Origin: Protonemura montana
Taxonomy: Eukaryota > Arthropoda > Insecta > Plecoptera > Nemouridae
Length of the DNA: 64,000 nt
Reading direction: 5' to 3'
Assembly: GCA_947568835.1 (NCBI GenBank)
Contig: OX387606.1
Span: 24,913,111-24,977,110, forward strand
Shown here: in pieces, positions 1 through 64,000 of the stretch
How positions within the stretch are numbered: the stretch's first letter is position 1
How the letters are laid out: every line of letters starts with the position of its first letter
Made by a program: the position numbers and the translations under genes
The notes under the pieces: model-generated
Database searches by the model: none
The model's input: the letters and a program-made list of their open reading frames with translations, nothing else
Told to the model about the DNA's origin: nothing

Positions 1-1795
1 GCCATGTTTTGTTGAGTAGAAGTCGGCCTCGAGCGGCTATATCTGTGCAGGAGGGGTGACATGTCAAATGGATATGATGCGATGCTAATGTTTCTAGCCT
101 AGCAGCTAGAAACCCTGGCAACCGCACTGTCTGCAGAGTAGCTGGTAGCAATGCGACCTTGTCCCCTGGTTACAATTAGTAACGGCGACATCTAACTCCT
201 CTCGGCAAATAATCCACTGACCAAGCTGCTTCTGCCCCCAGTAATTAATGTGGTATGGTATAGCAATATTGGGCAAGCTCTCGACTGTAAGTCCGGTGAA
301 TCTTGCACAGAGGAGTCGACCAAGTGGCCGTCAAGCAGTTAAGTTAGGTTCCAGGACCATTTGAAAATGTGTACAGATAGCTTTTACCAACGGCCAATTC
401 CCTGTATTCATTACAGAGTTGTAGGATCGCACAAGGAAACACAGGTATTTGTGTTTTCAGCTGATGGATCTGTTACCCGAACCACTTATCAAATAGTTTC
501 TGCGGAATGAGCATTGAAAAAGTTTGAAAAAGTATATATATACACGTTCTTAGGAAACTTACAAACTAACTCGCTTCGACGGAAACCCCTCGAGGGCAAA
601 GTTGTTGCGGTCAGAGCTGGAAAGTTGCAGTGTATAGGCAATAAGAAGTAGGCTCTGATATTCGTGAGACAGCTTAATAATAAATCGATTGGGAATTTGA
701 TATCGGTTTTTGCGTTGGGCTGGGTAGGGTTTAAAACAATGTGCATGGCGTTGTGGGAGAAAAGGGGTAAAGGAGAGAATACTTGTCTGGGGTGGATTGT
801 TTCTGTTTAGTTATCATGTTTCTGCTGTTGCCGGGGGGGCAAAGTCTAAAACAGCGCAGCATTTGAGGGTCGTTATGGATGGCTTGCAGAGTAGGTTTGA
901 CCGCAGAAGGCATATTATTATTACCTAGTATCTTATTATAAACGTTCCACTGGAAACAATTAAAGCCCTTTACGTTCCCTATTTTCCCCGCCAAGAATTT
1001 GCGTCGCCTACCGCTCTTTTCTGCAACTTTCACGGACCTGTTCTATAGATAATATTCCAACTTGAACTTTGTGATGTAACGTCAATAAAGACTATCTGAC
1101 TGTCTATCTTTTGTCGCAAAACTCCAGGAGAAACTTGTGTCGAAAGAAAATAAAAGACTCCGATTTTCCAGGACAGAAAATCTCGCTCTTCCAGATAATT
1201 GACCGGAAAAATCATTGTTTGATTTAGAAATCGATTTTTGCGAAATGTTTCCTGGAAGTTTTTGTGTGTTACTCCCGTATTTCCCGTGTATTCTCAAGCC
1301 TTTTGAAGGCGCTCGCATCCGCTTCCTGTCTCATCTCTTATTTATAACCATTATATTCTAGCATCTGTATTATGAATTTCACTCGCCGCAAGTAAATTCC
1401 CGACCAACGAAGTTGTGTCAGATGGAGGCGATGTGGTACCCGCTCTACACCGTTGCTCGTCAGAATTCTGCAGGCTCTTTATGTTTTAAAACTAGAAATT
1501 GGGGTTAGTCAAAGTTTGGGCCTCACATAACTTTTCCCATCGACAGAACGGAGAGCACCTAGCTGGTGAGACAGAGGTGAAGCATAAGTTACACAATCTT
1601 TACTGCCAGACCCAAGACTACACCGAGCAAAGTTCTTAATTGATTTAGAAATTCCTGCTCATTCTTGTATCGATTCCGATATGTGGCGACCCGATTCTAT
1701 GTCGTAGAAACGACTTTCCGCTCAGAGGCTAGCGACTGATCAGGCAGATCTGAGGATATACAAGTTTGTTTGCCAATTCTTTCCAATCACCGAAC
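1..1795. other. No gene recognised
   Basis: I see no convincing exon, RNA gene or mobile element here on either strand. Open frames are short and without recognisable similarity. A further exon of the minus-strand gene that leaves the window on this side could be hidden here, but I could not identify one by its splice sites and phase. Confidence 0.4.
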
Positions 1796-2297
1796 AGTTT
1801 GGCATTTTTGAAACACCGGTTCTCGTTAGATCACCGAAGTTAAGCAACACTACGCTGAGTCACCGTATTGGATGGGTGACCATCATACACATGACCAGTT
1901 CTGTTCGGGAGAGAGGTTGGAGGGATGAAAGTCAAGCACTGGGTCAGGTATTGGATGGGTGACCATCATACACATGACCAGTTCTGTTCGGGAGAGAGTT
2001 TAGAGGGATGAAAGTTAGTACAGCAACTTCACTCGCCTTGCTTATCAACCTCTCGGCAGCATAGATTTGTGGAGGAATCCTGTTGTTCACGTTGTACCGT
2101 CCTTCGGAAGGGACGTTAAGCCGGTGGTCCCCTTGGTCTTCGACAGGAGTAGGCTACGTGCCGGCACCGGGTTTCCCCTCCCTTCTAGGCTAGGTTAGGT
2201 TCATCGTCATCCACTCATTCACCGACGTTATTAGACCAGTTCCGCATGACCAGATGTCAAAACAGTGCGTTGTTAAACACCACAAATAATGATAATC
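1796..2297 (+). mobile_element. 5S-rRNA-derived SINE
   Basis: The head resembles the internal half of metazoan 5S rRNA: a GAAACACCGGTTCTCG-like start, then GATCACCGAAGTTAAGCAAC, then GGATGGGTGACC, which covers the internal Pol III control region. It is followed by a second 91-bp head unit and by a core with CCGTCCTTCGGAAGGGACG. The 3' tail reads GTCGTTAAACACCACAAAT-like, followed by AAT-type repeats. Heads of this type define the 5S-derived (SINE3-type) SINEs. The core looks like one of the cores shared among invertebrate SINEs, perhaps Nin-DC, but I cannot verify the name. The same element recurs in this window at 5.35-5.95, 21.5, 26.7, 31.7, 45.1 and 52.0 kb. Confidence 0.8.
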
Positions 2298-2935
2298 TGT
2301 CCAGTTTTGCACTGATGGTCATATTTTGATTCCAAAAGAACAAAACAAATCCATGAAACCTGTTTTACTTCCCAACAAACTACGGTATTATGTTTAAAAC
2401 AAGTTTGCTATTGTATACAAAGAAGAAGCTGGAAGGGATTCCAGCTGGCGACCGTCACGGTACCGGAATTGAATAATTAAACCTCCTCGAAATCGCACAG
2501 TGATTCGAACATTTTAAGTATTAATTGGCATCAGATGGCAAAGCTCCCAGGCAAGCCTTTATTACATTTCATTGGAATGCTCTGAAAGCGTCTTCTTCGC
2601 AATTTGAATAAAAATACTCTGTAAAGAGGCTGAGGGATTAAAGACGAATGAAGAAGATGAAAGGAAAGAAAAACAAGATGATTGTGGTGAGGAAAGGATC
2701 GCCACATGACTCAAGAAATGTCCTCCGAGGCTTGATGGTGGAGTCGCTGTTAGATCCTTAACTACATGCAAATCGAAATAAACACATTAGATGGGTTTTA
2801 TTTATTTTTTCTCGCGTACAAAGGGTTTTTCTCGTAAAGAGAAGTTTTTTCTTTGGTCTGGATGGTGATAGACACTTGAACATTAGCGTCTGTGAGAGTC
2901 TTTCATCCTCGCCTTTGACTTGTAAATGAGGTCAG

Positions 2936-3097
2936 GCGGACGCTGGGGTTGGGGGACAACGCGGGGTTCTGGGGGCAACGCGGGGTTCTGGGGGCAACGC
3001 GGGGACAACGCGGGTACAACGCGGAGGACAACGCGGGGGACAACGCGGTGGCAACGAGGCGGACAACGGCGGGAACAACGCGGGAACAACGCGGATT
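2936..3097. repeat. GC-rich minisatellite, about 10-bp unit
   Basis: Irregular tandem copies of a unit like acaacgcggg, with short interruptions. Open frames across it on both strands are by-products of the repeat. Confidence 0.8.
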
Positions 3098-3412
3098 GGT
3101 GCAGCATTACAACTAAGCCACGCCAGGCTGTTCGTGCAGATCAAGGACGAGACAACATCAAGTCATTGTTATCCGTCGTAGCTCGATCTAAATATATTCA
3201 AATTATACTTTTTTGACATCTCCGCGAGATTTGCATGGAACGGCCATCAGTCCCTTTTCTTTTACATCGTGAAAGTTTTCAAATGTTCAGGAATTCGTGT
3301 TGGTCTTCCAAGAGTATTCTTTCTACCGTACCGTGTAGTGTTAATCAGATGCTCATGATCAACACAACTCATCGCCGCTATCGTGTTTCATTACAGCACC
3401 TTTGGGTGCTAA

Positions 3413-3632
3413 TTAGATGGGTGGCTGGGTAGCTGGGTGCCAGGGTGCCAGGGTGGCATGGTGGCAAGGCGGCAGGGCGGCAGGGTGGCAGGGTGGCAGG
3501 GTGCCAGGGTGCCAGGGTGCCAGGGTGCCAGGACGTCAGGGTGCCAGTGTGGCATGGTGGCAAGGCGGCAGGGTGGCAGGGTGCCAGGGTGCCAAGGTGT
3601 CAGGGTGTCAGGGTGGCAGGGCTGCAGGGTGT
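3413..3632. repeat. 10-bp minisatellite (cagggtgcca)
   Basis: About 22 copies of a 10-bp unit with variants gggtggcagg, gggtgccagg and aaggcggcag. All three plus-strand frames stay open through it, which is expected for a repeat of this length. Confidence 0.9.
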
Positions 3633-4773
3633 GTTAGAATAGAGTTGTTTGATTTTTAAACTCATGGCGTCCATATAATTCAAGTGCGGGTATACATTTG
3701 AAAATACGAGTTTGAACTGCACTTGCCAATGCGTGCCGTTTCTTTGTCTCAAAACAAAACGAGTCTAATAGAAAATGTGTGCTGATCTTGTAATTTCCCC
3801 TGCGAATAGAAAATGTTATTCAGCTTGGCAAGAAAAGCTGCAAGAGTTTCCAAATGAACATAGCGATACGGTAAGACTGTATCATGGCAAATATACTAGA
3901 GCTACTAGAGCGGTTGCTCCTGCGTTTTTCTTCATCGAAGAGAACTTCAAAGAAAGGTGCAAACATTTTTATTGGGCTGCAAAATAAACGACCGCACGGT
4001 TGGGTAATATAGGAGACCCACGGATCATTTTCATTGCAGTTTCTGTCTGATATTTGCTAAACAACCATCCAATTCTTACAGAAATATAAACTGACATAGC
4101 AAGGTGAACGAATTCTTCAACTTATCTTTGCGGCAGTGAATTTAGGATATTCCCCAGAGAAAAAGGGATTAGAACGTCAAATACTTTAAGAAATCGGTCA
4201 AACATTGCTGGAGATAATTTTGAATTTTACATGACTTCAGAGCACGACCCAACGCAACATTTCTACGCTGATTTGATGGGATTTTCATAATGAATTTTAT
4301 TTAAAACTGGCTGGCAAGGAAAGGTTTTGACAGTTCTCAATCAATGTCAAACAACTTAATTACCGAAGAAACTTACATTTTGTCAATTTTAAGTGCTTAT
4401 CCGTTCATTAAACATGTTTTTAGTCAGATCTGGTGAAGATGTAAAAGGTATTTCACAAGTTTCACTCTCTAAGAAATATTTCAAGAAATCATACACGGAA
4501 ATCTTTTGACAGCCAACGTCGTTTGTTTGCGAAATTGTCATCGTGGTCACTTTTGAATTCACAGAGTTTCCACAATGCAGTGACCCCGAGTGACATAAGC
4601 GGCAAATTTCAAATAAAATAAATGGGGATACTGTATGGTACTGTATGGTACTGTATGGTATTGCATGGTACTTTTGGTTGTGGTCCCATTTAAACCAAAA
4701 TGCCCACTCCCTCAAAATCTAAAGCGGCCGTTAGGCAGAGGGTAATGCTAGTACTATTTTATATAAAATAGAC

Positions 4774-5082
4774 GATTTACCAAACGATGATAATAATTTA
4801 AACTGTAAGACAAGGACAAAGGGAAATTTTAAACCAAAGAAAATTAAACTAGAAATAACAAAGAAAGACCCAGATTTTTCAGGTGCAAAACTGTATACTG
4901 CTCTACCTAATTATATCAAGGAAAAAAAGGACAGGCGCTGAGAAATAACATAAAAGAGTTTTTAATTGAGATATGTTTTTATACTGTCAAAGAATATTGT
5001 ACCATTTAATAAAAAAAATGACTGTCAAATAACGTGTATATGTTCTAAATGACAATAAACAAATTATTATTATTATTATTGC
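4774..5082 (+). mobile_element. LINE 3' end (RT C-terminus and ATT tail)
   Basis: The frame from about 4798 to 4941 reads a C-terminal reverse-transcriptase stretch containing KLYTALPNYIKEKK, matching the (Y)NSLPxxIK block near the end of many CR1/L2/Jockey-like LINE proteins. It is followed by a decayed remainder, an AATAAA at about 5052 and an (ATT)n tail. This is a 5'-truncated dead copy; the clade is not resolved. Confidence 0.6.
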
Positions 5083-5230
5083 AAACAAAACGATTTTTGA
5101 AATTACAAAAACACTGTCACATTAAAGACAATAATGATCACTATACAAATGATACAGCCACTGATTTTTTATAAGAAATAAAGAGATTGTTGGAGACTTA
5201 AGCTTTAAGAGGCTGATTCTTGCCGCTTAC

Positions 5231-5322
5231 CGTGACAGTCAAGTTCTTGTAGGTGACAATCAGGTGGGGCGATAACGCGTCCAGTCGACAACCTCGAAGA
5301 AGAGGGTGGAACCGACCCCCAT
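5231..5322 (-). CDS. Exon 3 of the secreted sushi-like gene
   Basis: Acceptor TTGTTTCAG|AT and donor ACG|GTAAGC flank 92 bases. With the single G left over from exon 2 the first codon is GAT, and the following 30 codons are open. Both other frames are less plausible: one has a stop, and the other fits neither phase nor composition. One Cys and one NLT sequon are encoded. Confidence 0.6.
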
Positions 5323-8300
5323 CTGAAACAACCAATACATATTGTTGTATTATTTATTTATTTGTGGTGTTTAACATAGCACTGTTTTGACAACTGGCCA
5401 TGTGGCACTGGTCTAATGGCGTCGGTGAATGAGTGGATGATGATGAACCTAACCTAGCCTAGAAGGGAGTAGGGGAAACCCGGTGCTGGTACTTAGCCTA
5501 CTCCTGTTGAAGAGCCCGGTCCCTTCCGAAGGACGGTACAACGCGAACAATAGGATTCCTCCACAAATCCATGCTGTCGAGAGGTTGATAAGCAAGGCGA
5601 GTGAAGTTGCTGTACTAACTTTCATCCCTCCAACCTCTCTCCCGAACAGAACTGGTCATGTGTATAATGGTCACCCATCTAATACCTGACCCAGCGCAGT
5701 GTTGCTTAACTTTCATCCCTCCAACCTCTCTCCCGAACAGAACTGGTCATGTGTATGATGGTCTCAAATCCAAAACTAGCGCAGTGTTGCTTAACTTTCA
5801 TCCCTCCAACCTCTCTCCCGAACAGAACTGGTCATGTGAATGATGATCACCCATCCAATACCTGACTCAGCGCAGTGTTTCTTAACTTCGGTGATCTTAT
5901 GAGAACCAGTGTTTCCAACACGCCAAACCGTTCGGTCAAATCGCTGTTTATGATGCATAGAATTCCTTCCACATCAAATCAATCGTTTCATAAAAAAGAA
6001 AGCGATTCATCTCGAGTTTTAATATCAGTTCAGCTGCCGGCCATGAAATGCATCTCGATGGACTTTAGAAAGAGCCGTTTCAGCGAAATTAACATATGTG
6101 TTATTGTAGTGTACACCCCGTGCTACTTGATTAGTAAACACAATTTGCACTCAATGGCATATGACTGCAATGATAATAATATTACCCTGCAAGTCAGCAC
6201 CGAGCATACCCGAGTTCATGTAATGAGAGTAATGAGTGGAGGACATACAAGTTCGGTAAATATAATCATGTCACGAAATTAAACTGTTCAGCAAACTAGC
6301 AGTGTCAATGTCAGCATACAAATAGCCCCCAGTTCTGTCGACCGGTCATTGTGTATTGTACCCCACATTTGTCTCATTTCCAGTGAGAGAGAAGCGTTAC
6401 GTGACACGGGAGCCCACATCGATATCTATTTACAGGAACGCCATCATTTCGATGTTAATTGCACGTGTTTTGTACGTTATATCCAGTGGTGTAGTCGAGG
6501 GTATACAATGGTATTAACCTTATACCCAAAACACTTTTTAACACCGAGCGTATACCCAACAAAAATATATACAGGGTATACGCCCAATAAATACTCTTTG
6601 CAAAACTTTAAAATGTGTTTTGCAACGACAATTCTTAATCTCCCTACAACCTGCACTATAAAAACTGGAAAAGCAAAGTTTATTCCGAAAAGTGGGTAGT
6701 CCGTGTATTGTAGCGGTTCGTATGATCTGGATGGGTATGCAATGGTTTTTCCAAGCAGTCAACGTACTCATTCAACCCACCCGAGGAAAGCTCGATTGCA
6801 GCTACCCCAACACCAAGTAGTAGTTTTAGTGTTGATAGGAATGAACTATCTATGAACTATAATTAGTGAATAGACTAAAGGTAAAGAATTAGAAACACCC
6901 CCCATCCAGTACCTAACCTAGTGATGACCACGGCATTTGGAACTCACAGCCTGATTACCCAGCGTATACCCAAACAAAAATGTAGGACTACATTACTGGT
7001 AACATCCGAGCCGGGGCCGAGCTGTAGCGTCCGTACGCGGTGACAATAATTCAAGGCAATTTGTAGTTTGTTTAGAAATTACAAAAATGTCCTGGCATCA
7101 GTCATTGTATTTCGATGAAAGCGCTGTAATATACAATAACAAAACTGAAAGTTGCTCGAGGTCTACACAGAGTTGCCGAGCAAAGTTCCGCTCTCGACCC
7201 TAACGATACACGAACATTGAATTTATTAAAAAAAATACATACACACAATTCGAATTGCAAATTTCTACGCCATGATTTCTTTTTCATGACAGTTTGTTTG
7301 AAGCTATGAAATTTGAATAGCTCGCTGCGGTCACGGCGTTGCCACGTCATGGTGGACGGCCATAACCAAATTGTTTGGTTATGTTTGTTGTGATGAGAGG
7401 CCGTTAAAAGTGTCGCCCTGTCAGTTAAATTCACCCTGTCAATCGTCGCTGTTTTATGATCACACACGTTACACGATATCGACATAGCGTGCTCTGATTT
7501 TCAACACATTTTCTTCCTGTACGCTCGAATCTGATTTAAAAAAAAACAGAGTGGTGTGCACTGCATTACACGCATTAGCATAGATTAGTTCTGCACAACG
7601 TTCTGACAAGTGCTTCGCTCGCTTCCCCAAATGCACCCGATCGATACGCGTTCTACAATATTAATAGCTTGCGGACCAGCGAAAGCTTTATGACCGAACC
7701 ACTAGTTCCATAATTAGATAATCTGGCAATCCTCAATTTTCTGACTCTTTTCAAAACGTTCGCGAATGGGAGATAGGAATTAGGATTAAACGAGCACTAA
7801 TCCCTAGCTGGGAGCAAAGTCAATGCTCGGGATTATTCGTTATACAAAAAAGTGACTCTGGTTTGCTCTGGTTTGCTCTGGTTTGCTCTGGTTTGCTCTG
7901 GTTTGCTCTGGTTTGCTCTGGTTTGCTCTGGTTTGCTCTGGTTTGCTCTGGTTTGCTCTGGTTTGATCTGGTTTGCTCTGGTTTGCTCTGGTTTGCTCTG
8001 GTTTGCTCTGGTTTGCTCTGGTTTGCTCTGGTTTGCTCTGGTTTGCTCTGGTTTGCTCTGGTTTGCTCTGGTTTGCTCTGGTTTGCTCTGGTTTGCTCTG
8101 GTTTGATCTGGTTTGCTCTGGTTTGCTCTGGTTTGCTCTGGTTTGCTCTGGTTTGCTCTGGTTTGCTCTGGTTTGTTCTGGTTTGCTCTGGTTTGCTCTG
8201 GTTTGCTCTGGTTTGATCTGGTTTGCTCTGGTTTGCTCTGGTTTGATCTGGTTTGCTCTGGTTTGCTCTGGTTTGCTCTGGTTTGCTCTGGTTTGCTCTG

Positions 8301-11300
8301 GTTTGCTCTGGTTTGCTCTGGTTTGCTCTGGTTTGCTCACTGGTTTGCTCTGGTTTGCTCTGGTTTGCTCTGGTTTGCTCTGGTTTGCTCTGGTTCGCTC
8401 TGGTTCGCTCTGGTTTGCTCTGGTTTGCTCTGGTTCGCTCTGGTTCGCTCTGGTTTGCTCTGGTTTGCTCTGGTTTGATCTGGTTTGATCTGGTTTGCTC
8501 TGGTTTGCTCTGGTTAGCTCTGGTTTGCTCTGGTTCGCTCTGGTTTGCTCTGGTTTGCTCTGGTTTGCTCTGGTTCGCTCTGGTTTGCTCTGGTTTGCTC
8601 TGGTTTGCTCTGGTTTGCTCTGGTTTGCTCTGGTTTGCTCTGGTTTGCTCTGGTTTGCTCTGGTTTGCTCTGGTTTGCTCTGGTTTGCTCTGGTTTGATC
8701 TGGTTTGCTCTGGTTTGCTCTGGTTTGCTCTGGTTTGCTCTGGTTCGCTCTGGTTTGCTCTGGTTTGCTCTGGTTTGATCTGGTTTGCTCTGGTTCGCTC
8801 TGGTTCGCTCTGGTTTGCTCTGGTTTGCTCTGGTTTGCTCTGGTTTGCTCTGGTTTGCTCTGGTTTGATCTGGTTTGCTCTGGTTTGCTCTGGTTTGCTC
8901 TGGTTTGATCTGGTTTGCTCTGGTTTGCTCTGGTTAACAATTAGCTATGCAGATATTAGTTACCTCTTGCAGGTTGATGGCAGACATGCATCATTCATGA
9001 GCATGGTGCGACGTGAAAGGTAACTCATATGTCAGTAATCGCAGTGTATCACGTCATATCTTGCATACAATTATTATGATTAATGATATCGTTAATTACG
9101 AACTATAATCAGCATTAAATATCCTAGTTCTAGAAGTTACTCGATGCTCATCATGTGTAGTACAATGACATTCACCATGATTGCGGTGAAAACGGTTGGC
9201 TCCATCTCATGAATTAGTGAAAAGTGCACACCGCGGTTTTTAGATTATTTCCACAGGAAAAGCACTCGCATGCAATACATCTCAATTTTGCATTTTATTA
9301 GAGCAATGGATTTTAATATAGCTCTGGTTTGCCCGCATGCAAAGCGGTGTAATGGTTACAGCGAGGCGTCGACCAAGGTAGAAACACATTGTTGGTAAAA
9401 ACAATTGCCCCCCACTACTTCACGGCTACAAGTAGATATACTTTTAAATTAACGAGAAAAAAACTTAGCGCTATTTACGGGTACTACGCTGGGGCTTGTG
9501 TTTTATTTTTTTTAAATATGCCTCTGCGCTGGATTCCCTCGAGGCTGGCTGACGAAGCGTTTCTAGTTCGAGTCCCGAGCAAGCCCCGCCGACAGCGACT
9601 GCACGCGATGGTTAAAAAAAACCTTTCAAAAAATTCTGTAAGCGTCGTTGCTGTCGCTGGAACATCTGGGTCATATTCACAGAAAAAGCAGGCTATTTTA
9701 TAGCCGTTGTAGTTGGATATTTAAACTCTGGTGAAGTTTCAGTGGTCTTCGATTTAAGCAACATGTGTTTTCAAAGAAAAAAAAACACTCGGTGCTTGAA
9801 ACTAACCCAAAACGCACACAGGCTTCTTCTAAACATAACCTTGAATTCCGATTTCTTGTCGACAATTCTCTCAGAAACCTGAAAGCTTACATATTTTCCC
9901 GCTGCATTCATAAAGAAGAGTTCACAGCGCCAGTGTCGCTGTGATGAAATCATAGAAGCTTTGATCGTCAAACGAGTCTAAAAACTCCAGGCTTACGCAG
10001 TGTCAATCCCTCGGCATTAAACATCGCCGTCATTACGAGAAAACAATACGAGCGAGAGTCGTCCAAAGAGTAATTAAAATCCCATCTTTTAATTCCCAGT
10101 CTGCGTTGAATAATTCACCCAAAAAAAAAAAAAAAAAAAAAACAGCAAAAAAGGATAAAAAGCTCTGTTACTCACCATCATCCTGTTGACATAGGGGACC
10201 GTGCCACTCTCCGCCAATGCACTTGATTTTGCACAGTCTCATCTCGCCCATTGGACCAATCTCTGCAGAAAACTTCACCTCGACCACGTCGTTGTATTCT
10301 GCGTCGTGGACATCAGATTTGTCGACGTGAGATCCGTTGACGATGACTTCGACGTCTGGTGGTGGACAACCCCGACCCTTGCGCTCTGTGAAAGAACAGG
10401 ACACCGTTAGATCGCTTGGAGTGGAGTGCCGTTTCAAAAGATCGAGCTCGGATAATTATCTGCTAGAGCTGGGACAATGGATTACCGAGGTGTAATGTTG
10501 ATAAGGAAGAATGACGATGCAAAGAATAAAGAATAAACAACGCCGGGAAAGGAAGTAGATAGTGATTATAATATATCTTATGGAGTGGCGCTTTTATGAA
10601 GTTGAATGGAGCTCGGCAAGGTCTTTTTTCCCCGGATAGAATATCACGGATAACTTGAAGATATTAAAAGTTTACTCTAATAATGACTTGCGTTCACCAA
10701 ATTCAGAGGGAAATAGAAATAATGAGATTCGTTTTTTTGAACGGAGATAGATTTTTGCAAATCAAGCACAGAACCAAACAAATACCCATCGATAAACGTA
10801 GGCAGAACATAAATGTAAGGTAAAATTTTGACATGGATTCCGCAGCTTGAAATACCTCGTGCATGCCGTATATTTTTATTTGCCAATAACGTTTTTATTT
10901 TTCTTCTTCTTCGTTTTTCAAACCATTCATCTTCGTCGCTATCGACGCAAATTTCCTCGTTGCCCGGCGGTATTTTCTTTTGTTTAGCCGACTTTCCCCC
11001 CGAAGCATGTCGCGTCGCGTTAAAAGAAAATGCGGCCGCCCACTCTTTCCACCGCCGCCCATCTGCGTTCTCTCACACGAACACAAAAGAAAACACATAC
11101 ATACAGAGACATGGCACTGAGCAGCTCACGTGCTGTAGCTTTCCAGTTTGAAGGAAAACGAATTCTACCTTTCCGTTGCGATGTCAAACAAACAAATCGA
11201 AAAACTTCAATGTAGATTTAATCGAATCTGGTGACGGCCAAACCTCGATTCCCCATTCAAGACTAATGCCTTGAAAAGCGACAAAGAATCGAGCATTTTG

Positions 11301-14300
11301 TGGCCGAGAAATCTTACCGGCAGATTATTCTGTGTCATAAATCATTCTGCTGAGAAGCAGAGTTTCCTTCGTTCGCTAAACTTTGGTGAATATTCGCTGG
11401 TGCATTCATCTTCAGCACTGAAAACTGCCACGTGGAACTGCGTGGAGCGAAGCTAAACGCAGCGTGACATATTATGTAAGCATGTGCTTTCCGCGGCGAG
11501 ATCTATGCGAGATCGTTTCAACAGAATCGAGAACAAATATCTCTCCTCGAAGACTCGACTGCAGATCTTAGAGTTTCTCAAGACGTTCATGTGGTTTCCA
11601 GACTAAGTCACGCATGTGTGCGTGGGCGGATTCTTCAACTGCAAAAAGCTGGGAATGATTGCCTAGCGGATCGATCGACATAGGAAACTTTCCGACAGTC
11701 TCGGTGATCAATTGCAGTACTGCTATTTAATGTTTCTATAAAACAGTTTCGATTACCGAACTTATTCTTGGTATATACCTACATACCCTGTGTATCATTA
11801 GGGTTATGTGTATACCGAACTTCAGTGCAATCGGGTCATAACGATTATCATCTCATCCCATCTTCGACTTAGCTCCAGGCTATGTTAAGTAACTTGCACA
11901 CAATATCAACCCTTACCTTCAGAGATGCAATCTAACAGCGCCTTCATTCCAAATATCTACCTATTCTAAACTATTTGCATATTTACCCTTCAAGCAACAT
12001 TTCTTACCCAAACCCAAAAACCACCAAAACATAAACAACCAAGAATCGTGCAAATATTCATGCGCTCGTCAATAATTGAGAGCATTCACGGATCAAGCCA
12101 CAAAGGCGTCGCGACGTCGGCGTCGTCCACATGCCACCGCGACGCCATGTGACGCCGGCCTCTCTCGTTCAACGTAATGCACTTAACAGGTTCTCACTTC
12201 GTGACGTCTGGCTGGCTCAGGGGGTGGGGGAGAGAGACTTGGGTGCGCTCTGTCGGATGGTGAGAGAACCTCATTAGTAGAGGCAAGCCAACGTGCTTAA
12301 TTTACTCCTGCTAGGATATCAGCGAAGATTAACATCAACTTTGTTATGTCCCTCCACCCCACCCTCCCCTACCCAGTCAGGCACCCTATGGTCGCTCAGT
12401 CGACCGGCTGGCTTGAATTAACAACACCTAGTGGTCGAGCCCTGAACCTTCCTGTAACTAGCAGCAGTCGAGGCATTTAAGCAATCATATGTTTGGTAAT
12501 TTCATTGAATGTGAAGCAGCACCTTTTAAAAGCTAAAACTTTAATGCGAAGAGGTACAGCGCTTTTTGTGACTTTCTGTGAAGGAATATACTTCTATATA
12601 TATATATATCCAATTAACGTGAGTTTTAATTTTCTAGCGAATTTATGGCTGGACGCATAATTTATTAATTTCATAAAGTGTTAGCCTGCGAGTTCTCGCG
12701 GAATCGAAAAGAAGACACCAGCCTTGGGGCTTTTTATCTCGGAAACGGTGAGGATTTCCAAAGTTTCGCTCCAAAAATAGTAAACCAGAAGAGAAATGTA
12801 AAATAAGTCCGGGATCTTTTCCCCGCCTGACGCAGGATGTAAACAGCATCGAGCGTTTGCTTTGAAAGTTTATTTTGTCTCTCCCCCCTCCTCCCGGTCT
12901 AGTTGACCTGTCCAACTGATAAAACGGGAAGGGTAGGAGGGGTGATTGCTTTCCCCCCGTGAACCGTGCGTAGCGTCGCATCAAAGCGTCGCGACGCGGA
13001 ATTTAAGCCCGTCGAAGTGCGGATCCTGCACGCTACGGCAAAGAGTTGATAAGATTGAGGATTATCAACTTCTACGAGCTTTAGGCTGTGTTCGCTGTCG
13101 ATATTGGAAAATGGACTACTGTTCGGTGTCTAGTAGGCTTTTCCCGACAAGATGGAAAGTCTCGGTTTTCCTCGCCGTGAAAATCCAGCCCCTCTAGCAC
13201 TTGACCCGGCCTCGCTGGTATCGGGTTCATATCTCTCTCTCGTGTGCTTCACACTAGAATTTAATAAAGCAAAAACTGCTTACAGAGATTTTCATCGCGA
13301 GCCTCTTGTATTCCTTTTCCTTTTTTTTTTTTTAATCTTGAAAAAATCTGAAGGCGTTTTTGTAAAAATTAATTTTGCCATACGTTTCGGCCGCATTGCG
13401 TTGCTCCTGCAGTGGACCCTCCGGGTAAGTGGTGAAGTTCTTGCTGATTCTGTCGGCTGCAGTAAAGCACGTCATCATAGTGAACCATGTCACCGTCACC
13501 ACCATCAACATCAACGTCAACTACACCCGAGGCACTGGGATCAGACTCTGCGATTTATTAGGTTATGAAACGCAGAGCGAAGACGGTTCATTGTTTGAGT
13601 TTTCTTTGCAAACCACGGAGCCAAAGATCAAACTCGACCGAGTTTTCCACAAGGAAAATGTGGCTCAAAAATCGAGAAGGAAACCGTGGTTAATTCCTAA
13701 CCAGGTTAGCGTTGCCAGAGCTTACACATAGCTATTTAATTGTGATGGTTTTTAGACTCATGTCTACTTGATCTAAACTTAGCAATAGTTTTAACAAAAA
13801 CTATTTCAACTGGGTTTTGAATGCTAAGTGAAGAACAACTGAATTTCCCAACGTTTTGTAACTTGTACCTGTTACTTTATCAAGGGTAAGAGCAGTCCTG
13901 ACAATTTTCCAATAACAAAAGAACCACACAAAATTATAACAATTACCAAGTTCAAGCTTCCTAAATGCATTTAAATAAAATAAACAGGGTTACTAACTAA
14001 AAAAACTAACTGATTTTGTATTTTCTGAAATAAAATACCGAACAAATTGGCGTTTTTTTAGGAAACTGACTGATTATTGTGGTGATGGGTAACTAGTATC
14101 GTGGCTATAGAGAAAAAAGCTGAAGAAAATGAAGTATTTTTCTTGTTTATTTTTTAAACCGGTTCATCTTGCGGATTTCTCACCTTATCACGTTTATACC
14201 TGCAAAGCTATTCTTCCTTACCATCACTTCTAAGTGCTGATAAAACGCTAGTGGTGTTCACATATCGTTACCACTTTTAAACGCGGCGCAAAACGCCGAA

Positions 14301-17300
14301 CGATAGAAATTGAAGACATCGTACATCCGGGAAAATTTACTTTTCAAAAGAATATTTTCTCTCGCTTCACCGCGGCACCCTCTGGTGCACCCTCTACTCG
14401 CATTGTAGCTCGAAATTGATAAGGCGAGGACGAAGCAATATGCTTCTGCTGCTGGCATCACTATCGCCCTGAATGCGACGCCCGGGCAACGACGCCACCG
14501 ACGCCACCGACGCCACCGACGCCACCGACGCCAACGACGCCAACGACGCCACCGACGACGCTCGATTGTGACGTCGACTGGATTGAGTTATTCCGAGTGA
14601 AAGGGGACATCTGTGTGGATATCGCGCGCTAGAATATTTCTCGGCGGGCGTAAGACTGGGCGTAAGACTGGGCGTAAGACTTGGCGGAAGACTGGGCGTA
14701 AGGATGGGCGGTGAGGTAAGCGCAGTGAGTGTAAAACGCAGGCAAAGCTAAGACAAAGCTAAGACAAAGCTAAGGCAAAGCTAAGGCAAAGCTAAGACAA
14801 AGCTAAGGCAAAGCTAAGGCAAAGCTAAGACAAAGCTAAGACAAAGCTAAGGCAAGGCTAAGGCAAGGCTAAGGCAAAGCTAAGGCAAAGCTAAGACAAG
14901 GCTAAGGCAAAGCTAAGACAAAGCTAAGACAAAGCTAAGACAAAGCTAAGACAAAGCTAAGACAAAGCTAAGACAAAGCTAAGGCAAGGCTAAGGCAAAG
15001 CTAAGGCAAAGCTAAGACAAGGCTAAGACAAAGCTAAGACAAAGCTAAGGCAAAGCTAAGACAAAGCTAAGACAAAGCTAAGGCAAAGCTAAGGCAAAGT
15101 TCTGTCTTTCGTTACCCGTTAAGTCTCTCTTAACGCCATCACGCATCTAAATAAGAATGCGATCTTTGAAACCAACGACGCGATTTGCAATCCCACCGAT
15201 CGATTTGTGAGTCTTGATTTTTTCCCCCCCGAGCTTCTGCTTTGAAGTGCGGATTAACGCCGCTCAATCCTGCCTTGACGCGTTACGTTTTATTAAATTC
15301 TGCGTGGCAATGCGTGAGGCGGGGGTGGGGGTGGAGGTGGAGGTGGGGGTGGAGGCGGGGGTGGAGGTGGGGGTGTCAAAATCATCAGGCACTTTGGGGT
15401 AGCTCGTGATAGCAACACATATTGGCGGCTTCTTTCTCCCAACGCGCCACCTGCTTGCACTTGCCATGCCATGTCCTGGCAATCCAAGATGATCTGCTAT
15501 CTTAGCTGATCAAGTACTGCAAGTGTAAGTTCAGCACGTTTTAGGAATCATTATGTAGCTGAAATTCACGACCGCTTTTGTCGCCAATCTTTGGGGTTGA
15601 AGAGTCGCAATCGTTTTTCAGAAAAAGATCAATGATTTAACAAAAACTATTTTGAAATGGGTTTTGAATGCTAAGTAAACAACGAAAGTTAGAACGAAAT
15701 TTAGTTGTTCTTCACTTGGCATTCAAAGCCCATTTCAAAATAGTTTTTGTCAAAACTAGTCCTAAGTTTACATCAAGTAGACATGAGTCTGGAAACAATC
15801 ATATTGACCCTGATTATTTTATTTAGATGCATTTAGGAAGCTTGAACTTGGTAATTGTTATAATTTTATGTGGTTCTTTTGTTATTGGAAAATTGTCAGG
15901 ACTGCTCTTACCCTTGATAAAGTAACAGGTACAAGTTACGAAACGTTGGGAAATTTAGTTGTTCTTCACTTAGCATTCAAAACCCAGTTGAAATAGTTTT
16001 TGTTAAAACTAGTGCTAAGTTTAAATCAAGTAGACATGAGTCCAAAAACCATCACAGATGAATGATTTTTTTTAAATACGGTTTGGACCAATCAGCTATA
16101 ATTTAACTTCACTCGGCTTGAAACATTTCATGAAGGCTTTTTTTCTGATTGCATAATAAAATTTCTATTTAAGCAATGAAAAGGGTCAAAATTTGGCAGA
16201 CATTTTCTGACCCAACTTATGTTTCAGCCAAAGAATGAGTCTCTTTATTCAAACCAACTCGATTTTTGTCCTGAACTTTATTTATAGAAAGTGTTTTTTT
16301 TGTCAAGTGAAGATCGAAAGCAATTTGTTAGTTCAAACAAAATACAATTCTCTGTCTACTTGATTTCTAGCTTTCTAACCAAACAAATCAAACAAGGCTG
16401 AGGTAAGTCAAAAATCGGTTTGAAATCGCCGTGGAATTCCTCTGCTGCTAGATTTAGATTTAGATTTGAAATCCGTTGTTTTTTGTGGATCAAATGCGTC
16501 GTGTTTGACCTTTTCATACAAAGGAAATCTTTATTGCCTGAACACGAACCCAACTAAACTCGTGAGGTCCTCCGACCCCAATACTGGTGTCTGCATTATT
16601 GTATTTAACTCAGGAAACAGGCTGGCTAAATGTAGATTTAAATGTCTTATTTAAATTGCAAACGCTTGGAATGTGCGGGGTATTTTATTATTATCAACAC
16701 AATAACCGTCTCAAAAATTGATGCCCAAACGCAAAATAAATACACTAAAATTGTCTCAAAAAGCCAGTGTCCAAGTAGCTCAATTGGTTAGAGCAACACC
16801 TGCGACAGGTGGAGATCGGGGTCCAAGTAGCTCAATTGGTTAGAGCAACACCTGCGACAGGTGGAGATCGGGGTCCAAGTAGCTCAATTGGTTAGAGCAA
16901 CACCCGCGACAGGTGGAGATCGGGGTCCAAGTAGCTCAATTGGTTAGAGCAACACCTGCGACAGGTGGAGATCGGGGTCCAAGTAGCTCAATTGGTTAGA
17001 GCAACACCCGCGACAGGTGGAGATCGGGGTTCGTGTCCCCGTTTGGGCATCAATTTTTGAGACGTTTATAGTGTTCATAATAATAAAAAATGCTGGCTAA
17101 ATTTCTGACAGGAAAACAATTTTCCAGCCTGGATGAGTTCCTCACAGCTCAATCTTGATGGAATCAATCTTGATGTCGGTTTGTATACATGGGAACCTAG
17201 ACTTGATTTGTAACTAGGAAATAGTTGGATTAATTGTAATTCAGTGCTGAGTGCAGTCGGATGAGATCATGAAAATATACAGAAGTGAAGCTCGCCCCAG

Positions 17301-20300
17301 ATTTCAGGCGTCGGGAACTCGATCTAGCTCCGGGAAGATGGATTTGATTGAAATAATCCAATGTGTAAACCCCCTGGCAGCATTGAGAAGCAACGGGGTT
17401 CCATGCCAAAGCTGACAGGTGCTAATTTCGACACTTTCGATTGAGCCCAATAACAGTACCTCCTTTTCCTTAATCACAAAATAAACGCCAATTCTCGGCC
17501 AATTTTTTAAATAAATTTTCATGCATTTTCGCAGAATCGCACGCCCAGATGGGTCTCAAATCGAGTTACAAGGAAATTAGTTCTTTAAACCGTTTGGCAT
17601 TTTCATCTCGATCTCGAATATGAGATCAGGAAAAAGTAATGCGTGCGCTTGTACTTTTCACGCGTGTATTTTCTTAGCCGGATCTTAGCTCTCATACCAA
17701 CCCAACGCACTGAAATGTATTCCATTAAAACAAAGCAATTTGCAAATTTGAAGCGCACTTTCAACTAGAATGTTGGTACCATTGCACGCTTGTAGTTATG
17801 TCTGCAGATTGTCGAGAGTTATTTAGTAAATAGATCTGGTAGGGGGTTGGGGTGGCAGGTTGGGGTGGCAGGTTGGGTTGGGCAGGAGAGGGGTAAAACA
17901 TGGTATTTGTGCACTGTGCCATGGGGTTTGTTCGGCGGATCGGCGTTGGCTGGGGAGTGAAATCTACAAGGGGTTTACTCTGGTTTGAAGTACCATAAGG
18001 TAATCTAGATTAAATTTAATCCGGAATGCAATCCTCGGCCGAACCAGAGTGTTAAATCTATGCACGGCTGGAATCTCAATCTCTCCGCCGGTGTTAACAC
18101 GTTTTGACGTGACAGACCTTGCAGCTAATGCATGGCTTTCGTCTCCATTGACATGTGATACCTACAAACAGCTAAATTATGTGAGATCGAGGTGGTGTTA
18201 CTTTGTAGGTTATGTTTGGAATGTTCAGACCAGGTCCAGGTCATATATTAGTTTGTTTCCCGTTTCCCCGTTTCCCCATTTCCCCATTTCCCCATTTCCA
18301 TGGACTGTACTTTCATCCCCGAATTCCTAGATTGTGTGCAAGCTTCAAGCGATATGGAAATGTTTAACAGGAATTGCAGCCTCGTTTTTCATTGAATTAA
18401 TGATTGAATTTTGTTTTAGCTTCAGTACTATTGTAAATTACATGCATGTATGCAGGGCTAGGTTTAACATTTATGTATAATATGTTCTCCTATTGCATGA
18501 TTCAGAAACAGGTTTTTAACAAGTTTTCTACATTCCTACAAAATGAATGGCTTTTAACATTTATGATTCAAACGACTGATGGAATGAAGCCATTTTTTTT
18601 GCTAATTATAACAAAGTATTTATTGGTTTTTAAGTAAAGTATTGCCTCGTTCTAGCAGCGAAGCATACCGACCTCGAGCCCGCCTGGAAGTCAATCGATA
18701 TCGTGGCAAACTCAAATGTTTTAAGCGAACAGATCTGCGATCAAACCCACATCGCGAGATGGGCTCGACCGATAGACCCACTGTGGGACAGCTGTGTGGG
18801 ACAGCTGTGTGGGACAGCTGTGTGGACAGCTGTGTGGGACAGCTGTGTGGGACATATGTGTGGACAGCTGTGTGGGACAGCTGTGTGGGACAGCTGTGTG
18901 GACAGCTGTGTTGGACAGCTGTGTGGGACAGCTGTGTGGGACAGCTGTGTGGACAGCTGTGTGGGACAGCTGTGTGGGACAGTTGTGTGGACAGCTGTGT
19001 GGGACATATGTGTGGGACAGTTGTGTGGACATATGTGTGGGACAGTTGTGTGGACAGCTGTGTGGGACAGATGAGTGGGACTGATGTGGGATGGATGTGG
19101 GACTGATGTGGGACTGATGTGGGACTGATGTGGGACTGATGTGGGACTGATGTGGGACTGATGTGGGACTGATGTGGGACTGATGTGGGACGGATGTGGG
19201 ACTGATGTGGGACTGATGTGGGACGGATGTGGGACGGATGTGGGACGGATGTGGGACTGATGTGGGATGGATGTGGGATGGATGTGGGACGGATGTGGGA
19301 CTGATGTGGGACTGATGTGGGACTGATGTGGGACTGATGTGGGACTGATGTGGGATGGATGTGGGATGGATGTGGGACTGATGTGGGACTGATGTGGGAC
19401 TGATGTGGGACTGATGTGGGACTGATGTGGGACTGATGTGGGACTGATGTGGGATGGATGTGGGACTGATGTGGGACTGATGTGGGATGGATGTGGGACT
19501 GATGTGGGACTGATTTGGGACTGATGTGGGACTGATGTGGGACTGATGTGGGACTGATTTGGGACTGATTTGGGACTGATGTGGGATGGATGTGGGACTG
19601 ATGTGGGACGGATGTGGGACTGATGTGGGATGGATTTGGGACTGATGTGGGACTGATGTGGGACTGATTTGGGACTGATGTGGGACTGATGTGGGACTGA
19701 TGTGGGACTGATGTGGGATGGATGTGGGACTGATGTGGGACTGATGTGGGACGGATGTGGGATGGATGTCGGACTGATGTGGGACTGATGTGGGACTGAT
19801 GTGGGACTGATGTGGGACGGATGTGGGATGGATGTGGGACGGATGTGGGACTGATGTGGGACTGATGTGGGACTGATGTGGGACTGATGTGGGACTGATG
19901 TGGGACTGATGCGGGACGGATGTGGGACTGATGTGGGACTGATGTGGGACTGATGTGGGACGGATGTGGGACTGATGTGGGACTGATGTGGGACTGATGT
20001 GGGACTGATGTGGGACTGATGTGGGACTGATGTGGGACTGATGTGGGACGGATGTGGGACTGATGTGGGATGGATGTGGGATGGATGTGGGACTGATGTG
20101 GGACTGATGTGGGACTGATGTGGGATGGATGTGGGACGGTTCCACTTTGCGTGGGACAACGATCATGATTCGTATCGCACCAGCAATAAACTAATGTATG
20201 TACATGCTCGAGCATAATGCCTGTAAGCCGGATATAGAATACAGATGAGCGAATCAAGTAAATAACTAGAACAGTAAATTCAAGGACCAGCCCATCTAGT

Positions 20301-23300
20301 GGTATTATTAGTCAAGTCCTGCAGAAGGACAAAAGCGCTCTTGCAGTGAGAATAGTGTGACCACTCGTGCATACCGTATATCGGTGACAAAGGATAATGC
20401 TAGGCCTAGACGTTCATATATGCGTTGCCGGGATTCGCTTTACTGACAAATAACCCAATAAAGAAAATAGAAAAGAAATGGATGATGAGAACGGGGAATA
20501 GGGAAGCTTTGAAATATGTTTCAGCGGATAATTTCGTTTGGTTGCGCGTCGTTGTCTTTTTGGTTTCAAAGATAGTTTTTGTCCTGGTGGGAAACCTAGT
20601 GGAGCGTTGGGACGCTGGAGCTATTTTCCCTCGCTGGTTTCTCCCATTCACACGGCGTCGTGGCACTCCGAATAGACGCCCGACGGCTAGCGTCGGCGTC
20701 GGCTAGTCGTCTAATTGGCAGCTCGTGGAGAATCCATCGAATATTTTGTGCCACCTCATTGGATAGGCAAGACGCTATACAGTTGATTGAACGAAATTAT
20801 TAACTCGATTGAATAAACTTTGACGGCGAAGTCGAGGGCGACGCTGCATAAAGTTGAGAAGTAATGCGAGAAGTAATAATTGTGTTCTGTGAATGAACTG
20901 TTACAGATCTTCGTGAAAATTTAATCAAGTTTTGCCATTTTCTGAGCTGTAATTAAGTCGCAGCCCTCCAGTTGTGTTCGCCTCTGCGAGTTCGTTTAGA
21001 CGGGCTACACCTGGATTGACGTCACTTGCCAGGTGCACACGTGACATTCTCGTGCTGCACTAATTAAAAGTCACTTGCATTTAGCGGGCGTCGATCAGAA
21101 CGCCCGACGATCACATTGAAATAATTTCAGACCTCGGTGCAAGCGATGGGTTTTTACGCGATCAACGTTTTGCTGCTGGGAGGAAATGAATTTTCCACAA
21201 GTATTATTCTATTTCAACTTAAACTCGTGCTCCCCGATTCGAAGTATTAATGATTTATTGGGCCGTTATTCAGATGCTTCTTCCAGCGTGTAAAGTATTA
21301 TAAATCAATATGATCATTTGATTTTCATCGCTAACCGTGAATCGAACTGCAGAGGAAAAGTCCAACTGTTTCTTCTTCTCGGCTTCCACTCTGTTCAAAA
21401 CTGCATCTTCGGCAACAGAATTGATTTTATTTTGAATTACAATTATTATAACTACTTCCTGGCTACAAATAAAGACAATTATTATTATTTGTGGTGTTTA
21501 ACGACGCACTGTTTTGATATCTGGTCATGCAGCACTGGTCTAATGGCGTCGGTGAATGAGTGGATGATGAGGAACCTAACCTAGCCTAGAAGGGAGGAGG
21601 GGAAACCCGGTGCTGGAACCGAGCCTACTCCTGTCGAAGACCAAGGGGACCACCGGCTTAACGTCCCTTCCGAAGGACGGTACAACGCGAACAACAGGAT
21701 TCCTCCACAAATCCATGCTGTCGAGAGGTTGATAAGCAAGGCGAGTGAAGTTGCTGTGGAGAGGTTGATAAGCAAGGCGAGTGAAGTTGCTGTCGAGAGA
21801 TTGATAAGCAAGGCGAGTAAAGTTGCTGTCGAGAGGTTGATAAGCAAGGCGAGTGAAGTTGCTGTCAAGAGGTTGATAGGCAAGGCGAGTGAAGTTGCTG
21901 TCGAGAGGTTGATAAGCAAGGCGAGTGAAGTTGCTGTCAAGAGGTTGATAGGCAAGGCGAGTGAAGTTGCTGTCGAGAGGTTGATAAGCAAGGCGAGTGA
22001 AGTTGCTGTCAAGAGGTTGATAGGCAAGGCGAGTGAAGTTGCTGTCGAGAGGTTGATAAGCAAGGCAAGTTAAGTTGCTGTCGAGAGGTTGATAAGCAAG
22101 GCGAGTAAAGTTGCTGTCGAGAGGTTGATAAGCAAGGCGAGTGAAGTTGCTGTCGAGAGGTTGATAAGCAAGGCGAGTGAAGTTGCTGTCGAGAGGTTGA
22201 TAAGCAAGGCGAGTGAAGTTGCTGTCGAGAGGTTGATAAGCAAGGCGAGTGAAGTTGCTGTCGAGAGGTTGATAAGCAAGGCGAGTGAAGTTGCTGTCGA
22301 GAGGTTGATAAGCAAGGCGAGTGAAGTTGCTGTCGAGAGGTTGATAAGCAAGGCGAGTGAAGTTGCTGTCGAGAGGTTGATAAGCAAGGCGAGTGAAGTT
22401 GCTGTCGAGAGGTTGATAAGCAAGGCGAGTGAAGTTGCTGTCTAGAGGTTGATAAGCAAGGCGAGTGAAGTTGCTGTCGAGAGGTTGATAAGCAAGGCGA
22501 GTGAAGTTGCTGTCGAGAGGTTGATAAGCAAGGCGAGTGAAGTTGCGGTTTACTGCGTATAAAGCTATATCAAGGTAATTCCATAAGGAACTCATCCAGG
22601 CTATCAAATAGTTTTTCTGTAAGGAATATTGCCAGCCTATTTAGGAAGACAGGGCAATCTTTTGCTTTTTGAATTGCTAGTGAAAACTTGTTGCCAACTT
22701 CCCTGCTGTCCTCGTTGAGGATTTACCTGAGTGTTGGCACACCTGACCGTCTCACCGTATCTCTCGAATATCGGACAGGAAAAATGCAGGAAAAATGCAG
22801 AACAAATGTAATTCACATCAAAGTCGAGTACAATTGGCGGACGGAAATGAAAGCCAGACAAGAAATGAGTCGCTCATCCCGATGTAAATTACACAAATGC
22901 AGTCTGATATCTGGACTAACGGTTCGTTAGTGAGCTTCTAACAGACTGTTAACTCCGGGGAAGACATGTGAGTGTGCGTTGGTCTGGTTTGCTTCGCTCA
23001 AGACGAAGACGGCACGAGTTTCGTGACAACTGCGTTAATTAAGAAACTTTGTTTGTTTGAATTCTGGTTGAATTCTGGTTTCGTATTCTGGTTGGATTCT
23101 GGGAAGAACTTGGAATGTATTTCTTGAGATATGTCACAGTATAAACGACGTGAGTAGATCGAGTAGACGGCGGCCATGTGCCGTATCGATTGTTCGACGA
23201 GGTACGTAACGCGGGATCTCAATACATGAAAGATATGTGGGAAGAACGCAGTGTTGGTGAAAGTTTAACGTCCAGAATCTTGCATTGACAGAAGTACTTT

Positions 23301-26300
23301 CTCCCAGACCCTTGTTTTCCCAGCTTCCCAGCAATATCTGGCCTCTTTAACACTTCTCAGAGAATCCCACTACGCTATATCAACAGAACAAGTGTTTTTT
23401 CTGGTTTCTTATTAACTTTCCTGTGCCACCTAGATACACTGCCTGTGAAAAGTTCTCAATTATCTGTTTTATAAACCGTGTTTCGCGCACCGGGCTAGAA
23501 AAAAAAAAAACTACCATCACCGCCTTCTCGTTAATTAAATGATCTTCATCATTAAAACCATGTGTTTCACAGGCGCGCTCTCCAGCGACAGAAACCGAAA
23601 CTGTTTACCACTTCGCTCCTCTCCACCGTTGATTCAATAACAAACGCCGGTGCAATCTACGACGATTATCCACCGCCGCCTGAACTGTAACCGCTCGAAA
23701 CGGAGAGATCCGCTCGCTTTTTTTTGTTTCAATTCAATTGTTTTTTACCCCGTTTGTGTGGCGTTCCCCGCGGAGGAAGATTGACCACTTTTAATTTGTC
23801 TCGAAAAGCGTACAAAAAGACAAGCGAGCCAGCGGTTCGACCACACACATCTCAGTTTCTTGCGGTTTCTGTCTTCATTCATCTATCTCTCTATCCTTAT
23901 CTTCTTCTTCTCTCTCTCTCTCTGTCCGTCTCTACGGCTCTGAAAGTTTCGCGGACCGTGATAATTATTCTCTTACGTTTCAAAGACTCTTCGCTCCCCG
24001 GCTCTTATCGTGGTTTCTCGGGGCTATTTATTCCACACTTGTTACTTTCCTTGAATCCTCGCGGTCTCCTTTCACCCTTTCTATTCCCACCCTTGCCATC
24101 ACTCCTTCATTCACCTTCGAGATCGCGTGCAAAAAGAAATAGTTGGATTGGAAACTTGCCACATCGTTATCTTCCCGTGCTGGATTGCCATTTATCTTTC
24201 GATAGTACATCTTTCCCCTTTTCCAAAGTGCTTCACACACATACACACATCTAGCGGTTGATTTTTATTCTTGGGGCAACTTTGATCATAATGGAGGCAG
24301 CCAACCTCATCATTTTCAATATAATGCGCTGCAGCCACAAATTGTGTTGTTTAGAAATGTGCGCAGCTATATTTGTCGAGACTCGCGGCTTCCCATTCAA
24401 TATCTTACCTCTTAAAAACACAGAACAGCTTCACACAAAAAGATGAAACATGAAGTGTGGACGTAAGGGGAAGAGACAATCCCCTGTACGACCCCCAGCT
24501 TTGACAGATGACATATGATTCAAGTGTTCATTCTGATTTCGAAGCAGTTTCAATGGCAAATCTAGCACACTACGTATATTTATAGAGTTTCCTGGATGCA
24601 ACCAACTTCAAGACGGGAATGAGGACAGAAAATAAGAGGAAACTAGCAGATAATTCCACGATTCGTTGCTAAACTTGCGTCAAAAACAGGTCAAAAAAAC
24701 ACCAGAAAAACGTTATGATGGTTTCTAGACTCATGTCTGCTTGATGTAAACTTAGCACAAGTTTTTAGAAAAACTATTTCAACTGGGTTTTGAATGCTAA
24801 GCGAAGAACAACTAAATTTCCCGACGTTTCGCAACATATACTAGTTACTTCATCAGAGGTTTGAGCAGTCCTGACAATTTTCCGATAACAAAAGAACCAT
24901 ATCACCAGAAAAACGTGATTTCGCACGGCCTTGTTGTGACAATGTCCTGCTAGTTCATTTCAGAAGGCAGTGAGTCGTGGTCGGCCATTTTGTTGTTGTT
25001 TCTAACGATGAATAGGGCGCCATTGCAGTCCCTCACTACTAGCGATGCTATTCGGGAATTAGATTTCAAATAGGCTCTTCGGAATCAGGCGGGTAAATTG
25101 AAGGCAAAGACGGCTTATTTGCACGTTGGTAATGACGTGCGCGTGACATTCCACTTTCATTTGGTTCGACGCACAGTGCAAGTCGACTCAATCTTCATCT
25201 CCGTCGCAAGTACTGGCTTTAATCACAATAAAAAAACGACGACTTTTTGTTAAACGGCAGAACGCAGAGCAAGTTTATATGTAGACGACCCAGTGCTTGT
25301 GGATCGCTGCACGACGCGTAACTCGCGTGAATTTTATAGTTAATCGGGTAAGAGAACATTATTCGCACAGCGTGTTGCGTGGGTTTTATGGGGGGCGGGG
25401 GGTCGCCGTCGAATGCCGGGAAAGTCCGGGAAAGCCGGGAAAGCCGGGAAAACTAACAGCCCGAGAGGCGATTCTTCACGGCTCATGAATGAAAAGCTGC
25501 AACTGCCGCAATGGCGATACTTCTCTACGCCATGCGTGCTTTGTTTTTGCTTTTCTTTTGCCGCCGTTCGGTAATAAAACGACATGGCGGTGATAATTTT
25601 CCGATGAGACTTGTTATTTAGAAAGTGACGCATGCCCCACCGCCGCCGCGTGGACTTTTGACGGGAGCCGTCTTCGTTTGGCTGTCACGAGGATATCATT
25701 TCTGAGATGAGATGAAAGAAGCCCAAAGAGTGGCGTCGTCAGCGACGTCGGCGTCGCCTTCTGACGTGCCATCTCGAGAAGAGAGGCGTCGGTTCTCTGA
25801 GACGCGGAAGTCACGTCACTCGCAAGACAGCTGCAAGTATGCGGCGTCGGCGTCGGCGTCACCGTGCACGCACTTTTACACACGCGTGGCGGTCGTCTCG
25901 TGATATAAAAATATATATTACGCATTTTTTCTTGCGTAGCTTCGTGCGTTTTGAGAGGACAATGGTATAAAGACGTCTGGCGTTTTCTAGGGAATGTAAT
26001 ACTCTGACAAAAGAGACGGGAAACAGAGAGAAGAAATGAAGAATGTTACTTTCAAACAAGGTATCTTTATAAGCAAGATAACGCGTCGTCAGGTTTTGGT
26101 CATATATACCTGCGACAAAGCCGAGACAATCTTCCGAACGCCTTCGATCGTTCGTGGGCTTCGTATGTTCGACGTTACGATGCAGATTTCCTCAACTTTT
26201 AGACAAGTGTATGACAGAAAAGCTCTTCCCAGCATTATTTCCTTTCATTTCATTTATTTACAGCTTGAGATACAACTGGATATTGTAGGTAACTGAATAG

Positions 26301-27769
26301 TAATTAAGAATTGTTGGTCCAAGTGGTATATAACATTATTATGGAATTGAATAAAGTAATAGGTGGTAAATAAATGTAGTGACTTCCTTTTAATTAGCCG
26401 GCAGCTCTTTCCAAAGTCTGGAAGCCCGGTTCAACAAACTAGTGGAGCCCGATGTCGGAGCAATACCGTGTCAGCTCGATCTTCCAGGGGGTGGTCGTTC
26501 TTTCCCAGAAAGTTAACTGGCAGAATCCTTCTTTTAATGTCTGTATTGTAAATTAATCTGTCTGCCAAAGAAACAGACATTCCCGCGCGAGGACCTCTCG
26601 TGGATTCCAGATAAACCAGGTCCACGTGCAGACTTCTGTCTTGTTCTCAACAGCGACTGACATCTTCGACCGAACGGTTTGGTGTGGTGGAAACACAGGT
26701 TCTCGTGAGATCACTGAAGTTAAGCAACACTGCGCTGAGTCAGGTATTGGATGGGTGACCATCATAAACATGACCAGTTCTGTTCGGGAGAGAGGTTGGA
26801 GGGATGAAAGTTAAGCAACACTGCGCTGAGTCAGGTATTGGATGCGTGACCATCATACACATGACCAGTTCTGTTCGGGAGAGAGGTTGGAGGGATGAAA
26901 GTTGAGCAACACTGCGCTGAGTCAGGTATTGGATGGGTGACCATCATACACATGATCAGTTCTGTTCGGAAGAGAGGTTGGAAGGATGAAAGTTAAGCAA
27001 CACTGCGCTGAGTCAGGTATTGGATGGGCGACCATCATACACATGGTCAGTTCTGTTCGGGAGAGAGGTTGGAGGCATGCAATGGCATCTTCTCTCTCAC
27101 TTTCCTTGCGTCGAGATCGAAACCGAGCGCAGACATTCCGCGACTCGCTCGCGCGGATAATCGCACCGCGGTACTGCCAATTAGAAACGATTTCTAAAGT
27201 TTGTTGCAAAGTTGTGATACCGGCGAGTAGCAGATCCATTATGTCGAGTAATCGATAAGAAGTTGAAGAAGTTGTTAGAAGTAGTCTTTCTTCCCGGCCT
27301 GTCTCCCGCCTGCCGGCCTCGCTGGCTCAACGGGGCAATACTGGTCCCCAGCGCAGAGTTATGCTAAACTCGAGGTGACATTCAGAGGTAAAATGCCCAA
27401 AGACTCCATTAAATTGCAACTTACATATCATCATGTAATTCCCTTTCTTTTATTATATTCGCTCACCCCCCTCTCTGTCTCTTTTTCTCTCTCCTTCTAT
27501 ACATAAAACAAAAGAATGAAGGAAAAATGCGACTTGAAATTAAGTTGAAAACTTTCCCAGGAAAGTGTCTAACAAATTCATGGGCGCACTTTGTTTGAGT
27601 TATCGCCGCGAGTGAATAATTAGACTTGCAAGCACATGTAAAACCTCTAATGTTAGACAATTGAAACGTTCTTACCTTGCACGTGAAGTCTACGCCGATT
27701 GGACGCCGATAGACTCAGTGGTAGCAGCACAAGAAGCAAGCCAACCAACGCTGCTAACTTCACATCCAT
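5231..27769 (-). CDS. Secreted sushi-like protein, perhaps Hikaru genki-like (partial)
   Basis: Three exons share compatible splice phases: exon 1 27676-27769 (phase 1 end), exon 2 10176-10385 (phase 1 to phase 1), and exon 3 5231-5322 (ends phase 0 at ACG|GTAAGC and continues beyond the window). Together they give 132 residues. Residues 1-20 are a signal peptide (MDVKLAALVGLLLVLLPLSL), followed by a basic SNRRR stretch. Exon 2 reads GCPPPDVEV...NGS...MRLCKIKC...GEWHGPLC, with the CPPP, CxxxC and G-x-W-x-GP-x-C spacing of a sushi/CCP-like module. Exon 3 adds FHPLLRGCRLD and YKNLTVT. There are two N-glycosylation sequons (NGS, NLT). Known: Hikaru genki-type synaptic cleft proteins carry such a Cys-rich region with Ig/sushi modules. 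The family match is from memory of its pattern and is tentative. Intron 1 is 17.3 kb and intron 2 4.9 kb; both are repeat-filled. Confidence 0.6.
5346..5950 (-). mobile_element. 5S-derived SINE with repeated head
   Basis: Same element as at 1796-2297, reversed. The tail GTGGTGTTTAAC comes first on the plus strand, then the core with TTCCGAAGGACGG, then about three 91-bp head units, ending at a 5S-like GGTTCTCAT/GATCACCGAAG head. It lies 24 bp beyond exon 3 within intron 2 of the sushi-like gene. Confidence 0.8.
6484..6998. mobile_element. Candidate non-autonomous hAT-like element
   Basis: The left end begins CAGTGGTGTAGTC and the right end, reversed, begins CAGTAATGTAGTC: terminal inverted repeats with 11 of 13 matches and the CAG start usual for hAT elements. 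The flanking 8-mers gttatatc (6476-6483) and gtaacatc (6999-7006) match at 6 of 8 positions, the length expected of a hAT target duplication. The inside has GTATAC-rich subterminal repeats and no transposase. Confidence 0.45.
7007..7856. other. Intron 2 sequence, nothing recognised
   Basis: No exon or known repeat seen; unique-looking AT-rich sequence inside the intron of the sushi-like gene. Confidence 0.4.
7857..8935. repeat. 10-bp satellite (ctggtttgct)n
   Basis: About 108 copies of a 10-bp unit, with common variants gttcgctctg and gtttgatctg and one 2-bp phase slip near 8338. The unit lacks stop codons in several frames, which creates long open frames on both strands (up to 366 codons). 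Nothing suggests that they are translated. Confidence 0.95.
8936..10175. other. Intron 2 sequence, no exon recognised
   Basis: Contains a plus-strand open frame at 9389-9703 without recognisable similarity and an A-tract at about 10122-10142. There is a B-box-like AGTTCGAGTCCC at about 9566, with no cloverleaf that I can complete around it. Confidence 0.35.
10176..10385 (-). CDS. Exon 2 of the secreted sushi-like gene
   Basis: Acceptor TTTCACAG|AG and donor GATG|GTGAG bound 210 bases: 2 bases, 69 codons and 1 base. It carries four of the five cysteines seen so far: CPPP, the pair in LCKIKC, and GPLC. This is the exon with the recognisable domain signature. Confidence 0.7.
10386..13741. other. 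Intron 1 sequence, no exon recognised
   Basis: Inside the 17.3-kb first intron of the sushi-like gene. I see no phase 1-1 exon. A cluster of ggcgtc/gacgcc hexamers lies at about 12108-12155. Confidence 0.35.
13742..14080 (-). mobile_element. Penelope-like element terminal copy
   Basis: Member of a dispersed family that runs from GATGGTTTTTAGACTCATGT through GGGTTTTGAATGCTAAG and TTTCCCAACGTTTTGTAAC to a GGCGTTTTTT end. Element orientation is taken from the copy at 46622-47293, which still encodes protein on the minus strand. A loose target duplication (attgtg) may flank it. Confidence 0.7.
14479..14567. repeat. 9-bp repeat (gacgccacc)n
   Basis: About eight copies of gacgccacc/gacgccaac ending in GACGACGCTCG, in a CpG-rich patch. 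A short 12-bp repeat (gggcgtaagact) follows at 14648-14711. Confidence 0.85.
14733..15098. repeat. 11-bp satellite (acaaagctaag)n
   Basis: About 33 copies in the variants caaagctaaga, caaagctaagg and caaggctaagg. Blocks such as the A-type run near 14925-14985 recur, so part of it grew by segmental duplication. Confidence 0.95.
15639..16056 (-). mobile_element. Penelope-like copy with inverted (palindromic) end
   Basis: On the plus strand an inverted terminal piece comes first (15639-15800, itself a hairpin around GGGTTTTGAATGCTAAG / CTTGGCATTCAAAGCCC). A longer copy follows, ending ATGAGTCCAAAAACCATCA. Flanks gatcaatgattt (15627-15638) and gatgaatgattt (16057-16068) match at 11 of 12 bases, so the whole inverted arrangement appears to be one insertion. 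Confidence 0.75.
16632..17091 (+). mobile_element. tRNA-like SINE with five head units and inverted tail
   Basis: Five tandem 52-bp units start GTCCAAGTAGCTCAATTGG and carry an A-box-like TAGCTCAATTGGTTAGAG. Only the last unit is complete: it continues to a B box (GGGTTCGTGTCCC) and to a 3' acceptor strand TTTGGGC that pairs with GTCCAAG. The anticodon position would be CGA, but U33 is replaced by G, so this is a SINE head and no functional tRNA. The tail GGGCATCAATTTTTGAGACG plus AAT repeats lies downstream, and an inverted copy of the tail lies upstream (about 16680-16732). An exact 11-bp duplication, gctggctaaat, flanks it at 16621-16631 and 17092-17102. Confidence 0.75.
17103..18782. other. 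Intron 1 sequence, no exon recognised
   Basis: Holds a short G/T-rich run near 17845-17885 and a pyrimidine-rich repeat (tttccccattt) at about 18258-18300. Nothing else recognised. Confidence 0.35.
18783..20140. repeat. 12/13-bp satellite in two related halves
   Basis: The first part (18783-19075) repeats gggacagctgtgt and gtggacagctgt. The second (19076-20140) repeats the 12-mer gactgatgtggg with variants ggatggatgtgg and gacggatgtggg. The boundary passes through gacagatgagtgggactgat, so the halves look like successive expansions of one ancestor. The 12-bp period leaves frames open for up to 545 codons on the minus strand (His/Pro/Ser/Ile repeats), which I do not treat as a gene. Confidence 0.95.
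20141..21474. other. Intron 1 sequence, no exon recognised
   Basis: Contains a ggcgtc-type patch at about 20656-20703 and, at its right end, AATAAAGACAATTATTATT, which looks like a LINE 3' tail abutting the next SINE. No host exon identified. Confidence 0.35.
21475..21721 (-). mobile_element. 5S-SINE tail and core
   Basis: Reverse-strand copy of the SINE 3' tail (GTGGTGTTTAACGACGCACT) and core (TTCCGAAGGACGG). It ends at CCACAAATCCATGCTGTCGA, where the 36-bp array begins. The 5S head is absent. Confidence 0.8.
21722..22545. repeat. 36-bp satellite derived from SINE internal segment
   Basis: About 23 copies of a 36-bp unit starting gagaggttgataagcaaggc. Each unit is the segment found once in every full SINE of this window just inside the core. 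Between about 21857 and 22060 two variants alternate (gtcgagaggttgataagc and gtcaagaggttgataggc), giving a 72-bp higher-order repeat. The right part is nearly homogeneous. Confidence 0.95.
22546..24699. other. Intron 1 sequence, no exon recognised
   Basis: Includes a pyrimidine-rich stretch at 23700-24250 that keeps a 176-codon frame open. Its composition (runs of CT) explains the frame. No exon identified. Confidence 0.35.
24714..24904 (-). mobile_element. Short Penelope-like terminal copy with exact TSD
   Basis: A 191-bp copy from TATGATGGTTTCTAGACTC to AAAGAACCATAT, flanked by an exact 14-bp target duplication, caccagaaaaacgt (24700-24713 and 24905-24918). It keeps the best preserved ribozyme-like centre of all copies here. 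Confidence 0.85.
24823..24856 (-). ncRNA. Hammerhead-ribozyme-like core
   Basis: On the minus strand it reads CTGATGA, A, GTAAC, an 8-nt loop, GTTGC, GAAA, CGTC. CUGAUGA and GAAA are the two invariant hammerhead strands, and GTAAC/GTTGC closes stem II with one G-U pair. Penelope-like elements are known to carry hammerhead motifs in their terminal repeats. Stems I and III and the cleavage site are not resolved by eye. Other copies in the window have mutated cores (TTGATAA, TTGAAGA), so only this one could still be active. Confidence 0.5.
24919..26660. other. Intron 1 sequence, no exon recognised
   Basis: Contains ggcgtc-rich patches at about 25735-25760 and 25838-25862 and a triplicated gccgggaaa near 25415-25450. 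No exon found. Confidence 0.35.
26661..27075 (+). mobile_element. 5S-derived SINE head, four 91-bp units
   Basis: Begins with the most complete 5S-like head here (GGTTCTCGTGAGATCACTG, then GAAGTTAAGCAACACTGCGC). It continues as tandem 91-bp units with GGTGACC starts at 26754, 26845, 26936 and 27027, and stops at GGTTGGAGGCATGC without the core or tail. Confidence 0.8.
27676..27769 (-). CDS. Exon 1 (signal peptide) of the secreted sushi-like gene
   Basis: ATG at 27769 gives 31 codons plus one base before CAAG|GTAAG. The hydrophobic core LAALVGLLLVLLPL, a small-residue SAS cleavage region and a trailing RRR are typical of a secretory start. The phase-1 end matches the phase-1 start of exon 2. 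Confidence 0.7.
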
Positions 27770-27837
27770 GTTTCACGACGTGGGAACTTGATGACAAGGA
27801 CGACACGTGCACGTCTCTGCTGCTAGCGACACGTGGG

Positions 27838-27845
27838 TGACGTCA
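27838..27845. promoter_or_regulatory. CRE-like palindrome upstream of signal-peptide exon
   Basis: TGACGTCA lies 69 bp upstream of the ATG of the sushi-like gene, with CACGTG E-boxes at about 27804 and 27830. These are CREB/ATF- and bHLH-type consensus sites. Use as promoter elements is inferred from position. Confidence 0.35.
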
Positions 27846-27900
27846 CAGCGAGGCCAGATCGCTGTCCGAGAGTCGACGCCTCATACCGCAATTCTAGCGA

Positions 27901-28460
27901 CTCTGATATGTTCCAGCGATTATCGTATGTTCCAGCGATTATCGTATGTTCCAGCGATTATCGTATGTTCCAGCGATTATCGTATGTTCCAGCGATTATC
28001 GTTTGTGCCAGCGATTATCGTATGTGCCAGCGACTCTGGTATGTTTTAGCGACTCTGGTATGTTTTAGCAACTCTGGTATGTGCCAGCAACTCTGGTATG
28101 TTTTAGCAACTCTGGTATGTTTTAGCAACTCTGGTATGTTTTAGCAACTCTGTTATGTGCCAGCAACTCTGATACGTTCCAGCGACTCTGATACGTTCCA
28201 GCGATTATCGTATGTGCCAGCGACTCTGGTATGTTTTAGCGACTCTGGTATGTTTTAGCGACTCTGGTATGTTTTAGCGACTCTGATATGTTCCAGCGAT
28301 TATCGTATGTTCCAGCGATTATCGTATGTTCCAGCGATTATCGTATGTTCCAGCGATTATCGTATGTTCCAGCGATTATCGTATGTTCCAGCGATTATCG
28401 TATGTTCCAGCGATTATCGTATGTTCCAGCGATTATCGTATGTTTCAGTGATCCTCGTAT
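27901..28460. repeat. 19-bp satellite (gttccagcgattatcgtat)n
   Basis: About 29 units. A related variant, gtatgttttagcgactctg, occupies the middle (about 28030-28280), flanked by blocks of the main type. It lies directly upstream of the signal-peptide exon of the sushi-like gene. Confidence 0.9.
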
Positions 28461-28499
28461 GTTCTTTTAGCCAGTGCTAGCACAAGATCCTCTACTCAC

Positions 28500-28862
28500 A
28501 ACGTTCATCGAACACGTGGTCTCTTCTTCGATGTCCACCTAGAGTGTTTCACGTGCAGAACTAGGTCATCAGGAGTCGCGACACGAAACACGGCACGTGA
28601 ACTCACGCAATCGCGTGCTCGTCGAGCGGACGCGGGACTCAAACGCGGTACCGTCGGTGTCGAACGATGCGACGCGACTGCCGCGGCGGCGTCGGCGTCG
28701 CGGCGATCTATCGGGCGTCGCGACGCCGGGAGACGACGCGTGCGCGGCCGGGACGAGCGTCCGCTTTGGGCATCTTTTGCGAAGGCCGCCAATTAAATCG
28801 GCGGCGTGTGTCAAATAGCCCCCCCCCCCCCCTCCGGACCCCCCCCCCCCCCCCCCCCCCCC
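28500..28862. other. CpG-rich patch and poly-C tract
   Basis: From about 28560 to 28800 the sequence is very rich in CG dinucleotides (ggcgtcgg, cgcgac repeats), and a C run fills 28817-28862. It may be a CpG-island-like promoter region for the minus-strand gene. Frames open here on both strands are a result of composition. Confidence 0.4.
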
Positions 28863-28992
28863 TGTTTGGCGCCGATTTTACGACGATGCCCAACTTTATG
28901 ACAGGCACGAGCGTCGAACATCGGCGCTTTATTCGGGCAGATGAACTCAGACATTTTCTGATTATTTTCTTCTGTAAATGTTCCATGTTGCA

Positions 28993-30217
28993 ACATCCTA
29001 TGCCTTGCCTTGCCTTGCCTTGCCTTGCCATGCCTTGCCTTGCCTTGCCTTGCCATGCCATGCCATGCCATGCCATGCCATGCCATGCCATGCCTTGCCA
29101 TGCCTTGCCATGCCTTGCCTTGCCTTGCCATGCCTTGCCTTGCCTTGCCTTGCCTTGCCATGCCATGCCTTGCCTTGCCTTGCCTTGCCTTGCCTTGCCT
29201 TGCCTTGCCTTGCCTTGCCATGCCATGCCATGCCATGCCATGCCATGCCTTGCCTTGCCTTGCCATGCCTTGCCATGCCTTGCCATGCCTTGCCATGCCT
29301 TGCCTTGCCATGCCATGCCATGCCATGCCATGCCATGCCTTGCCTTGCCTTGCCTTGCCTTGCCTTGCCTTGCCTTGCCTTGCCTTGCCTTGCCTTGCCT
29401 TGCCTTGCCATGCCTTGCCATGCCATGCCATGCCATGCCATGCCATGCCTTGCCTTGCCTTGCCTTGCCATGCCATGCCATGCCATGCCTTGCCATGGCA
29501 TGCCATGCCATGCCATGCCATGCCATGCCATGCCATGCCATGCCTTGCCATGCCATGCCATGCCATGCCATGCCATGCCATGCCATGCCATGCCATGCCA
29601 TGCCATGCCATGCCATGCCTTGCCTTGCCTTGCCTTGCCATGCCATGCCATACTATACCATGCCTTGCCATGCCATGCCATGCCATGCCATGCCATGCCA
29701 TGCCTTGCCTTGCCTTGCCTTGCCTTGCCATGCCTTGCCTTGCCTTGCCTTGCCTTGCCTTGCCTTGCCATGCCATGCCATGCCATACTATACCATGCCT
29801 TGCCATGCCATGCTATGCCATGCCATGCCATGCCATGCCTTGCCTTGCCTTGCCTTGCCTTGCCTTGCCTTGCCTTGCCTTGCCTTGCCTTGCCTTGCCA
29901 TGCCATGCCATACTATACCATGCCTTGCCATGCCATGCCATGCCATGCCATGCCATGCCATGCCATGCCTTGCCTTGCCTTGCCTTGCCATGCCTTGCCT
30001 TGCCTTGCCTTGCCTTGCCTTGCCTTGCCTTGCCATGCCATGCCATGCCATACTATACCATGCCTTGCCATGCCATGCTATGCCATGCCATGCCATGCCA
30101 TGCCTTGCCTTGCCTTGCCTTGCCTTGCCTTGCCTTGCCTTGCCTTGCCTTGCCTTGCCTTGCCTTGCCATGCCATGCCATACTATACCATGCCTTGCCA
30201 TGCCATGCCATGCCTTG
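28993..30217. repeat. Pentameric satellite (TGCCW)n with higher-order blocks
   Basis: About 240 copies of tgcct/tgcca. A distinctive interruption, catactatacc, appears five times near 29648, 29784, 29909, 30048 and 30178, about 125-140 bp apart, so the 3' half has a higher-order period. Confidence 0.95.
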
Positions 30218-30872
30218 CCCTAGCAGTGTTTCCAACCCATGCAAGCCCCAGCAGTTTCAGATACGTGGAACACATGTGTGCTTTTTGTATTTAAAATCTC
30301 GCCAGACAAATAAGACGGCGTTCTCCCCTCCATCTTTACATGCTTTGTTGAATCAACAAAGCTTTGACTGATTGAAGACAACGTTGCTCGGCTTCACACA
30401 CATGACCGAGGCTAGTTTAAAATTCATGGGATTTATAATTTGACTGCTTTAGTTTCATTTTGACTCTGATTGCTCGACAGTAGGGGGTAGGGGTGGCTAG
30501 GAGGGGCAAGGGTGGCCAGGAGGGGGGCAACTGTCTACTTTATTATGATGTGTGTACGCGTGTCGGGGTCGTAGTGCGTGAGCAGCGCATGCGTTGTCGA
30601 GGAATACTTGAGAACGCAATAAGGCGAATCAAATGCAGACCACGTATTGACATGGAGCCGCACGGAAGACAAGGCTAATAAAATACATACGCTTTTATTG
30701 GATTCTAAGCGATTTATTCTGGTTATTAGAAAAGTTTCTCGGTCGTCTCTCTCCAATCAAGTGTGTTTCCAGGAGGCCGATGTTTTCTTAGCGTTTGTTG
30801 TGGGAATAGCGGGACGATTGAGTAGCCCGGCCAAATATTTCGGGAGTCGATTCAGTGACAAAAACTTTTTAA
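30218..30872. other. No gene recognised
   Basis: Unique-looking sequence without an exon that I can support. Confidence 0.35.
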
Positions 30873-30951
30873 ATTTGGATTTGAATGCTAAATGAAGAAC
30901 AACTACATTTTTCCAACGTTTTGTAACTTGTACCTGTTACCTTATCAAAGT
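30873..30951 (-). mobile_element. Penelope-like fragment
   Basis: Short piece with GAATGCTAAATGAAGAACAA and CCAACGTTTTGTAACTTGTA, ending at CTTATCAAAG. It sits about 50 bp from the CCTAA array. Confidence 0.6.
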
Positions 30952-31001
30952 TGACCTGCATAAACCTGCACTAAGCTGCATAAACCTGCTCAAACCTGCA
31001 A

Positions 31002-31217
31002 AAACCTAACCTAACTTAACCGAACCTAACCTAACCAAACCTAGCCTAACCTAGCCTAACCTAACCTGACCTAACGTAACCTAACCTAACCTTAACTTAA
31101 CCTAACCTAACCTAACCTAACCTAACCTAACCTAACCTAACCTTAACCTAACCTAACCTGACCTAACCTAACCTAACCTAACCTAACCTAACCTAACCTA
31201 ACCTAACCTAACCTAAC
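31002..31217. repeat. Interstitial (CCTAA)n array
   Basis: About 42 mostly perfect CCTAA pentamers with a few variants (cttaa, cgtaa, ccgaa). TTAGG/CCTAA is the arthropod-type telomere unit, while most animals use TTAGGG. Here it is internal and short, so it may be only a microsatellite. A leading stretch of tgcataaacc-like repeats (30955-31000) merges into it. Confidence 0.9.
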
Positions 31218-31717
31218 CCAACCCGAATTTTCTTCTCACCTCGTAAAAATGGCGGCCAATCGAGGAAAACTGCATTTTCCAGCGTTCATCAGAGCGAATG
31301 AAATCTTGCTCAATGAACAACTTGGGCAAACAGCACCGGCCAACGGGTCATGGGTTCGTTCCAGGAACAGGACGGGAGGGGATTTAACATAACTTCCTCG
31401 TGAGCTCTGCTAGTCTGGTTGCGGTCGCTGCCGCACTCCGTTGTTCGGTTTAACTTAGTTGCCAACGTGACCCACCTCATCCTCAGCCGGGCATATAACG
31501 CACTCTAGTGGTGCAGTTCGAAGCTGTTGACCAAAACAAAGGTCGCTGGTCTTAACTTTATTATTATTTTCAAGCTTAGACCCGTGACACTGGCCATAGA
31601 TCAAGTTGAGTTGTGGTGGAAACGGGAGGCTGGGCTTACCACTTGATAACGGCCTGAGTCAAGCGTCAGGTAGGAGAACTAATTCAATGAGGCACGTCCA
31701 GGTAAGGCATGTGGATT
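31218..31717. other. No gene recognised
   Basis: No exon or known repeat identified between the CCTAA array and the SINE tail. Confidence 0.35.
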
Positions 31718-32556
31718 ATTATTGATTTTATTTATTTGTGGTGTTTAACATAGCACTGTTTTGACATCTGGTCATGCGGCACTGGTCTAATGGCGTCGGT
31801 GAATGAGTGGATGATGATTAACTTAACATAGTCTAGAAGAGAGGAGGGGAAACCCGGTGCCGGCACGTAGCCTACTCCTGTTGAAGACCAAGGGGACCAC
31901 CGGCTTAACGTCCCTTCCGAAGGACGGTACAACGCGAACAACAGGATTCCTCCACAAATCCATGCTGTCGAGAGGTTGATAGGCAAGGCGAGTGAAGTTG
32001 CTGTACTAACTTTCATCCCTCCAACCTCTCTCCCGAACAGAACTGGTCATGTGTATGATGGTCACCCATCCAATACCTGACCCAGCGCTGTATTGCTTAA
32101 CTTTCATCCCTCCAACCTCTCTCCCGAACAGAACTGGTCATGTGTATGATGGCCACACATCCAATACGGTGACCCAGCGCAGTGTTGCTTAACTTTCATC
32201 CCTCCAACCTCTCTCCCGAACAGAACTGGTCATGTGTATGATGGTCACCCATCCAATACCTGACCCAGTGCAGTGTTGCTTGACTTTAATCCCTCCAACC
32301 TCTCTCCCGAACAGAACTGGTCATGTGTATGATGGTCACCCATCCAATACCTGACCCAGTGCAGTGTTGCTTGACTTTAATCCCTCCAACCTCTCTCCCG
32401 AACAGAACTGGTCATGTGTATGATGGTCATCCATCCAATACCTGACTCAGCGCAGTGTTGCTTAACTTTCATCCCTCCAACCTCTCTCCCGAACAGAACT
32501 GGTCATGTGTATGATGGTCACCCATCCAATACATGACTCAGCGCAGTTTTGCTTAA
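31718..32556 (-). mobile_element. 5S-derived SINE with six or seven head units
   Basis: Tail GTGGTGTTTAACATAGCACT, core with CTTAACGTCCCTTCCGAAGG, then 91-bp head units to CTGACTCAGCGCAG. It has interrupted a LINE reading frame that resumes at 32557. Confidence 0.8.
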
Positions 32557-32835
32557 CTCTTTCAAATAGCGTCTTACAGGAACATTTTCTACACGTGACA
32601 GTTGTCGGGTCATAGCTTGCCTTCGCCATGGATCGAAGTGCTTTTATTTCTAGAATAAATTGTTGGGCAGCAATCTTTGATCGTCCCCACAGAATGATTC
32701 CGTATTGCATTCTGAATTGTATGCAAGCAAATGATTTTCCACTTGCCGTCAAGACTAACCGATTCAACCGGGTCTGGTATGGACGGTAAAACTGGTTCAA
32801 ACGCGCGGTTGTTTTCGATTCGGCCGCTTGGATCA
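32557..32835 (-). pseudogene. LINE reverse transcriptase, C-terminal fragment
   Basis: Reads about 90 codons including QYGIILWG and ALRSMAKA, ending CKTLF. This matches the YGIxLWG...KRAIR...CRxLF block found downstream of the RT palm in Jockey/CR1-type LINEs. It is cut at its 3' side by the SINE at 31718-32556, and the remainder of the element is absent. Confidence 0.65.
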
Positions 32836-33246
32836 TTAAGCAAGCAGGTTCACTGTGGTTACCGACCGATCACTGATTTATCGACCTTTTATTAATTGCT
32901 CAATCACTACTCGATGTCCCAACAGAGCTCTCTGGGGTAACGCAATTCCGTTATCACGACTTCCCATTCGGCGATACTTAGTTAAGGACCAGACCCTGGG
33001 TGGCCACGTTAAGTAACTGGGGTTTGATCGGCCATCCTTGCCGGTCGAACTTTGATGGGTTCGCATCTTCGCGTTGGATTGTGGCAACCATTTTTGGGAA
33101 GCTGAGTGCTGTCCACAGCTCTGTTGGTGTGGATGACCGGGTCTCAGCCCTTTGGGCGAATCCTTGTCTCTATCTATACCTTGAGTGAATGTGGTGATTG
33201 TTCTTGTTGAATGTTTGGTTAAGTTGAATGGGGGGTTTGAATGCGT

Positions 33247-33400
33247 CTGTTTGTACGCGTACTAGCGTCTAAACGCTTGCACCGATTTAAACCAAATTTT
33301 CAGAGCATATTTTTGTGTTTTCAACTTACACCGAGTGTCATTTTCAACAAAATCAGTTTTCTAGTTTTTAAACTATTGCAGATTTAAAATTCAAATTTAA
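33247..33400 (-). repeat. Left member of an inverted repeat pair
   Basis: The reverse strand matches 35935-36085: both contain GCAATAGTTTAAAAACT, AAATTTGGTTTAAATCGGTG and GACGCTAG. The ends run into acaaacagac or acaaacaaac, like the 3' tails of some RTE-type LINEs. Confidence 0.6.
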
Positions 33401-33446
33401 ATTCAAATCAGGCCAGGCGTATTTCAGTATCAAGCTTTCTCTTCTA

Positions 33447-33640
33447 GGTCAGGCAAGGATCATTTCAGCACCGGAATCTTCCTTTTAGGCAAGGCAATGG
33501 TTATGTCAGCACCGGGATCTGCCTTCTAGGCGAGGCAATGGTTATGTCAGCACCGGGATCTGCCTTCTAGGCGAGGCAATGTTTCTTTCAGCACCGGAAT
33601 CTCCCTTCTACGTGAGGCAATGTTTATTTCAGCACCGGGT
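33447..33640. repeat. 41-bp tandem repeat, about 4.5 copies
   Basis: The unit contains ggcaatggttatgtcagcac and ccttctaggcgaggcaa. It is followed by a tail with AATAAAGAACTACAAATAAT at about 33712, which could be a retroelement 3' end. Confidence 0.8.
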
Positions 33641-34024
33641 CATTGCCTGGTCAAGGACGTCTGGTCTACTCGAGGACGTTACCGCTGAAACTTGTATTCT
33701 CCTGGCGACAAAATAAAGAACTACAAATAATTAATTGTGTTTTTACTTCGCTGCTAGGTTAAAGCAGCGTCCAATCAGATTCAGCAAACCATGAAGCCAA
33801 CACGTTTAGTAATCCATCATTTTTAAAAGCTTTCTACAAAAATAAATTTAACCCAAAATGGAAGTCAATAGAGGAAAAATTACATATGGAGGCTAATGCA
33901 ACCGATCTGTTTTCTGCTTAGCAACCAAGAAAGATATTCAGGTCAATAATTACTAAATAAAAAAAATGACCTAGCAACAAGTTGATTAACGGGTAACGAC
34001 CACCGTGAGCCATTTTTTCCAAAA

Positions 34025-34112
34025 CCAAAAACACATACTCACTGGGATGCGAACCCATAGCCATTGTACTGGTAGCCTTCGATCAAACCGCATGGCCACC
34101 AAGCGATCGCTG
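34025..34112 (-). repeat. tRNA-like SINE head (candidate)
   Basis: The minus strand reads GGCCATGCGGTTTGATCGAA in A-box position and GGGTTCGCATCCCAG as a good B box. No complete acceptor stem is visible, so a SINE head or decayed tRNA is more likely than a gene. Confidence 0.35.
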
Positions 34113-34797
34113 ACGAACCCAGGTTACTTAATGCCTATAAATTGATACATGACAATGCCAACCTGCGACAGCCGATCGAGTAGTATACTGTTATCGATCG
34201 ATTTCCAATACTAATTAATCAAGTTCGTTTGATACCCAACAGGTAGCGCTAACATCAAAAAAGCACACACTAGCGCATGTTCGGTGATACTTGGTACACG
34301 TCTAGGGGGTCGAGTGCATGAAATATTGATTGGTACTGCACCAGTCGGCCTCCATCGTCTTGCTGATCCACGTCTGATCTTGGCGAGCGATGGAAGCTCT
34401 TTTTCTTGGAGTGGCTGAAAGCTACTCCCACCCTTCGCTGGAGGCTGGGTCCAGTCTTGTACTGACTTAGTACTCTCTTGCACTCAGTGCAGGCTAGCTT
34501 GGGGGGTGACCGTTGCATCTGCCGCAAAGCAGGCAATCTTTGGTTATGCCCGAGGACACATATTTTTTTCGCGAACATACCGCTGCGGGCGCAATGATGA
34601 TGCCATCACCAGCTGTAAAGAAAACGCAGGATTAACGAATAATTTTATTTTTCGACGTTGGATGGCATCGCGACGCCAGCGCCACCTGGCAGCCAGGCTG
34701 GAACTAACCAATCCTGGAGAAAATATTTAAAAAAAAAAAATTCTTGCTCTGAAGCACGGATGGTGTTATTGATAAACAAAAAGTTTACGTTGACGGG

Positions 34798-34865
34798 GAG
34801 CGATCTCGGTACCCTCGCATTGTGAGTCGGTTACTCTAACCGCTCGACCACTCGAGCCGCTATAT
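34798..34865 (-). repeat. tRNA-like sequence (candidate)
   Basis: The minus strand reads GTGGTCGAGCGGTTAGAG (A-box type) and later GAGGGTACCGAGATCGC where a B box would be. The B box is poor, so it is probably a SINE relic. Confidence 0.3.
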
Positions 34866-35129
34866 AAGATGAAGGTTTTTTGGGAGTAATAAACTGTTCA
34901 ACTGTGACGACAGCAGCAAAGAATCTGAACAAATTCTCAGCCACTGCATCGATGATTTTCAATCAAAATATATTTTGAATGCATCAATAGACTTTATCAT
35001 GTATGGATGCTCATGATCGGAAATATTTTCCAAGTCTTGTTCAGTTTATTCATCCTTGATATTTCACCATGGATGACGAACTGTCATTCAACGCAACCAT
35101 GCGTCCAAATAATGGACGGGATTCGAACA

Positions 35130-35475
35130 GGCCGCATTGGCCAACTCATTTGAGTCCCAGCCTTTGACCAGTGGTACGAATCTTGCCGCTGACGTCAGCA
35201 GCGAAGTACATCACTGCACTTCACCACACAGACATCGGCTGCATGGAGAGAAACGCCGCCGGGCCTTCATGACATCACATAGGAATATTGCATCGGGCAG
35301 TAGAGCTTCAGTTTCACATCTTTATTGCAATCAGCGCAACCTGGCGGCAGAATCTGTCATTCACTCTGGACAGTAATGCCACTCGAGCTTGACGCAGGCA
35401 AAAGGCTACCTGGTCGGGGATCGAACGCATGCCTTCAGATTGATAAGCAAGCACGCTAACCACAGGGCTACAGTG
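35130..35475 (-). mobile_element. tRNA-derived SINE (candidate)
   Basis: The minus strand starts with CCCTGTGGTTAGCGTGC (A-box type) and GCGTTCGATCCCC (B box), followed by a unique body ending near 35130. The fixed spacing of the boxes is tRNA-like. I see no target duplication. Confidence 0.35.
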
Positions 35476-35934
35476 CACTTGCTAACGATGATGTCAATAC
35501 ATGCACAAGTACATTAGGAGGCTAAAAAAACCGATCTGTTTATTGCTTAGCAACCGAATGTTAACAACTGATTCCGGTTAACCAGGGCTTAACGAACACG
35601 ATTTGTGTTGCGTTGTGGATGACCTTAGCGATAGTACATTTTAAGTTCAAGCTGCACTCCATAGCGACAATACAGAAGGCCGTGGCGAAGTCACGTGATC
35701 TCTTTGCAAGCCTAATTCACGGTTGCCAAGCAGACGCTTAGATTTGTTTACCCTAGCAACGGAAAAAATGCACAACATTTTGTCAGAGAATTTCAAATAA
35801 AAAGTAAACAAAACCAAGTACGGTCTTAAAAACTTTGAAATAGTTTTATTTTGATGCGTTTTGCACATTAGCAAAGATTGGTACAAAAATTTAAAGCACA
35901 TTTGGCGGTGCAACCAGTCAAAGTTTATAAAAAA

Positions 35935-36085
35935 TCTGAAAATTTTCGTAAATTTGCAATAGTTTAAAAACTGTTAACCCAATTTTGATGAAAATCAAAC
36001 CTGGTCTAAGTTGAGAACACTAAAATGTGCCCTGCAAATTTGGTTTAAATCGGTGCAGACGTTTGGACGCTAGAGCGCGAACAAA
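35935..36085 (+). repeat. Right member of an inverted repeat pair
   Basis: Counterpart of 33247-33400, 2.5 kb away in the opposite orientation, running into (acaa)n at 36090-36110. The pair could be two independent LINE tails or the ends of one decayed element. Confidence 0.6.
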
Positions 36086-36185
36086 CAAACAAACAAACAA
36101 ACAAACGTAAGAGATTTTTTTTTTGCGTTAGTGAAATTTGAGATTTCGCTTTGCTCGCTTCGTTCGTACAATCTCGAAAAATTTG

Positions 36186-36486
36186 CGTTTTTTCCACTCA
36201 CATAATTGGTTAGTTATTAAAAAAACGCCAATTTGTTCAGGATCTTATTTTCTAAAATACATAATACATTAGTTTTTAAGTTATTGACCCTGGTTATTTT
36301 ATTTAGATGCATTTAGGAAGCTTGAACTTGGTAATTGTTATAATTTTGTCTGGTTCTTTTGTTATCGGAAAATTGTCAGGACTGCTCTTACCCTTGATAA
36401 AGTAACAGGTACAAGTTACAAAACGTTGGGAAATTTAGTTGTTCTTCACTCAGCATTCAAAATCCAGTTGAAATAGTTTTTGTTAA
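36186..36486 (+). mobile_element. Penelope-like terminal copy
   Basis: Reads GCGTTTTTTCCACTCACAT to GTTGAAATAGTTTTTGTTAA. It includes the ribozyme-like segment with decayed core TTGATAAAG...TTACAAAAC. Confidence 0.7.
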
Positions 36487-39400
36487 TTACCACATATACT
36501 GTTTCTTTATTAACTCTAACTTATAATCATGTTAATCAGAACCAGAATCTTAACCAACTACAGCCACTATGCATATTTGATCACATTTCGACAAAACTTT
36601 GATCAAGCTATTCCCGAAAATCCGCCGCTCTGAATGCAATACCGAAATTCCTGAGCTCCTACGATAATCTACGCGTAGGCAAACTTAGGGCATTAAGCCG
36701 CGTTTAGAATCGCTTTTACTCCAAAGAAGAAGGATGAATTTAGACCCGTAAAAGACAATAGCGTGCCAAAGTGAAGGGAATTTCCCTGTAGCTTTGCCGG
36801 CGGCCAAGTGGTCAGAGGGTGTTAAACTTGTTACACGGCGACGACGACGCCGACGACGCCGACGACGTACAAAGCTGGTTCAGCACCCTTTCAATACAAG
36901 CTATACATCTTCTCGGCTTCACCCGGCCATCCGTTTGAGTCAAATAAATTAAATTCAGTCGACGTTTTGCGTTGAAAGGCCGGCACCTCGTCCACTTGGA
37001 CTAACCGAGCCGATCTGCCCGCCTAATGCAATTATATTTCTCGACTTAAGCCAGTCCCTAAACCTGACTGAAAAGGGAGGGCGATTCACTATCCATGACT
37101 CCGTTTAGAGTATTTTAACATGAACCATATCCCGAAACAAGCGCGTGTCGAGTGTTCTCCGCTGTCGACCTGTCAAAATTTATGTTATTTTACTGACCCT
37201 TGTGCAGAGTGCGTTATCAATTAACATTTTATACACCACATTTTTGGGGCCAAAATATTGCCAAAAATGAGCGTCCCCTCGTTGATGTTTTTTGGCGTCT
37301 GGTTTGCCCCTGCAGCTGTCCGCAGAACACGCGGCGTGCGCCCAATGATAAATCAGCTAATTAATCACGCGTGACGCATGACAAAACGCACGTTGGTCAC
37401 GCAGAGGAAGCGACCAGTTTGCTGGCGGATGAAATATTTGCTCCGATCAGGCTAACGAGGAGGTAATTTCGCATTTCCTGCGTTTCTTCTCCGTCGATCG
37501 TGAGGCGAGATTGGTTCGATCGACTGGCGAGAGATAAAATTCCTCGTGCGATCGACTGGCTCTGGGTTTTCACCGGAAATTCAAAGGTGTGGTAACTATG
37601 TGTTTGTTGTTGTGAGAGGGGGGACGTGGGGTCGGACGTGCGGGGCGGGCGGGCGAGGGCGAGACGATGCTAGTTCAAATGCTCGATTTCCCCAGCTACG
37701 TCTACTGGAGCAATGTCTCTGACTAGAATACGGAAACAGGGCCGCTTCACTTTATCAGTAAGCATTGCCTTTATAGCCGTTATAACAATGGATATTATTG
37801 CGGCTATGCGTTGAGGCTGGATTGGTTTGGTATGTATGACTTTATGTCTGTGGAATCTGCTCTAGTAGAGTTTTCCCCAATAATGATATTGTAAAACGGG
37901 AAAAGAATAAAAAGGCCACTTTTGTTGATTTGGGTTTTCCAGCGAGCACGTGACCCTGTTTAGGGATTTCCCCGGCATAGACAGACATTCTTTATGCCTG
38001 CTTTTAATATTTCCCGTTTCTCCCTGGAGTTTGGAGTTGAAGTTGAAGTTGAAGTTGAAGTTGGAGGCTACTAATTTATCGGATTGCTGTAGGAGTAGCA
38101 CCGGGAATCGATCTCCGGCCGTAAAAGTGAACGCATTTTCTTTGTCGAAGCGATGGCGTGGGCGCAATCTAATCACGAGCGATATTTCAGTCCCGCGATT
38201 GATCGATGACGATTCATAACGGCGACCACTCGATCTTCGGCGCCGATTTTAAACGATCGCGCCGCGGAAAAAAAAGTCAAACATCGTATCAATCTTGCAC
38301 AACGGCCCGCGATATTTGATCGTATTCAGAGGAAATTGGGAAGGCGTGATGAATCTTCTTACACACGCGCGCTCCCGTCGATTCGATTAGAAAACCAGAA
38401 AAAAGAAAAAGTGACGTTGACACTTTTTTTCTTTCTTGGCAAGAAAGTCTACGACAGATTTGAGGTCATGCTTCGCTCATCATCTTAGAGAGTATGTATT
38501 TTATTTTTGGTGAAAATGTATATTGAAAGAAAATGAGAATGTATGGAGAGTGCATGTCAGTTTTCCCCTCTATTTTCTTTCTCTCTCTCGTTCTCTCGCT
38601 TCTGCCAATGCGATCAGAAAGTAGGGCATATGTCGAAGAATTGGGCATCCCTCTCATGTCTACTCGAAGAAACCCCGAGCATTGAACAATTCCCTGTGGT
38701 CTTATAACAGCCGGGCAAATCCTGCAAAGAGGGGAAGCTTTATTATCGCTGATTCAGGACGAAAATATTCGCCTTTCCGACAACTTTTCATCTGATATAC
38801 TTTCTGATTCGTATACTTCCTACCGTCAGCCTTTTCAATAAAAAACCCCCTGTTTTTTTGACCGCAGCGCGGAAACCAAACATCTTTTCCGCTCGGCAAA
38901 CTCGAAGAGATCCCACTAGACGAATGCCCCATCCGAGAGCGACGCATGTTGGCTTCGAGCAGTGACTCTCTCAAAACCTGAAGAGTTCAGAGCAGAGATC
39001 CGTTGGTATGACCACTATTCGTCATCCCCGGCCGCCGAGTCGAGTGAAATCAATCTGAATCTTGTGTGCCAAGCAGCGACAGTGAAGTCTCACAGACCTC
39101 ACAAACCTCACAGACCTCGCAAACCTCACAGACCTCGCAGTGGGAAGACCATGTTCTGCCTGCGCGTTCAACGGTTCAGCATACAGCGACCCAGATCGAC
39201 TCTCAAAGCTATCTTCACGTTCTGGTTCATATTTTCCCCGTCTCTATGAAACTCTACGTGGCTTCTCTACCGTTGCGAGCGTCGCGTTCGTACGACGGAG
39301 CTTGAATATTAAAATGAGTTTGTTTGCTGTTGCCATAGCGGCAAGCCACGGCGGGGTGGAACGAGTCGAGGCGAGCTATCATACAATCATCTGTCTCTAG

Positions 39401-40987
39401 GTTGAATGTGGTGAGCTTTCAAAATGAAAGTAAAACAAAATGTCGGTTTTGTTTGGACAATGGTTGCTCCGGTGTTCGCTTTGGTCGCAGAGTTCGCTAG
39501 TCACAATAAGAGGTGACTTCCATTTGTTTCTTTCAAGCAAACCGTGGGCGTCGCTCCAACGTATCGAGGTTGGCTGGGTAGGTCATCGCATGCGATCGCC
39601 AGGGCGCTGCTTGGTTTTGAAATCAGTTCGGCTTGGTTCGGTTTGGTTTGACCAAATGTTTGATCAGAGATAAATCCGTTTGAGTAAGCTTTCATCAATG
39701 AAACCCCAAAACAGATCTTTTTTATATCGAGCCAGTTAAATATCACGCACAAAAGCTCAAACTTTGACTCTAATGTTTCGAATATTGGGGTAAAAATGAG
39801 CCGAACAGATTGTAATTGGTACCGAATCAATGTTTAAAACATTGGCTACAAAAACTGCACAAACTGAAATTACTTAGCAAGGATTTCCGATACTCGGCAA
39901 CAGAATTGACTGAACTTGCTTACAAAGATAATAAAGCATTCGAAGAACTGAATTAACAACCATTCTTTCAGACTCCGGATAGCTGACAAAAAATTAATAA
40001 ATTAATTATCAGACAAAGCAATCGATCTCAACATTGGCCAAGGGTGCAACTTTAGACTCATCTTAGACCCACTTTGTTTTGTCTCACTAACTTGAATTTG
40101 ATGTCAAACTATCAACATTGTTACTATCTTAGATTGGTCTTGCCAGCGTTTTAAAAGTTTGACACTTCCATGCTGTCCCGTGGGCTCAGCCAAGACCAAG
40201 AACCGGATATTACCGGATATCCACGGATTGTAACCAGAGTTCCTGAATGCAGAACAGTAGCAACAAGGCACTGTCCAGCACAGTGGCGAACTCTCGGTCA
40301 GAAACAGTGGCGAGCTCTCGGTCGTGGCTGGGGAACGATTTGCATTCGTCTTGCAAGCGATTCAGATTCAGAATTACACTTCAGGAATCCAACAGACAAG
40401 ATTGTGCCGTCCAATGCCGAGATGTAACTTTTCCTAGCCGACTTTACCGCGAAACATTTTCGCTTTCTTATGAGAATTGTGATTTTAAGCGGAGAAAAGA
40501 TAATTGAAGTACTTTTGCTAAAACACGAATTGAAATGTTCACTGTAAAATAGATGCCACTGAACGAGACCTTCACTTCACTTTACCCCCGTGGCAGATAA
40601 GGAATGTATTTTAAAACCGAGTCACGTTTCGGCGATAACAACTCGTGACTCGGTATCCTATCGAAGTTGCTTGCCATGGAAATAATCAGGCGGCGATTGC
40701 CAGGTTTAGGTTGTAATTATCTTTAATTTCCAAGCCTCGGTGTTCGTGGTAAACGTTTCAGTTCGAAACATTGACCACTTGTTCAAACCACGAAGCTATA
40801 ACTTCATTGACAACCGTTGTTCTGCACAGGAGCGACTTGACAAGCTTCACTTTGGTAAGTCCTGTCGTTTCATTAAACACTGGTGTCTCATCAAAGCTAG
40901 GTAAGTTAAAGTGTGAAAGAAAATTCTGACTTCATTTATGAATAGCAAAACCAATTTTAAATACCAATGCTTCGAGCACACGATAAA
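36487..40987. other. No gene recognised
   Basis: Over 4 kb without an exon I can support. Contents: a (gacgac) patch at 36838-36868, a CpG-rich stretch at 37600-37680, a short (gaagtt)n at 38035-38060, and a 9-bp repeat (cctcacaga/cctcgcaaa) at 39087-39146. Open frames around 38.7-40.5 kb have no recognisable similarity. Confidence 0.35.
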
Positions 40988-41083
40988 AAATTAGATTTAA
41001 CAAAAACTATTTCAACTGGGTTTTGAATGCTAAGTAAAAGGCAACTAAATTTCCCAACGTTTCGTAACTTGTAGGGGAGACTG

Positions 41084-41964
41084 GGGCTAGTTTTTACAGG
41101 GGCTAGTTTTTACAGGGGCTGGTTGTTACAGGGGCAAGTTGTTACAGGGGCTAGTTGTTACAGGGGCAAGTTGTTACAGGGGCAAGTTGTTACAGGGGCA
41201 AGTTGTTACAGGGGCAAGTTGTTACAGGGGCTAGTTGTTACAGGGGCTAGTTGTTACAGGGGCAAGTTGTTACAGGGGCTAGTTGTTACAGGGGCAAGTT
41301 GTTACAGGGGCTAGTTGTTACAGGGGCTAGTTGTTACAGGGGCTAGTTGTTACAGGGGCAAGTTGTTACAGGGGCTAGTTATTACAGGGGCTAGTTGTTA
41401 CAGGGGCAAGTTGTTACAGGGGCAAGTTGTTACAGGGGCTAGTTGTTACAGGGGCAAGTTGTTACAGGGGCAAGTTGTTACAGGGGCTAGTTGTTACAGG
41501 GGCTAGTTGTTACAGGGGCAAGTTGTTACAGGGGCTAGTTGTTACAGGGGCTAGTTGTTACAGGGGCAAGTTGTTACAGGGGCAAGTTGTTACAGGGGCA
41601 AGTTGTTACAGGGGCTAGTTGTTACAGGGGCAAGTTGTTACAGGGGCTAGTTGTTACAGGGGCAAGTTGTTACAGGGGCAAGTTGTTACAGGGGCTAGTT
41701 GTTACAGGGGCTAGTTGTTACAGGGGCAAGTTGTTACAGGGGCAAGTTGTTACAGGGGCAAGTTGTTACAGGGGCTAGTAGTTACAGGGGCAAGTTGTTA
41801 CAGGGGCTAGTTTTTACAGGGGCAAGTTGTTACAGGGGCAAGTTGTTACAGGGGCTAGTTGTTACAGGGGCTAGTTGTTACAGGGGCTAGTTGTTACAGG
41901 GGCAAGTTGTTACAGGGGCAAGTTGTTACAGGGGCTAGTTGTTACAGGGGCAAGTTGTTACAGG
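41084..41964. repeat. 16-bp satellite (gttacaggggcaagtt)n
   Basis: About 55 units in two main variants (ggggcaag and ggggctag). The order of variants repeats with shifts of 112 bp (7 units). The array resumes for about one unit after the hAT element (44046-44067). Confidence 0.95.
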
Positions 41965-44045
41965 CAGGGTCGGATAGGCCCATTAGGCGACCGGGCAAAT
42001 GCCCGAAGGGCCGGTGGGTTTTTAGTATACTTTAGGGCCGGTTGAATTTTATCTAAATAATTTGTGTATTTTCTAGTAATGTTTAACGAGAAAAATTAGC
42101 CGAGGACGACTTACATTCCCCAGAATCAAGGTGCCGGCCGGCCGTCGGCTCGCAATGAGCGGCCTGGCGGCAACTCTTTGCGTGCCGACGGCCGAGACTA
42201 TGGAAACTACGGAAAATAACATTACGTTACGTAGAAGAATAAAAACACTGTGCTGCTTATGATGAAGTATATCGGCATGGTTCGCCGGCCTTTGTTTGAC
42301 CGATTACCGCCTTGAAAATGTTTGTAGAAATGGAACCCATGCTACTATTTCTAGTGTTTGGCGGCGTTAGGAAGGCTCTATCAAAGTATTAATTTCTTCA
42401 AAAATTGCGAAAAACATCTAGTATGCGCAATGGCTAACGAAAGAGTAGCACTAGGTTTGCTTACTGCAATCAGTTCAGTTATAGGGAAGGTTTCCCTGTG
42501 ATCGGGTCGTTTTGTTCAGTGCGTGAAGATTGCGTATATGCGTACCTATAATGAGTGACAGTAATCTAGCGAGTGCAAACGACGACGATGGATCTGGATC
42601 AGGGAAAAGGAAATTGTTACAAGGGGGGGCGGAAAAGTTAAGATGTAAGCGGCAGAAATTGCTCAAAGAAGAGGCACAAAAGTGCTTTAAACTGACTGAT
42701 TTGTTTACTAAACAGTTGCCAGTAAATGTGACGCCCGTTCCCAATGAGGCTCTAATTGTACCAACACCACCGGCGGCCCCGTCTGCGTTGGATATTCAGC
42801 CACAAACTTCAATCGATTTTCTAAGGATACAGCCAAATTTCCCAGACCAAGAAGTTGCAGCGGATGCGCCATTGTCACAACCCATAGTGCCAGAACAACT
42901 GGCTGGACAAGGTGAACACTTCAATTATTTTCAGAGGCCCACTAATAGCGAACGGGCCCATTTCTTCCGGGAGCACCCATTCCAGTCTTACGATAATTTA
43001 CCCTTTAATGGACCAAAAGTGTTCAACAGAAAAGATGGGACAAATCGTCGCTGGTTAAGCTATGACACCAACCAGAAAGCTCTATTTTGCACCGTGTGCA
43101 TCGCTTATGGCGCTATTAACTCGGATTACGTGCAATTTAAGTCGATTGGTATGACGGACTAGCGCCATGTTTACACTCGCATAGAAGAACATGAAAGAAG
43201 TGTACATCACTGCGAAAACACCCAAAGCCACATTTTGAATTCTTCAGGGAGAGACGTCGAGTCATTGCTCTTTTCTAAATACACGGATTTGAGAAATGAG
43301 CAAGTAAAGAAGCGCCGACAGACGTTAGAACGCATCATCGAAATTGTGAAATTAATAGGGAAACGCGGGCTGAGTTACAGAGGGGGCACCGAGGCGGCTT
43401 ACACGCTCGATGACGCTACGCTGGACCACGGAAATTTTTTAGAACTTGTGCTACTTCTGGGCAAGTAGGTACGACATTGTTCTAAAGGACCATCTAGACA
43501 ATGTAATCCAAAAATCAAAGGCGGCGAAAAAATTCGGGAGCAAAAAACGCGGTGGACTAGTAACACTATTATCTAAAACAACTGTGAACTACGTTGTGGA
43601 CGCTATCAAACAATTAATTCAATCGACAATTTCAAAAAGTGTACGCGATGCTGGAATGTTTTCAGTTCAAATTGACACTACACAGGATAATACGGTGAAA
43701 AACCAATGCTCTGTGACAATGATGAAATCATCAACATTGTTGCAGAAAAAAGCACTCTGTTGCGCCAAAAATTGTTGCTGTGATACTGCAAAGGTACGTG
43801 GTATATAGTGTTTTTTTTTCTTTCGCTGATAAACCTACATAATAAAACTTGATAATTTAAAACAAAGAAACAAAAGAGTAACATAAAATAATGTTATAAA
43901 TTAGTGAAAACGTATACCAATTTACTGCGTTCGTTATCGAAAAAACAAAAAATACAACCTTTTCAAGGGTGGGGGGGGGGGGGGGGGGAGGGGGCCGATT
44001 TTATTTGAAATGCCCGGGCCGGTTTTTTTCCCCAATCCAACCCTG
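41965..44045 (+). mobile_element. hAT transposon, defective copy
   Basis: Ends CAGGGTCGGAT and, reversed, CAGGGTTGGATTG: short inverted repeats starting CAG. The 8-bp duplication gttacagg (41957-41964 and 44046-44053) is exact, as expected of a hAT element. It is 2081 bp long and encodes only the N-terminal part of a transposase. A G-tract lies at about 43970-43990. Confidence 0.85.
42551..43808 (+). pseudogene. hAT transposase fragment (TTF-type/DUF4371-like)
   Basis: The start at 42551 (MSDSN) is preferred over an upstream ATG at 42530 because it follows the polar start common in this group. Residues to about 200 are polar, then FNRKDGTNRRWLSYD...LFCTVCIAYG resembles a TTF-type zinc finger as in ZMYM1-like proteins. 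An in-frame TAG follows at 43160-43162. The same frame continues with HVYTRIEEHERS and ELVLLLGK, and then a shift of frame near 43465 leads into YDIVLKDHL...VQIDTTQDN, the start of the DUF4371 region with an Asp-rich motif. The catalytic remainder and the C-terminal dimerisation domain are missing, so this copy cannot be autonomous. Confidence 0.75.
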
Positions 44046-44421
44046 GTTACAGGGGCTAGTTGTTATATATTAGGTTGTGGGTACGAAACGTTGGGAAATT
44101 AGTTGTTCTTCACTTAGCATTGAAAACCCAGTTGAAATAGTTTTTGTTAAAACTTGTGCTAAGTTTACATCAAGTAGACATGAGTCTAAAAACCATCAGA
44201 AATTAGAGTTCATTACTTTTTTTATGAAATGTTCGCTCGTTAATTTGTTGCAATTTTCAGGTTTTTATCTAAGCCTTGTCACTTTGCGACCTTCAAAATA
44301 ATCTTAATAAATTACTAACATTGAGATTTGAAGAACGTTACAAAAAAACACATTCAAAAGCAGATCTTAGAAACGTCGATTTTAGAAACTACCTTTGCTC
44401 GTTTCATATCAAACCCCAGTT

Positions 44422-44666
44422 TTAACAAAAACTATTGGATATAGGGTTTGAATGCTAAGTAAAGGACAACTAAATTTCCCGACGTTTCGTAACATTTACT
44501 AGTTACTTCTTCAAGGGTTAGAACAGTAACTAGTAACTAGTACATGTTACGAAACATTGGGAAATTTAGTTGTTCTTTACTTAGCATTCAAAACCCAGTT
44601 GAAACAGTTTTTGTTAAAACTTGTGCTAAGTTTAGATCAAGTAGACATGAGTCTAAAAACCATCAT
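44422..44666. mobile_element. Palindromic Penelope-like copy beside Reeler gene
   Basis: The left arm (44422-44505) and right arm (44527-44618) are inverted copies around TTCGTAAC / GTTACGAAAC. The right arm continues to GAGTCTAAAAACCATCAT. Flanks aaaccccagtt (44411-44421) and aaagcccagtt (44667-44677) match at 10 of 11 bases. The insertion ends 45 bp before the Reeler start codon. Confidence 0.75.
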
Positions 44667-44711
44667 AAAGCCCAGTTGTTTCTATCGCAGCTCACCAGAG
44701 TTCGCTGAACG

Positions 44712-46454
44712 ATGTTAGCTTCGTGGATCCTCGTGCTGCTAGCACTGGGTGCTGTTCGTGGCTACCCTGGAGGTGCACCCACGTCCACGTGCGGCGACAT
44801 GATGCCACGTCATGGAGGGGCGTCAGCTCAAGTCTCCAAAACCCCGTTCACTCTCAAGGCCAGCGCTGCCAAGGTCAAGCCAGGAGCCAAAGTGACAGTC
44901 ACCATTTCAGGAGGCTCTTTCAAGGGATTCATGCTCCAGGCAGTAAACGCTGTCAACAGCAAAGTGTTGGGTACCTTCACCGAGGTGCCCTCAGGGTCCA
45001 AGATGGTCAACTGTGGAACGGGGAAATCGGTAACTACTAACCACTAACGGACCTGATATTATTTAGAATTCGTTTTTTCCCGAATTACTCAAAAACAGTT
45101 ATTGATTTGCGGTGTTTAACGACGCACTGATTTGATATCTGGCAATGCGGCACTGGTCTAATGGCGTGGGTGAACGAATGGATGATGATGAGCCTAGCCT
45201 AGCCTAGAAGGGATAAGGAGAAATTCGGTGCCGGCATGTAGCCTACTTCTGTCGAAGATCAAGGGGACCACCGGCTTAACGTCCCTTCCGAAGGACGGTA
45301 CAACGCGAACAACAGGATTCCTCCACAAATCAATGCTGTCGAGAGGTTGATAAGCAAGGCGAGTGAAGTTGCTGTACTAACTTTCATCCCTCCAACCTCT
45401 CTCCCAAACAGAACTAGTCTTGTGTATGATGGTCACCCATCCAATACCTGACTCAGCGCAGTGTTGCTTAACTTTCATCCCTCTAACCTCTCTCGCGAAC
45501 AGAACTGCTCATGTGTATGATGGTCACCCATCCAATACCTGACCCAGCACAGTGTTGCTTAACTTTCATCCCTCCAACCTCTCTCCCGAACAGAACTGGT
45601 CATGTGTATGATGGTCACCCATCCAATATCTGACCCAGCGCAGTGTTGCTTAACTTTTATCCCTCCAACCTCTCCCCCGAACAGAACTGGTTATGTGTAT
45701 GATGGTCACCCATCCAATACCTGACTCAGCGCAGTGTTGCTTAACTTTCATCCCTCCAACCTCTCTCCAGAACAGAACTGGTCATGTGTATGATGGTCAC
45801 CCATCCAATACCTGACCCAGCGCAGTGTTGCTTAACTTTCATCCCTCCAACCTCTCTCCCGTACAGAACTGGTCATGTGTATGATGGTCACCCATCCAAT
45901 ACCTGACCCAGCGCAGTGTTGCTTAACTTTCATCCCTCCAACCTCTCTCCCGAACAGAACTGGTCATGTGTATGATGGTCACCCATCCAATACCTGACCC
46001 AGCGCAGTGTTGCTTAACTTTCATCCCTCCAACCTCTCTCCCGAACAGAACTGGTCATGTGTATGATGGTCACCCATCCAATACCTGACCCAGCGCAGTG
46101 TTGCTTAACTTTCATCCCTCCAACCTCTCTCCCGAACAGAACTGCTCATGTGTATGATGGTTTTCGAGTGTCTTTTCTTCCCACAGAACGCAGTGACCCA
46201 CAGCTCTGATGGTCAGAAATCGGCAGCAGCGCTGGTCTGGAAGGCTGGGGCTAATATGACCGTTGGAACGAAGATTATCTTCAGGTATTTGTGGATCTAC
46301 CGTCGGAACAGAGTTATAAGTTTTAACAAAGCTTTGAGTGCAGTCTCGTATCCTAGCAACTTACGAGTGTTTACTTCACAGGGCGACCGTTCTTCAGGAC
46401 TTTCAAACTTTCTGGACTGAAGTTGATTCGTCGAAAGTTTTAGTTGCAAAGTAA
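44712..46454 (+). CDS. Secreted single Reeler-domain protein
   Basis: Exons 44712-45029, 46187-46284 and 46382-46454 join in phase (TCG|GTAACT, CACAG|AAC, TTCAG|GTATTT, CACAG|GGCG) to give 162 residues. Residues 1-17 (MLASWILVLLALGAVRG) form a signal peptide. The mature part begins YPGGAPTSTCGDMMPRH and carries the Reeler pattern: conserved early Cys, PGAKVTVTISG, FKGFMLQA, the second Cys in MVNCGTG, then AVTHSSDGQKS, LVWKAG and ATVLQDFQTFW. The protein ends shortly after the domain, as in the short defence-type Reeler proteins of insects and molluscs; there is no membrane anchor or DOMON domain. Role: presumably extracellular, perhaps immune-related, inferred from the family. Intron 1 contains a 5S-SINE array. 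ATTAAA at 46524 may be the poly(A) signal. Confidence 0.9.
45108..46160 (-). mobile_element. 5S-derived SINE with nine 91-bp head units
   Basis: Tail (GCGGTGTTTAACGACGCACT), core (CTTAACGTCCCTTCCGAAGG), then nine head units with starts 91 bp apart (about 45382 to 46110). The last unit stops 26 bp before the acceptor of Reeler exon 2. Confidence 0.85.
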
Positions 46455-46523
46455 AATACTTTTGCACACAAGAGCGAGTGGATCTTCGTCAAAGGATTTT
46501 TAAAATGCAGGCATTTTTCAAAG

Positions 46524-46529
46524 ATTAAA
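46524..46529 (+). terminator. Possible poly(A) signal of the Reeler gene
   Basis: ATTAAA 70 bp after the stop codon. It is the only such hexamer close to the stop. Confidence 0.35.
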
Positions 46530-46621
46530 TACCGACAAGCTAAGAGTAGAAATAATTTACTTTGAACTTCTGATGAGCACAGTATTAAATCAGTTTTAAT
46601 TCGTGTGAACCAACGCCTAAT

Positions 46622-46984
46622 GAGTTTTCATGTTTTAAGAAAAACCATTTTAATTGGGTTTTGAATGCTAAGTAAAGAACAACTAAATTTCCCGATGTTT
46701 TGTAACATATACTAGTTACTTCTTCAAGGGTAAGAGCAGTCCTGACAATTTTCCGATAACAAAAGAACCACATAAAATTATAACAATTACCAAGTTCAAG
46801 CTTCCTAAATGCATCTAAATTAAATAATCAGGGTCAATAACTTAAAAACCAATGTATTTTGTATTTTCTGAAATAAGATCTCGAACACATTGGCGTTTTT
46901 TAACTAACTAATTATGTGTATGGATGGAAAAAACGCCAATTTTTCGAGGTTTTCCTAAAATTATGTGATACAATCAAAATTTCC
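46622..46984 (-). mobile_element. Penelope-like element 3' region
   Basis: Follows directly from the coding fragment at 46985-47293 on the same strand and contains the family's terminal sequence, including a decayed ribozyme-like core (TTGAAGAAGTAAC...GTTACAAAAC). It links the dispersed short copies to a protein-coding parent. Confidence 0.75.
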
Positions 46985-47293
46985 TTATCCATTACGTTTA
47001 GTTCTTAATCTACCTATCCGAATATTTTCTTCTGGATTCTTTGTGCTGATTTCTTCTGCCTCCTCACTGATATTCTCTATAACATTTTTCTGTTGTAAAA
47101 TTGTTCCCCAAGCTCTATCTAGTTGAAAACCATCATCTCTATTGAAGTTATTGGCTTGTTATTTAATTTCCATTGCTTCTCTGACTTTTCTAGTGAATGT
47201 CCTATCATCTCGACATAAAATCCTTACTATGTCTATTTTAATGTGGCGTTGAAACTCATTCCCGTGTTCTGCACATGTTGTTTTGGTAATATA
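46985..47293 (-). pseudogene. Penelope-like ORF, C-terminal end
   Basis: The frame reads AEHGNEFQRHIKIDIVRILC, then FTRKVREAMEIK, a TAA, then NNFNRDDGFQLDRAWGTIL, and terminates at RNG-stop. The (K)VREAxEIxxx...NRDxGxQL...W block is characteristic of the end of Penelope-like RT/GIY-YIG proteins, just after the endonuclease. One internal stop and the loss of everything upstream show it is dead. Confidence 0.75.
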
Positions 47294-50200
47294 TTTATTT
47301 TTTGAATCCTATTGTTTCCAAGTGTTTATCACAAACCAAAATGTCCCCCGGGTGGAAGTGCCGTGATTGTTCTGCGGGTTGCGTCCAGAGGCTGAGAACG
47401 CCATCTATTTCAACGTCGAAAAGAAAGCGAAACTCAACAAAACGTCATAGGCTTTCAACGACTCGAAGCAAACAGCTGACGAGCGCCACTAAATTAACCA
47501 TGAGGCTCGGACGAAGCCGACGACAACGCCTGACCCTTTCTTTGGGAACACACGGAGTTATTTAAATAATTTACCAGGCTCTTAGGAAGGCGCTCTTTTC
47601 ACTGGTACACTTCGGTGACTATCAATGAGTGTCAGCTTCGTTTAAACGTGACATCGTGCCGCTCCTTGCAAACCAGACTCGCTTCTCTGTCCCGTGGGAC
47701 TCTTCTTCCCTGCGTTTTAATCTTGCCATAAAAGAGGGCAAACGGTTGCCGCCGCCTCCTCGAATGCTTAGCCAAGACGCTGGTCTTACCGTTGACAGAT
47801 TGCTTCGCCAAATCAACCAGAAAATTCTTAATTTCGTCGCATCTCGCTTTTGGGGACGAAAATATGCGTTCATTTTCGCTCGACGCCGAATTCCTAGCGA
47901 GATTTTGTAATCTCGAATAGACATTGGCATCATCAATAACAAAGTCGGACAGTGTTTGATGTCTTTGGTAATTGAAATAATGAGCTGCTCGAACGGATGC
48001 AAGATGGGAAGGCAATAGCTTCTAGAAATAAAGATCTTGGCAAGAAAGCAATTTTCACAATCTTTGATGCACGTCAGGGCGTGTTTATTGAGTTATTTTG
48101 AAATTAATTCTCTGCTTTTCACGGCTTTAATTAGGCAGTAGAAGAAGCTGGTACTTTGATTGTCAAGGTACGGTAGGTACTCCAATTTTATGATGAAACT
48201 TTTGTGTTGCCAACCGGTCTTAATCTGTTAAGCGAAATTAGTTAAGACTGGCATAAAAAGTGCCCGTCTTGCTCTTTATCCTGGAGGATACAACAAGGTT
48301 TCCAAGAGTCTTGGAGGAAGCCTCTCGGAATTGCTTCCGCTAGGTCTTAAGCCGGGTTAGCTAGGCAGGTTACGACAAAGCAACTTCTCTATTTTTGCCA
48401 CATTTTCCAGCTCCGATCGAATTAGAGATATGCTAGACATGCAAACAATATTTCCCACCGCGTCTGTTCTTCTCGTAGCTAGAGAAATAGCTCCATTTTA
48501 GCTTAAAAAATGTAGTCAAATGCTGAATAAATAAAATAAAACATTAGGTTTTTTATTGATCATAATCACCAGATATAATTCCAGTTATTATTAGCGACAA
48601 AATGACTGAACACCAATGTCTTCGAACAGGTCTGGATCTGTTTGCTATTTCATTTACATATCCACTTCCATTCCGCTGCAAAGGAAACCTGAAATGACCA
48701 ACCAAATTCTCGGAACGAACTGCACGATTAATCTAACGACCAGAAGCACTTTTAAAAGGAATGCGCTAAAGAAAATATATTTACTTGCAAAGAAACTCTC
48801 GAGCTTTCTGAAATAAAATAAAAACTACCTCTGCTTTGCATGAATCTCGAAGGAGGTATCTGTCTTTTTTTCGCAGCGCTGCAGTGACGTTGTATAGGTA
48901 TAATCATTTAGTTCCCTGCTCGGCACAAAATATCGCAAGAAACGCTAGCAGAGAACCGGTTTTAGCACCTCTTTCCAAGGAGGTGCACTCCTTCTTATAA
49001 TGTCAACACTAGGTTGGTACTCTAAAAAATTAGATTTCTAGCATTCAAAATAACGGTCGCCATTCTTCAAGCTTGCATCAGGCGTTCATTACGGCTCAGT
49101 GTTGAATAGCTCGGAGTCATCTCATGCACCGTATTGTCTGTAAGCCATCCTGCACGGGTCGGTACGGTCCCTCGAGCTGGGTTCCAGACAGATCTGGCAA
49201 TATAACGGTCATAATTGCAAACATTCGAGTTGGCTTCGAGGAGGTACTCAGGAATAAATACAAACACGCTCACTAGGCAATATTATGTTACCTTTTGTTA
49301 CTGTTTTTTTGAACATTTTATGGATGTTTTGAAGTGGAATTGTCGTTTCCGAAGAGTGTTTTTTTCCACCTCGTCTGGCCAATTGAAAAGAGTATACATC
49401 ATATCAGACTTGCAGAGGTGTAACGGTTTTTTATTATTTTTTTTTTTTTCAGTTATTCGCCACGATTATATCGGCTTTACTTTCATGCCAGTAACTCTGA
49501 AAGAAGCGCCAATTATTAAAAAAAACGCTCGGCAAAAAACCACATCGCATAAATATGAAAGAAAAGCACTGGAAAATGTGCCCGTCGCTTCAGGCAGCAA
49601 CAGAAAACATGTACCAGTGCAGAGTCTACTTGAGACTTATTTCCGAGTGTGTTTCAAACATCCCCCCCCCCCCCCCCCCCGATCCCGATCCGACCCACGA
49701 CCCCGACCCCGACCCAACCCGAGGCAGGATCACTTTCTCCTGGTATTCCACGATCCCGTCTAATCTTGACCCGATCGCACTTAATCCCTTGCTGTGATCA
49801 CTTCCTGGCTTCCGGAGCGAACTGCAAGATATGGGGCTGAGCTTGTGAAAAAATTCGGGAATTTGGCAAGTTTACGGAACGGGAATATTCTGGAGTTTCC
49901 AATTAGAGTTGCTGGTGTTTCTTGGCTTCGCTCGGGGGTCGGGGGGGCTGGGAAAGTTGGCTGATCACTACGCCGGGGCGATCGCAGTAGCTGACAGGAA
50001 ACTAGGAAAGTTTCTCGATGGTATCTGCTTGAGATGGGCTGTCTTTTTTATGTTGGTCGGGGCCCGAATTAAGCCCGAATGTTCAGGGCCCGGCCCGAAA
50101 TTTTAAGCCCTATAACCCGATTTAAAGAGAAATCCCAAACGAACCCGGATCCGGGCTGGGCCAGTAATTCTGGTTTGCGGGCCTCCTTGCACTTCGCTGG

Positions 50201-51007
50201 TATCTAAATATGCGTTCCTTTATAAACAAATGTTTAAATTAGCGAACCGTTTGCAAGAGTGTAACCGCCTCCAAATTTCAAACCAGCAGATCAAGTTTAC
50301 CAAAGTTTTACTGTCTGTTTGTTTTGATGATAGTCATTAATTGTGATCAAGGAGATATTTATTCAACTGACATTGATCAACAAGTAAAATATTAACCAGA
50401 TCAATGATCCCATTTAGTCGATAGTTTAGCAAAAGTTAGGTTCATTAAATTACTGAAGTTCTATGAAAATCTTATCCAACTTGCAAATAAGTGATAATAC
50501 GTTTGTAGTCTAAAATATTTGTATTATTTTTGCCATTTCACTTTTGAGCAATGTAAACTCCTTGTGTCTTACAACAATTGGTTTTCTTTCAACAAAAAGC
50601 AAAGAAATTTAGGTCGGACTGCAACTTAACGAAGAAACAACATTGAGACATGCAACTCGAAATCACATTGGGCATCATTCGCATTCGGTACATTTTTGTG
50701 CACCTCAGCGTAGAGTGCTGCTCAAGACGGTGGATATTTTCATCCCATATGTCTTCTTGGCTCACCGACACGAGCTACAATTGTATTTTCCACGATATCA
50801 ACGGGAACGTTTTTCAATCATTGTCGGGTTCTTCTTTGTCCGTCTTGGCTAGGTTTCAACTCGAATTTTACCAGTCATTGTCTTTTCTATTTTATCAGAA
50901 CGCAGTCCAAAGACCAGCAAGTTGATTATCTAACATTACAAAGACAGATCTTTTCAATGAATAATCTTTTTCAATGACAATCTGCTATATTTTTTAACTG
51001 TTTCAGT
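47294..51007. other. No gene recognised
   Basis: Frames near 47.3-48.0 kb are open on both strands (up to 127 codons) without recognisable similarity. A C-tract and (gacccc) repeat lie at 49662-49725. A patch of cccgaa/cgggcc repeats at 50060-50165 looks transposon-like but has no ends that I can define. Confidence 0.35.
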
Positions 51008-52040
51008 GATGGGTGACCATCATACACATGACCATCATACACATGACCATCATACACATGACCATCATACACATGACCATCATACACGTGACCATCATAC
51101 ACATGACCATCATACACATGACCATCATACACATGACCATCATACACATGACCATCATACACATGACCATCATACACATGACCATCATACACATGGCCAT
51201 CATACACATGACCATCATACACATGACCATCATACACATGACCATCATACACATGACCATCATACACATGGCCATCATACACGTGACCATCATACACGTG
51301 ACCATCATACACATGACCATCATACACATGACCGTCATACACATAACCGTCATACACATGATCATCATACACATGACCATCATACACATGACCATCATAC
51401 ACATGACCATCATACACATGACCATCATACACATGACCATCATACACATGACCGTCATACACATGACCATCATACACATGACCATCATACACATGACCAT
51501 CATACACATGACCATCATACACATGACCATCATACACATGGCCATCATACACATGACCATCATACACATGACCATCATACACATGACCATCATACACATG
51601 ACCATCATACACATGGCCATCATACACGTGACCATCATACACGTGACCATCATACACATGACCATCATACACATGACCGTCATACACATAACCGTCATAC
51701 ACATGATCATCATACACATGACCATCATACACATGACCATCATACACATGACCATCATACACATGACCATCATACACATGACCATCATACACATGACCGT
51801 CATACACATGACCATCATACACATGACCATCATACACGTGACCATCATACACATGACCATCATACACATGACCATCATACACATGACCATCATACACATG
51901 ACCATCATACACATGACCATCATACACATGACCGTCATACACATGACCATCATACACATGACCATCATACACATGACCATCATACACATGACCATCATAC
52001 ACATGACCATCATACACATGACCATCATACACATGACCAG
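51008..52040. repeat. 15-bp satellite (accatcatacacatg)n from SINE head
   Basis: About 68 copies of a 15-mer that occurs once in each 91-bp SINE head unit. A long internal duplication is visible: the order of variant units (gccatc, acgtg, accgtc, ataaccg, gatcatc) at about 51192-51460 recurs at about 51537-51805. The period divides by three, so frames stay open on both strands. Confidence 0.95.
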
Positions 52041-52372
52041 TTCTGTTCGGGAGAGAGGTTGGAGGGATAAAAGTTAGTACAGCAACTTCACTCGCCTTGC
52101 TTATCAACCTCTCGACAGCATGGATTTGTGGAGGAATCCTGTTGTTCGCGTTGTACCGTCCTTCGGAAGGGACGTTAAGTCGGTGGTCCCCTTGGTCTTC
52201 GACAGGAGTAGGCTACGTGCCGGCACCGGGTTTCTCCTCCCGTCTAAACTAGGTTAGGTTTATCATCATCCTCATCATCATCCACTCATTACCGACGCCA
52301 TTAGACCAGTGCCACACGACCAGATGTCAAAACAGTGCGTCGTTAAACATCACAAAATAAATAAATAAGCAG
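52041..52372 (+). mobile_element. 5S-SINE core and tail after the 15-bp array
   Basis: Continues from CAGTTCTGTTCGGGAGAGAG through the core (CCTTCGGAAGGGACGTTAAG) to the tail CGTCGTTAAACATCACAAAA and AAATAAATAAAT. The head is replaced by the 15-bp array. Confidence 0.85.
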
Positions 52373-52451
52373 ATGCAGTTTGTTCACACCTATACAAGCC
52401 GGCTCAACTCTCCAGCACGCATTGCATTTTAAGCAAACAAAACTGGGAATG

Positions 52452-52790
52452 CCATCATACACATGACCAGTTCTGTTCGGGAGAGAGGTTGGAGGGATGA
52501 AAGTTAAGCAACACTACGCTGAGTCAGGTATTGGATGGTTGACCATCATACACATGACCAGTTCTGTTCGGGAGAGAGGTTGGAGGGAGGAAAGTTAAGC
52601 AACACTGCGCTGAGTCAGGTATTGGATGGTTGACCATCATACACATGACCAGTTCTGTTCGGGAGAGAGGTTGGAGGGATGAAAGTTAAGCAACACTGCG
52701 CTGGGCCAGGTATTGGATGGGTGATCATCATACACATGACCAGTTCTGTTCGGGAGATAGGTTGGAGGGATGAAAGTTAAGCAACACTGG
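52452..52790. repeat. Four 91-bp SINE head units without core
   Basis: Same unit as in the other arrays, from CCATCATACACATGACCAG to AAGTTAAGCAACACTGG. Neither the 5' 5S start nor the core is present. Confidence 0.85.
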
Positions 52791-53138
52791 AATACATTCA
52801 CTGGAAAACATTCGGGAATACAGGAAACAGGAAACAGTAAAATAACGTAGAGTAATAAACAGGAAGAGAGTACAACCTGATGCACAATTCCATTCTGTCA
52901 ATAATCAAGCCGTTATAAAACCAGGACGTTGCACTTGCCCGACCATTGTTGCAAGTTTGCATTTGACATTCCTGAAAACGCCTGGTCACGTGGTTTACTT
53001 CGTGTTGCTATGGCAGGCCTAAGACCTTTTCATCACAATCACAATCTCATTCAATTCAGTTTCAGATTCATTTTTCTAAACGAAATTAACTTGCAAACTT
53101 GCGTTCTATATTTTTTTTCTTTGCAAAGCCTACACGTG

Positions 53139-53472
53139 ATGGTTTTTAGACTCATGTCCACTTGATCTAAACTTAGCACTAGTTTTAACAAAAACTATTT
53201 AGGGTTTTGAATGCTAAGTGAAGAACAACTAAATTTCCCAAACGTTTCGTAACTTGTACCTGTTACTTTATCAAGGGTAAGAGCAGTCCTGACAATTTTC
53301 CAATAACAAAACCACAAAAAATTATAACAATTACCAAGTTCAATCTTCCCAAATGCATCTAAATAAAATAATCAGGATCAATAACTCAAAAACTTATGTA
53401 TTTTGTATTTTCTGAAATAAAATCCCGAACAAATTGGCGTTTTTTACCAACTAACCAATTATCTGTATGGAA
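53139..53472 (-). mobile_element. Penelope-like terminal copy with TSD
   Basis: A 334-bp copy flanked by aagcctacacgtg (53126-53138) and aagccttcacgtg (53473-53485), 12 of 13 bases equal. It ends 160 bp from the stop codon of the neighbouring repeat-protein gene. Confidence 0.8.
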
Positions 53473-53635
53473 AAGCCTTCACGTGGTAACATCTAATAAA
53501 GCGACAGTGGTTTTATGCGTAGAATTTAATAGCAATTGCAAAGCATACAGCAAATCATGAAATGCAAATTCATCATAGGGATAACAGTCCCAGTTCTCTT
53601 CTGAAAAACACCCTGTTCTGATTGGCCATTATCTA

Positions 53636-56600
53636 TTACTTCCCGAAGAGGAATCGGTTCGGGGTCGCGTTAGATCCAAGTCTAGCACTGCCACCTAGAC
53701 TTGCACTGCCACCTAGACTTGCACTGCCACCTAGACTTGCACTGCCACCTAGACTTGCACTGCCACCTAGACTTGCACTGCCACCTAGACTTCCACGGCC
53801 TCCGAGAGAGTTGAGTAGAGAGGTTAGCCTGTTGACAACGTTTTGACCAAGAGCCAACACGGCGCTAGCAGGCATCATCAGCTGGGTTCCTGCAGAACCG
53901 CTTGCCGTTCCGCCTAGAAGACCACTAAATGGTGAAGAGGTGGAGGTTGGAGTAGCCTTGGTGGTGGCTGGAGCTTGTTTAGTGGTCGAAGTAGCCTTAG
54001 GAGTAGTTGGAGTAGCCTTGGTGGTGGTCGAAGTAGCCTTAGGAGTGGTCGAAGTAGCCTTAGGAGTGGTCGAAGTAGCCTTAGGAGTAGTTGGAGTAGC
54101 CTTAGCGGTGGTCGAAGTAGCCTTAGGAGTAGTTGGAGTAGCCTTAGCGGTGGTCAAAGTAGACTGAGGAGTAGTCGAAGTAGCCATAGTGGTGGTCGAA
54201 GTAGCCTTAGGAGTAGTTGTAGTAGCCTTAGCGGTGGTTGGAGTAGCCTTGGTGGTGGCTGGAGCTTCTGTAGTGGTCGAAGTCGCCTTAGGAGTGGTCG
54301 AAGTAGCTTTAGGAGTAGTTGGAGTAGCCTTAGCGGTGGTTGGAGTAGCCATGGTGGTGGCTGGCTCTTCCTGGACAGCATCTTCCTGGACAGCATCTTC
54401 CTGGGCAGGCTCTTCCTGGGCAGGCTCTTCCTGGGCAAGATCTTCCTGGGCAGGCTCTTCCTGAGCAAGATCTTCCTGGGCAGGCTCTTCCTGGGCAGAC
54501 TCTTCCTGGACAGCATCTTCCTGGGCAGCATCTTCCTGGACGGGCTCTTCCTGGGCAGGATCTTCCTGGGCAGGCTCTTCCTGGGTCAGATCTTCCTGGG
54601 CAGCATCTTCCTGGACAAGATCTTCCTGGGCAGGCTCTTCCTGGGCAGGCTCTTCCTGGACAAGATCTTCCTGGACAGGCTCTTCCTGGGCAAGATCTTC
54701 CTGGACAGGCTCTTCCTGGGCAGGCTCTTCCTGGGCAAGATCTTCCTGGGCAGGCTCTTCCTGAGCAAGATCTTCCTGGGCAGGCTCTTCCTGGGCAGCA
54801 TCTTCCTGGGCAAGATCTTCCTGGGCAGCATCTTCCTGGGCAATATCTTCCTGGGCAGGCTCTTCCTGGACACCATCTTCCTGGGCAGCATCTTCCTGGG
54901 CAAGATCTTCCTGGGCAAGATCTTCCTGGGAAAGATCTTCCTGGACAAGATCTTCCTGGGCAAGATCTTCCTGGGCAGGCTCTTCCTGGGCAGACTCTTC
55001 CTGGGCAAGATCTTCCTGGACAGGCTCTTCCTGGGCAAGATCTTCCTGGGCAGGCTCTTCCTGGGCAGGCTCTTCCTGGGCAAGATCTTCCTGGGCAGGC
55101 TCTTCCTGAGCAATATCTTCCCGGGCAGCATCTTCCTGGGAAGGCTCTTCCTGGGCAGCATCTTCCTGGGCAATATCTTCCTGGGCAGGCTCTTCCTGGG
55201 CAAGATCTTCCTGGGCAGGCTCTTCCTGGGCAAGATCTTCCTGGGCAGGCTCTTCCTGGGCAGCATCTTCCTGGGCAACATCTTCCTGGGCAAGATCTTC
55301 CTGGTCAAGATCTTCCTGGGCAAGATCTTCCTGGACAGACTCTTCCTGCATCAACGACTCGCCTTCTGATTGGTCGTCTTCAGGCGCTGAGTCGCCGAGC
55401 TCTACCTGCGACTCAGACTCGAACCCGGTCTCTCCCTGCACCAGGGGCTCATTCTTTGCAAGGTCAGCATCGACATCAGCCGACGCCCGCAAGGACGCAC
55501 CTCCAACAGTGGCGACATCACGGGCCATGTTGACAGCAGCGTCGACAGCGCCACGAGCCTGGGCGGCGACTTCTTTAACTACGTTGAGTCCAGCATTAGC
55601 TAAACCGAGGCCAGCATTAGCGGCGCTAGCAGCGGCATCAATGCCGGCAATCACTGAAGATGTCTTTAGGTCCAAGCCAGCCTTGGCTGCAGATCCCGCC
55701 GTCGCCAGGCCGGAGGAGATAGCCGTGTTTGCAGATTCCAAACCTCGAGTCACAGACGACTTGGCCATGTTGGCAACACCGCCGATCAGGGATTGGCCGA
55801 GACCTCCAAGACCTTCAAAACCTCCCAAAGATCCAGTGGAACCTCCCACGTTGCCTTCTAGTTTGAATTCCAGCGGAAAGCCATGGATGACCTGGTAATG
55901 GAATCAAAGAAATGAAACTTTCTTATATGCTAAGAATTTTCACAAATTCGGTGGCATATCCGACAGTGATTAACAATACTTAAAACTAACTTATTTCTGA
56001 TGGTTTTTAGACTCATGTCTACTTGATTTATCCTTAGCACTAGTTTTACAAAAACTATTTCAACTGGGTTTTGAATGCTAATTAAAGGAAACTAAATTTA
56101 GTAGCCCTTTACTTAGCATTCAAAACCCAGTTCAAATAGTTTTTCTTATAACTTATTTCTAACACTCTATTTATAAATAATTTACATGATTTCATTTTCT
56201 CTATTGCATTCTGAGGCAGCCCATTCTACTCAGCTGCAACTCTGTCCACCAACAATGAGTCCCCGTTTTAAATCCTTCTTCCAAATATTTTCCTCTTCAT
56301 CTTTTGACAGTGGTCTTTCCTCTTCTTATAATTGTTTGTTTCCTATCTGTGTCCGATTTCCTGCCAAGCCTTGTCCCCTCTGTATGCTTTGCAGATTGCA
56401 GCAAATCTTGCCACTTTCCTCCTCTTATTCAGTGGGTCTCTTGCAGTTTCTAAAGCAATACCCTCAGATATAATGTGTGGAGGAAAAACGATTTATTTAA
56501 AAATCGACAGCTATCCAAATATATGGTTGACCATTAAGGTCTAGCTTACTAATCTATATTTTAATACAATTTGTTATTAATAATATTTATGATTATGGTT

Positions 56601-57065
56601 ATGGTAATCATGAAGTGTTGTTATATATATGGTTACCAGAACGTACCACAGGTTACCGTTGAGTGTGCAGGTTCTAGGTAGAGGTTCTAGGTTCATAGGT
56701 AAAACAGTTACAACACAAGCTGTTCCCTGGGCGTTTTAGAGCGTTTAAAGGTGTTTGTAAGCTTTTAAAAGCTTTTAAAATACATTTGTAGGCGTAATTA
56801 AATCTCTGAAAGGCGTTGACAGGCGTTTTAACGCGTTGAAAATGCGTTCATTGGCGTAGTTAGGCGTAAATAGGTGCTTCAAAGCGTTTAAAAGCGTTCC
56901 AAAGGTGATTGTGGACGCTGTGAAGCGTTTGAAAGGTGTTTCAACCTTTAAATCTCTTAAAAAAGCTGGGTAACCCAAATACCAAATCGAAACAACGCGC
57001 TTTGATCCGCGTCTTACCTGGACAGCTAGAGCCGTGAGAAGCAACAGAGTCGCTTTGTACGCCAT
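53636..57065 (-). CDS. Secreted repeat protein with QED pentads and mucin-like part
   Basis: Exon 1 57018-57065 encodes MAYKATLLLLTALAVQ, a signal peptide ending at CAG|GTAAG. Exon 2 53636-55891 starts after TTACCAG| in phase 0 with VIHGFPLEFKLEGN. Total 767 residues. Order: Gly-rich start; Ala-rich amphipathic-looking segment (about 50-155); acidic linker; about 65 pentapeptides of the type AQEDL, AQEEP or AQEDA (about 197-525); Thr/Ala/Lys/Pro repeats of the TTxKATPT type, probably O-glycosylated (about 527-668); MMPASA...LLNSLGG; six SLGGSA hexads; end PNRFLFGK. No cysteines are evident. It is a paralogue of the gene at 61050-62810 by its ends and exon plan. Function unknown; the very acidic array suggests cation binding or a matrix/adhesive role (inference). 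I did not find a named family. The frame is intact through some 1.6 kb of repeats, which supports selection. Confidence 0.85.
55999..56148. mobile_element. Small palindromic Penelope-like copy in intron
   Basis: 150 bp: GATGGTTTTTAGACTCATGT..., then inverted arms GGGTTTTGAATGCTAAT / CTTAGCATTCAAAACCC. An exact 12-bp duplication, taacttatttct, flanks it (55987-55998 and 56149-56160). It lies in intron 1 of the QED-repeat gene. Confidence 0.8.
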
Positions 57066-57136
57066 CTCTGTTGTAAATCGGGTACCAGTCGAGAGCAGCG
57101 CGCGGAAGTTGATGGCCTGTTAGTGGCAGCCGCTCG

Positions 57137-57146
57137 TTTATATAAA
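57137..57146 (-). promoter_or_regulatory. TATA box of the QED-repeat gene
   Basis: TTTATATAAA lies 72 bp upstream of the ATG, leaving a 5' UTR of about 45 bp if transcription starts 25-30 bp downstream of the box. Confidence 0.6.
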
Positions 57147-57433
57147 GTGCATTCGCCCGCTGACAAATGGACCAATCAGCGGCGAGCACACGTGAACGCG
57201 ATGCAGTTAAATGCATGTGGAACAACTGTGTCAACAAAGCTCACTTTGATGCAGTTTGCAATCGTTAGCTAATTCACTTAATTGAAATTTAATTTGACAA
57301 TTATGCCGTTTAATTGCATGTTGTTTTTTATCCAGAATGTTCCAGTCGATTTAATTTGATGATAGCCTGCAATGTTTGCTCGAATAAGTGTATGTTTGGC
57401 AATATAGGTTAGGGTCATTCGTTTGACAGAGTA

Positions 57434-58195
57434 AATTTTGTTGAAACTGTTGCCATGACGACTTCCAATCAAATGCAGTGAAATTCAGATGTTTCTGTGA
57501 GCTAGAGATCCAACTTAAAGTTCAAAATTTTGTTGAAACTGTTGCCATGACGACTTCCAATCACATGCAGTGAAATTCAGATGTTTCTGTGAGCTAGAGA
57601 TCCAACTTATAGTTGAAAATTTTGTTGAAACTGTTGCCATGACGACTTCCAATCACGTGCAGTGAAATTCAGATGTTTCTGTGAGCTAAAGATCAAACTT
57701 ACAGTTCAAAATTTTGTTGAAACTGTTGCCATGACGACTTCCAATCACATGGAGGGAAATTCAGATGTTTCTGTGAGCTAGAGATCCAACTTAAAGTTCA
57801 AAATTTTGTTGAAACTGTTGCCATGACGACTGCCAATCACATGGAGTGAAATTCAGATGTTTCTGTGAGCTAGAGATCCAACTTATAGTTGAACATTTTG
57901 TTGAAACTGTTGCCATGACGACTTCCAATCACATGCAGTGAAATTCAGATGTTTCTATGAGCTAGAGATTCAACTTATAGTTGAACATTTTGTTGAAACT
58001 GTTGCCATGACGACTTCCAATCACATGGAGTGAAATTCAGATGTTTCTGTGAGCTAGAGATCCAACTTATAGTTGAACATTTTGTTGAAACTGTTGCCAT
58101 GACGACTTCCAATCACATGCAGTGAAATTCAGATGTTTCTGTGAGCTAGAGATCCAACTTACAGTTGAACATTTTGTTGAAACTGTTGCCATGAC
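57434..58195. repeat. 92-bp satellite, eight units
   Basis: Each unit contains TTTTGTTGAAACTGTTGCCA, TGACGACTTCCAATCACATG and TTTCTGTGAGCTAGAGATC. Unit starts are 92 bp apart and the copies differ at a few positions each. It begins about 290 bp upstream of the TATA box of the QED-repeat gene and shares no sequence with the SINE-derived arrays. Confidence 0.9.
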
Positions 58196-58492
58196 AGTTG
58201 ACAGTTGACATGAATGAAAACATTTTTCTATTAAATATTCTTTCAGCCGATGTCAGGATTCATATTCTTCAAGTTGTTTGGTAAAATATTGTTAAGTTTT
58301 GAGCCTAAGCTACGAGGGTTACTTCTTTTACAGTTTTTAACTCTAATGTATATTTTTCTTTGCGTGTTCGTGAAACATTTCATTGTAATTGAGTTACACT
58401 TTTGTTTTGAACTTTGTGCGTAATTACTGCGTGAATATAAATGCAAGGCAGACTTCATATTGAAAAGCGTGTGAGTAGAGGTTTGCACGAGT

Positions 58493-58665
58493 AGATGAAA
58501 TCTGATTTAAATTGCAAACGCTTGCAATGCGCGGGGTATTTTTATTATTATCAACACTATAATAATATCCGTTAGGGCATCAATTTTTGAGACGGTTCTC
58601 TGTGTTGTTAATAATAAAATACCCCGCGCATTGCAAGCGTTTGCAATTTAAATCAGATTTCATCT
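58493..58665. repeat. Long foldback repeat
   Basis: Arms 58493-58557 and 58602-58665 are almost perfect inverted copies (65 and 64 nt) around a 44-nt loop. The loop holds AGGGCATCAATTTTTGAGAC, the 3' part of the tRNA-like SINE at 16632-17091, and the arms match the sequence next to that SINE's inverted tail. Confidence 0.85.
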
Positions 58666-59029
58666 AATGATTTGTCTATGTTGATAAACAAGCCGGCTAT
58701 CGATTCTCTAGTTCGTGTTAACTGCTTCGTTCGCTTGGTTTGACCTTGCTAAGGTGACTGGTATCGGTGGTCAATGGTCATGGGTTGTGTCGTCCCCAAG
58801 CAGTCTTAACTTCCCTTCCTTGATTTCGGTTGGTAGCTCGTTTATAAACAATATCAATAAGCGTACAATATGAAGATGGGTCTAAACACCATCATAGAAT
58901 GGAGATATGTTCAAACCTTGAGGCAGTCCCATTTCCAGATGAGTCTCTTCCGATAAATGGCTTTGAACTTTGCTGGTCACTTGCAATTTGCGTTCTGATA
59001 GATACCTAAGTAGGTTCTTACCCAACTAT

Positions 59030-59290
59030 TTATTTAGCTTGTTTAGCTATTAAAAAAGTAACAAGGTTACATTCTACTTTTCTTTTCATCCTCTTTAAAT
59101 TTATCATACAATTTAGCCTTAAATTAACTTACAGTTTTTGTATTCCTAGTTTTCTTTGATAATTTATTATAATCTTTAGTTCCTTTAGTAAATACTGTGT
59201 TTAATTTAGAAGACTTAACAAAGATATTAGTCCTATTCCTTAGTATTGTGATTAAGGATGCGATTTACTAACTTAACCTTTGAATTTTAT
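59030..59290 (-). mobile_element. LINE 3' fragment (RT C-terminus)
   Basis: Minus-strand frames read FTKGTKDYNKLSK and FKAKLYDKFKEDEKK, matching the block near the end of CR1/L2-like LINE proteins also seen at 4774-5082. Stops interrupt it. Confidence 0.5.
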
Positions 59291-60063
59291 CTGATGAGAG
59301 GTTTGTCTAGGTGCTAAGGGTTGAAAAAGCACTACGGGTTATTTCTGATGGGAGTTTTTTTTCTAAGCATCCAAGCTGAAAAACGCGGACTTTGCCAATT
59401 TCTGCTCGGACAGCCGTGGACACAGGAGATTTTGACGTGACTACGTGTTAAAGCGCATTATATAGGGAGGCATGTACGGATTTGCTCTCCAAAATGGCAA
59501 ATGTGTAACAAGCCCTACAGCCTACAGGAAACAAAGTACAGAATGCGACTTATTATCATTCAATAGTTCAGACAATTCTCTAAAAGTATTTTTTTTTTAT
59601 TTTTGATAAACTAAATATTGGAGGCGTTAGAGGAGGCGGCGTTTTTAGCACTCGTCATTACACTAATGCAAAATAAAATATATATATCGCAAGATGACAC
59701 TTCCATCCCAATCTGTAAAATCCTTCAGCTTGTAAATTAGATATGAAAACACAACTCAAATAAAGAGAGATGTAAAACTTGCATGTGAAGTTTGGTCAGT
59801 ACTGTAGTTGACCTACGTGGCTACGCGGTAGTTGAACGTAGTCAAGCTTTAATATCGGCCGTATCAATAAGATACAGCTGCACCAGGTGTTTTTTTACAG
59901 TCCAAATGCAATTATTAAATCTTCCGAATCGATGGTAAAACATAATTGAAGGGTAAATGCCCCTTTAAATACGGAGGTACTAACCCTAACATAATTTTAT
60001 GGGTAAAAACAAAAAAAATTAACTCTATTTTTCTTATAATATCTACAAAATTTAACTTCTTTT

Positions 60064-60590
60064 TCATCTTTCTAACAGATACCATTTTTTTTTAGGTTTT
60101 TTTTTGGGTAAGCTACCCCCTAATATGTAAAGAAGGTTTAATTTGTGCAGGTGAATTTCACGATTAAACTGAATCAAACGCCTTGGGAAAGTCATGATAT
60201 ATTCAAGTGGTAGATTTTCATGTTCTAGCGCACTTGCCGCGTACGCACCCGTGTTGCCGGTCATTTGCAATTTTACCTCGGAATTATTTGGAATTCGGTC
60301 CCAAAACTTTTCTAGTATCTATCTGTGCTAGTATACCAAAATTTGGGCAATTGGTCGATAATCAGCATACATTTGTCCTGTCTCCGGATTGAAAGCGCGA
60401 TCACTTTAGACTTTTTTATAGCACTTGGGAAGAATCTTTGGGTAAATAAGCTTTTGATAAAGTATATCAAGGGCTCATGTAGATTTATTCCTACTCGCTT
60501 TAAAAGATTACATGGAATTTCATCACAAACAGATGATATTTTGTTACTTATTTCTTCAATTATTTTAACCAATGTAACCAATGTCTGCGA
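60064..60590 (-). pseudogene. LINE reverse transcriptase fragment, frameshifted
   Basis: Pieces in shifting frames: CDEIPCNLLKRVG...PLIYFIKSLFTQRFFPSAIKKSKVIAL-type RT segments, a YRPI motif at about 60355, DFPKAFDSV (RT motif A region) at about 60180 and REIHLHKLNLL. Order and spacing fit a non-LTR RT of Jockey/CR1 type. Several indels and stops show that it is dead. Confidence 0.7.
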
Positions 60591-60905
60591 TCGAAGAGGG
60601 ATGGGAGATTCCAGATCGCGACCAAGAGGTTAAGCTTAGAGAGAATCTGTGTGGTCTGGTATTACACTACTTTTTAACTCCGAGTTAAGCTTCCAACTCT
60701 CAGAATCAGCTGATTTAAACTGCTTGTGATTGATTGTTGCTATGACAATTGATTTATCTCCAACAAAACCCACTCTCGAGGCGCTATTTCTTCAAAACTC
60801 CAAAGCAAATTGCGACATCGGGTGTGATCGCTTGAAAACGGGAACTTTTCAACTCTGTCCAGGAAACCAATGATCACACAAAATAAATGCCATATCAAGA
60901 ATATT

Positions 60906-60911
60906 TTTATT
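60906..60911 (-). terminator. Possible poly(A) signal of the Ala-rich gene
   Basis: AATAAA on the minus strand, about 140 bp after the stop codon at 61050. Confidence 0.4.
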
Positions 60912-61049
60912 TTGATCCATACCAGCTTTGAAACACATTAACCTCAAAAAAGACTAAATTTACTTACAATTATAAACCAAATTCATGTCATTTCTTAAAT
61001 TCCAATTTCAACAATAGAACTCTGGATGTGCAAGAGGATTGCTTCAGAT

Positions 61050-62810
61050 TTATTTGCCGAGACTCAATCGAGGCACGCGAACATTGACCCCCGCGCTACC
61101 TCCGCCTCCAAGACTGTTCAGAAGCCCAGCAGTTTTGTCAACCATTCCTTTGCCAGCATCTAGAACCGCTTTGCCAGCAGCAATACCTGCATTGGCAGGC
61201 GCCATGACCATATCCCCAAGACCGGCAGTATTGGCAGAACCACTAATGGCAAAACCACTGTCAGAACCGCTGTCAGAACTGCTGTCAGAATCGCTGGTGG
61301 CCACATCGTTGTTGTCCGTAGAATCAGCGCCAGCATTGACCGATCCATCGACTGAAACTCCGCCATTCTGTGCTGAGCTCGCGGCGTTTTCAGCGGCATT
61401 CTTAGCTGAAGAGACAGCATCCAGTCCTTGGTTGATTGCGCCATCGGCAAGATCCTTGCCAGTGCTAATTGCACCACCGGCAAGATCAAAGCCGCTGTTA
61501 ATTGCATTTTCAGCGGCATCCTTGGCTGAAGAGACAGCACCTAGTCCCTGGCTAATTGCACCATCAAGAGCATTTTTACCGTTGTTAATTGCATTTTCGG
61601 CAGAAGCCTTGGCATTGCCAATTGCATTTTCAGCGGCATCCTTGGCTGAAGAGACAGCACCGAGTCCCTGGCTAATTGCGCCATCAAGAGCACCTTTACC
61701 ACTGCCAATTGCATTTTGAGCAGCATCTTTGACAACTTCAATGTCGGACTGACCACGGCTAATGACGTCTTGAGCCACCTGCAGACCAGAGTTGGCCAAT
61801 CCCAAGCCTGCGTTAGCGGCGTCTGCAGCCATGCCTACACCAGCACTGACAGCTTTTAGAGCGAGGTTTTTCTTTAAAGTCGCCAAGTTCTTAGCTGCAC
61901 TGGCGGCGTTTCCAGCGAGTTTCAAGCCAGCGTTTGCTCCTGCTGCTATTGCGTCGATTCCCTTTTCGGCCATCGCTCCCTTCATGGCTAGGTCAGCGTT
62001 GACTGCAGCTTTGGCGGCATCTAAGGCCGTGGAGACAGCTGATTGTGCAGCACCGATGCCGTCTGTGACCCTTGCCTTGGCTGCATCGGCGGCACCGTTC
62101 ACCAGGGATTGGCCAAGTCCTCCCGAACCTCCCAATCCTCCCAATCCTCCCATGCCAATCGATCCTCCCAAGCCTCCCGATCCTGATCCCGAGGTAGATG
62201 CAGAACCTCCAGCACTGCCCGATACGGACAATCCCAGGGGGGAAGCGTGCAGTACCTTAACGGGGAAAGAAATTGCAAATTAAATATGTTACAAGAAAGC
62301 AATGACTTGAGTTTAGCTTGCTAAAATGTTACTACAATGCCACTGTAATTACTGCAGATTGCAGAAAAGCTGATGACATCGAGGTGTTTTGCAGCAAAGT
62401 ATAATTTACAGGAGTACACTTGCCCCTTCGGTTTTGAATTCCGAGTAGGTAAGAGTGAAGAAAAAGATCTACATGAAAATAACAGTCAATGCTAACTAAA
62501 AAACAATTGTCAAACTGATAAATGAATTTAATCAATTTGTGACAGCTGGAAATTGCTTTGCCTAAGGCACATTTGATGCACAAAGTGAAAACAATATTTT
62601 ATATCAACTCAGCTGATTAGTTGACATCTCTTGTCGTCCATTCATTCTTCTTCTCAAGTTACAAAGTATCATTATATTATTATCATTATATCACCTTACC
62701 ACCGTTACTTAATCGTACAATTTTGAGAGAAAAGATTAAATTCAATTCAAACTAAGAAATCTTACTTGTACAATCGCTGCAGCGACCAGCAGAGCTGTTT
62801 TAAAAAACAT
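61050..62810 (-). CDS. Secreted Ala/Gly-rich helical repeat protein
   Basis: Exon 1 62766-62810 encodes MFFKTALLVAAAIVQ before CAA|GTAAG. Exon 2 61050-62255 begins VLHASPLGLSVSG after GTTAAG| in phase 0. Total 416 residues. Order: signal peptide; Ser/Gly-rich start; GGLGQSLVNGAA, as in the paralogue; a long Ala-rich region with repeats of the type ALDGAISQGLGAVSSAKDAA followed by ENAI (about 45 residues, three imperfect copies), helical and LEA-like in look; Ser/Asp stretch (TSDSDSSSDSGSDSG); end MAPANAG...LLNSLGGGGS...RLSLGK. It lacks cysteines and transmembrane segments beyond the signal. Exon plan, the V-[IL]-H mature start and the C-terminal block tie it to the gene at 53636-57065. Role unknown; a secreted structural or coating protein is the simplest inference. 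Confidence 0.85.
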
Positions 62811-62896
62811 CTCAGATATTGTGTTGGTGATTCGAAGCCGGGAAAGGAACAGAAACTCGCTGATGGTCTGTGTGCCTTAGTTTGGGATTGTCGATC

Positions 62897-62905
62897 ATTT
62901 ATATA
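62897..62905 (-). promoter_or_regulatory. TATA box of the Ala-rich gene
   Basis: TATATAAAT on the minus strand, 87 bp upstream of the ATG; implies a 5' UTR of about 60 bp. Confidence 0.55.
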
Positions 62906-63267
62906 CCGTTATCCATTGCACAATATTCATCTAATAGTTCAATTATCCGAGCCATTTTTGCAGCGTTTGCAGGTTAAACTGCACCCTTGTCAATAATTTA
63001 ATGCACAATTATATTTACTGTCCTCGTTAACTTTGTGAGAATAAATATATTATTTTATGTGAGTAATCTGTAGCAATTAACTAAATTCACAAAGTGTTTC
63101 CTAATGATATACATTGCACAATCTTGATTAGTTTAAACAATTAGCTGCAATCATTAACTGAATATTAAAAATATAACAGCGGAAACAACTGGCAACTTAC
63201 ACTTTTTACTTTTCTAATAACTGATGCAACATGCAGAGTTTTCACCTATGTCAACACTTGTCAAAGT

Positions 63268-63276
63268 CTATATATG
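63268..63276 (+). promoter_or_regulatory. TATA box of the divergent secreted-protein gene
   Basis: CTATATATG, 74 bp upstream of the ATG at 63350; implies a 5' UTR of about 50 bp. It lies about 360 bp from the opposing TATA box of the Ala-rich gene. Confidence 0.55.
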
Positions 63277-63349
63277 AAATCAACACTAACAACCACAATC
63301 ATTTCAAAGTCTTCATTATTCCATTTACTATTTCACAGATTTTGGCAAA

Positions 63350-64000
63350 ATGTCACACAAGTGTATTGTGATTGCTTTAGCAATTATTTTTGCTGTAAAT
63401 GTAAGTAGCTTCGATAAGATGATTGTTTTTAGACTCATGTCTACTTGATCTAAACTTAGCACTAGTTTTAACAAAAACTATTTCAACTGGGTTTTGAATG
63501 CTAAGTGAAGAACAACTAAATTTCCCAACGTTTCGTAACTTGTACCTGTTACTTTATCAAGGGTAAGAGCAGTCCTGACAATTTTCTGATAACAAAATGT
63601 TCCCTGGAACTATCACTTAGCACTTCAAACCAGTGCTGAATTTATTACCAATCTTTCTACAATTTTCTTCCAGGATTCCGTCTCGTCAGCATCGATAAAC
63701 GCCGACGAAATAAGCGATTTTGTACCGCTCCCAACGCGCCTTACATTTCTCGACGACAATTCAATCTCACGAGCCAAACGGCAAGCCGCTTTGGACGTAT
63801 CTGCCGAGGTTGATCCTCCAGCGGTGGCAGCTCCGTTACCAGAAGCTCAACCCGCCACGAAAGCAACGACTGCTTTACCAACCACAACAAAACCAACACC
63901 CGACATCGCGGGGCCTGGCTTCGAAGTGATCGACCTGTTATCGCAAGCTGGAGTCCGGATCGGGCAGCGTTTGAACGCCAGACTTGACAAGCTGCAGTCG
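63350..64000 (+). CDS. Secreted protein, third cluster member (3' partial)
   Basis: Exon 1 63350-63400 encodes MSHKCIVIALAIIFAVN before AAT|GTAAGT. Exon 2 starts at 63674 after TTCCAG| in phase 0 and stays open for 109 codons to the window end. The mature part begins DSVSSASINADEISDFVPLP. A dibasic RAKRQ about 37 residues in could be a furin-type cleavage site, making the start a propeptide. A Pro/Thr/Lys-rich segment (KATTALPTTTKPTP) resembles the mucin-like segment of the QED-repeat protein, and FEVIDLLSQAGVRIGQRLN recalls its C-terminal LGQNVVNRLTSLL. It shares the signal exon/phase-0 intron/TATA plan, so kinship with the other two is likely but not proven. A Penelope-like copy sits in the intron. 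Confidence 0.75.
63419..63596 (-). mobile_element. Penelope-like fragment in intron of cluster gene 3
   Basis: From GATGATTGTTTTTAGACTC to TTTCTGATAACAAAA; covers most of the 273-bp intron. The ribozyme-like core is decayed (TTGATAAAG). Confidence 0.7.

Follow-up and report, generated by a model that had tools for sequence, protein, structure and literature searches.

A cluster of two-exon genes in Protonemura montana and its possible secreted helical structural proteins

Judged by alignment, two neighbouring genes (A and B) of Protonemura montana are true paralogues; they appear to be old duplicates with replaced middles. We favour, with about as much doubt as confidence, the reading that an insect gland secretes their products as structural material, be it silk, glue or a protective coat, from genes built on the plan of caddisfly cadhesins and pseudofibroins. 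With the adjacent gene C included, the cluster possibly encodes secreted, gel- or glue-forming helical proteins. The library searches assigned neither A nor B to a family, and a layout like that of their predicted gene models is already on record for genes of insect silks and adhesives. What is new here is a putative conserved helical domain with an amphipathic period of 99 degrees rather than heptads, a predicted helix-middle-helix layout of both chains, and Gly or Gly-Lys ends in all three proteins.

Gene models and relationships within the cluster

The window (the whole stretch of 64,000 nt that was analysed) contains A and B on the reverse strand and C on the forward strand. All three have a TATA box, a first exon of 15-17 codons, a phase-0 intron and a single long second exon; the models were read from the sequence, and the exons would be joined by splicing in vivo. 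Gene A has exon 1 at 57018-57065 (16 codons, MAYKATLLLLTALAVQ, with a phase-0 GTAAG donor), an intron at 55892-57017 (1126 bp, GC 0.357) and exon 2 at 53636-55891 (751 codons plus stop); an ATTAAA poly(A)-type signal lies at 53525-53530, ~100 nt past the stop. The intron holds copies of an interspersed repeat that recurs elsewhere in the window. Gene B has exon 1 at 62766-62810 (15 codons, MFFKTALLVAAAIVQ), exon 2 at 61050-62255 (401 codons plus stop) and an AATAAA poly(A)-type signal at 60906-60911, ~140 nt past the stop. B and C diverge from an intergenic region (62811-63349) with a TATA box for each gene, at 62905 on the reverse strand and 63269 on the forward strand. Exon 1 of C occupies 63350-63400 (17 codons, MSHKCIVIALAIIFAVN), and the part of exon 2 at 63674-64000 comprises the first 109 of 156 codons, the exon running on to 64141 in window numbering.

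A preliminary description of this DNA had claimed a gene plan common to three neighbours. This was borne out by a scan of 264 kb for the plan, which returned A, B, C and two doubtful places, with none in four Markov copies serving as random controls. Promoter words common to the three genes did not go beyond chance: two seven-mers were shared where the null mean is 1.2.

A and B, which are two separate loci, can be aligned over non-repeat sequence, with dN/dS of 0.36; the length of the non-repeat part of A is not above chance. The ends of the two proteins are paralogous and their low-complexity middles unlike, as had been described, and the restriction of clear paralogy to two of the three genes was also right: C showed no detectable sequence similarity to either, and has only the gene plan in common with them. 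Given this lack of a sequence relationship, chance may account for part of the neighbourhood. Searches of the organism's own genome (258 Mb) returned nothing beyond A, B and C, whether the query was exon 2 of B (E up to 0.001), the N-terminal domain of A or the in-window exon 2 of C (E up to 1), or the last 70 residues of B (E up to 10). The last of these searches missed the matching C-terminal block of A, so the own-genome search is too insensitive to exclude distant relatives. The genome also has 129 matches to PF02949, the family of insect odorant receptors, as expected of an insect; 14 control genomes, which make a weak control, had none.

Protein layout, in-frame arrays and helical periodicity

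Protein A has 767 aa (79 kDa, pI 4.05), protein B 416 aa (39 kDa) and protein C, read beyond the window end, 173 aa. Neither A nor B contains Cys. Ala makes up 17.5% of A and 22.1% of B, and Gly 17% of B; Thr and Ser amount to 10.2% and 7.3% in A and to 2.4% and 11.8% in B. Exon 2 of A encodes, in order, the end of the signal peptide, a Gly-rich lead, a helical domain, 65 QE[DE] pentapeptides, a Thr/Pro/Lys mucin-like block, a C-terminal helix, SASLGG repeats and the terminus FLFGK (within NRFLFGK). In B, a GGLGQSL lead is followed by a long amphipathic helical region, 40-residue repeats, a Ser/Asp-rich spacer, a C-terminal helix with LLNSLGG and the terminus LSLGK (within VPRLSLGK). Protein C ends in LPLYVLG; its last stretch is basic (net charge ~+3.8 over 22 residues), and a convertase-type RAKR site occupies residues 50-53, 120 residues from the C-terminus.

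Hydrophobic N-terminal signals indicate that A and B are probably secreted. The motif V-[IL]-H, earlier taken for the mature N-terminus, more likely closes the signal peptide. The first observations stood in part: the three-gene plan and the paralogy of A and B were confirmed, and the mature N-terminus was not.

Three in-frame arrays were found in exon 2 of A, all on the reverse strand. A 15-nt array (54359-55348) codes for (A/V)-Q-E-(D/E)-x pentapeptides; Gln is present in 64 of the 65 counted and the acidic pair in all 65. The units show few silent differences, so constraint is indistinguishable from recent expansion. A 21-nt array (53981-54360) codes for mucin-like repeats of the TTPKATS type in a 140-residue block with 46% Thr, and an 18-nt array (53685-53800) codes for SASLGG. 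Exon 2 of B has a 120-nt tandem array on the same strand (61387-61717, 2.8 copies by TRF) whose unit of 40 residues equals 11 turns at 99 degrees. The in-window part of C has no tandem array. When periods were counted by hand from the tandem-repeat list, those of all seven exon arrays were divisible by 3 (six of six with overlapping rows merged) vs 8 or 9 of 39 outside exons (Fisher 0.0001 and 0.0006). The window as a whole is rich in minisatellites with long open frames, and an AACCT (TTAGG) array, consistent with an insect, was found in it.

Hydrophobicity follows a period of 99.0-99.4 degrees in residues 50-145 of A and in residues 65-180, 180-310 and 65-310 of B, and none of 2000 shuffles reached as high a value in any of these four long stretches. 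Power at the heptad period of 102.86 degrees is at noise level (0.9 vs 31.8 at 99 degrees for B 65-310; 1.7 vs 11.4 for A), and a heptad coiled coil was rejected for both proteins. In B 65-180 there is a second peak at 163 degrees (9.6 vs 11.8 for the helical peak). Periodicity is weak in three short C-terminal stretches, where 176, 12 and 115 of 2000 shuffles were as high. The best 18-residue moments are 0.51 in A (net charge +1), 0.47 in B (0) and 0.53 in C (+3).

The predicted arrangement of both chains is helix, low-complexity middle, helix. Single-sequence AlphaFold2 models, in exon-2 numbering, place helices at 44-166, 172-297 and 343-383 of B (mean pLDDT 66) and, at very low confidence (mean pLDDT 42), at 23-73, 80-147 and 675-696 of A, with 148-674 unstructured. 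A Foldseek search of the PDB with the B model gave 650 matches up to E 10, none of them at E <=0.001; the 50 of the 650 matches listed were mostly long helical or coiled-coil proteins. The GGLGQSL lead was also tried as an ALPS lipid-packing helix and rejected: its likeness to the ALPS helix of GMAP-210, as the sequence is given in the part of PMC2744908 used, was equalled in 57 of 1000 shuffles for A and 84 of 1000 for B, which does not surpass chance.

Library searches and known secretory systems

Pfam returned no family for A or for C (in-window part and full exon 2) and none above cut-off for B, whose only matches were AF-4 (9.3 of 26.9 bits) and Perilipin (PF03036, E 0.0023), the latter at 17.5 of 33 bits and hence below the gathering cut-off. 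NCBIfam gave nothing for A and C and only a lipoprotein model for B (22.5 of 100 bits); PHROGs gave nothing for A and B, and IMG/VR and phage records nothing for B. Among PDB sequences the best E values were 0.11 (B) and 0.42 (C), with none for A up to E 1. Thus the conserved ends, which might have belonged to a known, unrelated family, matched none above cut-off in Pfam, NCBIfam, PHROGs or PDB sequences. A search of literature text for the letters of these proteins, with most subscription papers and all supplements outside its scope, returned none belonging to them.

In the sections of PMC11092239 consulted, caddisfly cadhesins are described as clustered, heterogeneous, mostly two-exon genes, whose short exon 1 encodes a portion of the signal peptide and whose long exon 2 is often repetitive; pseudofibroins have the same arrangement and are Ala-rich. 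In that paper's table, Ser or Thr exceeds 20% in 11 of 15 Group B rows. A and B share this clustered arrangement of two exons with a repetitive second one, and are Ala-rich like pseudofibroins; C has the two exons, though its in-window part lacks an array. The Ser/Thr content of A and B is lower than in most cadhesins. Compared by description only, A and B also differ from cadhesins (Caz) and pseudofibroins in the helical domain that they share and in their conserved C-terminal block. The gene for moth fibroin heavy chain likewise has two exons, a very short one within the signal peptide and a long repetitive one (PMC9684489, as far as consulted). That protein, however, is of 486 kDa with Gly/Ala repeats, unlike the far smaller A and B with their predicted helices.

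Coiled-coil silk genes of bees are single-exon. The silks of bees, ants and hornets are described, in the parts of PMC3032785, PMC12284834 and PMC6403662 used here, as paralogous sets of Ala-rich helical proteins with an Ala and Ser core; they are heptad coiled coils, whereas the heptad period of A and B is at noise level. Spittlebug foam proteins, likened to A and B by description alone, form a set of secreted relatives made up mostly of long helices, for which a surfactant role has been proposed (PMC12911473, sections consulted). Perilipin has a non-heptad amphipathic helix, as B does; B differs in its signal peptide and its Gly-rich composition.

Alternatives and the proposed gland material

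The amphipathic helices could instead bind lipid or an air-water interface, in a foam, a surfactant or a lipid-carrying secretion rather than a solid or gel. The non-heptad 99-degree period, the helical moments of all three proteins, the sub-threshold Perilipin match of B and the resemblance to spittlebug foam proteins agree with such a function. We nevertheless regard it as rather unlikely, given that the likeness of GGLGQSL to the ALPS helix is no better than chance and that the mucin- or polyacid-like middle of A is unneeded in a surfactant. The insect egg coat, seminal fluid, gut lining and cuticle likewise have secreted proteins that evolve fast and are often encoded in clusters, and A and B might belong to such a covering, with their low complexity arising by chance. 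This origin seems unlikely; Pfam cuticle or chitin-binding domains are absent from A, B and C, with which egg-coat or seminal proteins stay compatible.

Quite unlikely, in our judgement, are precursors of amidated bioactive peptides, in which the long bodies would serve as carriers for Gly or Gly-Lys tails that undergo trimming and amidation. Gly or Gly-basic does stand right before the stop in all three genes, and C adds its RAKR site and basic last stretch. Yet that site is remote from the end of C, inspection by eye shows no dibasic site close upstream of the tail in A or B, the bodies are bigger and more conserved than a carrier requires, and the terminal pattern was spotted post hoc in proteins of which one, B, is Gly-rich. 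That the genes are just open frames arising from minisatellites, as the repeat-rich window and the chance-level length of the non-repeat part of A would allow, is highly improbable: the two loci align over non-repeat sequence at the dN/dS given above, and both have a TATA box, a signal-peptide exon and splice sites.

Under the favoured reading as gland structural proteins, A and B would each carry a signal peptide whose coding sequence is interrupted by the phase-0 intron. The mature chain would start with a Gly/Ser-rich lead and an Ala-rich amphipathic helical domain, followed by a fast-changing middle; another short helix and a tail rich in Gly would complete it. The middle would consist in A of the 65 acidic Gln-Glu pentapeptides and the Thr/Pro mucin-like block, and in B of the 40-residue helical repeats and the Ser/Asp spacer. 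The helical ends may pack mutually or at an interface, tying chains together, and the acidic or glycosylated middle may retain water and ions; in that case A would link chains into a gel, with B as its helix-rich partner. In-frame minisatellite turnover would rewrite the middles with the ends remaining under constraint. A matrix, adhesive or mucus role, as first suggested, fits A and B and can be stated more precisely as a soft middle flanked by helical ends. The earlier idea of a rapidly evolving extracellular family is supported for A and B by paralogous ends, unlike middles and hydrophobic N-terminal signals; C, with the gene plan alone, falls outside it. Unlikely as a whole is the most specific version, an insect-lineage-specific extracellular material that, unlike beta-sheet fibroin or heptad coiled coils, has chain ends of amphipathic helices with a period of 40 residues and 11 turns, acidic or mucin-like middles swapped by in-frame minisatellites, and three C-termini, including that of the unrelated C, that may be alpha-amidated.

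A and B show how genes of this kind elude profile libraries. If the favoured reading is true, they would add another insect secretory material, recognised through its gene plan rather than its sequence, in which conserved associating ends are clearly split from interchangeable middles. The pair would be a natural test case of minisatellites rewriting a biomaterial's soft portion as selection preserves its ends, and possibly a template for Cys-free helical gels; alpha-amidated C-termini, if real, would be uncommon in a structural polymer.

Gene models and the shared gene plan

The interval 53000-64000 was read on both strands and spliced by GT/AG, which gave three two-exon genes for predicted secreted low-complexity proteins: gene A (57065-57018 then 55891-53636, minus strand, 767 aa), gene B (62810-62766 then 62255-61050, minus strand, 416 aa) and gene C (63350-63400 then 63674 onwards, plus strand, 173 aa, ending in ...LRLPLYVLG). 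The end of gene C was taken from genome sequence past the window edge (the assembly totals 258,480,905 bases on 34 contigs, in which the window occupies C4:24913111-24977110). Divergent genes B and C are separated by a 539-bp region with one TATA box for each gene. The second exons have GC content of 0.53-0.58; introns and intergenic DNA between the three genes are AT-rich (GC 0.32-0.36). The cluster is real and was rightly spotted in the preliminary description; of its three genes, A and B are true paralogues, and their neighbour C has only the gene plan in common with them.

This plan (TATA box, signal-peptide exon of 15-17 codons, phase-0 intron, one long second exon) was searched for in the window and 100 kb on either side, as a TATA followed 30-130 nt on by an ATG, a hydrophobic exon of 12-25 codons up to a GT donor, and an acceptor at most 2 kb away opening at least 100 codons. 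The scan returned seven rows at five places, namely A, B, C and two others unlike them, and 0 rows in four second-order Markov copies; as the criteria were chosen after the genes had been seen, this shows the plan to be rare but does not amount to independent discovery. For each of A and B, the long frame exceeded those in all 300 dinucleotide-Markov copies made; the frame of the unique 5' part of A, taken alone, was not beyond such copies.

V-[IL]-H, previously taken as the mature N-terminus, fits the end of the signal peptide better by the -3,-1 rule for signal peptide cleavage (VIHG|FPL, VLHA|SPL). Putative cleavage after VIHG or VLHA would place the A/B intron about four codons ahead of the cleavage site. 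The C-terminal residues of A, B and C are Gly or Gly-Lys, an observation made post hoc that is compatible with alpha-amidation and serves as a lead only.

Repetitive middles and helical domains

The middle of A consists of 65 pentapeptides (A/V)QE(D/E)x, with Gln in 64/65 and the acidic pair in 65/65, followed by a 140-residue block with 46% Thr; SASLGG repeats lie close to the protein end. In B, 40-residue repeats are accompanied by a Ser/Asp-rich spacer of 25 residues. Array periods, counted by hand, were divisible by three in 7/7 cases in the A/B exons (6/6 with overlapping rows merged) vs 8 or 9 of 39 elsewhere in the window (Fisher 0.0001 and 0.0006), and thus regional minisatellite activity has been filtered for frame in A and B. 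Silent differences in the pentapeptide array are few, which points to recent expansion; any constraint on the array is putative.

In the A/B helical domains, hydrophobicity has its maximum at 99.0-99.4 degrees per residue. Peak power was 32.9 for B 65-310 (shuffle maximum 12.8) and 12.1 for A 50-145 (shuffle maximum 9.4), with 0/2000 shuffles as high in either case. Short C-terminal stretches alone are weakly periodic (shuffles as high: B 176/2000, A 12/2000, C 115/2000), and B 65-180 has an additional peak at 163 degrees. Heptad periodicity (102.86 degrees) was at noise level, with power 0.9 in B 65-310 and 1.7 in A. Eleven turns at 99 degrees equal the 40-residue repeat of B. The hydrophobic face is mostly Ala/Gly/Val/Ile in B and Ala/Val/Gly in A; Asn/Ser/Gly/Asp, joined in A by Thr, are abundant on the other side of the helix.

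AlphaFold2 without alignment (positions in exon-2 residues) predicted for B two long helices, 44-166 and 172-297, and a third on the C-terminal side, 343-383; for A, helices 23-73, 80-147 and 675-696 were predicted, with 527 residues without structure between the last two. Since the mean confidence of 66 for B is moderate and that of 42 for A is low, the helix order common to both models outweighs any single coordinate.

Other features in and near the window

A 91-bp satellite forms five arrays (5616-5888, 26717-27079, 32007-32558, 45378-46161 and 52452-52789). By eye its unit corresponds to a section of a degenerate 5S rRNA, with 5S-like copies at 1789, 5816 and 26669; on this match the satellite is a 5S-derived repeat that was amplified in tandem. 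A 92-bp satellite of about eight copies (57433-58195) lies directly upstream of gene A. A 52-bp tandem array at 16769-17049 is built from the 5' part of a tRNA-like sequence, with a GGGCATCAATTTTTGAGACG tail after it; this 20-mer has a further exact copy at 58575 and an inverted one at 16707, and the element (16769-17049, 58575) is probably a tRNA-derived SINE. An interspersed repeat with a GTTTTTAGACTCATGTC core is present at 13748, 53142, 56003 and 63425 (plus) and at 44177 and 44644 (minus), one copy falling in the intron of A and one in that of C. About 44 copies of AACCT, i.e. TTAGG, the common insect telomere unit, are found inside the chromosome at 31003-31223, and a perfect 51-bp inverted repeat with arms 73 nt apart at 58492-58666. 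The TTAGG-type array is consistent with an insect source, as are at least 129 genome matches to Pfam family PF02949, the insect odorant receptors, against 0 in 14 control genomes (a weak control). At 44709-45044 an open frame starts with hydrophobic residues and encodes a Reeler domain (Pfam 6.9e-18); it is probably exon 1 of a further gene for a secreted protein. The downstream neighbours are a Bmt2-like methyltransferase (L003:5489-6526; Pfam 1.4e-9) and a frame (L003:2981-3379) resembling a ZAD-type zinc-binding domain by eye, with 0 Pfam matches.

Likeness to silks and foams

The moth fibroin heavy chain gene is described with the same plan as A and B (PMC9684489). The cadhesins, clustered two-exon genes of caddisflies (PMC11092239), are likened to A and B by gene plan, not by sequence, and most differ from them in composition; A and B can therefore be said to work like cadhesins, not to be members of that group. 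Silks of bees, ants and hornets are helical and Ala-rich, as described in PMC3032785, PMC12284834 and PMC6403662, and are heptad, whereas A and B are non-heptad. This non-heptad character, together with the description of spittlebug foam proteins as long-helical (PMC12911473), makes a surfactant or foam role the main rival explanation for A and B. The modelled order of helix, soft middle and helix suggests a chain that would associate through its ends and swell in its middle, for which a gel, glue or coat would be the simplest use. The cluster of A, B and C is plausibly a novel form of structural genes for insect secretions, with putative expression and function.
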